From contig OZ019759.1 of the NCBI GenBank assembly GCA_947034885.2, positions 8,682,501 through 8,746,500 on the forward strand: a stretch of DNA of 64,000 nucleotides, in the 5' to 3' direction. The notes beneath the pieces were generated by a model. The model did not search any database. It saw only the letters and a program-made list of their open reading frames with translations, and was not told where the DNA came from. The DNA is from Thuidium tamariscinum. Lineage: Eukaryota; Streptophyta; Bryopsida; Hypnales; Thuidiaceae. Shown here piece after piece: positions 1 to 64,000 of the stretch (its first letter is position 1; every line of letters begins with the position of its first letter). A program made the translations under genes and the position numbers.

Positions 1-1114
1 AGAAAGCACTGTCAGAGGACACAAAATGGAAACATTCAAAATCTCCTCTACACAATACACTCATATACATGAGCAGCACAAATGTGGACTTATACATAAC
101 ATTTGGATTCCTTTCTATACTTGAATATGGACCCCACTAGCACTAAGTTCTGTCTACCATTACTAATCCTACTCTTTCACATTCAACAATGAAAGTGATA
201 TGGAACCCAGAGACCTCTCCAGTTCAATTTGATTTCCGGATTCATCCAAAGGCATTTCAATTTACATGTCCTCGTTTTCTTTAGCTTTACACAACACTTT
301 GCATATTTTTGTCAAATGCTGTCTAATGAAACACATTGAACTTCCAATTGCTCTTCACAATAGAGAGGGTAAAGTCTTCCAACACAAGCATAGATTCCTA
401 TTGCCATTACATCCCTCCTTCTCTAGGAATTTAAACTCATTTTCTAAGCTAACCCCGCAAACATTATTTGCCTTAAGTATCTTCTTGTAAATCTGCTTTG
501 ATTTGGTTCGTATTTTTTTACAAATGTGGGTGACATAATAAAAGTAATGAAGTAGAATTACTTATGAAATCATGTGTACACACTCCGTATAAGTTACTCA
601 ATAAGCACATACTAAAACTGCCCTTTCTTCTCACCTGAATCCCATCCTGTAGCCTCAAGGCTTTACTTATTCTCATCCATGAAATCATATATTAAAAATA
701 GCAGTACACACCAGCTCTATTGGTACATTGAATATGTACATCTCATACACAAATTGCTACTATCATATTCATGTCTGACACTATAAACACAGCCACGAAA
801 GGCTCTGCAGATTAGGAGTAATCATCACTTCCTTCTTACTTTTTAGTGTACTAGAACCTCCGAAATCTGAAGAAAAATCAAATTTTGCACTGTACATATA
901 TTTCTGCTATGAGATAGTCAATGTCATTCCAGAAGCAGTTCTACCATTAGCTCTAGAGATTGTGGGTGCATATTTTTGGGGACTATGGACTGAAATTCTA
1001 TAAGGACTTCAGAGGTTGCACATTGTGTAGCAGTTTTATCGCAAAATACTGTAGTAATCAAACTTCTTTTTTAAAGAAGTGTTGATTACTTCATCCATTG
1101 CGAACTACATGTTG
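1..1114. other. No gene recognised
   Basis: This AT-rich stretch has only short chance reading frames. I see no coding sequence, RNA gene or repeat that I can support. It may be upstream DNA of the reading frame that starts at 1269. Confidence 0.5.
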
Positions 1115-1123
1115 ACACGTGGC
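1115..1123 (+). promoter_or_regulatory. G-box-like motif ACACGTGGC
   Basis: The motif ACACGTGGC (CACGTG core at 1116-1121) lies about 150 bases before the ATG at 1269, and CACGTCAC follows near 1163. G-box/ABRE motifs bind plant bZIP and bHLH factors. The position fits a promoter, but a 6-base core is expected by chance in a window this long, so this is only a candidate. Confidence 0.25.
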
Positions 1124-1268
1124 ACTGCTTCGACGGAACTACACATCAACCTCCCCAACACTCACGTCACAATTTATGTGTAAGTAAATGCACGCAAACG
1201 AAATCAGATTTGCATCTGCTTCGACTGCGTTACTTCATCACTCTCTACCCATCTCTTCCGCTGTCACG

Positions 1269-1490
1269 ATGGACAATTCATTAACGCAGTTCGACGTCCC
1301 TGCGAACATAACAGACTACGAGCGACAGAGAGACCTGAGGAAGAAGGCATTGCATGACGAGGTAGAACGGACCTTGTTAGCTGTCGGGTTTTCAGAAGTA
1401 GCCTCTTTGCGCAGTGCATTTTCGGGGGAGGGGAGTTCGACATTAGGCAAAGACATTTCGGTGGGGAGAAGAGGACGACGGAAAAAATGA
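1269..1490 (+). CDS. Possible 5' exon or small protein, 73 residues
   Basis: An ATG at 1269 opens a 73-residue frame that begins MDNSLTQFDVP and ends in a basic tail (GRRGRRKK). It is charged, with an amphipathic stretch (DYERQRDLRKKALHDEVERTLL) likely to be helical. I recognise no domain. The pyrimidine-rich leader before the ATG and the G-box-like site upstream would fit a real 5' end. It lies on the same strand as, and about 1.3 kb before, the Transposase_24-like gene, so it could be that gene's first exon. No clear splice donor decides this. It could also be a chance frame. Confidence 0.3.
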   Translation: MDNSLTQFDVPANITDYERQRDLRKKALHDEVERTLLAVGFSEVASLRSAFSGEGSSTLGKDISVGRRGRRKK

Positions 1491-2610
1491 GCAGCGCAGC
1501 CTGGAGAAGTTGCACTCCGTAGGACGAGTAGGCGCTGCAAACAACCCTATAGCAACTGCAAGTCTACTGACGCTGGAACAGCCATCATTCCCTAGGTAAT
1601 TCCAGAGGCTTTGCTTTGTGAGAGTGCATGTGAAAGTGTGTTTGTCGATTTGAAGGGGACCCACTATTGAATTTCGTTGCTGCCACCATTCTTCATGTAG
1701 CAAAAGTAATGGCCGATCCTTTTTTTGGCAAGCACTCACGAAGTCTACGGTGAGTATGTGTGGGCATTCTGAGAGGGACGCCACGTGTTTTCTCTTCTCC
1801 AATTATTTTGGTGCGCTACCAACTTCTAGAGAAACCTCACTTGCGTTGTTGATTACGGCTTATCAAAAGATTAGGGTTTAGGTGTAGCTCGTGAACGACT
1901 TCACTCTAGCCTTATTTGTTATGTTGGAAAGCACAAAAGTGCACTAAGTGTCACAGAGTTTCATGCACCTGGTTCTACAAGGGTTTAAGGTTTAGGACAG
2001 CATTGCATCCATGTGAGAGGTACAGCCGAAAGCAAGCACGCACATGAGAGTTGGTATGTGATTTGTTGATTTGTTATTGCTTGAAGTGTCCATTTTGTAG
2101 GGTGGACGTTGACCACCGTAGTGAATGATTGGGCGTCCAAGTTCTTTCCGGAGTGACTTGCACAGAGTCCTTGAAGTCATTTTCCTTTTAAAAACACTTA
2201 GATCGTGTCTTTGGTTCATATCGTAGGAAATGGCAACTTGTGCACTTCTTGTGTTCGATGTAGGGTTGCCCAGTAATTTGGAGTGCACAAATGACATTGT
2301 TGCAGTTGTTTTGGATTGTGTGCAACTGGAAAAAATCCCATACCGAACTTCAGTTACCCAGTGAATTCAGGTTGGCAGTGGCCATTGACGGTCATGTTGG
2401 TAGTTCACAAAGAAATGGGCAGTGCATTTCAGGCTTTTCCCAGTTAATTTCAACCATCCTTGAGTTCATGTTGTTACGGACTTTGTCTGATCTACATGCA
2501 TGTCCGTGTCAATTTTCATTTAGGGATTTCTGTGTTTTCATTGCCTACAAAATTAAAGAGCATGCTCTGCCGTTTTCGTGAAAAAACCTACCTGTTGTCA
2601 CTGGCTACAG
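1491..2610 (+). other. Probable intron or intergenic DNA
   Basis: No convincing exon is visible. A short frame starting with an ATG at 1709 runs into a good donor (GTGAGT) at about 1751 and could be a small exon. The region ends at the acceptor GGCTACAG (2603-2610) that precedes the first recognisable exon of the downstream gene. Confidence 0.3.
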
Positions 2611-5600
2611 AGTGTAGAACATTTCTGCTCGTGGACTGGTGACATAGCAAAAAAGCAAGTGATAGGGGCGATGACAAAGAGGAAGTCTGTGAGTACAAGG
2701 GACACACCTCAACCTAGAAATCTAGATTCACAGACACAAAGGCTAGATATGGAAGTGCACTCTAAAAAGGAACATGGAATGGAAAGCATCATGGAGCAGC
2801 ATCGCATGACGAGGGCCCCATTGTTTTTGAAGACGAAGTGAGGGAGACGCGGCAAATTGTTCGTAGAGAAATCGTTGAAGGTAATCCACGACCAGCAGAA
2901 GTAGGCTACTGCTTACAAGATGTTTAGAAGAGACGTCCGGAAGATTGGAGAGCGAACTCATTTGCTCCTTACGGGTAGAGCTCTGGCCCAACATAAGTGG
3001 GTCAGTTCCAGAGACCTTGGTCCCCTCCACCGTATGGAGGTAGAAGAGACTATGAAGGGCGTGGTTACGAATACAATATGCATGGTGGACCTTATGAGGG
3101 ACGTCAGCCATACAGTGGTCGGGCAGGTGCTGTACTCTTTGTGGTTTTTCACGACCATTATTACTTACTTTGCCTTGTAATGCTTAGAGGACGCAGTATT
3201 TGCAATGGCGTTACTTGTAAAGTGAATGTGCAGCAAGTGTTTTTTCTATTGAAAAGGGTGATGTCTAAAAATGATACAATCATAACTGAATAGAACATGC
3301 ACTACACCGTTACCACTGCACTGAAATCCAGCAACAATGATAGCGACTTCTTCCCTTCCTCATTCTGTATGTCTTATCTACATTTGTCTTATACTGAATT
3401 TGAGTTCTCAGAGGCATACTACGATGGAAGCTGGAGTGAGCCTTTCAAGCATGGAAGAGATTTTGAAGACGAAAGGTGATATGAAGATGGAAAATATACA
3501 TCTCGTTCACAATTCATACCTGATTTGTGTGGGTCGAAGGCAGAGGTCGGTGCACCAAGTGAATATGGAAGAAAGAACATGCAGATGGTGAGTCCACCGC
3601 CATCATCTTCTGCAATAATTAAAAGTGGTACTAGGTCAGGAAGTACACCGAGGAAACCTCTACACCTGGACAAATCTGGGAAGCCGACCGGGAAAATGGC
3701 TACTCTTTTTCGCAACGACATAGTATCATTTGTAAAAGACATGGACCCCACCGTAGGTTGGGAAGGCCAAACAAAAGAAGCCAGAGAAAGACTCCTACGA
3801 CGTCTACAGGAAGACTATGAATATCACGGGGACTCAAAGGCACTAAGTGAGAAGTACTTGAAGAGGGTGGCTGGTGGTGCTCTAATAACTTACAGATTCA
3901 GCTTGAACCAACTTATAGACACCGGAGAGGACCAACCGAAGGATGTGGACCACATATATTGGGAGGCTCTGAAGGCTATATTAGAAACCCCAGAGAGTAA
4001 AGAGAAGTTTGCAAAGATGGCTACAATAGCCCGAGGTCGTGGTTCCAAGAATACGACAAAGAAAGCATTGGAGCAATCTGTGTTAGTGAAGTTGGTAAGC
4101 AATCACCCTCTCAGTTCTTAGTGAATGAAGTTAGAAGAAGTTAAATTGCAAGTGAAGGGAGGGTAACTTAAATAAATCGTAATTGTGTATGAGGTACAAA
4201 TTGTGTGACTAAACGATGTAGTGTCAGTGTTGCTTTTTGTATTGGAGGCCTGAACTTCATGTCATGCAGTACCTCAGTTGACTTCTATTCTCATATTCCA
4301 TCTAGGCACTGCGTTTAGGAAGAGAACCATATGCTACAGAGATTGCAGAGGAAGTGGAGAAGCAGTGGGGCATTATGCAGCCAGAAGTTGCAGAGAAAAG
4401 GAGGCAGAGAAATTTAGCTACTACGAGCAACACCGCTGCGAAGGCCATTGAGGACTTGAACAGGCAACTAGAGGAGTTGGAGAAGTTTAAACAAAAGTGG
4501 GAGTCTGTCTTGCAGATGTGGGAAGGTGCAAAGTGCTTTTCAAAACAAACAGAATTGAAGAGAAGCAGTAAGAGCACAGTAGGAGAAGAAGAGGAGTTGG
4601 CGGCATTGACTATGTTGTTAGAGAACGAGGGAGCAGATTTCAGTGAAGAAAAAGAAAATGTGAACCTCAGTGACACCGAAGACTCAAGCAAGAAGTCCAA
4701 AAGCCCTAGTGATGAAGATAGTGAATCAGATGTCGGAGGAGGTGCACCTGACGGTGACTGTCCCTCTCCACTGGAGCAGCATCTAGCGAATGTAGTGGAG
4801 CCAGAGGAGGACACAATCCTCAAATAGGGAAGCAAGAAAGATGCGGCCGTCCATAAAACTCAACCATTACCAAAAAAAGATGGTGTTTCGAATACGGTGG
4901 CAAGGTCAGTGAAGTTACTACCGAAGTCTTCCGTAGATTTGAGTGGCGGCCACGCATCCATAGAAGCTGCTACGCAGGCAGTTCATGAAAAGGGTAAAGG
5001 GAAATAGGTAACGACATGAGGGAGGAGAGTATGTGGATATATGAAAACAAGTATTGTTGCAGAGATGTTTGTATAGGAATGGGAACACTTTTGATGCCTA
5101 GTTCAAAGTTTTTGTGGATTTTATGTACATCGGCATAATTATGTGCGTAAAGCTGATAGAAGGCTATACTTGTCTGTGGTCTACTGAAAGCATTTTATAG
5201 TCCTCCCTCTGTAATTGCAGCCTCTGTCGACGATGAAGAAAGTGACTCGAGCAGTAGGGAAGTTTGTGGAACCGAGAGAGAAAACAAAGGTATACATGAT
5301 GTCTAAAAAGGAAGAGCACCTTCAAGTCAGAAATTGTATTGCACATGAGTTATTCTGCTGTGGGGGTTGCTTTATTTGCGTTCTTGCTCTGTTCCAAGCG
5401 ACTAAGAGTAGTTTTCAATTTCTAGGAATGTGTGAAGAAGGCAAAGGAAGAGAAAGAACCGGAGGTCAGAGCTGAGAAGAGACAGAAGACAGAGTCAAGC
5501 GCTGTGGGGAACGCAGAGACAGTGGATGCAGGTAAAATTGGCGCTTCGAAGAGTATCGAGTGTCCGGGGCCACCAGGCAAAGTCACTCGCAAGACTGGCA

Positions 5601-6473
5601 AGTCATCTGAAGGTTGAGGTGACCCCAAAGGATCTAAAGTAATACACACGAACTCCTATTTCTCATCATTCTTAGAAGCTGTTATAGTCGTGATCATGTT
5701 CTTCAAGTTCATATGAAATGCTGCATTGTTTGTATTCAATTGTCTCTGGATCTATACTGTGAGTTGGTGCCTCACGATTGATGTAGGTGTAAACTGACGT
5801 TGGCAATGTAATATTTGCAAATATGATGTACGGAAGGCAAGGTCATGTCTCTGTTGGCATGTAGTATGAACCAAACAATATGCATTGGATGTATGGCACA
5901 TCCTCTGACAATATGTTTGGAATGTAGCAGAAAGGGAAATGAAGTTCGAATTTTGTAGGGAGCACAGAGGTTGTCAGTGTAAGTTGCCAAGTTCAACTGT
6001 ATGACAATGCACTTCTTACTAGAAATGGAACCAAGGGTTTTGTTTGATTGCTACTTCCTTTGAGCTTGTTTGTGAAGTCATGCAGAGGTGATGAATTTTT
6101 CATTTTTTTCTACTAACAATATTACGAATATGAAAGAGTACTCACTGGAAAAAATAACTTACCACCACTGGCTTTGCAGGGAAGAAGCTACGTCGTTCCT
6201 AACGTGCTGTTATTAGAAAACAGTGAGCCAAGAAAATATCTTGGATCAGGAACTCTTGTGCATTCAGACTTCGATAGAGACACAATTCCTATGCCAAGTC
6301 GCTATGGCGCTAAACTTGTGCGGTTGCTTCTGAAGACTATCATCCACCCTCATGCATCCCTTCCATTTGTGGAAATGGATAAAGACGGCAAAGTAGAGTG
6401 CTCAACCTTGGGTGAAACTTTTGATAAGGGAAGTGCAATATGGTGGCCAGCTCCACCTGGATTGCACAGTTGA
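2611..6473 (+). pseudogene. Transposase_24-like (plant Ptta/En/Spm type) multi-exon gene, decayed
   Basis: Exons with GT-AG borders are readable at 2611-3126, 3412-4094, 4306-5007, 5221-5289, 5426-5638 and 6180-6473; most introns are phase 0 and the frame is consistent throughout. The first exons encode a Tyr/Gly/Arg/Pro-rich region (PPPYGGRRDYEGRGY, then EAYYDGSWSEPFKHGRDFEDE). Next comes a domain resembling plant Transposase_24 (GWEGQTKEARERLLRRLQED ... YLKRVAGG ... WEALKAILETPESKEKF, about 3740-4094), a coiled coil (LNRQLEELEKFKQKWE), an acidic tail, and a final 98-residue exon ending in WWPAPPGLHS. In-frame stops lie at 2640 (TGA), 2715 (TAG), 2763 (TAA), 2925 and 2976 (TAG), 2994 (TAA), 3477 (TGA), 4825 and 5005 (TAG) and 5615 (TGA), yet I needed no frameshift. 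A relative lies at 58.4-63.3 kb on the other strand. The family call is from motif memory; a domesticated host gene is possible. Confidence 0.5.
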
Positions 6474-9400
6474 AAGCCAATGTGTTGGGGAATTGGTGAA
6501 GGGTGTGTCCTAGAGAAGTACAGTAGAGATTGTGGACGGAGGACCTAGTTTATGTGTAGTTCCTTTGCAATATAATATGTGTTTGTGCATGGTCTTTTTT
6601 GTAGTCCAGTTTGCTGAGTACAGAAATGACGACCACATACAATGAAAAACTTTTGGAAATGGTAAAATCACAGACATTGAGATTTGTAACTATTTTATAG
6701 CTTATGCTTCAGTTTTTTGTTGCTTCAGTATTCCGAACCCAGGCGGCGTTGTTTTGGAAAGCAAGTAGGTAGTTTTGAGTATCTGGAGAAGGTGGAATGC
6801 AATCTCTTGCAAAAACAAATTTTATTCTTTCATATTTGATGTAAACAACATTGTTTTTTGATTTGTGAGGAAGGCGGATAGTTACTGTTATGAGGAAAGG
6901 TATGTGCTCTGTGTTGTGTGAGTGCCACATTAATGATTTCAGTTTGTTCTTAGAATGAAAGGAGTTATGTAGTGTTGAAATGCGTTTCACAGTATATTCT
7001 ATCTCGTAAGTGTGTAAGGCAGTGGTCCAAGAGTAGGAGCCTTGGCATAGTGGTTGGAGAATTACGTAGTAATCGCCGACAGTAGACATCGGTCTCAGCA
7101 GCAATTCAGCAGGAGTCTAGAGGCATATATAGATGAGGAGGAAAAGAGCGTAGGAAATAAATTGAAAATGTAGTGGCAGATGCTACTGTAGTGCTCCTTT
7201 GCATTGCAGTACCATTCATGTTTTGATGGTATGTGTTTCTGTTGGTGTAAAAGCTTTAACATGGAAGTCATGTCCAGTAGTGCTGGAAGTTGTGTGAAGT
7301 AATGGAAGTTGTTCATAATACAAATAGAATTAGAAGTGAGGAGATTTGTGTTACAGAATTACATTGCTTGCGTGCAATGAAGTTGTTGTGAATATGAACT
7401 GTTGCAGACTCTGTCTTTTGCTGGGGAAGACGGTCTAGTTGATATGACAAGGCATCTTTGTTTGGACTTTGGCGTGCTATAATTTTGTTCTTCTACTAAT
7501 GGATACATAGTCGACACTGTTGTTTCTGTGGTTGCATAATTTCATGTCCTAACATGAAAATGCTTGACCTTGACTCTGACTTGTAGTGTTGGTGGTGAAG
7601 CCTCCTTCTGTCTTGTGGTCCTTGCAAGCAAGGTCAGCCGGTTCCCTCGTGAGGAAGAGGTAACAATACAGTGCTAGAGTATTTTGATATTTTAGCATGC
7701 GGTCTGTACTTTATGTAGTTAAACTCTTCAAGAAGTTGATGACTAATCCCTCTTAAGGGTTCAGTTTGTTATGGTAGGATTTAATGTCATAAGGCCTTTG
7801 ACTTTGTGGAAAGTGAGATGGTACTAAGTGTAGACACAGTTTTTAGTGGACCTTGTTAGCTCCTCCTTTTTTGTTCAGTGAAGGGGAGTGGTGTTGAATG
7901 TAGAGTTGTTGATTAACTGACGTAGTTTGTGTGAATTACAGGAACTAAAACAAGTGCCTGTCGTAGGTGAAAAAGAAGAATGGAGATGGAGCTTTCAGTG
8001 CTTTCACATGCACGTACTGATGATAGTGCAGGAGGGATTTTGCTGAATCAGGAGTTGGTAAGAAGAGCATGGACTTTCATGTAGAGCTTATGAGCCTTTC
8101 TAGGAATATTGAAGTCCTAGGGGATTGGAATTAGAGTGTATGAAGACTGCAATGACAGTTCTTGACAGTATAGTGCAAAGGAATTTCAACCACGATTTTG
8201 AAGATTTTTTTTTCTCACTTTACAACAAGACTGAATTGTGTTGGTGAAGCTGATGGATCCTACGAAGACACGGTTGGTTGTTCCTCATGGTAGAGAAGAT
8301 AGGGTGGGTGAGAAAGGAATGTCAATTTAAGAAATTGGTGATGCTGCTCTGTATGTCAATGTGTTTGGTGGTCTTGTAGTGAATGCCAATGATGGCAAAG
8401 TTTGAAATCCCATTGGAATCAGTGTTTAGCAGGGCATGAAAGCAGCAGTGCATTAGAAATGGTAGTGGAAGTAATATTGTCTTGTCATTATGTCTATTTA
8501 CTGTGCGTTAACAGCATGTATATAATGAGTGGAAATGGATTTTGGTTTTGAAAAGCCATAGAACAGTTTGAGCAGTAACTATGATTCAGTAAAGAAGAGT
8601 AGGCAGCAGTTGACAAAAGATAATGGAATTTTGTTATTCAAGATTACCTATAAGAGAGAAGTTGCTTCGACCGTGAACAAATTGGTGGCCAAGAAGAAAC
8701 AATGACCCTTGTTTAGGAACGCAGAGACGTTAGAAGTTGAAAAATTAATGTACATTTGCAGGCAATAGGTTGTATGAAGAGAGAAGTATGTAATTCTTTG
8801 GAGAGGGTTTCCTGTGTTGTTATTCTGTGCAGAAGTAAATTTCGGGGCTGCGTGAAGAATGCAAGGTAGCGAAAACATGTGGACTATGGCAAGGTATGTT
8901 TCATGGTACTATTCAATTGAAATCGACCCTTACATGTGGAAGGAAAGGCATTTTAAAAGAAGTTTTGTTTGGAAGCAAGACACGGAGGCACAGAAACTGA
9001 TGTGCCAACGGCATTGTCTTATAGAATAATCAAAGTAGGTTTTGTATGTCAAGGTCTACAAAAAAATGTTATCTAGGAAGGACTGTGAATCATGTTGCTA
9101 AATTGTGACAGTTGCTTCTGGAAATAGAAGGATTGTCGTATTTGTTTCATGGGTTACCCTGTTTTCTTTTCTTTTGGTGCACAAATTTGCTATTGATAAC
9201 TTTGTCTTGTGAAGGGAGCAGTGTCTAAAACTCCATAAAAGAAAGAGAGTAGAAACATGTCGGTAGTCAAAGTTTTTACGTGGGAAAGTTTTAGTACTAT
9301 TGCCTCAGCTGTGGCACTGACCTGTCATCTTATGGTGAATGTCCAGCCAAAAGTATCACACTCACGAGAAGGAAGTACTTGTATGCGAATGGTATGTGTA

Positions 9401-10926
9401 GTTGAGGACTAGCAGAAGGGAAGGCGAAGTAGAGGCATTTAGAGGTCGTAATGTATTTCATACATTTGAAAGCAGCGGATCATGTCATGTCCATGTAAGC
9501 GGCATGTCAATTAAAAGAAGGTAATAGGTGGAAGTAGAAGAAATCAGGGGCAGAAAAAGAATATTAGAGAGAAACAAAATGTACAGTGAAACGGATTTAC
9601 TTACTGTACTTTCTTGACATTGTATACCAGTGTAGGTACATGATTTTATGAAAGTATGGAAGCAATCAAGTATTTGTAGTCTAGGAAAAAAATGCCTGAG
9701 AATGATGCTCTTAGGTGTGTTAGATTTTATGTTACGGTACACAAAAGTGCCTGTGTACGAGGTTAACATTTTCCAGTACTACAATTTTGTTGGCTGTTGT
9801 CTTTTTTTGATAAATGTCATGTTACATTTGTATATGACGATATTAGAATGACCGAGGAGAATGAGAAAATCGGATTGGAGAGGGGAAATAGGAGGTACAC
9901 TAGGCACATTAGACGGTGCATAACTAGGAGGGCTGCATTGGGATGCTAGATGGTACGCGGTGTAAGTTACTGTAGGTTAAGTGAAATGGAGTTATTGTTG
10001 ACTTTCATGACCTGCTGTGCTTTTCATTTGGCATGGAGGACACGATCATGAATGAAGGAACATTCACAGGGCTCCAAATTTTATTACTTAGAAAAGAAAC
10101 CATATATTGTTTTGTATCAATGCAGACTGGTATCTTCTGAGGAATTCCATTTCTTTTATGTAAGTTGGAATTGTGGATTTCATGTTATTGGGACCAAAAG
10201 ACATAGTAGTGGCAAGAAGATTGGAGTACTTACTTTCTCTAAACCATACAATCAAAGGATGCAATGACATTTTCATGCGATGTCGGTGACTTCAAAACTA
10301 TGAGCAGTAGTGTTCAGAGCATATTTTTTAACAAGTATTATGTTTCTGTGAATATATGGTGCAAGAATCCATTCCGGTCCTAGAAAGCTTCATAAAGAGG
10401 ACAAGAAGCTGAAAAACATAAAATATTGTTCCTTTGAACATGAAGGAAATGTTTGCAGCAGCATGACTGCAAGGGAGTACGTTTGCAATTGCGTTACTTT
10501 AAACATACTTGTGTTATGGAGAACAGTACTTACCCATTCAAACTGTGCATGTCATGTTCCCCAAAACATACGCAATAATAACGCACAAGAACACATGGCA
10601 AGAAAACCAGAAGTCATGTTTTGCCATGTGGAACCATCTAGGAAAAGACAGATGTCCCATGATGAAGCACATGCCAATGCACTGAACTATTTCCTACGTG
10701 GCAAAATGACATTTCTGAAATCCACGTGTATATTTTCGACGTGAACATGACACGTTTTCCCAAACACAGAAGAATTGGTCCTAAACACGCTCCATCATAA
10801 GATAAAGAAGGCAGACTTTTCGTGTTCCAAACGCGAACTTGAACATAATCTACATTACATTTCATGTTCATAGGAAATATTTTTATGAACGTGTTTTTTG
10901 TGTTCCTCATACGTTTCTTTAAACAG
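6474..10926. other. 4.4 kb without a recognisable gene
   Basis: The plus strand is rich in T and G and no frame exceeds about 130 codons or shows a domain. Around 10,430-10,920 there are several GTTC/GAAC-containing inverted motifs, for example CATGTTCATA facing TATGAACGTG near 10,866-10,893, which could form small hairpins. I see nothing else. Confidence 0.45.
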
Positions 10927-13900
10927 GTTTTTCTTCTAGTGAGGATAAATCACAGAACGCCGAATTCAACAATCGAATGTGCTTTGTTTTAGTGTTCTAT
11001 AGCCTAAACCCTAATTTTTCTTACAAACTGTACAATACTATTTCACCTAAACTACTACACACTTCTATAAGAATTGTCAATCAATTATGCACAAATGATT
11101 CACAGTTTAGCTAACAAGGGATTCAGGGTTCTAATAATGTGTTAAAAAAAAACCCTGAAACCTTCCTAAACGCTAGTCCGACACGTTCAATCCTTGCATT
11201 CTTCATAACAACCGAATCCCTAAACCCACAGCAAAAACAAATGACTCAGTTTGCAGATTCTTACCGTCACTTACGAGGAAGGTGATAGAACTTGTCGATG
11301 AAGAAAGGGAACCCTACACAAAATTTGAGCTCTTGCCGAAGAAAACACAGGCTCTATTACTCACGATGTCACCCAGAAATAGAATTGAGAAGTCTGTCAC
11401 TGAAAACCAATTTCACAACCGATCAATTGAGCTTCTTCACAATCAACTTCAAATGTCACTCACCTAAACTTGCTGTGAATTCGAAGTTCAGGAGCTACGT
11501 TGAAATTGCTGTCGCTCCACCTGCAAGCCCCGCTTATGCAACCTCCAGCACTTCTATCCTAACCCGCAAAAGACCTCCAAACAAAAATACAGTTTTTGAA
11601 AGCTAAAACCCTCCAACAAAAAATGGGCGCAACGTCGCCGCCGATGCCTAAACCCTCAACGCTTACACCCCAATCCCCAACACCGCTAGCATATGTTCAC
11701 GAACGCATTCAACTAAACACAAACACACACCCCAAAACGCTTGCACGTAGGTTCAAGAAGGCAGAACATCAGGTGGGCGTGCAAGAGAAAAAGGGGAAGA
11801 ATGAGCGCGTCCACAAATTGCTCTCGTAGGTGGAGACGACGACCACCCGAACCTGCCGTTTAGGTTTGGTATCGACCCTAACCCTAGGCTCAACATCAGG
11901 ATCGGTACCGTCGTGTGTATAGGCTTGGCAACAAGGCAACGCGAGGCTCGGCACGGAAGTTGTCGGTTTATAGTTTATGATTTATCGAATGAAACACCTA
12001 TACATTAAGATTACATTCATCAACACTTGAAGACGAATGCTCTACATTTTCCAAAATAGAGTATCCAACCCATTTTTAATACCTTAAGGTAGATTATAGC
12101 TTGTTTAAATGCTAATTTCTTTTAATGTACAAAAATAGAATTTCAAAAGATGCCATAATTTTTCAAAATTTTATGAACAAATTAAAATTACTATGAACAC
12201 CCTACCATCACAAAAAGAAAATATTCTATTCATCAAAAATGGGGGCTAATCATAAATGAGTTGCCATGTTTTGTCTCATCCATGTCCAAAGAACTTATTA
12301 ACCGAACATAGAGATTAGTGAGAAAAAAATATTGTTAAACTCCTAAGCATAGAAATAGATTGCTACAACTATTGTCTTTAGATCACGTTCTCTTCAGTGT
12401 AGTGACAATTGAGATTGAAGGCTTCTCTTTTTCTTAATTAACCTATAGTAGGGTAAAAATTAGCAATCCAATAAAATGGATATAGAGAAAAAAAAATGAA
12501 AGTAAACTTTTGTGTATCTGTTGTAGTGGAAAATAGTTAACTTTTTTCAACCATTTGATATTTTAACATGGTTCTATTAAACAGAATAAGAAATGGCAGG
12601 CAATGCTCATGACTTTTTGAAATATCCTACTATTTTACAAATAAATTAATAACAAAAGAATTTAAAACCAAAAAATTAGGTTAAGGAGAAAAAAGTGAAC
12701 TCGTATGTACAATTTTTTTTGGAAAAATATCCAAAAGCATAAGAACTTCAATGCTTTTCATTCTCTATTGAAGCATGGGGTTGCATGCACTTAATATTAA
12801 AAAATTTATGAATGATAGGTTGCATTGGTAGTGTACAAGATTTCTTATAAAAATTGATATAAAAAACATACAAAAATAATATGTTGAAGTTAGATTGACC
12901 CTCAACCATAAGATTTCAAGAAGAATTCTTATTTTGTAATTTTATAATTGCCAAATGATAGAATTCATTTTCAGAAATGGCTTGACCTTTTATCTTTAAT
13001 CCATATAAAATTTTTTGGCAACATGAACAATATTAGCTTCAAGTCATGACAAAAGTCATGACACAATCATCAATTCTTCCCTCTATCAATGCATTTATCC
13101 ATCCAAGATTGTAGCAAGGGTCTTGACAATTGAATTAGTAAAAAACATTATAACTTTACCATCATATTTCTATATATTTGTAAATAATAATGTTTTAGTT
13201 AGATGAAGTGTTAATTGCAAATTATGTAATCTGTAATGTGTACAGATTACATTCATAGTCAACAATGAATGCAACAATAATGACAAAAGAAATTGCAATT
13301 GAAGTCTAACAAGGCACCTAATGTTTCTTTCAAATTTACATGCCCAAAACTTTATTCTAATATACTAACTCTAAAAGGAAATATTTAAAAAACATTTTTA
13401 AAACTTAGTTTTGTAGATTGCAAATCATCATTTTGGCCCTACCTAGTAGGATGAATAAACTTTGCCTCCTCATGAAGTAAGATTTTCGTACTACCTTCAC
13501 TGCATGGTTGAAATTTATATTATGCACAACAAATAAAATTCTCCTAAACACTATTTTATTCATATAATCTCTAATTCATACAAAATAATGGGTTCAATCT
13601 TTCAAAACAACCTTATTTTACAGCTAATGGAATTAAAGAAAATCAATTAGTATATTAATTCATAGATTTAATAAAATATACAAAATAATTAAATAAACAA
13701 GGAAATTTGTAAGGGTCCCTTTGGGGGATGGAGACACTCCTAATGAGGGGAATGTGATGGGGAACGTTTTCTTTACAATACATACACTCCAATGGTGAGA
13801 AATAAAAAAGATTATGAATTACTCTATTCCAGATACAAAATTACTTCTTCCAAATTTGTTTTGTCTTCAAAACATGACTTCCAAGACTTTGAAAAATTGA

Positions 13901-15837
13901 ATAATTTTCTCCAGAGTGGTTGCAGTTTTTACCTTACATTTTATAAAAACTATTTGGGCTACTTGAAGGTCAAAGATTAGAAAATATCATAGATTATTCT
14001 AATTTACATACAATGATGCGTACGACCAATGCAATGAAGACTAGATTAAAAAACGATGTGTTAACAATCATTGCCATTTTTTTTAAATAAGAAGAAAACA
14101 ACTAATGATGCCAAGTTCACATAAATACTATTGAAAAAGAATGGGCAATTCTTGAAATGACATTGCACATTCAGTGGACATTGAAAAATTCAGAATCATT
14201 ACTACACCTAAACAATGACCTGTTAATTTATTAAATGAAAAAGGGTAGCACTGTAATTTTTTTAGAAACAATATTGTACTACAAGTTTTAAAATTCTAGT
14301 AATTATTTCGTTTTAAGGATTATGAGGCTGACAAGAACAAACTTGTAAACAAGCAAAGTTTTGTGTCATTACCGAATACATAAATTTGATTATTTTCATG
14401 AGAAGAAAAAAAGGATTATTGAGGGCATACATTTCAAGGAATATCAGTAACGGTTGCAAGATTGAAGTATATTTAGAAGCCTTGCAAGGTTTAAAATATT
14501 TTTTTTTATTAATTCAAAGAACTAACTCTATTGGTTGGAAGATTGAAGTATACTTAGAAGCCTACCATGAAATAAAATAATTTTTTTATTATTAAAAACT
14601 AATAGTTTTAGCTGTATTTGAATTTTTGTTTGTGAACGAATAACCCTAACCTATAAAATTTTCCAAGATTTAGTACATTAAATTGAAGAGGACAAAAAAT
14701 CACTGTACTAATGAATTGTGTTTTAGATTTCATGAAATGAGTGCATACGAAATGAATTTTAAGTCCTCTTGAATAAATCAAATAAGAAAAAAAGAATGAT
14801 TTAAGGATTATATGTATGAACCTCATACATATATGAAATTGCTTTCACATATTGAGAAGTCTAACATCATTCTTTCCAAGAATGAAATCTAGAAATGTTT
14901 GTCATTCTTCACTTTAAAGAAGAATTTCAAAAACAATAGACGTAAAAATATAGATGTAATTTTCCAATTCAAAAACATAACCTATACAAATGGATTGTAG
15001 ACAATATATCCTAAATCATCGACTAAAGCACATCTTATGCGCAATGATTTGTGAATCCTAAATCATATAATGGAAGCCTAAAGCTCAATCCCTGAAGCCT
15101 AAAGAACACCAAAGATTGAACAGTAACCCATAAAACTCAACCGCAAATCCTAAAACCGAATCCTAAACCCTACAAAGAAATCCTAAACCCTAAACCCTAG
15201 AATTGAACTCTAAATCCTAGAAGTACACCTAAATCCCAGAATTGAACCCTGAAACCTAAACGTAAACAGTCAACTCTAAAACTAAATCCTAAATCCTAAA
15301 GGTAAAGGAGAAGGTAAAAGATGAACCCTAAACTCCAAAGCAGTAAAAGAATAAGTCTAAGTGAATTGAACTCCCGAAATGGCTTGGTTAGTAATTATTC
15401 TTGGTCACATTTTTAGAAATCACTCAATGCAAAGGGAAAAGTTCAGAAGTCAACTAAAAACATTTAAAGTAGACAACTGTAGAGAGTCATGAATTAGTTA
15501 GCCGACAAAAAGATACCTCTTACCTATCAGAGGAAGCACTAAAATGTAGTCGTTCTTGGCTGTGGACCGCATGTTGGTGCGCCAAGGGTGTTAGCATACA
15601 GAGCCGAAAGTTTTGTAGCACTAGCCTAGAATTTTGGGGTTGAGGGTGTGTATGTAGACAGATTTGAAATACGTCCTTTGCGTGCCTTTTTTTCTTGCCC
15701 TTGCTATCTTGGAGCTTCGGCTTCTTTTCTCGTGACCTTACTGATTTTGTCATGCATGAACAATTGATCGTATGTTCACTCGATTCTCTTGCGCTCCGTC
15801 TTCTCATTTTTCAATCCTGCATTCGCTTCTGTAGATT
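10927..15837. repeat. AT-rich non-coding block, copy 1
   Basis: This block matches 41,270-47,672 in the same orientation over its whole length, with many substitutions and indels. Anchor matches include the CTATAGCCTAAACCCTAA segment (about 11,000 and 41,450), GATGAATAAACTTTGCCTCC (about 13,450 and 43,945) and the shared end at CGCTTCTGTAGATT (15,837 and 47,672). Copy 1 lacks the 177-bp array and the foldback MITE found in copy 2. Its left edge keeps a decayed form of the 21-bp palindrome (AGTGAGGATAAATCACAG against GTCGAGGATATATCACAA). In copy 2 the block sits between divergent genes of a large transposon, so copy 1 is probably a relic of a related transposon. Its right edge is cut by the solo LTR. 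Confidence 0.7.
15170..15300. repeat. Telomere-like CCCTAAA repeats, degenerate
   Basis: Short runs of CCTAAACCCTAAACCC and many TCCTAAA/CCCTAGA variants occur here within the AT-rich block, matching a longer run at 46,960-47,155 in copy 2. The unit is the plant telomere repeat. The runs are short and interspersed, so they belong to the repeated block and do not mark a chromosome end. Confidence 0.6.
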
Positions 15838-18800
15838 TGTCGTAGCACAAGAAAGCACAATTCCTTCTTTAAGGTGTTAGAATGCACTAAGCTAACCTTA
15901 AAGTGACTCGTGTATTGTTCCCAAGAGATTTAGTTTGTAAGCCTAAGATTATCCGGATAAGTATACTAATTATCACAATAAAACCCAAGCAAAAAGTCTA
16001 ATCTGGATCCGGTCTAAGCTTTCCTAACTTTTACCTCTGACCGGAACATGATCACACTTCTGGAATGCAGAGAGTTTCCTCTCTACTTATACCCACATGT
16101 TTAGCTTTTTCTTATTATTCATTCTGAATATGGAACCTTAGACCGGGAACTGGGGTCCTTCTATCTTTTGTCTCAATTTCCTGAAACTGTGATTCGGTCT
16201 CGTTCCTAATTAAGTTACCAATTGTAAGTTTAACCTCTGTAACAAGAGGGATCTGCTCTTTGGGCGTTCAAGAAGGAAGCTTATTCCTACCCTTCAAGTT
16301 TTAGAGTGTCAGAAGTTCCACTATAAAATAAAAGAAGATAAATAAATCCTACCAGACCAGAATACTTCACAACTAGCTCGGAACGAATCCGGTCCAACAG
16401 GTCACGCAAGCCCTCTTGTTTGCTCCTAACAATTATTACAACGACAGATTACCGAGTTAGTCGTTGTAATAATTGTTAGGAGCACATTTTCTCTACACAA
16501 GGTTACAATCCTAACCGTCGTGATAAGACTTTGACAGGGTCAAGCATACATAGTCAAGCATACATAGTCTACTTCAGAGTGAATCAGAAAAATTCTGACT
16601 TGTATTTGCAATACAAAAAATTGTGAAAGTAAGATAACAAAAATGCGCATCGGATTCAACTACAACCCGGATTTAAATACTAAACAACTCAAGCATAACC
16701 TAAAAGTGCAGGGGGAATCAACATCCTCAAAGAATGCCACGTTGCATTCCCTTACAACTTGAGCTCGTTGATTTCCACAAAAATCCAAAAATACCACCAA
16801 AAAGTGGATCTCAGATCTTATAAACTTGGATCCGGTCTAAGTTCAAAACTTCTATCCTAAATATATCCGCTTTGGCTAAAAGTTAGCTGCCTTTCCTATC
16901 TACCTAGAATTACCTCCCTACTTCCTCAACCGCTTGGTAGGTGAGGCGTCTTTCTGGGTTGGCTGCTTCTTTCCGGCTGGAGACTGGAACATTCGGACCG
17001 GTTTAGCCTTGCCTCTTGCCTTGGGCCCAACTCTGCTTTGTCTCCGCCAACGCCTGATCAACATTTGAGTACTGATCCGACTCATCATCGGATTCGAACT
17101 CCTCCTCCGAGTCTTCATCTTTTCCGTAACTCCCGTATTCTTCCTCCTCCACTCGAGCTTTCCTCTTCACTGATTGGGGCTCTAGATTCTTCTTCTTGAT
17201 CAATCTAGTGATGGGTGGTGGGTGAACTGCCGTGCTCTACGACGTCAGTTCCTCTCCTTTCTCGACGATTCGGACCGGGGCCTTGACTGGTGATCCTGAT
17301 CCGGATATTGTCTTTAATATTGGCTGGAACGGGATCGCAGCCTTTGCGACTTTTCCTGCCCTCTACTTTGCAAAAATGGTTGGTGAAGACTTGGACGGGA
17401 CAGGCCGCTCAAGTTGATGAACTTGAACTCCGTCCGTGTTAGGGAGACACTCTTGACGGTCTCGTGTGGCTCACTTGGCTCCGGATCCGGTCCCTTAGAC
17501 TTCTCCGGCTCGATTGCCTTTGGGTCTTCGGTTCTAGTCTGTTGGATTGGCTCCTACGTCGCCACCTCCTCAGCTCTCTTTCCTTCTTCCTTGGGTAGTT
17601 CTTTTGTCACCTTCTCCTTCGCCTCTGTTGCTGGAGTTGGCTGGAGTTCCGGCTCCTCTTCCTTCACTGCTTCCGGTCCTGGGACCCGGATGGAGCTTGC
17701 CCGTATTTCTGCCACGACGCCTCGCCACTGCTCCAACGTGGTGTCCATCTTCTTATTGTAGCCCACCAACACTGTCAGAAGCTGTGGGCCTACCAACTTC
17801 CTTGCCTCCAACACCTTCTGGTCGAACAACATGGCTTTGTTGACGACTTCGCCCGGATGTGTGATGAACTCCTGGATTTCTCCGAGAGTGTTCGGGGTTT
17901 GGGTGGAGGGTCTCTTTTCTTCATCCAGCTTTGCCTGCTTCTGATGCAACTCTTGCTTTAGGGTAGAGACCTGGCTCGTAAGTTTCTCCACTTCCTCTTT
18001 GTCAGCGCTATCGTGCACCTCCTGGATTAGTCCGCCCACTCTCTCTATGATTTTGGAGGGCGGGACCCCTCCTCTCATCCTCATGTTGTCTTCAGTACTC
18101 ATCCAGGTTCTAGATAATCCTTACCAAGGGATTTTGGTTCCAGACTGGATCTGTCCCTTGGATTTCTCCCGCTACATCCGGTTCCTCCTTCCCTCTGAGA
18201 GTCCCTCCTGTTGCCTCTCCTAGCTTTCCTTATTTGAGAACTCCTCTTCTTTGTCTACGTCTACATTCGGGTTCCCTATGTCGTATTCTATCATGGTTGC
18301 GCCCACATCATAGGCTATCCTCTCATTCTCCCTCAAGAGGTCCATGGAATGGTACATGTGGATTAAAAATGGGGAGATGGGAGAGGGTTTTGATTTTCCT
18401 ATCCCATTCACCATCTTGATCATCTGGTCTCTCATTCCTATCCCCTAATCTACCTTCCGGTCTCTTGACAATGCACCAAAGATGGTGTTTGCTAGGGTAA
18501 CCGTAATCCTACTTGACCTCTATGGACTAAGAATGGACGTTAGAAACTGGAATAGTCTCCTGTTTCTAGGCACCGTGCACTCTGCTATTGTGAATCCGTC
18601 CTTCGGAGTTACAGGTCTCCGGAACTTACCCACATGAAATTTATCCGTCCGGGAGGCCAATCCATCTCCTACGTGGTCGAACCGATACGTCCTCCTCCAC
18701 ATAGCCGCCGTCCATTCTCCGGGCAACAACTAGAGCGTCCCCTTTCACTCGTTGGATTGGTCCTCTAAGAGCTCGATCACCATCTCTTCGTCCTTCAAGT

Positions 18801-19491
18801 TCCAAGAACGGCCCAGGAAGCCTTTACACCCCATCTACTTGAGGTCCTCCTCCAGCTCCAGCTTTTCTTGCTCTCTCTTGGGCACGACCAGATTGATGGT
18901 CCGAAAAGCTAGATTCAGCTCTTCCAGCTCTTCGCTTGCCATCGCTTGCCTTTCGCTCGCGCTAACTAGGTGGAGTCTAACTTAATCGACCCGACCTCTC
19001 AAATCTTATTTCCCCACAACCCTGACCTTGGTTACTTGAGTCTGTACTAGACAGGATACCAAGACTGTCTCTCTCTCTTCCCTTAGTAGCCCGGATGCGC
19101 GCTCTCTCTCTGTCAGGATTTACTTTCTCGATTTGCAAGCTATAAAGTGGCAGGACCTGGCTCGCTTCTCAGGTCTTATACATTTCCCTCAGCATTTATT
19201 GCTGACCGTTAGGTTTAAACTTTCCTGGTCACGTGGGAAAAGTTCCCGACGATCTCTAGCCTCGGTAGCCACTTATTGCCTATCTGGTCTCCTGACTCTA
19301 GGGCTGTCCGGGTCCGAATTCTACTCTATTCCTTAACGTGTTTATCTACTTCCGGGAGATTGTTTTCCAATTTCCAGTCTTAGACTTACTTTATGCTCTA
19401 CTACTGAAAACATCAAAAAAAATGGGGATTGAATGGATCCCTTTTCTCGTATTTTGTTTAAAAATCCTATTATGTGATTTCTAGGTTGCCA
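15838..19491 (-). mobile_element. Solo LTR of a Ty3/gypsy relative, decayed
   Basis: The left end (TGTCGTAGCACAAGAAAGCAC) and the right end (GATTTCTAGGTTGCCA) resemble the two ends of the 3.8-kb LTR at 25,062. The segment also holds minus-strand protein remnants homologous to those inside that LTR: a coiled-coil region with EIQEFITHPGEVVNKAMLFDQ (compare NLQEWVAQPADIVMKAKQFSA) and a segment with RTDKFHVGKFRRPVTPKDG (compare RTDKFGVNKFRNPPHPKDG). No pol region and no second LTR lie beside it, and I found no target duplication. It is an old, broken copy from a family related to, but distinct from, the main gypsy element. Confidence 0.7.
16421..16484. repeat. Perfect 25-bp inverted repeat (hairpin)
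   Basis: Two perfect 25-base arms (16421-16445 and 16460-16484, beginning TGCTCCTAACAATTATTACA) flank a 14-base loop. It lies inside the solo LTR at the place where the related 3.8-kb LTR has ACTACAACGACAGATT without the second arm. The hairpin is therefore a feature gained in this LTR lineage. Confidence 0.85.
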
Positions 19492-19625
19492 CACTATAAC
19501 AAAACATGGTAAAAAAAATCGCACTCAATTTTCTACTACGGTTCTTTTTGCCATGTTTTTGTGACAATGGATTCCACTTCACTGCGCAATGGAATTTTTT
19601 TGCAGTCGCCCATTTTTTTGGTTGC
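19492..19625 (+). mobile_element. Truncated CACTA-type MITE
   Basis: It starts CACTATAACAAAACATGG, identical over 18 bases to the complete MITE at 20,499, and continues with CTACGGTTCTTTTTGCCA. No facing end with GTTATAGTG is found, so only one end remains. It abuts the right end of the solo LTR. The right limit is approximate. Confidence 0.5.
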
Positions 19626-19649
19626 AAACGTTAATTAGTCATGTGCGCA

Positions 19650-21120
19650 CATAATTTCACATTTTATAATTTCCCAACATGTGCGCTCGCACTTCCTACT
19701 TTATTACGTACCTAGCATATACATACATGTGCGTGTAAGAGTTCCACTTACTTAATTTCTGCAAATACGTGCACGTTCTTCCTCTGTTACTTTTAATTAA
19801 ACAAGTACGCTCAATTATATATATATTGCGCTTTAATTATTGGCACGCGCACGCACTTCCCAATTCACTTACAAGCATGTGCACACTTTCTTTGCAATCT
19901 TTAAACACGCACGCGTAAGCTACCAATTCAAACTTAATTAATGCATTCATGAATTGAAGTTCACATGTCCACGCATTCATTTCAAATTCTTGACATGCGC
20001 GCATAGTCACTCTTCATGTTTTAAACATGCGCGTGTCCATTTCATTTTCCAAACTTGCACACGCAATTAATTGCTTCTTCACTTCATTAATTGCAGACGT
20101 ATATGCTCATTCATTTCAATTACTAAACATGCACACTCACATTCATTTCATTTTCATAACCTACCCACATACTTTATTTTCTATTTCATTAGATTTGTGC
20201 ATGCATTTGTTTCTATTTCCTTATACGCGCGCGCACTATTGCAATATATTTCTTTACATGCGCGCGCGCATTCTTTGCTATATAGTTCTTTACATGCGCG
20301 GACGTACATAATTTTTTTCTCAAAACGTACGCGCGCAATTTCAATCCAATTACTTCACGCGCGCGCGCGTGTAAAGCACTTTCTTTACTTGCGCACGCGC
20401 CTCCATTCCAATTGCATTCCATGTGTACATGCATTCATTTCATGTTCTACACATAAACGTACACTTTCATTTCTTTTTCATTACATGCATGCACATTCCA
20501 CTATAACAAAACATGGTCTGAAAAAACCGTAGTCATTTTTGACTACGGTTCTTTTTGCCACGTTTTTGTGCATGAAAAGGTATTAAAAAGACCTTTCCAA
20601 TGGTACATTACACGCCCCAAAATTCCAAAAATTGCAGTGGGAAATTGCAAAAAACCGCAAAAATCCACTACGCGCGCATGCACAAAAACGTGGCAAAAAG
20701 AACCGTAGTCAAAATTGACTACGGTTTTTTTAGACCATATTTTGTTATAGTGTTCATTTCAATTTCAAAACATGTGCACGCACGTTCATTTCAATGTCAA
20801 TACATACGCGCGCATATTCATTTCAATGTCAATACATACGCGCGCATATTCATTTCAATTCATCACATACGTGTGCACTTCCACTTCGATTTCTAAACAT
20901 GTGCGCACACACCCTTACAATCCCAACAGACCGCGCGCGCATTGTTTTTTCATTCACTCACATACGCGCGCATCTACTTCAGTTTCGGAACGTCTGCACA
21001 AGCATTCATAAGTTGGGAACATGGAAACACAAACTTGCAATATTCAAACATGGATGCACATTCGTTTCAATTTCTAAACGACTACGCACTCTTGCTAATC
21101 TCTAATAATGCAAGCGCACG
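19650..21120. repeat. Degenerate minisatellite of alternating purine-pyrimidine runs
   Basis: Runs such as ATGCGCGCGCGCAT (about 20,258), CACGCGCGCGCGCGTGTA (about 20,357) and TACGCGCGCAT (20,806 and again about 30 bases later) recur every 28-40 bases. They are separated by pyrimidine-rich spacers of the form TTCATTTCAATTTC. More than 25 such units can be followed from 19,700 to 20,990; two adjacent units near 20,800-20,860 are almost identical. Alternating GC-rich purine-pyrimidine tracts are the classic Z-DNA-prone sequence. No coding role is seen; the reading frames across it are by-products of the repeat. Confidence 0.75.
20499..20752. mobile_element. CACTA-type MITE, 254 bp, with TTC target duplication
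   Basis: The ends are CACTATAACAAAACATGG and its inverted counterpart ending TTTTGTTATAGTG. The inversion continues into AAAAAACCGTAGTC...GACTACGGTTTTTT and an inner GCCACGTTTTTGTG...CACAAAAACGTGGC pair. The three bases TTC flank both ends (20496-20498 and 20753-20755), as expected for the CACTA (En/Spm) superfamily. It has no coding capacity and sits inside the purine-pyrimidine repeat field. Confidence 0.85.
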
Positions 21121-24100
21121 TGCACACTTGACCTTTTTTAAGGCATACATTACTTTTTAATTGGTGTTCACTTCCTCCACTTTTACTGAAGAAGTTCCAC
21201 TCCCTCCTTCAATGCTTGATAGCTTCTATGCACTCTTCCATTCGGATTGGTGTACGGGCCTTCCATTTCTCCAAACTTATTCACACATCGAATCATATAT
21301 CCTCAATTTTCTTTTGCTCTCATTGTCAACTCTACATCCCTGCAGGTCATAGAACGAACTCAATTACCCTCCATACATAAAATGATGAACACAAATGGCA
21401 ACCACCTTCTTAAATTGCGTAACACACAAAAATGTTAATTGATCTACCTTAATTACTACACGCACAACCCTCTCTCACTTCATTTACACGTCTGTTTGTT
21501 GTGCCTTCATTACCACCAACATTGGAAGTGCGCACTTCAGATCATCGACATTGAAGAAAAGTACACACGCTAGTACCTTCCAAAGAAGCATAGCACCTGC
21601 CAATGCATACCATTCAGCAATGGCACACACATTCTTCTCAAGACGTTGAGAAAGACACGGAATAACTTGAATCACACGAAACTGTCCTCCTATTACGGTT
21701 CCCTCTGGCCAATTGAACCCTCCATAACTCTTCCCTCCTCTACACCATCACATTTACCTTCCCTTTCATATGCACATGTACTCATGCCTACCACTCCACA
21801 TACTTCACCTTAAATTGCATTATTATGAACTTCACCTCTCGCTTAGTCTGCAGTCGATCTTCACCTTCCTATATTCTCTGTGTTTTTCTAACTACTATTC
21901 TTCTACGTATGCATACATGCATACGTAGAATACCATGAACATTATCTTGTATGCACCTCTCCATATCCTATACATAATTGATCTCTCATCACACTCTCAC
22001 AACAAACAGTTCTACTTTGCACTTTCCATTTCATCGACTCAAAGGATATTCACTCAGACGACCTTCTCTGAGCAGAAAGAATACCTGCAATGATTGAAAA
22101 CTATGGATCCACCTCTCTTCTCAACATTTATAATCGCCCTGCACTAGTCATCGAAAGAAGTCAGCTCACACAAGATCTCTGAATTCTGTTTCAATGCGAA
22201 CGACCATATCATTGGGAACGTCGACAATATCTCCACTATTCGCTACCTCCAATATACATGGCTAGACACGTCGAGATTCTACGCCAACATCTCTTCAATC
22301 TGTTGGTCGATCAGTATGACACTTCAGAACTTTGCTACCTTGCTCTTCTGACACTTCACTCGGATGACACCAAAAACCATATCGGTCGACAATGAAAACA
22401 CGGTACACAACATTCCCAAAAAACCCAATCAATATTAACGCATCCTCATTAATTACTTCCTCATGACCTTTTTATTCAAACAATTATTCCCTGCAAGCCA
22501 CGCTTAAATTACTTATAGGAACGTGACGCACTTTGTAACGACGTTCAATCCAACAGACTGTCTTCGCCCTCCGACAAAGCTCCCGCTAATGACGCTGGAC
22601 ACTCAAGTAAGTGCACGAATTCTGTATACAAGCTCAATCGTACCTCGTTCAACCCTTAATTTCAGTGTGCGTTTCCTAAACAATTTCATTAACACAAATG
22701 AAACCTCTCTCTGCAATGAAGCGCTATTTCTTGCTCTTACTATGAAACCACTCTCCACCGTACAGGCATGCAGCTTAATACGAAAGAGAGACGCTTCCCA
22801 TGCCGCTTCACTAATTATTCTTTCACTATGCTCATGTGACAGTGCTTACACAAAACGATGCCACTAGCCCATGTGCGTCATTTCAACAAGGACCACATTA
22901 CACATTCCTATCTCAGCTACATAATTACAACACCTCTTGCCTGCTTCGGTCCACTCATCGTTTAAAAATCACTGACATTGTGAAGCATCCCTTCTCGTCC
23001 ATGTCCTCTGCCTCTAACATTTACAGACTTCTCATCACAACTCACTAAAGCACTACACTACGACGCTCCGCTATTTACAGCATTCACTTGCCCAGTGTGC
23101 AATGCAGCTCTCCGACTGAACACATTCGTTTCTTCGATGCATTATATTCAGCGATTTACTGTAACGTCCCACCCCCGGTCAACTGCAAAAGAATTGAGCA
23201 CTAAGCCACGGACTGACTAGCAGCCTCACTACAGATGTCACGAGATTCAATGCACACTATGAATCCTATGACGACCACATACCTTCATCGCTTCACTCGG
23301 TCACTGCATCATAATGTCACCTACTATCCATTATGGCCTAACGTTATTAGCCTACGTAGTCACTCCGTCCTTGACGGAATGCCCTCATGACCTGAAGCAG
23401 TTCCACCTTCACTTCTGTGGTACTGCACATATCAAAACTCCAAAATACCTTTGAATCTTGAACGACGGATACGTCATCCTCACTCTGCTGTCACCTAAGT
23501 CTCCTACAATGCAGGAATGATCTCCACACCGTCCATCACACACTACCCTATCCTTTGTCTAGCACAGTAAACCCATATATTCACTGTCCTCAACAAATAA
23601 ATTATTACCCTCACTAGACATACGTGTCTTACTTCCCATTGTTATTGTTGAACGACGCAGTATATTCGATCAACAACAATCGAGTACGTGCTACCTCCGA
23701 CTCTCCAAACAGAAAGCACTCGTCTTGGCATTTGTCCTCTCTTACAGTGACTTATGTCTTTAACACAAAATTCAAAGTCCCTTCTTAGACAATGCCTCCA
23801 CCTTCATCACATGCAGTTCCCCTCAAAAACTATGCACCACTCCACCACTTCATACCTCCACTCGCTTTGTCCAGCAGAACTAGGTACGCCCACTACCGAC
23901 AGCAGTGCAACATTCATAACAATGGAAACGTAAACTACATGAATCCCTACCGCAAATGCATTACAAGTGCACTTCCCTAGGCACACAGTGATACCTTTCA
24001 CGGTTACCTCTTACCCTCCCTCCAGTGTAAACGGTTCCAGTTCTACCAAAACCGTAGCTCACAGTCTTCTGAAAATTGATAATTCATAGCATAAGTTATC

Positions 24101-25056
24101 TGACATAAGAACAGTTCAGCAACATCCCAGACATACACATGTCATGAACTAATATAACATTCTTAATTCCTATAACTTTGCTCTTTGCTTCTATCGCGGC
24201 AACCGTGCCTACACTGGTTGCACTCGTTAGCAACGCTCGTTCGAACAAACCCTCTATGCATACAAATATGGAAAGTACTCCTACTAACAAAAAAAAATGT
24301 TGAACGTCGACACATACCTCATGGAACAACAAACACCTTCATCAGCGCAGCCTTCCATTTTCGAATGACACTGTTCCCTGAATCAAACGCAAACATTGTA
24401 ATTTTCAGACTTCATTAACTAATATGCCTAAAAATTCGATGTCATATTATGCTGCATTCCGCTACGCCTTCACTGCCTCTTGCATTCATTAATGGCGAGA
24501 CGCACGGCATGTTACTGTCCATGCTCTCCGCCTCCTCTGTCACCTCCATGGAAAAGTCCCTGCACTTTTCCTTCAGCAAACGTCTTCCGTTCACCATTTG
24601 CACACATAAAGAGAACTTCTTCCTTGCATACCTTACAAACATGGCACTTGCAAATACCTATGTTCGAATCGTCTCCACCTACACCACACGTTTCTGTCCA
24701 CACAACAGAAACCAAACGTGCCTAACATGTTCACATGAAGCCAAACATATTTTACACTTTCCGCTCCCCGTTCTTAATGAACGTCATTCCTGTGCATTAT
24801 CATAACTTTTTGGTAATTATGAAGACCACAAACTTCTCAGCATGAGCAAATTCATCCAATCAGTGTTCCATTTAAATTGTAGACCGTCACACATCAAAAA
24901 CACCTTCTTCCAACTCCAGGAATTCCACTGTCACTTCACATAGCTATAGCGACGACCCAACATCCTCTGACTCATTTCCCACAAAATCAGTGTTTCCGTT
25001 CAAACATGCTTATGCTGTGCTCCATTTCTTACGTGCACTCACACACTTCCACACTA
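21121..25056. other. 3.9 kb without a recognisable gene
   Basis: The plus strand is pyrimidine-rich (C and T), the same strand bias as at 58.3-64 kb, from which this DNA was separated by the gypsy insertion. No frame shows a known domain; a minus-strand frame near 24,512-24,715 has a Cys cluster (CKCHVCKVCKEE) that I cannot assign. This stretch would be downstream DNA of the minus-strand gene now at 58.4-63.3 kb. Confidence 0.4.
21901..21930. repeat. Perfect 30-bp palindrome
   Basis: TTCTACGTATGCAT and its reverse complement flank the two bases AC. The palindrome is isolated and does not match the palindrome family of the large transposon. Its role is unknown. Confidence 0.85.
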
Positions 25057-25061
25057 ACGAC
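25057..25061. repeat. Target-site duplication ACGAC (left)
   Basis: The five bases before the left LTR are identical to the five after the right LTR (58261-58265). This fixes the outer limits of the gypsy insertion and shows that 25,061 and 58,261 were once adjacent. Confidence 0.85.
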
Positions 25062-28000
25062 TGTCGTATGTGCAGTCTAGCAGAAAGCACCTTTATCACA
25101 CCCAAACGTGATAATATGACACGAAATATCGTCCCAGGAGATTCCAGACGTTACTAATAGTTGCGTTTTCCGGTTTCTAGGTTTCTCGGATCAAAACACC
25201 CCAAGTTACTACTCTTAATCCGGAATACCAACTTGTCTTCCAGACTCTTTTTCAGGATCCATCTTTTCTTTCCGAATCCGTCTCTCAACTATGACCGGAT
25301 TCCTTTCTCGGATCCAGATTTCTCCTTCACCCCGGATCCGTCTCAATCCGGAATCCGGTTCCGTCACTCAATATTCGGTTTTTGATACCCCTGTTTTACC
25401 CTCAGGGAGTCCTCTTTTGATCTTTAGAGGGGTAGGGACTTACCACTCGTAAACCTCACGCTCTCTCCTCTCAAACAGAACACACGAAAACACCAAAATA
25501 TATCCGGTGTTGTATTAGGGCCGGATTCGGATCCTCACAACTTCCCGGATAGCTCTAGGCCAATCCGGTTAGCAGGTCACTCAGGACTACTTCACTTGCC
25601 CTTACTACAACGACAGATTCGAAAACCCCTAGACCCGAAAGGACGTATTTTCCTAGTTCTTCGGATCGACTCAGTGGTTGGCAGACCTTCCGATGGACGG
25701 AACTTTCCTAAGGCGGCTGCTTAACTCCGCACGGATCCGCCCCTGCGGTTCCGGAACCTCCTCCTTGTCACTCCTGGACTCACACCGGATCACCGTTCCG
25801 GTGAATTAAAGGCTCCACGCTCAAACTCACGATTCAAGATCCTAACTCTCGGAAGTTGGTCACTCAGTTCGGATTTCAAGTGCCTCAGAATCCGGATTCC
25901 TCCTCTCCCTTCCCTCTTGCCTCTCAACACTTCAACGAACACACCAAGAAGAGACTCAAACACAAGTCAGAGCTAGAATGTCCATTCACCGACTCAAATT
26001 AAAGAAGGGAATGAAAAATACAATAGAATATGCACTAGGAGGGAATGACAGGCCAACTAACTTGCCTGCCCCTTAAAAGCTCAAAAACACAATGAAAGTC
26101 AAAGCCTAAAAACAGAAATGGAATGCCAACAAGGCAAAAGAAAATCCGAAACAACCAATCGGAGCCTAACCGGATTATCTGGAAAGGTCCGGCCAGTTGT
26201 CCCTAAAGTTCCGGATCGGGGCCCACATCCGGGAAATCCGTCCAGGAAACTTCCATCACAAAATCTCAAAATCCTACCTAACTACTCAACCCTGTCCTAC
26301 TTACGCGCCCGCTTCGATGTCGTGCCCACGGGCGGAACTGAACTTCTCCGCGTTGTTGCCTTGGGAGGGGGAGCCTTCTTGGTGGCGGATCGGGTCTGCC
26401 TCTTCTGAATCGGAACCGGTGGGGTTCCGCTGTCTTCCGTCGAGGTCTCCTCCGAATCCGCCTCGGAGCTTTCCGAATGCTCCACTTCCTGAAATCCGCC
26501 CTGCTCCCTAACTTCATCACGGATGGTGAGGGGCGGATTATCTTCCCTGTCCGAGTCATCCAAGATGACAGTCTTGCTGCGCGGATCCTTGCCCGGAACC
26601 CTGTCTGGTTCGTTCATGTGGGCGAACTTCTCCGGATTCTCCCTGGCCGGATTCGCTAGGGCCTTCATCCGGATCTCCAGGTCGAGCCGTGGTGATGCCC
26701 TCTTCTCTTGCGGTTCTATAGGTGTGTTGGACGGTCCGGCCATATTCGGATCCGATCCGAGCTCGCCGAGGTTCTTCACGACCGGTGAGTTTCCGAGTAG
26801 CTTCCGATCCGTCCTTGCGCACCGGGGCTGAAGTCCGTAAAAACTTGCTGGTTGAGCAAGTTCGACAGTCCTTCCCCCAACTCCGGATTGAGAGCCCCAA
26901 TTAAGGCTCTCATCTCCTTCAGTACCCCTTCCATCTTGGCCTGGTAATCCACCAAGATGGTGATGACTTTCGATCCGGTGACGTGCCCTTCCGTCATCAG
27001 CCGGGCGGAAAACTGTTTCGCCTTCATCACTATATCTGCCGGCTGGGCCACCCACTCCTGCAGGTTCCGAACCAAGGAGGTGGCCTCCACGATCTTCTCG
27101 TTGGCGACACTCAGATCACTCTCCAGATATGTCACCGTGCTCTGGAGCCCATTCCGCTCCTCTTCCGCCTTCCGTCGTCCCTCTTCAGCTATCCGGGCCA
27201 GATCTTCCGCCTGCCGGGTTCGATCCGTCTGGTTCCGGGCCTCGTCCTCCCACTTCCGGATCTCCTCGTCCTTCTTCCGCAACACCTCTTGAGTCGGAAG
27301 ACGGTCGAGGATTTCCGGAATATCCTCGATCTTCACCGCGCCCAGCTTGGTGACGACCTGCTCGAGTATCGCCTCACTCTGGTTGCTGTCCGCGTGCGCC
27401 ATCATGGCGTGATGGATGATGGTGTCGAAGTGGTTCCGCTTCTTCTTCCCCAGGGTTGATCCGGGCGGATCCGGGACTGGATGTCCCCTCTTATCCGGCG
27501 TCGTGGACTTCTTCCGTTCTGGTTTCCGTTCCGGCTGGCTAGCCGGCTTCTGCTCTTCCGGGTCCTCGTCCATCCGCTCGTCCTCTGGGTCCTCCGGCTC
27601 CTTCTCAAACTCATCCGTCAAGCCGTACTTGAGGATCTGCTCTCCCGTCTCATAGCGGAGGAGTTCCGGGCCACTCAGCACATCATTGTGGTGGTACAGG
27701 TGGAAGAGATAGGCTCTGATGGTGCTGGTCTTCTCCCGTCCCACATGCTTGGCTAGCCGATTAACTACCCACTAGAGGACTAGACTCCAGTTGACTATCC
27801 GTTTCTCAAAACACCCGAAGATGGTATTTGCTACCGTCATGGTGACACGGGTAGGCTTTTCCGGATAGAGGATGGGAATCAAGAATTCCAACATCCGTCT
27901 ATGCCGGTCGTTGGTGCAATCCGGAACTGAGTATCCGTCCTTAGGGTGGGGCGGATTCCGGAACTTGTTAACACCAAACTTGTCCGTCCGGGGAGCTAGA

Positions 28001-28873
28001 CCTAATCCGGTTTTATCAAAACCGTATACATCCGCCCAGATATCTGGCAACCAGGCACTCGGTCTACCCCTCACTGTGAGTTGGTACTGATTCGGAACTC
28101 CCGAGAGGATTTCCTACACCATCTCATCACTCTTCACACTCCACGGGCGCCGGATCAATCCATGACACCCTAGGAAGACTAAATCATCCTCTAACTCCTT
28201 CCAATGCTGCGGATCGGAAGGGATGACTAGCGAAATTGCCTTGGCCGTCACTACCGCCCGCTTCGGATTGGAGGAACTCGCCATCTCTCCGCCCGAGTCG
28301 GAACTTGTCGGTGCGGTCGGCACCGACCCTGAACTAAACCCGGAACCGATCTCTACTGCTCACCACTCTTTCTCTCTCTATACGCGCTCCAAAACCTGCA
28401 CACAAGCCGTACCTCGATTTGCCAAATCAAAAAGGAAAAATGAAGTGGAGAGGAGGGGTTTATATACCAGTCGGTACCCTGCGTTCCCAGTTCCCCTCGG
28501 AACGGCGCGACGTTCCCCAGCCGTTACGCTAGTTTCCGTAGGTCGGCGGCGTAGACCCATAGGTGCCGACCATCCGGAACTGATTCGGATCCGTCTCTAA
28601 GCAGACCGGATCCGTCTTTGACAATATCGGATCCGCCCTTAGCAAGTTCCATCTTCCGGAAAGTTCCGTTCCGGATACTGAGAAATCCGGATCCGGAAAC
28701 TTACACCCATAGTCCGGAAATCTTCCTTGCTCAATCCGGTTCAGACGGATCTTAAGGGGAAAAGACCCTAATTGTCTTCTTTTTCCCATATCTAACCCTA
28801 AAATTTTGAAAAATTGAGCTACTCTATATACTATCTTCCTATTTTACTTACATGATATTTCCGGATTGCGACA
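25062..28873 (-). mobile_element. 3' LTR (left copy) of the gypsy element
   Basis: This LTR is 3,812 bp long and nearly identical to 54,449-58,260. Its ends are short inverted TGTCG/CGACA. It is rich in CCGGA motifs and is unusually long because its 26.3-28.3 kb part holds protein-coding sequence. Confidence 0.92.
26297..28323 (-). mobile_element. Protein-coding region inside the LTR
   Basis: Minus-strand coding sequence lies within the LTR and is duplicated at 55,684-57,710. Readable parts include a segment with RTDKFGVNKFRNPPHPKDG, a 322-residue frame starting MGREKTSTIRAYLFHLYHHN, and a coiled coil rich in Glu, Arg and Lys with LQEWVAQPADIVMKAKQFSA. Another frame over the same part is rich in acidic and basic residues (TRSATKKAPPPKATTRRSS). 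Homologous remnants occur in the older solo LTR at 15.8-19.5 kb, so the coding part is an inherited feature of these LTRs. I do not recognise the protein; a gag-like or accessory role is a guess. Confidence 0.65.
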
Positions 28874-28884
28874 CGAATCCTTTT

Positions 28885-31800
28885 TCACATGTGAGCGTCC
28901 TCGCGAACATCCACATCCTCTGAATCTGTTTCAAGGTTGTACTTCTTCACTCGAAACTTGTTCACTCGGGTGTCGAGTTCCGTCCCTTGAAGGTCTTCAA
29001 GTTGTATAGACCCATTCGGGTAGACGGATCTCACCCGATACGGTCCCATCCACCTGGTGTGTAATTTCCCCGGAAATATCCTATAACGGCTGTCATAGAG
29101 TAAAACCAATCCGCCTTCTTGAATTTCGTGATCCGTAGGTATTCGCTTATCATGGTCAACTTTCTGTCGCTCCTGTACTTCACGGGTCTGATCCAATGCG
29201 ACCAACCGCACTTCCTCCAGATCTTCGATTGCCATAAGTCGGATTTCCGGATCCGCCGAACGAATGGAATTCCGGGTTGACATTACTCTATACGTTTCCG
29301 TCTCCAATTCAATTCCATGAATTGTCTCCTGTCCGAATACTAGGAAGAAGGGTGTCTTTCCAGTTGTACTCTTTTCGGAGGTATTGTAAGCATGAACAGC
29401 AGATGGAAGCTTCAAATCCCAATCCGTCTTGTGTTCCGAAATCATCTTGTTCAGGGACTTCTCTACTATACCGTTAGCACGTTCCGTCAATCCGTTCGCC
29501 CTCGGATTGTACGGAGTAGTCTTCCTGTGCTTAATTAGGTATTTTGAAGTGATGTCCTGCACAATATCGTTAAGAAAATGGAGTCCCCTATCGCTAACCA
29601 GCTCTAGCGGATGCCCAAACCTCATCATGATTTCCGAAAATAAAAAGGAAGCTACTGTCCGGGCGGAATTATTCCGGGTTGCCTTGGCTTCCACCCACTT
29701 GGTAGCATAATCCGTTGCTAGGATTATGTACCTCTTCCGTCTAGCACTGACCGGAGCGATGGGTCCAATAAAATCTATCCCCCATTTCTCAAATGGTGCA
29801 AGTGGAATAATTGGGGTTAGTGGCCAATGGTTTCGGAAGGATGGGGCTCCCATCCGTTGGCATTGGTCACACTTTCCCACGTAAGTCTTGACGTCGTGGA
29901 CCAAGTAGGGCCACCAGTATCCGGCCGTCCAGATCCGATTTACAGTGGTCATGGCCGCAAAATGTCCTCCAGACGGTCCGGAATGCATAGCCTGCATAAC
30001 TCCCTTCCGGTCCTTGACCTCTAGGCACCTTCGGAGTTGATCATCCGATCCCATCTTAAATAGGGTACCCCTTATGAGTGAATAAGGAGCTACCTTTTGT
30101 TGAAACAAAATCTTCTCCTCCCGGTTCATTTCTTCCGGATATCTCTGATCCGTCAGATAGTCAATGATATCCTGGAATTCCAAGTTCCGTCCTCTCTCCA
30201 GATGGAACACGGGTATCTCCCTTTGGTCCGGAAACTCATCCGGAAATTCTTCCGAAATGTTTTCCACTGCAGCACTTCCCCTCTGTCTAGACAGAAAATC
30301 TGCATTCCCATTGGACTTTCCGGATTTCACTAGAACTTCGTAATCGAATTCCTAGAGCAAAAGCACCCATCTGGCTATCCTTCCGGAGAGATCCGGTTTG
30401 TTCACCAGGTACTTCAGGGAGTCGTGATCCGTGTGGAACACAATCCGGTATCCGAGCAGGTAGTGCCGGAACTTCTTGCAAACGTAGACTACAGCCAGTG
30501 CCTCCCGTTCCGTCACAGTGTATTTCCGTTCCGCCAAGCTCATCTGGCGGCTGGAAAAGTAAATGGGGCATTCCCTTTTCTCCTGATCGTACTGCCAAAG
30601 AATAGCTCCCAAACACCATCCGGATGCATCCAATGTAACGTGGAAATCCTTTGTCCAATCCGGTGAGGATAAGATTGGTGCCTTGGACAGTGCCAGCTTT
30701 AAATCTTCAAATGCCTTCTGCCTTTCCGGACTCCAGGTGTATTCTGTCTCCTTCTTCAGGAGTTCCATCAACGGACTTGCTTTCCGGGCGTATCCGTCAA
30801 TGAACCTCCTGTAGTAGCCTACACATCCGAGAAATCCGCGGATTTCTCTGACGCATGTTGGGGCGGAAAGGGCCACCATTGCCTTCACCTTATCTGCATC
30901 CACTTCCAACCCTTTCCGACTCACAACATGTCCCAACAGTACACCGGAAGTCATTCCGAAAAAGAACTTTCCGGGATGTAGTTTGAGGTTTGTCTCCCTA
31001 CATCTCTGGAATGTTTGTCGCAGGTACTCGAGATGGGATTCTCGTGTACCAAATACGGCAAAATCATCAATGAACACTTCTAGGAAGTGCCGTAGGAAAT
31101 CTCGGAAGATGTCCATCATGAGCCGCTGGAATGTCCCCGGAGCATTACACAATCCGAACGGCATCCGAGTGAACGCAAACGTTCCCCATTCCGTCGTAAA
31201 GGTAGTTTTCAACTGATCCATGAGTCGGATGAAAACTTGGTTGTATCCGGAGAATCCGTCCAGAAAACTGTAGCACTCATTTCCGGAAACATGATCGAGG
31301 ATGATATCCGTAAATGGTAACGGAAAGTAGTCTTTTCGGGTAGCCGCATTCAGTTTCCGGAAATCCTGGCATACCCGGATTTTTACTTTTCCGTCTAGTC
31401 CTGCCTTCTTCGGAACAACCACAATGGGAGATACCCATTTAGAATTATGAACCGGATAGATAAAACCGGCTTCTAGCAAAGAGTCAATCTCTTCCTTCAC
31501 CATTAAAGAATACCTCGGGTTCAGGCGATATTGGCGCTGCCGGATCGGAAGAGCTGTATCTATCAGATCAATCCGGTGTTCACCCAACTCAGCAGGGATC
31601 CCAGTCAGGTCGGATGGTTCCCAAGCAAAAACATCATGGTATTCCCTAAGCAGATCTTCATAGTCCTTTCGTTCAGTCGAAGTCATGGATTTACTCATAA
31701 AAAATGACTTTCCGGATTTCAGCTCCACTTTCTCGTAATCGGAAGGGCTGACGACACTCTTGATCCATCCGGGTTTCATTTCTTCCGCTTCACTTTGAAA

Positions 31801-32578
31801 GTCGCTCCACGGAATAGATGGGTCGGATCGAGCCGGATCGGATGACGGAAAATTCCCCTTGGATATTTGTCTACGAATCCAGTTGAAAGAGAGCGGAACA
31901 TCCACTTCCCCCATGGATCTGTCCTCTGGTTGCACTTCCGGAATTTCTAGAAGTATCTCTTCCATTCCCACTTCCTTAACAGGTTCCGGAAACTCAAAAT
32001 CCGTTTCTGTTAACTCTGTGAAGTAGCTGGGAACAGAATCTGAACGTTCGGGATCCGACCAGTCCGTCGTATATCCGTCCGATTCACTGGTTTCCCCCAA
32101 GTGGTCCACATGCTTCCAGGGAATCCGAGTTGGAGGTTTTCCCACCACAAATTCCTTGCTTCCCCAATCCACCAGAACTCTGGCTGCATATAACCAAGGT
32201 CTTCCGAGTAACATAGGAAAAGGTCTTCCCTTTGTTACTAAGATAATAACGTAGTTCAAGAGATATGTTTCTCTTCCGATCCGGGTAGGAACTTTGGAGA
32301 GTCTTCCCACCGGATGTACTCTTGACTAATCCGCCATTCTCAAGACCTGATCCGTGGCCTGGAAAGACGTATAGCCAAGATCAAACGCCGTATCTTCTAA
32401 CATGAGGTTGACTCCGGATCCGCCATCGGCCGGAACTCTAGGTACGGTGCAACCCCCTACTTCGACTTCCAGTTCCAGCGCTCCGTAGTCTTCTAACTGA
32501 GCAAAGTTGATTGCCACGGCGGGTAACTTCAACTTCCTCCGTCTCCTAGGAGTGCAGGCTTGCCGGATCAGCTTCTGA
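28885..32578 (-). mobile_element. gypsy pol region: protease, reverse transcriptase, RNase H, integrase
   Basis: Read leftwards, the region shows an aspartic-protease segment (VPADGGSGVNLM), a reverse transcriptase with FTRMPFGLCNAPGTFQRLM and the FIDDFAVF active-site box, an RNase H with ASGWCLGAILWQ and LAVVYVCKKFRHYLLG, and an integrase. The integrase has a zinc-binding segment ending CDQCQR, the core GIDFIGPI ... LVSDRGLHF ... YNPRANGLTERANGIVEK, and a C-terminal GPYRVRSVYPNGSIQLEDL. The gene order is that of Ty3/gypsy. A short purine run sits just before the 3' LTR at about 28,874-28,886. It is a fossil copy. Confidence 0.92.
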
Positions 32579-32582
32579 TAAT
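32579..32582. repeat. Target-site duplication TAAT (left) of the 19.6-kb transposon
   Basis: TAAT directly precedes the left terminal inverted repeat and TAAT (52227-52230) directly follows the right one. A 4-bp duplication separates this element from classic CACTA (3 bp), hAT (8 bp) and Mutator (9 bp) transposons. Confidence 0.8.
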
Positions 32583-32610
32583 AAGGCCTTATTCGTTAAA
32601 ATGAGACAAA
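32583..32610. repeat. Left terminal inverted repeat, 28 bp
   Basis: It is the perfect inverted match of 52199-52226. Inwards the sequence continues with a degenerate second copy of the terminal motif (TTTTGAGACTTTC). Confidence 0.9.
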
Positions 32611-33200
32611 ACGGTGATTTTGAGACTTTCAAAAATGACTACGAAGTTGCCCTTGAAGAAGAAGTTGTTGAATCCAACGATAAATAGAGGCGAACTTGAC
32701 GTCCCTCAAAGAATTCGGGAGACTTATAGAGATAAAAGATAGTTGTTTGCACTATGTGATGATGTCATAAATGAAGCCAAAAAAGAACATTGATTTTCGA
32801 AGGAATGAAATGAATCAATTACCTTGGGCATTCGCATACATAAGCAACATACAACTTTTCTGAACAAGTTTTATTGAAGTGCATGAATTGTGAAATTCTA
32901 TAGTTGATTTCGAATCCAATGAAAGACTTGAATGAGGTCAATGTACAGTCAAGAAGCCCTCAACTTCTTCCACCTTTTTCTCATGTTATTTGGATACTAA
33001 GCTTTAGACCTGACTATACACAAAGGAAGGACCTTCTCAGTCTAAGACGCGCGAGCTCATAGAACTTTCTATTTATAGTAAAAAGATCTGAAAGCGATTT
33101 AGCTTTCAGAGTTGCCTTCTCTTTCTAGGCCATCTCTATTATTTACCGTTCCTGCTTCTATGCCTCTTAGCTTTGCGAGACCCCTTAAGATGTCCTCGCG
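32611..33200. other. Left subterminal non-coding region
   Basis: There is no gene. A small inverted repeat (CTGAAAGCGATTTAGCTTTCAG, about 33,089-33,110) is visible. It probably holds the 3' ends of the minus-strand genes. Confidence 0.4.
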
Positions 33201-34037
33201 TCAAGAGGAATAATGCGACCCCCTTTCCCTATACAACGTTTTGGTCTCGTTCATACTATGGCATTCACAGGCTTTTCGTTTTGATGGATTTAGGGTTCTT
33301 TGAGGACCTCTTGAAGTGGAGAGAGATTTGGATGGTCTCTGTGGGGGCCTCGGCAACGAGGCCTTCACACCGGCTATGTACGAAAAGGTATCTCCAACTG
33401 ACATTGCCTCCAAAGAGCGTCGATGATCTCGAACAATTCGCTGACGGAAAAGACTGTCCGCCGCCGGCAGATGTCTCGTTCCAGTGGACTTGGAGGATCG
33501 TGTTTGGTTATCCTCGACTCGAGGAAGGCGGACAGTTTGTTCGGAAGCGATAGGTTCAATCTGGGTCCCTTCCCTCGGTGCACTCGTGGACTTCACTGCG
33601 ACGGTAGTGTTAGTAGACGTCGGACAGGGAGCTTGGACAGCATCCTCGAGTCGAGGATGCACTTCCGCCTCTTCGACAGGGAGTTCCAACTTTCGGCTGG
33701 TCGCTCCGTCTTTCTGCGGAGTCGGCGACCAGGACCTTCCCCGACTCGAGGATGTCCGTTTCAACGGCGACGGCGAGCAGATGGGAGTCCTGCCTGTCGT
33801 GCGACTCGGGGGACTGTCGACGACGCCGTCTTCAATGTTTCCCTTGGAAAAGTCTATGGCGGCGGACACCGCATCCGTGGCTTCACAGTGCATGTATGGT
33901 TTGGACACGGGAATTGTTTCGCAGCTCCCACCTCTAGATTCGGAGGTGCACAACGACTGCTTCTCCGAACCAGAGAGGAGGCTCTTCGTGAGCTTCTCCC
34001 TGCCAAGCGTGAAAGGGAAAGCTCCAACCTGCAATAA
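33201..34037 (-). CDS. Ser/Pro/Arg-rich protein part, unknown
   Basis: An open minus-strand frame follows a clear acceptor (CTTTTATTGCAG, just above 34,037) and begins VGAFPFTLGREKLTKSLLSG, so it is probably an exon. It is rich in Ser, Pro, Arg and Thr (SPSPLKRTSSSRGRSWSPTP) and looks disordered. Three copies of the 21-bp palindrome family lie in it (33508, 33640, 33739); two are read as PRVEDN and PRLEDA. It lies downstream of the FCP1-like gene on the same strand and could be an alternative 3' exon of it or a separate gene. I recognise no domain. Confidence 0.35.
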   Translation of the reverse strand, partial: LLQVGAFPFTLGREKLTKSLLSGSEKQSLCTSESRGGSCETIPVSKPYMHCEATDAVSAAIDFSKGNIEDGVVDSPPSRTTGRTPICSPSPLKRTSSSRGRSWSPTPQKDGATSRKLELPVEEAEVHPRLEDAVQAPCPTSTNTTVAVKSTSAPREGTQIEPIASEQTVRLPRVEDNQTRSSKSTGTRHLPAADSLFRQRIVRDHRRSLEAMSVGDTFSYIAGVKASLPRPPQRPSKSLSTSRGPQRTLNPSKRKACECHSMNETKTLYRERGSHYSS

Positions 34038-34159
34038 AAGGATAGTTCCAAATCCAAAGAAATCCGTTCTATGAGTACATAGATGCATGCGGAACGCGGT
34101 ATCCGTGAGGATTTACGAAGCACAATACTTTGAAAACGAGACAGAATCTCATGAAAAAT

Positions 34160-34162
<3 letters not shown>

Positions 34163-34199
<37 letters not shown>
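34163..34199. repeat. (TA)n microsatellite
   Basis: An uninterrupted TA dinucleotide run of about 18 units lies between the FCP1-like gene and the Ser/Pro/Arg-rich frame. Confidence 0.95.
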
Positions 34200-34201
<2 letters not shown>

Positions 34202-34280
34202 AAAAAACGTAACGTACATACAAAAATTAGATACCATTTGCCTGGACTCCCTCGATGCCTAATTCTACAATCAAAAAAAT

Positions 34281-35069
34281 CTACTTCCTACAATGCCGAC
34301 GTCTCTCGACGGTTATGCCCGCCACGGGCACTTCAAAACGAGTGTTCATGCAATCGGCCGACTCCCTCATGACCTCAAGGATTTCCCTGAGGTGAAAATG
34401 GTCGGGAGAGAGGGGGTTATTGCCTATCCTATTTTCGTCTACATATCGAAGCAGCCCCCCGTGGGGGTTGCACCCCGAATGCAGCCGTCGGAGCCACGGG
34501 AGTAGCTGTCCTATGAGGACATCATCCCTCCGATCGAGGTAGCTCCACGTCTGGAGGAAGATGGCGTTCCCGGATTCATTGCAGACACTCTTTTCGGGAG
34601 AGTCGTCAATGAGCAAGGTGTCGTCCGAGGAAAACGACGACCCCGCATTACCGATAGTGTCGAACAGACCGTGTTTCAGGACTTTCATGTTCAATTCTTT
34701 CGGACCACGGTGGAAGAACTTCCCGGGACTGTACTCTATCTTCGTGCAGTTTTCCTGTCCTAGGACGTTGAAGGGCGGCCTGCACCTCGCGAACAAGTGT
34801 CCCACGATGGCCTCCGCGTTATACTTATACATGGACGACCAGACCACGACCTTATTCGCGAATTCGAACACTTGTCTCAAAAACTCGTCGACATTCGGCC
34901 TAGCGAAAACGGCCTTGGACCCGATGATGGTCGGGTACCGATGGTTGAGAACATTGTCTTCGACCTTGTAGTGCTTGAAATCTCTGCCGAATTTTGCCGA
35001 CGATGAGTGACATAGCACACCATTGATGTCGAAGACAATGTTCAACCACTTCCTCCTCGGCGGAGGCAT
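34281..35069 (-). CDS. FCP1/NIF-type HAD phosphatase-like protein, 262 residues
   Basis: From the ATG at 35,069 the protein begins MPPPRRKWLNIVFDINGVLC. It matches the FCP1/SCP (CTD-phosphatase-like) HAD fold: motif I FDINGVLC near residue 14, the ARPNVDEFLRQVFEFANKVVVWSS segment with motif II, and LLIDDSPEKSV with the acidic motif IV. The family normally has DxDGT; here the second Asp is Asn (DIN), while the nucleophile Asp is kept. Phosphatase activity is therefore doubtful, and a binding role is possible. An acceptor (TTCTTTGATCAG) upstream at about 35,122 shows that the frame continues from an exon 5' of this ATG, so the true start may lie further up. It is cargo of the 19.6-kb transposon, downstream of the ParB-like gene on the same strand. 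A captured host gene is likely. Confidence 0.65.
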   Translation of the reverse strand: MPPPRRKWLNIVFDINGVLCHSSSAKFGRDFKHYKVEDNVLNHRYPTIIGSKAVFARPNVDEFLRQVFEFANKVVVWSSMYKYNAEAIVGHLFARCRPPFNVLGQENCTKIEYSPGKFFHRGPKELNMKVLKHGLFDTIGNAGSSFSSDDTLLIDDSPEKSVCNESGNAIFLQTWSYLDRRDDVLIGQLLPWLRRLHSGCNPHGGLLRYVDENRIGNNPLSPDHFHLREILEVMRESADCMNTRFEVPVAGITVERRRHCRK

Positions 35070-35201
35070 GATCAGACGCTCGATCCTCCGCACGACCTCT
35101 CCTCCTGCCTGCGACACTACCTGATCAAAGAAAAACAACAAAGAATTGGAGTTACTTGAATAACTGCAGGACTGGTAAAGCCAAAGTGCGGAGAGACGCA
35201 T

Positions 35202-35628
35202 TGCACCTCGCTACTCGATTGCACCCTTCCCTTAGGAATTGGCTTCATGGGTAGCGGGGGATGTAAGCTGACATCTACGTCGAGCTAAGCCAAAAACATC
35301 GACAAGGGAATGCAATTAGACACGTTCACTAATGTGGATTGAAAATTTTGCAACTTTTTATTTACATGTTGTATAATGTACATCTCTAAAACGTTCAGGC
35401 CGCCATAACTGCACATTCTATTACTACTCTACAATATTTACTACACTCTGCCCACCGCGGACGGGTTCTCCGTCAACGCCAAGACTTCAAGGAGTGGTGA
35501 CCCCCTCCTGTCAAACAGCAATAATCGCAATGAGATTTCAAACCCAGTCAGAACTAACTCTGACAAGTCAACCACATGATCCCAGGAATATTTAATCAAT
35601 CCAAAGCATAAGGATTCGGTCGTTCTAC
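35202..35628. other. Spacer between cargo genes
   Basis: No gene is visible. It probably holds the 3' end of the ParB/methylase-like gene and the 5' part of the FCP1-like gene. Confidence 0.4.
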
Positions 35629-38600
35629 CTACACGGGTTTAGTTGTTTGATGCGTAGATTGCTCCTCTAGTGCCACCGCACGAGTTTGGAGTTCCTCCTC
35701 GTCGGGGTCGTTCTCCCCGTAGTCCAACCTCTCCTCCTCTTCGATCGCAGGAGACGTCTCCACAGTCCTCTGAACTTCTTCAATGGTTTGGGAAGGTGGA
35801 GGCGCTGAGGCAATGGGCTCTATCGCGTGAGATTCTTGGATATCGTCGAGTCGACGATAATCCCGAGCTTCCCCTTCAGTAGGCCCTCGCGTTTGAGGCA
35901 CGGCAACCTCAAACGAGGCGAGGTCCGGCGAGGATGCTCTTGACCGGAGTTGAGATGCCGGAGTGCATTTCACAACCTCAGTCTCTGCCAATGAGACGAC
36001 TGCAGCAGTATCCTCGACTCGAGGATGCGGAAGCCCTAATACCAATTCCTGGACTCCGGGAGGGACTAGAATGGTGGATGTGGCAGGTGACGGAAGGGCG
36101 GACGACTGACCTAGTTGAGTGACCATCATCGTCAGTTTTTGCACTTGAAGCTCCAGCGTAGAAAGCTTTTGCTTGGACTGATTGGACTCCTGAGTGACCA
36201 CGATGAGTTCTCGTTTGGTTTCAGCCAACTCCTTGTCCCTGGCCTTCCTCTCTTCCTCTCGGGCGACCCTTTTCTCCCTCACCTCTTCCTCCCTTGCCCA
36301 GTAGTCCTTCTCCACCTTAATTGTCTTTCCGCCAGGCAGGATGATCGGTTTCAGTTCAACCTGCTTGAAGGTGGCGTCGCAGTCCTCGTCGTCGTGATCG
36401 GATTCGTGCGGATGGTCCATCGGGTCGTCATCATCCCCGAAGTCGTAGTAGAGGGGTTTCCCATCATTGTCGACCTCACCGACGGGGAGTCTCCTCTCTT
36501 GCATCACTACGACCTCGTCGCCGGAAGCCTCCTCGTGTTCATTGGGAGGGTCATTCATAAACGCGTCCTCCTCCCCACCGAAGCCCAATGAATCGTCCTC
36601 CTGCCTCTTCTTCGTCCTCCGCTCCGCCTGCTGCCGTTCCCAATCGGAATCGGTCTCAATGTCCTCGTCTTCGCCCCCGTCACCTTCTCCCTCCTCGCTT
36701 TCTTCCCCATCGCCTTCTCCCCCCTCGCTTTCTTCCCCATCGCCTTCGTTATCTTCATTCTCTTCTTCAGAAGAGGATTGGGGACGCTGCTCTTGGACGG
36801 CCTGGACTTCGACCAACTCCAGATCCGTAGCAGCCGGTCGGGAGACAATACCCGGCGCAGCAGATACGGAGGCAACACCTACCGCAGCGGGTCGAGAGAC
36901 ATTGCCTTGCGCAGCGGGTGCGGGGACATTGCTTGGCGCCGCGGGTGCGGGGACTATTGCTGGCTTGGACATCCAAAGGTAAATCTGGAACGTATTCGTT
37001 CCATATTCGTCTATGCCTTGCACCCCTGGATCTGCGGTTACGTAGGGGCCGATATTCTCCCGCACCCGAGTGTCTGGTTGAATTTCATCTGCCGGCGACA
37101 CTAGAGTCATGGGAGGCGAAGGGGGGGAGTTGGAGTGCACCAACTCCGGTTCACGAGTTTTGGGCTTCACGTACGTCATGGAGTATGGTGAGTTACTCAT
37201 CATGAAGTCACGATCATCCATCTTCTTGGCCACAAGGGCAATTGCCTGATATGATTTCACCTCAGACCTATGAACGAATCCATAGTAATACGCCCCGAAC
37301 ATCTGCAACAATGAGATAATTATATTTAATTCCAGAACAATACTACGAAGTAAATTACATGCTGCCAAGGTTATCGTCGACTCAACGATAAAATATTTGG
37401 TATCTTTTTGACTGTGTTGGTAGCCCTAAACTAAAGAAGGGAATACGTGAGAAGGTATCGTCGACTCGACGATAACTATAATGGTTTAGGAAATAGTACC
37501 TTTGCGGCGAGCATGAACTTCGCTCCCGCGAAGAAGCCCAGGACGTTCTCTTCAGACACTGCAAAAGCCTGAAGCATTTCTAAATAGAACTCCATACGGA
37601 GTTCAGAAGGCTCGATTCTCCACTTCGCCTCAGTGTTCTTCACCCACTCGGAGAAGTACACGTTCTGGACGGGACATCTGTACAATGACTTCACCAAGCT
37701 TCGGCATGATGAAGCAAACTCGTCATTCTTCTTAAAACAGAAGACGAGCGGCACATCTGGAGCTACCCCACGGTTTGTCACGTTGTCGAGCAGCTCCGCC
37801 CGCGCTGGTCTATACGAGGACAATACGCAGTCGTAGTTCCTCAGCTTCAATGCTGCGAATGCCGTCGCGACATTCGTGTCTTGCGGCCCCTGCAAGACAA
37901 AAAGCCAGATGCTCGGGGTGGTGATCTTCGGTTCCAGTTTTGCCGACAGAAAGTTCAGTACTTTGTCGACGGCGCTGGTCATCTCCGTGGGCTTCGACCG
38001 TGGAGCGATTCTCAAGTCCACCAGGGCAAACCTCACATCCCGAGAATCGTACCGATAACTGGAGCTAGTTACCAGCGCCTTCTTTAAGTAGTCCACCCCA
38101 CGAATCTGTACACCTCTAGTGAGTTCTGGTAGCTGATACTTCAGCTTCATGAACTTGTTAAACATATACAGGACCCCGGGAAATGCCTTCTCGAGATCCT
38201 TCGCTCTCTTCAGCCAAGCATCGTTTCGCAGGCGTCTCTTGAAGTACTCAACAGAGGATTGCATGAGCAAAAAATCCCAGGAGACCGAGGTAAAGCGATG
38301 TCTGGCTTTCCAGGCCTTCCAGGTCTTGTCAATGACATCACCACCACTGTTAAAGAAACTGAGATCCGGGTTGATTGCCATCAAGTCTTGGAGGACAACT
38401 TTCTTGCGCTTCCTCCGCTCAACCCACTCCTTGTGGGTCATGTTGTCGGGCACGAGGACTCTCGTCGCAGAGACCAAAACCTTGGGGTACAAGGCTATGC
38501 GTCCTGGAGTTAATCCCAGGAGGTGAACCGCGTTTGCACCGAAGTCAACATCCGTGAAATGGCCGCAGTGTTTAAAGAACTCCCTCTTTAGGGACATGCT

Positions 38601-40470
38601 CTTTATTTTAAAGCCCTTTCCGGCTTTGTATGGCTCGCATGTCATGGGATCAATCAAATCACCCTCGGAGTGTTGCGTCAAGAAACTCTCCCAGAATGCC
38701 CAGAGGTTGTCCGGAAGGGTAATTATTTGGATCTCGTTTTTGAGCTCCGCTGTACCTTTAATCGAAGCGCCGTCTCCTTCAGGATTAATGTTCCTAAATC
38801 GCTCGATGACGGCATTGGTGAAACTCTAATTGAACAGAGAATAAACAGAATGTCAGCGAAAATTAACATTCTAACACGCTATCATCGACTCGATGATAGG
38901 CAGAACATTATGAGAAAGATAGAAACCACACCTCAAGGTTTGAATCTCCCCACATCACATCCTCAGAACCAAACACAAATAAACGTGGAATTCATATCGA
39001 TATCATCGACACGACGATAATGGGTCGACTTCAGCTTACCGTATACTTCTCAAGCTTAAAAATGGCTTGGTTTTTTCTTGTGGCGCCCTCTGAGTGGGTG
39101 TCAGTGGGGCGCTCGTACGTGACCCAGATGCTTCTGCAACTAATAATTTGGTTACCCCACGTCGGCTGCGCGTGGTTCAAATGGTTAGTGCAGTTGTAGA
39201 ACTTCGAGATGTTCCTCAGTTTATTATCGTCGAGCGACCACACGATATATGCATCCCATGTTTGCAGTTCTACTTTTCGAGCCTCTCCACAACCACTTTT
39301 CTGAAGTTCCTGAGAGGCAGTAATGCTGTGTTGGCCGTTTATTATCATGAATTTGCCATCTTTAATTTCATCCCATGTCTTCGGCCTCTCTTCGAGAAGC
39401 TTATCTTGAAGGCCAACAAGGGTGAGGCAAACCTTCTGCCGTTGCTTAGCATCTATCAATTGAACTAGCTGCTTCTTTACGGCATCCACAATATCGCGTT
39501 GAAGAGTACGAATGACGTACTCTAGCTTTGCCACAATGCACTGTTTGATGTCAACTTCTACTGTCTCACTGCTGAACAAAAAACAATTTTTGTGCTCTTT
39601 CTAGAACTCTCTCTAGATGACCGAGAACTTCTCAAAGTCTGTTTTATCAGACTGAGTAGGTGCTGGACCGGCTGACAGCGTTGTAGTGAGCGCCGAACCA
39701 AAACTACCACCTGTTACTACAGCAGACGAAAGACTTTTCTTCCGTTTCCTGCTTGATTCTCCTTCTCGAGAAGGTACGTCTCGTTTCTTCGGCTCTGAAC
39801 GTGATTGACCGGGCCTCGTCACTTGGCTCCCAGACCGTGAAAGCGTGGAGACTCTCGCGGCCGGAGTTGATGTTTCCTCTCGTTGCCTCTGATCGGTGGG
39901 GTGGCCAAGAATAGGTTGCCTTTGAACGTTTTCTAAGGCATACCGGTCCAGTGTCTGAAAAATTAGCCGCAGTCTGCTTGCGTTCGACCGGGCCATGCTG
40001 TCTTTCCAGGGAACAAAGCCAGACTTCACGAACTGCACGTTCAATGCATCCATTTCACCACCTTCAAGAAAGGTCATGAGCGCATCCAAATCAAATTTCC
40101 CGTGGTAGCCGTTGACGTCTATGACGACAGAATGGCAATGCTCTTTCGATTTTCCATCATTGTCCACCTCCCGCAGCACAATCAAAACATAATTCTTTTG
40201 GTGCTCCTCAATAAGTGTCACTTTCTCCCTGATATTCCAAGGAATATATGTCGTCGTCCCTGCAACCCGGTATCGGAGGTAAACATAATTTCGAAACCGA
40301 TTCACACCAAAGCTCCATGTGTGAATATGGTCCTTGAATTGCCAGAGCGTGCCGTAGCTGTCCTCCATCTCCCCAATGAAGGGCTCGCCGACTAACGGGT
40401 TCACAAACGGCTGAAGATGGTGCTTAGTCGCAGAGTAGTCATAGCCGTCGTTTGTCTCCATGGCGGACAT
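35629..40470 (-). CDS. ParB-like domain fused to a degenerate methyltransferase-like domain, with acidic C-terminus
   Basis: Exons: 40470-39616 (ATG in a GGAATGTCCGCCATGG context), about 39612-39040, 38825-37500 and 37302-35629; the last two introns have GT-AG borders and phase 0. Domain order: an N-terminal region (about 285 residues, tail basic and Ser-rich); a ParB/sulfiredoxin-like segment (GKFMIINGQHSITASQEL) followed by TWDAYIVWSLDD; a large region with FALVDLRIAP, then NVLGFFAGAKFMLAAK joined across the intron to MFGAYYYGFV. The last looks like the F-x-G-x-G SAM-binding motif of a permuted DNA methyltransferase, with a poorly kept catalytic motif. The C-terminus is Ala/Pro-rich, then strongly acidic, then coiled coil. 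Between the first two exons the frame holds two TAG codons (39613-39615 and 39601-39603); either a short intron removes them or the gene is damaged. Two palindromes lie in each of the last two introns and two in the last exon. Confidence 0.5.
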
Positions 40471-41449
40471 TCCTGTATTTGTAGGACAAAATGTAAGGTC
40501 AATTTCTTCATTCCGCGTATCGTCGACTCGATGATAATCATTTATAATTGATTTGTACCTTCTCAGGTGTATAATTCTGGTGAAGACGAATTCTTGGACC
40601 TTCATTGCTTAAGCATAAGATTTCCTCTACGTTCCTATTTTTGAACTAATAGTTTTCGTTTGATTCAGCCATTTTCCTCCCGGATGCCTGTCTACTGATG
40701 ATAAAGGATCTCTTATCATCGGATCGATGATAAGAGAAGCATTATTTCTTCTTCCCCTATATGTAACACTGTTTCTGTACATCATCGATTCGAGGATAAG
40801 CTTTCAGAAAAACATAAAACGTCACTGTAGTTGAGAGTTCTTTCAATGCTATATTATCGTCGAGTCGATGATAATGGTGAACAATCTAGGGATGGTCTCA
40901 ACTTACGAGGTTCACTCTTTCTTCATTATGGACTTTTGTCATATCATCGGGTCGAGGATAAGACACAATTCCCCGAATTAAAGTAATTGCGATATCCAGA
41001 ATGGGTCTACATAGAAAATAGTTTCCAAGATATTAGTATTACTAATCCTTGTTTTGAGAATAAAAAACAAATTCATGTACGTAATTACGTGGGGTTGACA
41101 TCATCGGGTCGACGATAAGTAGTTTCAAGGCGCGGTTGCTTTCATTTGCTTGGGAATTTTGGCTCTGTTACTATTATCATCGGTTCAACAATAACCTTCG
41201 TCTCTCTTACTAAATTCATTTTCGGTCTCAAATTACGAGTTCCACTTTATCATGATTATGGAAGTCTTCTTCTTATCATCGGGTCGAGGATATATCACAA
41301 AACGCCGAATTCGATCATTTCTACTGTTAAACCGATTACCCTAATGCAGTATCGTCGAATCGATGATACCAATTACCCCTGCTGCACTAAACCATAATCC
41401 ATACGAATTCCTCTAGAAGTAATTGATAATGTGCTCTCTTTTAGTGTCC

Positions 41450-41660
41450 TATAGCCTAAACCCTAATTCCCCTAACAAACTGTACAATACTATTTCACCT
41501 GAACCACTACACAACTAATTTACAATTCATCTCAGAAGTGATTCAGGGTTCTATTACTGTGTCTATAAGGAACCCTCAGACGTTCCTAAACCCTAAACCC
41601 AACGACTTGAATCCCTGCATTCGCTATGAGAAGCAAAACCCTAAATCCACAGCAAAAAAC
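41450..41660. repeat. Telomere-like CCCTAAA motifs
   Basis: Several AACCCTAAA/CCCTAAACCC motifs lie at the left end of the AT-rich block. They match those at 10,990-11,230 in copy 1. Confidence 0.55.
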
Positions 41661-42609
41661 AAGACTAATTGTGCACATTCTTACCGTCACACACGAAGAC
41701 AGCGATCGAAGTTGTTGATGAAGAAAGGGAACCCAAATGAAATCCGAGCCCCTGCCAAAGAAAACACATGCCCAGTTACGCACGATCTCACCCAAAAAGA
41801 GAATTGTTACGATTGCATAACGAAAAGCAAGTTCACAACTAATCAATTTAGCTTAATTACAATCAACTTCGGCTTTCGCAACAAACTTCACATTTCACTC
41901 ACCTGAACTCGTTCCCAACGGGAAGTTCAGGAGCTGCTCGAAATCGCTCCACCTAAAAGCGCCGCTCGTGCCACCTCCCGCACTCCCCCCACAACACGCT
42001 AAGACCTCCAAACTGAATTACAAAGTTCTTGAAAGCTAACACCCTCGAAACAGAATGGGCGCAATGGTGACGCCGACGCCTAAACCCTCAACGCTTACAC
42101 CTCAATACACTAAACCGCAAGCATCGTTCACAAACCCTAAACCCTCGTCGCATGCACAAACACACACAATAGAACACAAAGCAGGACAGAAGGTGACAAG
42201 GCGAGCGCGCGCGAGGGAGAGAGGAAAATGAGCGCGCCCGAAAATGGCTCCCCCAGGTGGAGATGACGACCACCCGACCCTGCCGCTTAGGTTCGGTACC
42301 AGACCTAAGCCTAGGCTCGACATCAAGATCGGTACCGCCGTGCGTGGAGGCTCGGCAACAAAGCAACGCGAGGTTCGGCACCGAACTTGTCGGTTTATAG
42401 TTCACGGTTTATCGAATTAAACTCCTATACATTAAGATTACATTCATGAAGACTTGATGACGAATGCTGTACAATACATTTTCCAAAATAGAGTGTCCAT
42501 CCCATTTTTACTAGCTTAAGGTACACTGCAACTTGTTTAAATGTTATTTTCTTTAACTTAGGTCCAAGAATAAAATTAAAAAAGATGCCATAATTTTTTT
42601 TTAAATCTA

Positions 42610-42882
42610 AGGTAGGTACACCCAAAAGCGCCACTTATTCATGCTGAGCCTAGTTCCTACTATTAATTAGTTCAAATTTGTATGTAGTCTTGTTGGCAAG
42701 TGAAAGCATGTTCCAACACACCAAAGAATGCATGATTTGGATACCGTATGCAAAAGTTATTAACAGTCCAAGTCTGTTTCTAAAAGCGCCATCTACAGTC
42801 TGTGAACATGACTGATTTCAAAAATGTATGTGCACTGTAGATGGCGCTTTTAGGAACAGGGCGCTTTTGAGTGTACCCACCT
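42610..42882. mobile_element. Foldback MITE, about 273 bp
   Basis: The outer inverted repeats (AGGTAGGTACACCCAAAAGC... and ...GCTTTTGAGTGTACCCACCT) differ by two bases in 23. A second, perfect 20-bp inverted pair lies inside (CTAAAAGCGCCATCTACAGT at 42780 and its complement at 42834). The segment is missing from the matching position of copy 1 (about 12,168), so it is an insertion. I could not settle the target duplication. Confidence 0.75.
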
Positions 42883-44169
42883 ATGTACAAATTAAAATTA
42901 CTACGAAAACCCATATGAAACTATCATGATTTTTTCAAACATCCTACTATTTTACAAATAAATGTTTTTTTTAATTTAAAAAATTAAAAAGTAGATCAAG
43001 GAGAAAAAAGTGAACTTTTGTATACATATGCTTTTGGAAAAATATCGGAAAGCCTATTAAGAACTTCAGTGTTTCTCGTTCATTGCATGAGCACGGGGTT
43101 GCTTCTACGTAAAATTAAAGAATTTATGAATGATAGGATGCATTGGTATTGTACAAGATTTCTTAAACTCTTACGGATTTCACATGAAAAAAAATCTGAA
43201 AAGAACTTGTAGAAGGGACATTGGCCTTCGTGATACCATGACGACTTCTTATATTGTGCAATTCTAAGGATTTGGTTTACCATTTCATTTGGAATAATGG
43301 TTCAATCCTATCATTTCTAAAAACTCTTAAAAGTATGAGGTGTTTTGAACTTCATATAAAAAACATACAAAAATAATATGTTAAAGTTAGATTGACATTC
43401 AACCATAAGATTGCAAGATGAATTCCTTTTGAGTAACTTTGTAATTCGTAAATGACATAATGCATTTTAAAAAGTGGCTTTACCTTTTATCAGTAATTCA
43501 TATAAATTTTTTTGGCAACATGAACAAATTTAGCTTCAAGTCATAACAAAAGTCATGGCAATCCCCTCAATTCTTCCATATATGAATGCATTTATATTAA
43601 GAAGGTAACAAGGGTCTTGACGATTGAATTAGTAAAGAACATTATAACTTTACCATAATATTTCTATATATTTTTGAATAATACTGTTTTTCTTAGATGA
43701 ACAGTTAATTGCAATATATGTAATCTATAATGTGTACAAATGACAATCATAATCAACAATGAATGCAACAATAATGACAGAAGACATTGCAAAAGACATC
43801 AAACAAGACAGCTAATGTTCTCTTCGAATTTTCATGCCCAAAAATTTATTGTTATATACAAACTTTAAAAGCAAATATTTAAAAAACATTTTTAGAACTT
43901 TGTTCTGTAGCTTGCAAATCATCCCTTCGGCCCTACCCAATAGGATGAATAAACTTGGCCTCCTCATGAAGTAGGATAAAAAAACATACCAACTTCTTCA
44001 AATTTAGTTTTCCTATTCTCAATGTAAATTGCATGACATTTCTGGTTTTCTTAAGGTTCCGAAAATTTAAAGAAAATGGCAAAGTTTAGGTTCATTTGGT
44101 TTATAAATGTACATTACGCAATTTGTAGTCAAGAGATGCAAAGGTAATCATAGGAATGACATGTTTAAG

Positions 44170-46104
44170 GAAATGTCAACTCGAACAAAAAAATTTTGCC
44201 TATTGTGAACGTGACTTCCATGACATTTGTGGTTTCAGGTTTGTAGACAAAAAATGGCAGGGTTTGGGTATTTGGTTTCTCTTCATGTATTTTTGGTTGT
44301 TTGTGGTTATAAATTGAAAATTGCCCATGGAAATCCAATGTTCTAAGACATGCCAACTTCAACAAATTTTTTTGCCTATTGTGAACGTGAATTGCATGAC
44401 ATTTGTGGTTTCAGGTGTTTAGACAAAAAATGGCAGGGTTTGGGTATTTGGTTTTTGTTAAAGCATTTTTGGTCGTTTGTGGTTATAAATTGAAAATTGC
44501 CCATGGAAATCCAATGTTCTAAGACATGCCAACTTCAACAAAAAAATTTTGCCTATTCTGAACGTGAATTGCATGACATTTGTGGTTTCAGGTGTTTAGA
44601 CAAAAAATGGCAGGGTTTGGGTATTTGGTTTTTGTTAAAGTATTTTTGGTCGTTTGTGGTTATAAATTGAAAATTGCCCATGGAAATCCAATGTTCTAAG
44701 ACATGCCAACTTCAACAAAAAATTTTTGCCTATTGTGAACGTGAATTGCATGACATTTGTGGTTTCAGGTGTTTAGACAAAAAATGGCAGGGTTTGGGTA
44801 TTTGTTTTTTGTTAAAGTATTTTTGGTCGTTTGTGGTTATAAATTGAAAATTGCCCATGGAAATCCAATGTTCTAAGACATGCCAACTTCAACAAATTTT
44901 TTTTGCCTATTGTGAACGTGAATTGCATGACATTTGTGGTTTCAGGTGTTTAGACAAAAAATGGCAGGGTTTGGGTATTTGGTTTTTGTTGAAGTATTTT
45001 TGGTCGTTTGTGGTTATAAATTGAAAATTGCCCATGGAAATCCAATGTTCTAAGACATGCCAACTTCAACAAATTTTTTTTGCCTATTGTGAATGTGAAT
45101 TGCATGACATTTGTGGTTTCAGGTTTTTAGACAAAAAATGGCAGGGTTTGGGTATTTGGTTTTTGTTAAAGTATTTTTGATCGTTTGTGGTTATAAATTG
45201 AAAATTGCCCATGGAAATCCAATGTTCTAAGACATGCCAACTTCAACAAATCTTTTTTGCCTATTGTGAACGTGAATTGCATGACATTTGTGGTTTCAGG
45301 TGTTTAGACAAAAAATGGCAGGGTTTGGGTATTTGTTTTTTGTTAAAGTATTTTTGGTCGTTTGTGGTTATAAATTGAAAATTGCCCATGGAAATCCAAT
45401 GTTCTAAGACATGCCAACTTCAACAAATCTTTTTTGCCTATTGTGAATGTGAATTGCATGACATTTGTGGTTTCAGGTGTTTAGACAAAAAATGGCAGGG
45501 TTTGGGTATTTGTTTTTTGTTAAAGTATTTTTGGTCGTTTGTGGTTATAAATTGAAAATTGCCCATGGAAATCCAATGTTCTAAGACATGCCAACTTCAA
45601 CAAATCTTTTTTGCCTATTGTGAATGTGAATTGCATGACATTTGTGGTTTCAGGTTTGTAGACAAAAAATGGCAGGGTTTGGGTATTTGTTTTTTGTTAA
45701 AGTATTTTTGGTCGTTTGTGGTTATAAATTGAAAATTGCCCATGGAAATCCAATGTTCTAAGACATGCCAACTTCAACAAAAATTTTTTGCCTATTGTGA
45801 ACGTGAATTGCATGACATTTGTGGTTTCAGGTGTTTAGACAAAAAATGGCAGGGTTTGGGTATTTGGTTTTTGTTAAAGTATTTTTGGTCGTTTGTGGTT
45901 ATAAATTGAAAATTGCCCACGGAAATCCAATGTTCTAAGACATGCCAACTTCAACAAATTTTTCTTGCCTATTGTGAACGTGAATTGCATGACATTTGTG
46001 GTTTCAGGTGTTTAGACAAAAAATGGCAGGGTTTGGGTATTTGTTTTTTGTTAAAGTATTTTTAGTCGTTTGTGGTTATAAATTGAAAATTGCCCATGGA
46101 AATG
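44170..46104. repeat. 177-bp tandem satellite, about 11 units
   Basis: Units can be phased on AAGACATGCC at 44345, 44521, 44698, 44875, 45052, 45229, 45406, 45583, 45760 and 45937. The spacing is 176 and then 177 bases eight times in a row. Neighbouring units differ at only a few bases, mostly in the length of the T run before TTGCCTATTG. A more divergent unit precedes 44,345, and a still more degenerate one is visible near 44,000. Copy 1 of the surrounding block has no array, so the expansion is recent. No reading frame runs through it. Confidence 0.95.
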
Positions 46105-46949
46105 AAACGTTGTAGTAATTATTTTGTTTTATGAATGATGAGGCTAACCAGAGCAAACTTCTAAACAAGTAAAATTTTGTATGCATACAAAATACGTAAA
46201 TTTGATTTTCTTCCTGGAAAGAAGAAATTAAAGGATTATTGAGGGCCTACAGTTGAAGGACTATTAGTAACAGCTGCAACATTGAAGTATACGTTAAAGG
46301 CTTGCAAGGTTTAGAAATGTATTTATTCTTTTGAAGAATTCACTCTATTCGTTGGAAGATTGAGTTATACTTACAAGCCTACCATGAAATATTATAATTA
46401 ATTTTATTATTATTAAGAACTAATAATTTTAGTTGTATTTGAATTTTTGTTTGTAAACGAGCATCCCTAACCTGTGAAAGCCTTCCAAGCTTTAGTGCAT
46501 TCTGTTGAAGAAGACAGAAATCACCAAGCTAATGAATTGTGTTTTAGATTTTATAATATGAGTGCACATGAAGTGAAATTGAAGTCCTCTCGAATAAATC
46601 AGATTAAAAAAAAATGACTCAAGGTTTATATGTATAAACCTCATACATATATGAAATTGCTTTCACATATTCTGAAGTCTGACATCATTTTTGGAAAGAA
46701 TGAAATGTAGAAATGTTTGTCATTCTTCACTTTAAAGAATAATTTCAAAAACAATTAAAGTATAAATTTAGATGTAATTTCCCGATTAAAAAATATAACC
46801 TATACGAATGGGTTATAGACAATATATCCTAAACCATCAACTGAAGCACATCTTATGCACAAATATTTGTGAATCCTAAATCATAGAATGGAAGTATAAA
46901 CCTCAATCACTGAAGCCTAAAGAACACCAAAGATTGAAGAATATCCCAT

Positions 46950-47160
46950 GAAGCTAAATCCTAAACCCTAAAACGGAATCCAAAACCCTACAAATAAATC
47001 CTAAACCCTAAACCCTACAATTTAACCCTACATCCTAGAAGTACATCTGAATCCCAGAATTGAACCCTAAAACCTAAACGTAGATAGTGAACTCTAGAAA
47101 TTAGCCCTAAACCCTAAACCCTACAAACCCTAAACCCTAAAGCCTAAGGAATAAAAGGTG
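46950..47160. repeat. Telomere-like CCCTAAA repeats
   Basis: Runs such as CCCTAAACCCTAAACCCTAC are interspersed with TCCTAAA and CCCTACA variants. This matches 15,170-15,300 in copy 1. It is an interstitial plant-type telomere-like tract that belongs to the repeated block. Confidence 0.75.
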
Positions 47161-47672
47161 AACCCTAAACTCCAAAGCAATAAAAGCATAAGACTAAATG
47201 AACTGAATTCCCGAGAAGGCTTGGTCACATTTTTAGAAATCAGTAAATGCAAAGGGAGAAGTTCAGAAGTCAACTGGAGGCATTTGAAGTGGACAACTGT
47301 ACGAAGTCATGAATTAGTTAGCCGACAAAAAGATTCCTCTTACCTGTCAGAGGAAGCGCTGAAATTTAGTCATTTGTAGCTGTGGACCGCACGTTGGTGC
47401 GCCAAGGCTGCCAGCAAGTGGGGCCGAAAGTTCTGTAATGCCGAAAGTTTTGGATCACCTACCCAGAATTTTGGGGTTCAGGGCGTGTATGTGGACAGAT
47501 TTGAAATATGTGCCTTGCGCGCGTTTTTTTCCCGCCCTCGCTGTCTTGGTGCTTCGGCTTCTCTTCTCGTGACCTCATTGATTTCGTCATGCATGAATAA
47601 TTGATCGTATGCTCACTGTGTTCTCTTGCGCTCCGTTTTCTCATTTCTTAATCGTGCATTCGCTTCTGTAGA

Positions 47673-48761
47673 TTGTATGAACTCATTGGAACTGTACTCA
47701 GTTGCTTGTTTTGCGCATTGGCGTGGACATTAACATCCTGCTGCGGAGGTACTGTTTTCTATGAACATCATATTTGACCTGTTTTGTCTGCACTTCACTG
47801 TTTGCTAAGACAATGTACTGTTTCGTAGGATGTGTAATGCAATTGTTTGTGACTTTTACGCAAATGTTGATGAAGTTCTGGTCTACGCTTGCCTCCGAAA
47901 TAATCGCCATAAATTACGGAATATGTACATGATCATTATCATCGATTCGATGATAACATTCATGTATATCATCGAGTCGATGATAATTACGAGGAACATA
48001 GAAGTAATATAGTATAATGCAGGAAGTATCTTCACATCTTAAAAAGGGAGGAATTGGATGGGATGGTCGTGCTCTGCTGATGTCTATAACATTTCTTTTG
48101 TATAGAAGTTATCCTCGTGTCGATGATAACTACTTAGTAGACGAAGCACTTCATGTCGCCTTCACTTGAAATGACTAGTGTAGGAGTTTGTTCTGTGGGA
48201 TTTCTCGGAATCTTGGTTTACACGTACATTGTAAATTGTCATGGCTTTCTATGGATTATCGTCGAGTCGAGGATAGTTTGCGAACTTGTAATTGTGTGTG
48301 TCCTTATTTTCTATGGGAATTCTTATTTCATTAATGAAATAAAACCATGAATGCTTCAGACATTGTGTATGGGTCATAATTATCATCGGGTCGAGGATAA
48401 GTGCATTATCTGTTTGAATATTTTCTTAGTGCTAGTTTGTTAGAGCAGACACTTTTCTATAATGAATATGTGAGCACATATTGCAGAAGATCTTACTTGT
48501 CCAGATTATCCTTGATTCGAGGATAACTGTTATTGTACTCGGTATTGGTTTTTTCTTTGGTTAATCGAAATGATTATTCTTGGACCTAACAGTAGGTTTT
48601 ACTTCTGATCTCTTCTAGTTTTATTCATGTTGAGATTCTGTATTCAATTTGATATCCCTCTGGTATGTGTCGTCTATTTTACGATATCGATATTTTAAAG
48701 ATGCATTTGTTATCGTCGACTCGATGATGTTCATTCTGATTGGTGACTTATTTTTTACAGA
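47673..48761 (+). other. Upstream region of the transposase gene, rich in palindromes
   Basis: Seven copies of the 21-bp palindrome occur here (47936-48730). The region ends with a pyrimidine-rich tract and acceptor (TTTTTTACAG, 48751-48760). It probably contains the 5' leader and an intron of the transposase gene; no exon upstream is certain. Confidence 0.5.
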
Positions 48762-51626
48762 ATGAATTACCATGGGCCAGAGGACTTCACAAATCCAGTT
48801 CCGGTACTTCCACTGGATGTTTGTCTATGCGAGGGGATCCCTCGTGCAAAGTGGGTTACACAGCCCGTGACTCTGCAAAACGAAGATGGCGTGGATATTG
48901 CAAGGGGCATTTGTCAGAATGTTGATCCTGAGCTAGTCTTTGACCAGAATGGGAACTCGCTTGGTGATGATCGAGTCGCCATTCATATTGCAGAGTCTTT
49001 GAACGAGGAGCTTTTCTCATCGGCAAATATGTGGTCTATACGATCTTGGCACATTAGGAGAGTTTTTTTGTATGACGGTGCTTCTTTGTATGACCATGAC
49101 GAAATACAGAAGTACAATACAGCCATGAATCCAAAGAGAGTTCGAAAGGGGGTTCGGTCATATGAATCAACTCGCTTGAGGATGGATCCTGAGGTCCCTC
49201 CCAAAAAAGAGTTTCTCTTGACTATGGAATCGATCACAGCAGTTTCCACGAAAACTTGTTGTAGGAAGATTTGTGTACAACATTTCCCGCGTGCACTTAT
49301 TTAAGCAATACGGATCGAGTTGTATGGTAGTAATGACTTCAAAGCTCGCAACAAGACTTTGTTGGAAGTGCATAGGCAGATCCACAAGGATGCTAGTGGA
49401 AAAGAGTGGATCACCTTGAAAGAGAGGGAAGTCTGTCCTATTGCGTGGTGGATCATTCATGGGATTGCGAAATGTACATTTTATAGGTACAAAGAGAAAG
49501 CCAAAACTGGAAATCAAGCCGATGTCCATGGGAATATGGGAAGTAAGAAGCCTCTCATGCAAACTCTTCAAGCTACTGCCACACTTCGAAGGTTAATTGA
49601 GTCAGATGCTGATAAGATGCCACACAAAACAAGGACATTGGAAACTGGGGAGAAGGTCACTGCCATGGTTCTGCCATCCTCGTTTCGTTGGAGTGATCAA
49701 TTGAAAACAATCAATGAATCCAATGCAAGCTTCAATTTGCCACCAATTTCTTCTAGCGGTTTGAGCAATATTCGTCGTGATTCTTTTCCTGAGTTTGCTG
49801 CAAAGGCTCGTGGAGATACATTTGCTAGATGTGGTTTGTGTGACAAGTACAACCAATTGAGAAGCGCTTGTGTGGGTGAAAAGGCAAAATCTAAGTGGGA
49901 ACAACTGAAGAAGTCCACAATCAGGGGCAATTGGCTCATAGACAACTCTACTACGGACATCGGGATCAATCAGTAAGAACGCCAGATAAGGTGTTGTGCA
50001 TTATTCACGACAAGATGGATCATTCCAAGACTGCTTCTCCTCACTTTTCCCACAAGACTAAAGTAACCGAATCCTTCATGAAAATGCCTGTTGCAGTGAC
50101 CGGTATGATTGCTCACGGACATGGTGATGTGCGATATGCGCACTATAGTTTGGGCATTTATCCAACAGATTCAAATCATACCATTGGATCGATAGCGAGG
50201 TTGTTGCGTGATTTGGAAGGAGTGCCAAAGAATTCATCGCGTAAGTTATTTTCAATAGAAGACAAGCAATCCACCTTGACAAAGGCACTTTTAAATGGAG
50301 CAGAGACTTGTTTGGATTCCCTCCTTCCACCTCCAGAGGATCCACTTCCAACTAATCCTCTCCCCCCTGTATTAATATTACAGTTAGACAACTGTTTAGG
50401 GGACAACAAGAATTGTTATGTTTTCGGTTTTTGCTCTATGCTTGTATGCAAAGGTATTTTTCGTGAGGTGTACATCAACTTCCTCATTGTAGGACACACT
50501 CATGAAGATATAGATGCTCTTTTTGGTCGATGGAGTTCCAGATTGAAGACAAATAACTATCCAACACTTCCGAGGCTCATGAAGTCATTCATGGATTCTG
50601 ATGAGCACCCTGTGATTCCTCATCTCATTGAGGAAGTTCCTGACTTCAAGGCGTTTGTACATGGATACCTCGGCACGGGTGGGGACTTCTTAGAGGGTCA
50701 TTCTAGATCTCAACAATTTAAGTTTTTTAAGGATTCAAATGGATGGCCTCTCATGGAGTATAAGAATTTGTGTACAGATGATAAGTGGTTGCCTGAGGGA
50801 GGCAAGGGAATAAGATTGTGGTCCGAGACTGCAGATGGGCTTCCTAAAATACCAATAGGTAGTCCTCCACCTCTAGTTCCTGAACCGATGAAGGCGCTTT
50901 TAGATGTAAAGAAGGGTCTGACCGGTTTTGTTGAATACTGGAAGAAAATGGCAAATGACGATTACATAGGAGAATTTAGGCGGAAGAATGGCGCCTTAGA
51001 AGATTATTGGAAAGGCGTTCGAACAGCTTTGGATGCACCTCTTCAAGTGCGTGAAGCGTTACTAGATGGATTTTGGCCGGCTTCTAGGGTTACCCCAGAC
51101 GAGACAGATCGAATGCAAAGAGATGGGACATTGCATGAGGAAGATGCAAAAGATGCACCATTTGTTGGACGGAGGCGTGATTGTCCGCGTCCTTCATTTC
51201 GTGTTAATGTGGATACACATGAAGGCTCTTTTATTGCGGTGCGTCCTGCTGATGGTGATCCTAAACCATTTTGGCTTGCTAGAGCCATTACGGCTCCAAG
51301 TCCAGATCCAGGGCATATGCATATGATTCGAATTCAATATTGGACGCCTGCCTCAAACCGGCACATTAATATGGATACGTATGAGGGATGGGACTTGAAA
51401 CAAGGGAATGTATGGCGTGAAGACTCCGCGATCAAGCCAACCTGGTCAAGTACGGGTTGTATTCTAATAGCTTGGAAGCCTCGTTTCAGAGAGAACACTA
51501 AAAAACCAAAAGTGTCTATTCCAAATTTACAAATTGGAATCATTAAGGCATCTGTGGCAGCCATTACAATCGAAGAACGAAGCAATGATGAAGATGAGGA
51601 GGATGAGCCTATGGAAGAAGAGTGAA
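48762..51626 (+). pseudogene. DDE transposase of the 19.6-kb transposon, interrupted
   Basis: The frame opens at an ATG (48762) just after an acceptor. The first part (about 400 residues) ends in a Cys-containing segment (ARCGLCDKYNQLRSACVGEK) followed by KSKWEQLKK. The catalytic part has IIHDKMDHSK (first Asp), LQLDNCLGDNKN (second Asp) and VGHTHEDIDALFGRWS (third acidic site). The C-terminal part has a small folded-looking domain (PFWLARAI ... IQYWTP ... GWDLKQGNVW) and an acidic tail ending EDEPMEEE. The D / DNC..NKN / GHTHEDID set is seen in a widespread family of plant, oomycete and animal transposases. The copy is broken by an in-frame TAA at 49302-49304 and by a change of frame around 49,930-49,945, just before RQLYYGHRDQ. 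The gene diverges from the ParB-like gene across the central block. Confidence 0.75.
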
Positions 51627-52198
51627 TATTTTATAGTGGTAGTATGTTGTTGTTGCATTGTTGTATTTCAAGTATTAGATTGTTTTTTTCATATTGTAGT
51701 TTAAAAGTATATTTATAAAGTAGAATGGTATTTAAATGCATATATAGTACAAGAATTGGATATGTATTTCATCACAATATTGTGACTATATAGTACATAT
51801 TGATTTCTATTAATAGTAAATATAGTTTTTGCAATTGCATTTCAAATTTGTGTGTACAAAATATTTTCCTGCATGAAGGAGTACGTGAGTACGTGATAAG
51901 TTCGTGAAGTCAGAGTATGATATCATCAAACTTTACATGTGTGTTTCAATAAGTAGAAGTGTCCATTTAAAAAAACACCGAACTTGAAAATGTTTCAAAT
52001 GAGGTGTTTTGTTTACTTATAAAACAATTGGAAGAGGAAATTTGAATGTTGATAGTAGATATTTGACACTTGTAGAAGTAAGAAAATAATAATAAAAGTT
52101 AATTTTTCGCATTCTTGAGTCTCAATTTAATGAGAAGTCTCAATTTAATGAAGACTTTTTTAGCCTTAAAATAGAAAGTCATTAAAATGAGACCACAA
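51627..52198. other. Right subterminal region with repeated end motifs
   Basis: It is AT-rich and non-coding. Near the end the motif GTCTCAATTTAATGA occurs twice (about 52,119-52,150) and its inverted form TCATTAAAATGAGAC once (about 52,180), all variants of the terminal sequence. Such subterminal repeats are typical transposase-binding sites. Confidence 0.6.
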
Positions 52199-52226
52199 TT
52201 TGTCTCATTTTAACGAATAAGGCCTT
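52199..52226. repeat. Right terminal inverted repeat, 28 bp
   Basis: It is a perfect inverted match of 32583-32610 and is followed directly by the TAAT duplication (52227-52230). Confidence 0.9.
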
Positions 52227-52230
52227 TAAT

Positions 52231-54325
52231 GCGGGTTGTCATGGAGGAGCTGTCCAATGGTGGCATTGGCCTTCTGGTCTTTAATATCTTGTAGGATATC
52301 ATATTCGTCCACCTTGAGATCCGGTTTGATGAAAATCGGAATGTCGTCAAAGCTGACCTTCCGTGGAGTAGGTTCCGGATTGACTTCGGATTCCTCAATC
52401 CGTTTCCTAACTTCTCGGCTAATGTCGATGGGAAGGTGCCCTACCCCTTTTTCAAGAGTCACTATGGGTGTAGGGATTTCCGTTCTGACTGAGCGATCCG
52501 ATTCACTGGAAACCGGATCCAACTCCACTAATCCGGGTCTAGACTTTCCTCTACATTTCCTACTCCTATGTCTACTTTCCCGGTTCTTGGCGGAACTTCG
52601 GGTCGCCACTCTATTTACAGGTTCCTCTCGGCTCTCCGGAAGTTCCACCTCTGGTTGTCATTTTCCGGAATTCTCAATTCCGGCTGTGGATCCGTAGTTA
52701 AGAGCGGTCTGCTCCCTAGGCGGAACTTCGACCTATTTGTATAAGGTATAAGCTTGCTGAGACTTAGGGCACTCGTTACTACCGTGCCCATACTCATGAC
52801 AATTCTGACATGGTAGTGCTAAGGGTGCACCCTGACCTTGCCCCCTATGTGGACAGACATTAGCGTAATGCTGTGGGCTTCCGCATACAAAGCAACATCT
52901 GGGTGGAAATCTGGAAGGCGGATAGTTACCTTGACTAGTTCTGGAACTTCCGTGGTAAGGTCCCACATTGGTCCGGATCAACTACTATGGTACCCTTCCT
53001 CTTCCGTATCCGGTCTGGATCTGATAGACCGGATTCACTTGTTCTTCGTATCCGTCCTCCTACGGAATGGTGTAGTAGACACCTTCCTCGTCCACGAAAC
53101 GGATCTGCTGCTGAGGTCTTTGGTTGCATTCGTTGGCGAAGTGTCCCGGATTCTCGCACTTGGAACACCAGACATTCGCTCGGGTGGTCGGAATCGTCCG
53201 TCTTCGCACTCTATTATCCGCCAAGTTGACTTTGATAGCCTCCAAGGATTCTTGGATACTCTTCATGGACTTCTTGGAGTCATCGTCCTCAACTTTCACT
53301 TTCACCAGTTTCCGCTGGGATTTCTCGTTCTTCCCCCGGGTTGCGCGTCTACTGGATGTCTCAGCTTCACTTTCGGAACTTTCCGTGGCGGTGGAAGAAT
53401 CCGTCCCAGATCTGGAACTCGGAGTTTCCGAATCCGAAAACTTCCGTCTCCTCCTCTCTTTCCGCAGGTACTTCTTGTTGTGAAGCTTGTCCATCCGTTC
53501 GCCTTTCTTGATAGATCTTCTCAGGGACTTGGCTGAATTTTCATAGTTCTGGGCTGCCTCCATAGCCTCCCGCAAGTTGGTGGGACGGGTCTGGCGGATC
53601 TGGAATGCCATCTCTTCCGGAAATCCTGCCACATACCACTCCACTTGTATACTAGGTGCTACATCCGTGGTCAGTTTCTTGATCAGATCTTTCACCCTCT
53701 GTCCGTACTTTCTCACGGATTCGTTAGAATGCATCGTGACTTTGCTCAACCTCCCCAGAGCCCTAGCTTCTCCCCCAACTTCTCGGAATGTCTGTAGGAA
53801 CAATTCCGTAAGTTGGTCCCAGTTACCCCGGATAGGTTCCGGAACATCCTGGTACCATCTCAGCGCCTCTCCTTTCAATAATCCCTGAAAGATTCTTTGT
53901 CTAGAGGCCGGATCCTCCTGATTGGCCACGGTGGTAGCCTCAAACTCTCCCATCCAATCGTCTACATCTTTACTTCCGTCTCCCCGGAACCTACTATACC
54001 GGAGACGTGTGGTGGTCACCATCTCGTTCCGTCTGACAGGAAACTGCTCGTCCCCGGAAGACTCCGTGGTGGAAACTCTCTCTCCTCTTTCATCTACACC
54101 TTCTGGATCGGAATCCGGTCTTGGAGTAGCGGATCGATCCGGAGCAACTTCCGGTTCTACACCTTGACTTGGGACAATAACTAGATTTTCTTCCGATTCG
54201 GGTGGGGCGAGAGGTACAGGACGTCCCCCAATAACGGGTAATCCGTGTACAATAAATTCCCGAGTTGGTTCCTCTAATCTGCGAGAACGACGGGTGGTTG
54301 GAGTTCTTCTTACAGGTCTACTCAT
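52231..54325 (-). mobile_element. gypsy gag and linker region
   Basis: It reads on the minus strand from MSRPVRRTPTTRRSRRLEEP. It has the gypsy gag core (RYSRFRGDGSKDVDDWMGEFEA and LLKGEALRWYQDVPEP), a basic/coiled-coil part, and zinc knuckles (CSKCENPGHFANEC, CFVCGSPQHYANVC, CQNCHEYGHGSNEC). After these comes a charged linker that is cut by the 19.6-kb transposon; the protease lies on the other side at about 32.5 kb. It is a fossil copy. Confidence 0.85.
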
Positions 54326-54426
54326 GTGGCACAGATGTGGTGGCTCACAACGCTCCCTTTCTCGCTAAAATAAGTTTTCGTTTTACCTACCAGAAAGAAT
54401 CCGTAACAAGTAGTAAACTATCAGAA

Positions 54427-54444
54427 TCCCCGGCAGCGGCGCCA
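54427..54444 (-). promoter_or_regulatory. Primer-binding site, tRNA-Asp type
   Basis: On the minus strand TGGCGCCGCTGCCGGGGA lies four bases inside the 5' LTR. This resembles the tRNA-Asp-type primer site known from plant gypsy elements such as Athila. It confirms the element's direction. Confidence 0.75.
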
Positions 54445-54448
54445 AAAG

Positions 54449-57400
54449 TGTCGTACGCGCAGTCTAGCAGAAAGCACCTTTATCACACCCAAACGTGATA
54501 ATATGACACGAAATATCGTCCCAGGAGATTCCAGACGTTACTAATAGTTGCGTTTTCCGGTTTCTAGGTTTCTCGGATCAAAACACCCCAAGTTACTACT
54601 CTTAATCCAGAATACCAACTTGTCTTCCAGACTCTTTTTCAGGATCCATCTTTTCTTTCCGAATCCGTCTCTCAACTATGACCGGATTCCTTTCTCGGAT
54701 CCAGATTTCTCCTTCACCCCGGATCCGTCTCAATCCGGAATCCGGTTCCGTCACTCAATATTCGGTTTTTGATACCCCTGTTTTACCCTCAGGGAGTCCT
54801 CTTTTGATCTTTAGAGGGGTAGGGACTTACCACTCGTAAACCTCACGCTCTCTCCTCTCAAACAGAACACACGAAAACACCAAAATATATCCGGTGTTGT
54901 ATTAGGGCCGGATTCGGATCCTCACAACTTCCCGGATAGCTCTAGGCCAATCCGGTTAGCAGGTCACTCAGGACTACTTCACTTGCCCTTACTACAACGA
55001 CAGATTCGAAAACCCCTAGACCCGAAAGGACGTATTTTCCTAGTTCTTCGGATCGACTCAGTGGTTGGCAGACCTTCCGATGGACGGAACTTTCCTAAGG
55101 CGGCTGCTTAACTCCGCACGGATCCGCCCCTGCGGTTCCGGAACCTCCTCCTTGTCACTCCTGGACTCACACCGGATCACCGTTCCGGTGAATTAAAGGC
55201 TCCACGCTCAAACTCACGATTCAAGATCCTAACTCTCGGAAGTTGGTCACTCAGTTCGGATTTCAAGTGCCTCAGAATCCGGATTCCTCCTCTCCCTTCC
55301 CTCTTGCCTCTCAACACTTCAACGAACACACCAAGAAGAGACTCAAACACAAGTCAGAGCTAGAATGTCCATTCACCGACTCAAATTAAAGAAGGGAATG
55401 AAAAATACAATAGAATATGCACTAGGAGGGAATGACAGGCCAACTAACTTGCCTGCCCCTTAAAAGCTCAAAAACACAATGAAAGTCAAAGCCTAAAAAC
55501 AGAAATGGAATGCCAACAAGGCAAAAGAAAATCCGAAACAACCAATCGGAGCCCAACCGGATTATCCGAAAAGGTCCGGCCAGTTGTCCCTAAAGTTCCG
55601 GATCGGGGCCCACATCCGGGAAATCCGTCCAGGAAACTTCCATCACAAAATCTCAAAATCCTACCTAACTACTCAACCCTGTCCTACTTACGCGCCCGCT
55701 TCGATGTCGTGCCCACGGGCGGAACTGAACTTCTCCGCGTTGTTGCCTTGGGAGGGGGAGCCTTCTTGGTGGCGGATCGGGTCTGCCTCTTCTGAATCGG
55801 AACCGGTGGGGTTCCGCTGTCTTCCGTCGAGGTCTCCTCCGAATCCGCCTCGGAGCTTTCCGAATGCTCCACTTCCTGAAATCCGCCCTGCTCCCTAACT
55901 TCATCACGGATGGTGAGGGGCGGATTATCTTCCCTGTCCGAGTCATCCAAGATGACAGTCTTGCTGCGCGGATCCTTGCCCGGAACCCTGTCTGGTTCGT
56001 TCATGTGGGCGAACTTCTCCGGATTCTCCCTGGCCGGATTCGCTAGGGCCTTCATCCGGATCTCCAGGTCGAGCCGTGGTGATGCCCTCTTCTCTTGCGG
56101 TTCTATAGGTGTGTTGGACGGTCCGGCCATATTCGGATCCGATCCGAGCTCGCCGAGGTTCTTCACGACCGGTGAGTTTCCGAGTAGCTTCCGATCCGTC
56201 CTTGCGCACCGGGGCTGAAGTCCGTAAAAACTTGCTGGTTGAGCAAGTTCGACAGTCCTTCCCCCAACTCCGGATTGAGAGCCCCAATTAAGGCTCTCAT
56301 CTCCTTCAGTACCCCTTCCATCTTGGCCTGGTAATCCACCAAGATGGTGATGACTTTCGATCCGGTGACGTGCCCTTCCGTCATCAGCCGGGCGGAAAAC
56401 TGTTTCGCCTTCATCACTATATCTGCCGGCTGGGCCACCCACTCCTGCAGGTTCCGAACCAAGGAGGTGGCCTCCACGATCTTCTCGTTGGCGACACTCA
56501 GATCACTCTCCAGATATGTCACCGTGCTCTGGAGCCCATTCCGCTCCTCTTCCGCCTTCCGTCGTCCCTCTTCAGCTATCCGGGCCAGATCTTCCGCCTG
56601 CCGGGTTCGATCCGTCTGGTTCCGGGCCTCGTCCTCCCACTTCCGGATCTCCTCGTCCTTCTTCCGCAACACCTCTTGAGTCGGAAGACGGTCGAGGATT
56701 TCCGGAATATCCTCGATCTTCACCGCGCCCAGCTTGGTGACGACCTGCTCGAGTATCGCCTCACTCTGGTTGCTGTCCGCGTGCGCCATCATGGCGTGAT
56801 GGATGATGGTGTCGAAGTGGTTCCGCTTCTTCTTCCCCAGGGTTGATCCGGGCGGATCCGGGACTGGATGTCCCCTCTTATCCGGCGTCGTGGACTTCTT
56901 CCGTTCTGGTTTCCGTTCCGGCTGGCTAGCCGGCTTCTGCTCTTCCGGGTCCTCGTCCATCCGCTCGTCCTCTGGGTCCTCCGGCTCCTTCTCAAACTCA
57001 TCCGTCAAGCCGTACTTGAGGATCTGCTCTCCCGTCTCATAGCGGAGGAGTTCCGGGCCACTCAGCACATCATTGTGGTGGTACAGGTGGAAGAGATAGG
57101 CTCTGATGGTGCTGGTCTTCTCCCGTCCCACATGCTTGGCTAGCCGATTAACTACCCACTAGAGGACTAGACTCCAGTTGACTATCCGTTTCTCAAAACA
57201 CCCGAAGATGGTATTTGCTACCGTCATGGTGACACGGGTAGGCTTTTCCGGATAGAGGATGGGAATCAAGAATTCCAACATCCGTCTATGCCGGTCGTTG
57301 GTACAATCCGGAACTGAGTATCCGTCCTTAGGGTGGGGCGGATTCCGGAACTTGTTAACACCAAACTTGTCCGTCCGGGGAGCTAGACCTAATCCGGTTT

Positions 57401-58260
57401 TATCAAAACCGTATACATCCGCCCAGATATCTAGCAACCAGGCACTCGGTCTACCCCTCACTGTGAGTTGGTACTGATTCGGAACTCCCGAGAGGATTTC
57501 CTACACCATCTCATCACTCTTCACACTCCACGGGCGCCGGATCAATCCATGACACCCTAGGAAGACTAAATCATCCTCTAACTCCTTCCAATGCTGCGGA
57601 TCGGAAGGGATGACTAGCGAAATTGCCTTGGCCGTCACTACCGCCCGCTTCGGATTGGAGGAACTCGCCATCTCTCCGCCCGAGTCGGAACTTGTCGGTG
57701 CGGTCGGCACCGACCCTGAACTAAACCCGGAACCGATCTCTACTGCTCACCACTCTTTCTCTCTCTATACGCGCTCCAAAACCTGCACACAAGCCGTACC
57801 TCGATTTGCCAAATCGAAAAGGAAAAATGAAGTGGAGAGGAGGGGTTTATATACCAGTCGGTACCCTGCGTTCCCAGTTCCCCTCGGAACGGCGCGACGT
57901 TCCCCGGCCGTTACGCTAGTTTCCGTAGGTCGGCGGCGTAGACCCATAGGTGCCGACCATCCGGAACTGATTCGGATCCGTCTCTAAGCAGACCGGATCC
58001 GTCTTTGACAATATCGGATCCGCCCTTAGCAAGTTCCATCTTCCGGAAAGTTCCGTTCCAGATACTGAGAAATCCGGATCCGGAAACTTACACCCATAGT
58101 CCGGAAATCTTCCTTGCTCAATCCGGTTCAGACGGATCTTAAGGGGAAAAGACCCTAATTGTCTTCTTTTTCCCATATCTAACCCTAAAATTTTGAAAAA
58201 TTGAGCTACTCTATATACTATCTTCCTATTTTACTTACATGATATTTCCGGACTGCGACA
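54449..58260 (-). mobile_element. 5' LTR (right copy) of the gypsy element
   Basis: It is 3,812 bp and the near-identical partner of 25,062-28,873. As the 5' LTR it would hold the promoter. It contains the same internal coding region (55,684-57,710). Confidence 0.92.
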
Positions 58261-58265
58261 ACGAC
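58261..58265. repeat. Target-site duplication ACGAC (right)
   Basis: It is identical to 25057-25061 and marks the right edge of the gypsy insertion. Confidence 0.85.
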
Positions 58266-58422
58266 GTTCTTCCTTCTCATGCAATATCTGGTAACCATGA
58301 CCTGTCGGTTACCAGGAATCTTCATTTACTTTCACGTCGAAGCAAAACTTACATTGAAAGCTATAAACCCTTCATGATCGTATAGGGCTCATTCCTAAAT
58401 ATCTTCGCATGCAAGCCATGTT

Positions 58423-61400
58423 TCAAGACCCCTTTGTCTTCAGACTCTTTCTGCTCTCATTCACAAACACAGTATTCGACGTACTTTCACGTCTTGCACG
58501 CTTGTCCTCAAAATCAGAGTCACTGTTCACTGCCTCCTGGTCATTGGCTGGATGCACTCGCCAAGCATTCTCGTAATCTGATCTATGGTTGGGATCTCTA
58601 TTATATGAGATATGCACCACAAGATTGGCGTGTTCGGCTGACCCTTTGCTTAGTCCAAGTATGAAATATCCTTCGAAAAACGATTGCCCGCGTCAAACAT
58701 GACAGGGGTATTTCTGTACAGAACTCGAACCACGGAAATCATCTGCTGACCTTCCTTGCAGATCTCATTTGCTGAATCAACGCACCTTGACTTCCGGTTG
58801 ATACCCGCAAACGCCTCAGCCACAACTTTGCCCACCAATTTTGGATGCAGAACCCACACCCTCACTCGGTTCTTGATGGGGTTCTGGTAACTCAGACATT
58901 CATTGTGAGTCTTCGACTGCAATTTCCTTCATTCACTTCAAAAATTTTAACTTCCTTCATAGAGTGCACTTAACCTTTCCACATTACACGCAGTACATCT
59001 GTACATGTTTTATCTTACAAAACGATTATCATGAACGCGGCTTAAATGGTTTTTTTCATGAAAACCATGTAAAAAATAATCATTCAAAGGACTCGTACCG
59101 AAGTGTAGGACATACTCACAGCATTTTTTGGGCGCTTATAGCACTTCAGCTTCTTCAAAATCGAAGCGTCTATTAGAGAATCCTTCTGTTTCTTCACTAC
59201 GACATTACTACTTTTCCTCACTCCTTTTCCTCTCACGTCCTTCATGACACTGCTGCCGCCGGCCTTTACATCCAGTTTGCGCTTCACTACCTCCCTGCGA
59301 AGAACCGGAGGTTCTTCATCACTTGCGCCTTGGAAATCTGCTTTCAGTCCACCTGCATCTTCATTATTGTCCTCGGATTTCCATTCACCATCGCTGTCAC
59401 CTTCGATGTTCGTCTAACGTGACGGCCTCTTGTTTTTTGACGGGTTTCCTTTACTTGAGTCTTCACGGACACGACCGTCCACTGATTTAGTCTCCTCCAC
59501 AATGTTGTTTAGCTTCATCTCCTTCATGTCAGTTGCATGAGACTGTTGCCCTCTCTCGCCTTTCTCACTTCTGATTATCGGGTCTTTCTTGTTTTTCTCC
59601 AACGGGATCTTGCTCTCCGCTAATTGACGTGGCCACAACTCAATTTCTTCAGTGTACACGTCGTCTAGGTTCTTCACAATCTCATTGATACTTTTTCCAT
59701 TCTGTTTACAAGTGGAAGTCAAAGCCACGCCTTCAGACGATTCATCCGACGATAACTCAACAGCTTTGTCCTTCATGTCGCCGACCCGACTGGGCATGTT
59801 ATCTTTTTTCATTGAAGGCTCCGGCAGAATCCGAGCGCTTGTCCTCAACTGCAATTTCCCTCTCCCCGAAGAATCCATCGCAGATCCCTTTGGCCCGTAA
59901 GTCTCCGGAATTTTTCTACCTTGGCCTTGCGCGACTTGCACATCTGCATTACACATCCCTTTTCCGGCAACGTAACTGTAACCCTTTGCTTTGTCAACAA
60001 TTGGCTGAGCGATTACATTCTTCTTCTCTCCAGTTTGAGGAGGCTTCAAACTGCTCAGCACCTCCGCTGTAGTTCGAGGCCAGCCCTTACCCGTCTTCTG
60101 ACGCTGACAGAGGAGTGACTCTGTTGTTGCTCGGCCCATTCCACTCTTCTCTATGGTGGATGGCAGCAAACCACATGTCTTTGCATAAGAAGGCAGGATG
60201 TTGTCTACAGCATCGTGGAGTTGGTTGCTGATGTCCGCCATTGGGTTCCTGCACCCCGTCACCGATGGCAGTGCTCTCGGTTGACCCGCTTGGGGCGTCT
60301 TCGGCGGTGTCGTCATAACGGTATCGAAACCCAAGGGGTCCTACATTCCGCAGAAAACCAAGTTACAAATGTCATCGTCTCATGTCATACTGTTCTACGG
60401 AAAGCGCATTTTCTTTTTCATTGCATTCGCCAAGAGATTCATCCACTCCATCACACTTCCTCTCCACTTACCGAAGCATCAGAACGCTCTCTCTTTGAAC
60501 TCGTTGCATGAACATGCCCAACGTCGTTAGGCTCCAGCAATGCGTCGGCGCAAGTACTCTCATTCGCCTTCTGCGATACTCCATCCATTACAGCCAAACA
60601 ATCCATCAAATGCGGTGAAAAACCATATTGACGCATTCCATGCACCACCAAGTTACACTCATATCACTTATTGAATACTCCACAACTGAAATTGCCATAA
60701 CCGTCTACTACCACACATTCCCGTTCTACGGTGTAATGCACGCAACTACAACCACATACATGCCCTTGCATGTATCTCACATTGAGAATGCTTGCAGTGC
60801 AGAGCGGTTTTCATTCTAGTAGTGCCACGCTAAGATTTTTGCTTTCCAAAAAATGAGGCACACATAAAGTATTACTTAATACATCAGGAACATGAAAGTC
60901 AGGTCATTCTTCGTACTAATCCCGTGCATGATACTCTGACGGTCACTCCCAAGGCTTTGTGTCTTCATTGAAATAGTGCCAACATTGTGTCACGATTACT
61001 CACAGAGAAATGACTTCCGTCACTTAACCATTCTGTGGGCCACCATGATACCGCAGCACACTCTTTAATCGATGAGGCGTCCTCTACTCGCTTTCTCACT
61101 TCAAAAGTGCAGAGCTTGCCTGTACTGGGATTCTACATTTGCCGAGGCTACTAACTGGCAGGTCGGATTTAAATTCTGCCTACTACTTACTTTAATGCTA
61201 TTCTGGTGCTACATAAGCCCACTGCCCCTTTCCTTTGAAGTTCCGTTCTTCACTCTCGACTACCCTTTCATGAAGAACACACTTCAATAATAACCTAAGC
61301 TCTAAGACACACGGACTTCCTGAACTGTTCCACACATTTCAAATAAATAATGTAAAACATCGACGACATGGAAATTAAAAGGAAGGAAGGGGTGAAAATG

Positions 61401-63330
61401 CACAGTAAGGTCCTGAAGTACCTTACCTCTTTCAATTTCTCAGCCGACGCATTCATCTTGTTCTGGTTGCATTCTCTATTCCCTTCCGGTGACTTCCAAT
61501 ATTCTATCAATTGCAACCACGCCGCTTTCTTACAACCGTCAGGCCTTTTACTATCACTGTGTTTTACCCAAAATTGGTGATACTTTGATCTACATCTTTT
61601 GAAATAAGCTTTCAAATACTTATCCACCATCCCTATAGGCAATGGTTTGTGCAATACAAACTGCCTCCTCACTTCCTTCATTATTTCATTCATTGTCTCT
61701 TCATCACTAACGTCTATATAAGCATCTTGGACAACCGCATGCGCAGCCAACTTTAAGGCATTCAGAAATTGAAACCTATACCGGACAATGTTACCATTGT
61801 CATCTTGGACTACCGTCACTTGCGGCACCTGCCCTTCAGAGATGGCCACTTTCACTTCCTTCAAATAAGATTTGTCGTCCTCTTTTTGAGCTTTCCGTTT
61901 GTTTAAAGAGTCGGGATAAATTGACTTACTTGAATTTGGCATGCCTCGCTGCAAAACAACATCTGAGTCTGTAGCCGTTCTTGACTGATGAGGCTGCACC
62001 GTGGCCTCGCTCGGTTGTTTGCTCTTGCCGACTTCTATGCTCGCGCTTAGGAGTGGACCCTGTAAAGTTTCTTTGGAATCCGCGGGCAGACCTTGTCGTA
62101 CCTCTGACGGAACCTGAACTCCGGCGTTTTGGCTGCAGTGAAATCTATTTTCACAAGGATCCCTCTCGACAGCCGGTTTGGGAACCTCGTAGAAGCTTCG
62201 CCGTTCTAGTCCTTCTTGCTTTGCCGTTAAAGGACGAGGATACATCTAGGGGCCGTTGTTGTTTCCACGTGGTCGCAAAGACTGAAAGTGTGCTTCAGAC
62301 ATCCGATCTGAATCATCCGGCCTCTGATAAAGTTCTCTCACAGGTGCTACGTTATTGTGTATTGTGGGCCACTCGCAACTTTGATGTACACCTCCAACGT
62401 GTCCTGCCGGAGAAAGTAAAAACCCCTCCACCGGACCACCATGTCCAACTCCAAATGAAGGAGCCAAGGAACTGTAGTTCCCTGTCTGAAAAGGTGAATA
62501 CATTGAAGTAGGTGAAAACTGAGGCATTGGATGCATGGCGTTCCCATATCTAGGACCATAGTTCGGCCACATCTTCGGCGGCCCGAAAGACATTTGAGAC
62601 ATCGAAGGTCCCAAGTTCTCCTACTTTGTCAACAGTGAAATCAATTAGTAATACATGTAACGATGTTACATCGTGCAACTTACAGATGTTCAATGAATAG
62701 AATTATCTGCCCTCCAGACCATGACATTGACAAAATACATGTTTCACAATACCTCTATATGAACTGCGTTACACCTAAACTACGGTCGACATGCATTGCG
62801 ATGTTCACCTGTGACTGATTCACTTGAGGCGGCGCCTGATTCATTTGAGGAGGCCGCATGCCTGATGGCTGAATGTACTGAAAGTGAACACAACAAAGTT
62901 GTAAATACACTGTGGGCGTTCATCTGGAACTTCTCACAATGACATCAAAAAAACGCTCCGAAATGCAAACACTTTTTGAAGTCATTCCAGTAGAGACCGT
63001 GGATGTCATGGACCTTACTACAGGATGATTGTAAGCAGCTTGTTGGGAGGCCACGTACTGAAACTGCGCCTACCACAGTTACATACAGACATATACACTA
63101 ACTCAGTTCACATTTCATCTTCTCTCCTCATCGACACAGATCTCTAACATTACCAATCATACAAACGCTCCAAATAGGACATCTGCTAACGCATTCTCAC
63201 CTGTGTGGCTGCAGTATGTTGAGAGCCATTACATGCTTCCGAAGTAAACTGGGTACTTCTTACGATTTCGTCATCACCTAAGTCCACAACATCATTTCGA
63301 CCGTCCATCGACCTTGTTGACATATAGGGT
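58423..63330 (-). pseudogene. Transposase_24-like multi-exon gene, second member
   Basis: Readable exons with GT-AG borders, mostly phase 0: 63330-63201 (contains MSTRSMDGRNDVVDLGDDE), a short Gln/Ala exon near 63,050 (YVASQQAAYNHPV), about 62875-62813 (MRPPQMNQAPPQVNQSQ), 62620-61427, about 60,660-60,472, 60340-59120 and 58916-58423. The 62620 exon starts Met/Pro/Gly-rich (GPPKMWPNYGPRYGNAMHPM) and ends with a Transposase_24-like domain (EVRRQFVLHKPLPIGMVDKY ... AAWLQLIEYWKSPEGNRECN). The next large exon is charged and Ser/Lys-rich. The last exon (VWVLHPKLVGKVVAEAFAG) is unassigned. In-frame TAGs lie at 62246-62248 and 59414-59416, and the last exon changes frame near 58,690. The layout, intron position after the domain and low-complexity N-terminus match the left locus. 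The gypsy element inserted about 160 bases downstream of its last readable codon. Confidence 0.5.
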
Positions 63331-63494
63331 CTGTATAATCACCAAAACAGGACACACTCAAGTTCAGACAAGTACTCTTCTGCAGCTCAGAAGTATTGAC
63401 ACTACCAGATGACTGCAGTTCCCACACCGCGTTCAGAAATCTTTCCTTCAAAACTACAGCGACAACATTTGATAGCAGTGCATTGTAGACTCAC

Positions 63495-63573
63495 CTCTTG
63501 CACCTTCAGCCTCATACATTCTCCTCATAAAATTCGGAGAAAGTCTGACACAGGCTGTCCACGTAACTGTCAT
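63495..63573 (-). CDS. Possible small first exon
   Basis: An ATG at 63,573 opens MTVTWTACVRLSPNFMRRMYEAEGAR and runs into a perfect donor (GAG then GTGAGT). Its phase does not fit the exon at 63,330 directly, so an exon between them would be needed. It is possibly the true 5' end of the Transposase_24-like gene. Confidence 0.3.
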
Positions 63574-63592
63574 GGTGTTTAATTCGAAAAAG

Positions 63593-63774
63593 TCAAGGAA
63601 TTTTGGAATGCAGGATTCCGCCAAAAGGGGACATAGCTTTCCTAATCAAGGAAATGACATTCAATGCAGCCGTCTCTGGTAGCGACCAAGGCACATCCAC
63701 GAGTGATTTTCTGGAATCGATTTTAGCGCTAACCGGATTCCCTACACATACTGCATACCACTCTTTTGCTCCAC
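63593..63774 (-). CDS. Possible terminal exon of an upstream gene
   Basis: After the acceptor CTTTACAG a 59-residue frame reads GAKEWYAVCVGNPVSAKIDS ... PETAALNVISLIRKAMSPFGG and ends with TGA at 63593. It weakly resembles by eye the last exon of the left locus (IPMPSRYGAKLVRLLLKTII). It may therefore be the end of another gene of the same family, lying head to tail with the one at 58.4-63.3 kb. Confidence 0.3.
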
Positions 63775-64000
63775 CTGTAAAGCATTCACTATCCCATATG
63801 CCGCTGCCCTGTCACAGTGAAATCATTTAGTAATATATATAATGCTTCTTCTACATCCGGCTTTACTTTTGCTATATGCACAAATATGACCTTAAACGAA
63901 ACACTGTCAGTATGAATGTATAGGATAAAAAAATGTGCACTACTTGTAATTGCATAGAAGAATGGACAAGAAAAAGGAAACCTCACCGTCCTCCTATGTC

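Follow-up and report, generated by a model that had tools for sequence, protein, structure and literature searches.

Single-base dialects of a dispersed palindrome in a moss DNA transposon family: predicted binding sites for an element-encoded protein

Introduction

Why should a large transposon of a moss hold some two dozen dispersed copies of one 21-bp palindrome, and what could read them? The question is raised by 64,000 nucleotides of contig OZ019759.1 of Thuidium tamariscinum (the window hereafter, with positions counted from its first base). An initial annotation, made from these letters alone, described about 25 such palindromes and suggested that they either mark the element for its own ParB/methylase-like protein or are tiny selfish palindromes that spread inside it. 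Here the palindromes are followed through the window, through the copies of the element and through the whole 363-Mb genome.

The Transposon and its Genes

The interval 33508-48730 of the initial annotation does hold the palindromes; the element itself is longer and carries the following features.

32583..52226, whole DNA transposon of 19,644 bp, with a TAAT target duplication at 32579-32582 / 52227-52230
32583..32607, plus strand, left terminal inverted repeat (TIR) of 25 bp, AAGGCCTTATTCGTTAAAATGAGAC
33201..34112, minus strand, p1, ORF matching no known family and conserved at 46-61% (amino acids) in three other subfamilies; dN/dS 0.26-0.37
34281..35210, minus strand, p2, NIF (NLI-interacting factor)-type phosphatase (Pfam PF03031, E 7.6e-14)
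35629..37425, minus strand, p3, acidic low-complexity ORF without known family
37476..38825, minus strand, p4, without known family, with 95 match rows (at least 94 copies) in the genome
39031..39600, minus strand, p5, weakly ParB-like (IINGQHS)
39613..40608, minus strand, p6, N-terminal part of the p6-p5 protein, with a basic linker
48747..51625, plus strand, DUF7869 protein, presumed transposase (PF25273, E 5.3e-46 in its third stretch)
52202..52226, minus strand, right TIR of 25 bp

The 23 inner bases of the TIR have 155 + 158 matches genome-wide with at most one mismatch, and at the right end homology breaks off at one common place in most of 30 loci. Matching 4-bp target duplications are present in all ten copies with both ends at hand (repeats and duplications were read by eye, and an eleventh copy, L044/L012, was omitted, its right end being missing). 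TIRs, a target duplication of fixed length and near-identical copies at different places are the hallmarks of a cut-and-paste DNA transposon. The DUF7869 protein, presumably the transposase, is spread over consecutive open stretches (48747-49304, 49305-49976 and 49895-51625), the first and third of which have dN/dS values of 0.07-0.17. On the left, p6 and p5 are read as a continuous open frame in L035 and L046, but two stop codons separate them, still in one frame, in the window copy.

Palindromes in the Window

A scan of the 64-kb window with the pattern TTATCVTCGRNYCGABGATAA detected 23 palindromes with at most three mismatches, spanning 33508-48730, and a single further one, with four mismatches, at 33640. 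None with four mismatches or fewer is found in the rest of the window, nor in the central block of the element (41370-47935), so that both the number and the confinement described in the initial annotation are borne out. Ten order-1 Markov simulations yielded no palindrome with up to three mismatches and two with four. The sites are arranged as follows.

33508..33660, two palindromes (33508, 33640) within ORF 33201-34112, encoding PR[LV]ED motifs
35840..36028, two palindromes (35840, 36008) within ORF 35629-37425, encoding RRLDD / PRVED, both found in all four subfamilies compared
37371..37475, two palindromes (37371, 37455) around the p3/p4 boundary, shared by each of the four subfamilies compared
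38879..39020, two palindromes between p4 and p5, that at 39000 in four of four subfamilies and that at 38879 in the window copy and L035
40517..41369, nine palindromes at or upstream of the 5' end of p6 (40517, 40713, 40779, 40854, 40941, 41098, 41174, 41273, 41349)
47936..48730, seven palindromes upstream of the DUF7869 gene, in alignment columns common to the subfamilies (47936, 47966, 48109, 48256, 48380, 48506, 48710)

The largest clusters flank the central block, one preceding p6 and the other the DUF7869 gene, and the outermost palindromes are 925 bp from the left end of the element and 3.5 kb from its right end. The promoter cluster also contains a 41-bp local repeat in three copies, the sole local repeat family that carries palindromes.

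The consensus is broader than the arms first proposed, TTATCRTCGA and TCGAYGATAA around one base, because among the 23 sites that the narrower pattern finds with up to five mismatches, two have none and eight have three or more. In 78 distinct V-type sites (V standing for A, C or G at position 6), the motif is T-TATC-V-TCGA-S followed by its mirror image: two like half-sites, TATCnTCGA, flank one base, TATC and TCG are almost invariant, the A of TCGA is kept in 85%, and 80% have C or G at the centre. The mirror pair 6/16 is complementary in 36 of the 78 sites, above the chance expectation of 23.7 (P 0.003). The two halves appear to vary mostly, not wholly, independently, as expected of a site for a protein dimer. 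A hairpin or RNA role was considered and rejected, the mirror positions being largely independent and pair 6/16 being complementary in no more than those 36 sites.

Conservation of the Palindromes between Copies

The copy L035 is 73/67% identical to the left arm of the window element, and synonymous sites between the two are saturated for p4, p5 and p6 and unsaturated for p1 and the phosphatase. Between them the palindromes are far better kept than their flanks: 95% vs 54% identity at 35840, 86% vs 38% at 38879 and 86% vs 35% at 41273. For the 12 noncoding palindromes of the window, mean identity is 0.69, against 0.51 in 1,132 overlapping random windows (P 0.0009), and this mean includes three sites (40779, 40941 and 41174) that have no counterpart in L035 and that count against the reading preferred below. 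In the right arm, site columns are common to seven representatives (pairwise identity 47-64%, except for two pairs at 83 and 95%), and five columns hold a site with at most four mismatches in six or seven of the seven.

Younger divergence was followed in 26 right arms, where palindromes have fewer non-CpG changes (12/2559) than the sequence outside them (1208/109032; p 0.001), although one of the four young groups goes the opposite way (8/459 in palindromes vs 139/16762). Loss of CpG is not significantly lower in palindromes (13/361) than outside (206/3443; p 0.07), and CpG protection as a sign of hypomethylation was rejected, given this non-significant difference and the one group of four with the opposite trend. 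The palindromes are conserved at orthologous places despite the saturated synonymous background of p4-p6, so that the comparison between copies does not leave identical positions without independent conservation, the outcome that would have spoken against the initial annotation.

Distribution in the Genome

The core palindrome, TATCnTCGAnTCGAnGATA, also written TATCNTCGANTCGANGATA, occurs 1,225 times in the 363-Mb genome, and its reversed control is absent. The strict V palindrome has 88 sites in the same 363 Mb, again with none for the reversed control. The genome itself has 49 matches to chlorophyll a/b-binding proteins as well as CCCTAAA-type repeats, in keeping with a plant or algal host. 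Site-by-site placement relative to elements covers 50 listed strict V sites and 50 listed T-type sites (those with T at position 6). All 50 V sites among the matches listed (88 in all) lie in or beside elements of the family or their derivatives of about 250 bp: 40 inside the expected span of a p4 copy, one just before a DUF7869 gene (C7:15047, L028), eight in TIR-bounded ~250-bp derivatives and one adjoining a single TIR (L097). The T-type palindrome has 219 genome sites; among the 50 listed, 22 are inside p4 spans, six in a TIR-bounded element at C2:45.55-45.57 Mb, six at C2:6.20-6.21 Mb (three of those in L053, whose p4 and p5 are 41% and 56% identical), three beside distant DUF7869 genes (L099, L100) and three within 4.5 kb of a TIR. 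The remaining ten are without an assigned element, which counts against the preferred reading. An equal density in unrelated regions, for which the initial annotation had proposed a genome-wide count, was not found among the matches listed.

Six orphan V sites led to the small derivatives, elements of about 250 bp with the TIRs of the family and two palindromes 121-122 bp apart. They consist of little beyond the TIRs and these two sites, one about 70 bp in from the left end and the other 42 bp in from the right. For an unbiased set, the 100 bp between the palindromes served as query; 40 matches were obtained and 35 fetched, four being already in the set and one overlapping a neighbour, and 41 sequences were aligned. 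Both palindromes are kept with at most four mismatches in 36 of the 41. Where readable, the first site never has T at position 6, and the second has T on both sides in 27 derivatives, on one side in 13 and on neither in one; these 13 half-T sites and the T-less one count against the preferred reading. By column majority the first site is a perfect V-type palindrome and the second a T-type one with a single mismatch. Among lost CpGs, 76 of 108 became TG or CA, and conservation of the palindrome columns (0.87) does not exceed that of the remainder (0.90). The source element carried both palindromes, and their conservation in the derivatives is as would be expected of dead copies, being no proof of function.

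Dialects at Position 6

When the scan allows any base at position 6, related elements fall into dialects. T occupies it in 7 of 174 half-sites of V-type elements (the window copy and related lineages, with A, C or G) and in 42 of 46 half-sites of T-type elements (L046/47, L050 and L051; L021 was omitted, as it overlaps L047); these counts are non-independent, copies within one dialect being related and several V sets being close relatives. In L104, a third element, whose p4 is 46% identical, C occupies 8/8 half-sites, and in more distant families (seven loci) T and C are mostly mixed.

Seven left-arm positions carry a palindrome in all of the window copy, L035, L046 and L048 (with at most four mismatches in the window and at most five in the others). 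At these shared positions a hand count found 12 of the 14 half-sites of L046 to have T, against 1 of 42 in the other three. Homologous palindromes differ at one base pair between L046 and the other subfamilies; therefore, the dialect change arose in place. In the coding palindromes the encoded residues follow the DNA dialect (RRLDD in the window vs LRVEDD in L046), and this difference argues for selection on the DNA and not on the peptide. The spread of tiny selfish palindromes is disfavoured by the orthologous placement and the change in place, though the one 41-bp local repeat does exist.

The T-type copies form one clade in the p65 and p4 trees (support 0.99 and 1.0; seven copies), and among these seven sequences 15 residues of p4 and 5 of p65 differ consistently between the T and V types. 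In the DUF7869 tree, unlike these, the T-type copy L021 is nested among V-type copies, and its DUF7869 protein is 92% identical to that of the window in the C-terminal part and 75% in the N-terminal part, though the dialects differ. Across subfamilies, synonymous divergence of DUF7869 is 0.57-0.61 in the C-terminal and 0.85-1.1 in the N-terminal part. The greater similarity of DUF7869 and its different placing of the T-type copy suggest that modules of the element have been exchanged.

Candidate Readers

Among nine element ORFs and one from the central block, only NIF and DUF7869 were matched by Pfam at E<=0.01. For eight element sequences a looser limit of E<=1 added nothing but matches below the cut-off, all to other families, p4 being without a Pfam match, and no recognised DNA-binding domain was found in p1 or p3-p6 with Pfam, NCBIfam and PHROGs, and with PDB profiles for p4, p5 and p6. 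The ParB-like protein of the initial annotation gained little from these searches: PF02195 (ParB_N) has no match at E<=10 in the whole genome (the same profile matched 11 of 14 control genomes), no ParB chain is among the matches to solved structures, and the sole lead is a weak match of p5 to a PHROG ParB family (phrog_723, E 0.012). Nor was the proposed methylase recovered, since all 43 genome matches of PF01555 (N6_N4_Mtase) are weak and stay below the cut-off; no p4 copy carries one, and two of them lie 11-15 kb from such a copy. Single-sequence structure predictions for p4 and p5 reached pLDDT values of 36.6 and 34.9, too low for a structure search. Relatives of p4 and p5 were absent from viral contigs, and those of p5 from phages.

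Relation to Known Systems

A MULE transposase, and a loss of DNA methylation brought about by a protein that binds the motif, are the expected marks of VANDAL/MULE membership with VANC. Neither a MULE transposase nor DUF1985/DUF287 was matched by Pfam in the element ORFs; a motif confined to one family, with subfamily variants in noncoding regions, is present (placement being known for the listed sites). VANDAL elements of Arabidopsis carry the VANC anti-silencing system (PMC5735166, PMC10398659). PMC5735166 describes DUF1985/DUF287 as the VANC domains, VANC binding in noncoding regions, and C-type vs T-type variants of the motif between subfamilies. The moss family resembles VANDAL, as described there, in a short motif concentrated in one transposon family and in intergenic or upstream regions (in VANDAL introns too), in subfamilies one motif base apart and in a conserved transposase beside a fast-evolving reader (PMC5735166). 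The VANDAL motif, however, has nine bases (YAGTATTAY) and frequently sits in tandem repeats that change rapidly (PMC5735166), whereas here a 21-bp palindrome stands at stable orthologous places, also in ORFs, and is altered in place by substitution. DUF7869 moreover replaces the VANDAL transposase, and the target duplication is 4 bp.

For CACTA elements (Spm/En), subfamily-specific subterminal motifs and defective elements are described in PMC2613891. Shared with them are the large element, a presumed second DNA-binding protein, repeated motifs specific to subfamilies and defective derivatives that retain the motifs (PMC2613891). In contrast, the sites of the window element are not subterminal, given the distances of the first and last from the ends, although the small derivatives carry palindromes near their ends; the TIR begins AAGGCC (AAGGCCTTATTCG) and is not CACTA, and the target duplication is 4-bp in the ten copies, not 3-bp. 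With ParB/parS the element shares the palindromic nature of its site and an NGQHS-like loop in one of its proteins, unaccompanied by a ParB family match. Bacterial parS sites are few and clustered. Literature searches found no paper on DUF7869 or on transposon-encoded anti-silencing in moss, nothing linking ParB and methyltransferase to moss transposons and, among the titles listed on moss transposon palindromes, nothing on this palindrome.

Discussion

The palindromes are probably binding sites for a dimeric protein encoded by the element itself, comparable to VANC of VANDAL or TnpA of Spm. An element-encoded reader is the best explanation because the sites are dimer-like, conserved and fixed in place, belong to one family and differ in place across whole lineages. 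The self-recognition contained in the initial annotation's self-mark agrees with the same family placement, conservation and lineage-wide base changes; its ParB/methylase identity is unsupported. The reader would be the left-arm p6-p5-p4 protein, which as a candidate is inseparable from p1 or p3 because all left-arm genes are linked. In its own copies, and likewise in their small derivatives, it would bind promoters, intervening DNA and coding DNA, and by analogy with VANC on VANDAL its binding may keep the copies open or transcribed against host silencing; like TnpA for Spm, it might also license mobilisation. A change of one base pair in the address would then give each lineage a private system. 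The distribution of sites, with coding DNA included and the ends left out, seems to resemble VANC targets more than TnpA sites in Spm, and the palindromes in the derivatives would fit either a VANC-like or a TnpA-like role.

Several alternatives have to be weighed against this element-encoded anti-silencing reader. It is rather unlikely, though a serious prospect, that the sites are TnpA-like accessory sites at which a second element protein gathers the ends for excision, anti-silencing not being their job. The ~250-bp derivatives, with little but TIRs and two palindromes near the ends, favour such a role, as does the recognition by Spm TNPA of subterminal repeats that are cis-determinants (PMC2613891), but the window element has no palindrome within 925 bp of its left or 3.5 kb of its right end, and its sites occupy promoters, ORFs and the DNA between coding parts. 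The big clusters either side of the central block, upstream of p6 and the DUF7869 gene, could instead be the operators of an autoregulatory protein, repressor or activator, whose only role is to co-ordinate the element's own genes. This too we regard as a minority reading, for it leaves unexplained both the p1/p3 ORF sites common to the four compared subfamilies (35840, 36008 and, weakly, 33640) and the palindromes of the coding-free derivatives. The likelihoods given to the preferred reading and to these two overlap, as all three posit a common reader with a different effect.

Readers of other kinds are much less probable. A dimer site could be read by a host transcription factor whose sites the element exploits, but all 50 strict V sites among the matches listed are in or beside family elements, and a lone host factor would not drive related lineages of the same genome to the separate dialects that they use; this seems very doubtful. 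Just as doubtful is nucleation of the ParB/parS kind, in which either a ParB-type clamp is loaded at the palindromes and then spreads, or TCGA is marked by a methylase linked to ParB: the IINGQHS of p5 and its PHROG match speak for it, and against it stand the empty ParB_N search, the lack of N6_N4_Mtase on any p4 copy and of any ParB chain among the structure matches. If the DUF7869 transposase were itself the reader, its C-terminal part, 92% identical in L021 and the window, would have to serve two dialects, with L021 nested among V-type copies. The case against it is nevertheless weak and does not name the reader, because both trees show the T type as one lineage.

Returning to an element-encoded reader, we consider it possible, if tentatively, that its sites form a genome-wide 'address code'. 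One-base-pair dialects (A/C/G, T, C and C/T mixtures) would define private recognition systems of co-resident lineages, sets of about fifteen to twenty sites would switch in place together with the reader, coding would be overridden at four sites (33508, 33640, 35840 and 36008), and the parasitic ~250-bp derivative, with one site per main dialect, would be served by both lineages.

To our knowledge, the recognition of self versus host by a transposon, and its splitting, is known mainly from VANDAL in Arabidopsis. One genome with about a hundred copies, several dialects and candidate readers alongside would offer a natural experiment in which a DNA-binding protein and many scattered targets change specificity together, and might yield sequence-specific DNA-binding domains of a new type.

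Repeats within and around the element

Three repeat features accompany the palindrome-bearing DNA transposon (32583-52226):
44161-46103, tandem array of eleven 177-bp units (96% matches), in the element's palindrome-free central block
46956-47147, CCCTAAA-like arrays, after the 177-bp array
25062-25361 and 54449-54748, pair of 300-bp stretches, 99% identical and 29.4 kb apart, both outside the element and perhaps pieces of flanking retroelements

Gene content and distribution of the element

The NIF-type phosphatase gene (34281-35210) is also present in all three other subfamilies compared, with identity from 85% to 50%, and is possibly a captured host gene. Synonymous divergence of the DUF7869 gene (48747-51625), the presumed transposase, is lower, at 0.57-0.61 for the C-terminal part, across subfamilies in which the left-arm ORFs p4-p6 are saturated; because of this lower divergence, exchange of modules between element lineages is possible.

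Among the ~250-bp TIR-bounded derivatives (L061-L095), 76 of the 108 lost palindrome CpGs have become TpG or CpA, and this predominance suggests that these copies are methylated. Element copies have accumulated on one small chromosome, contig C11 (17.5 Mb, 4.8% of the genome), which holds 40 of the 95 p4 matches, the genome-wide number being at least 95. C11 is perhaps, as a guess, a sex chromosome.
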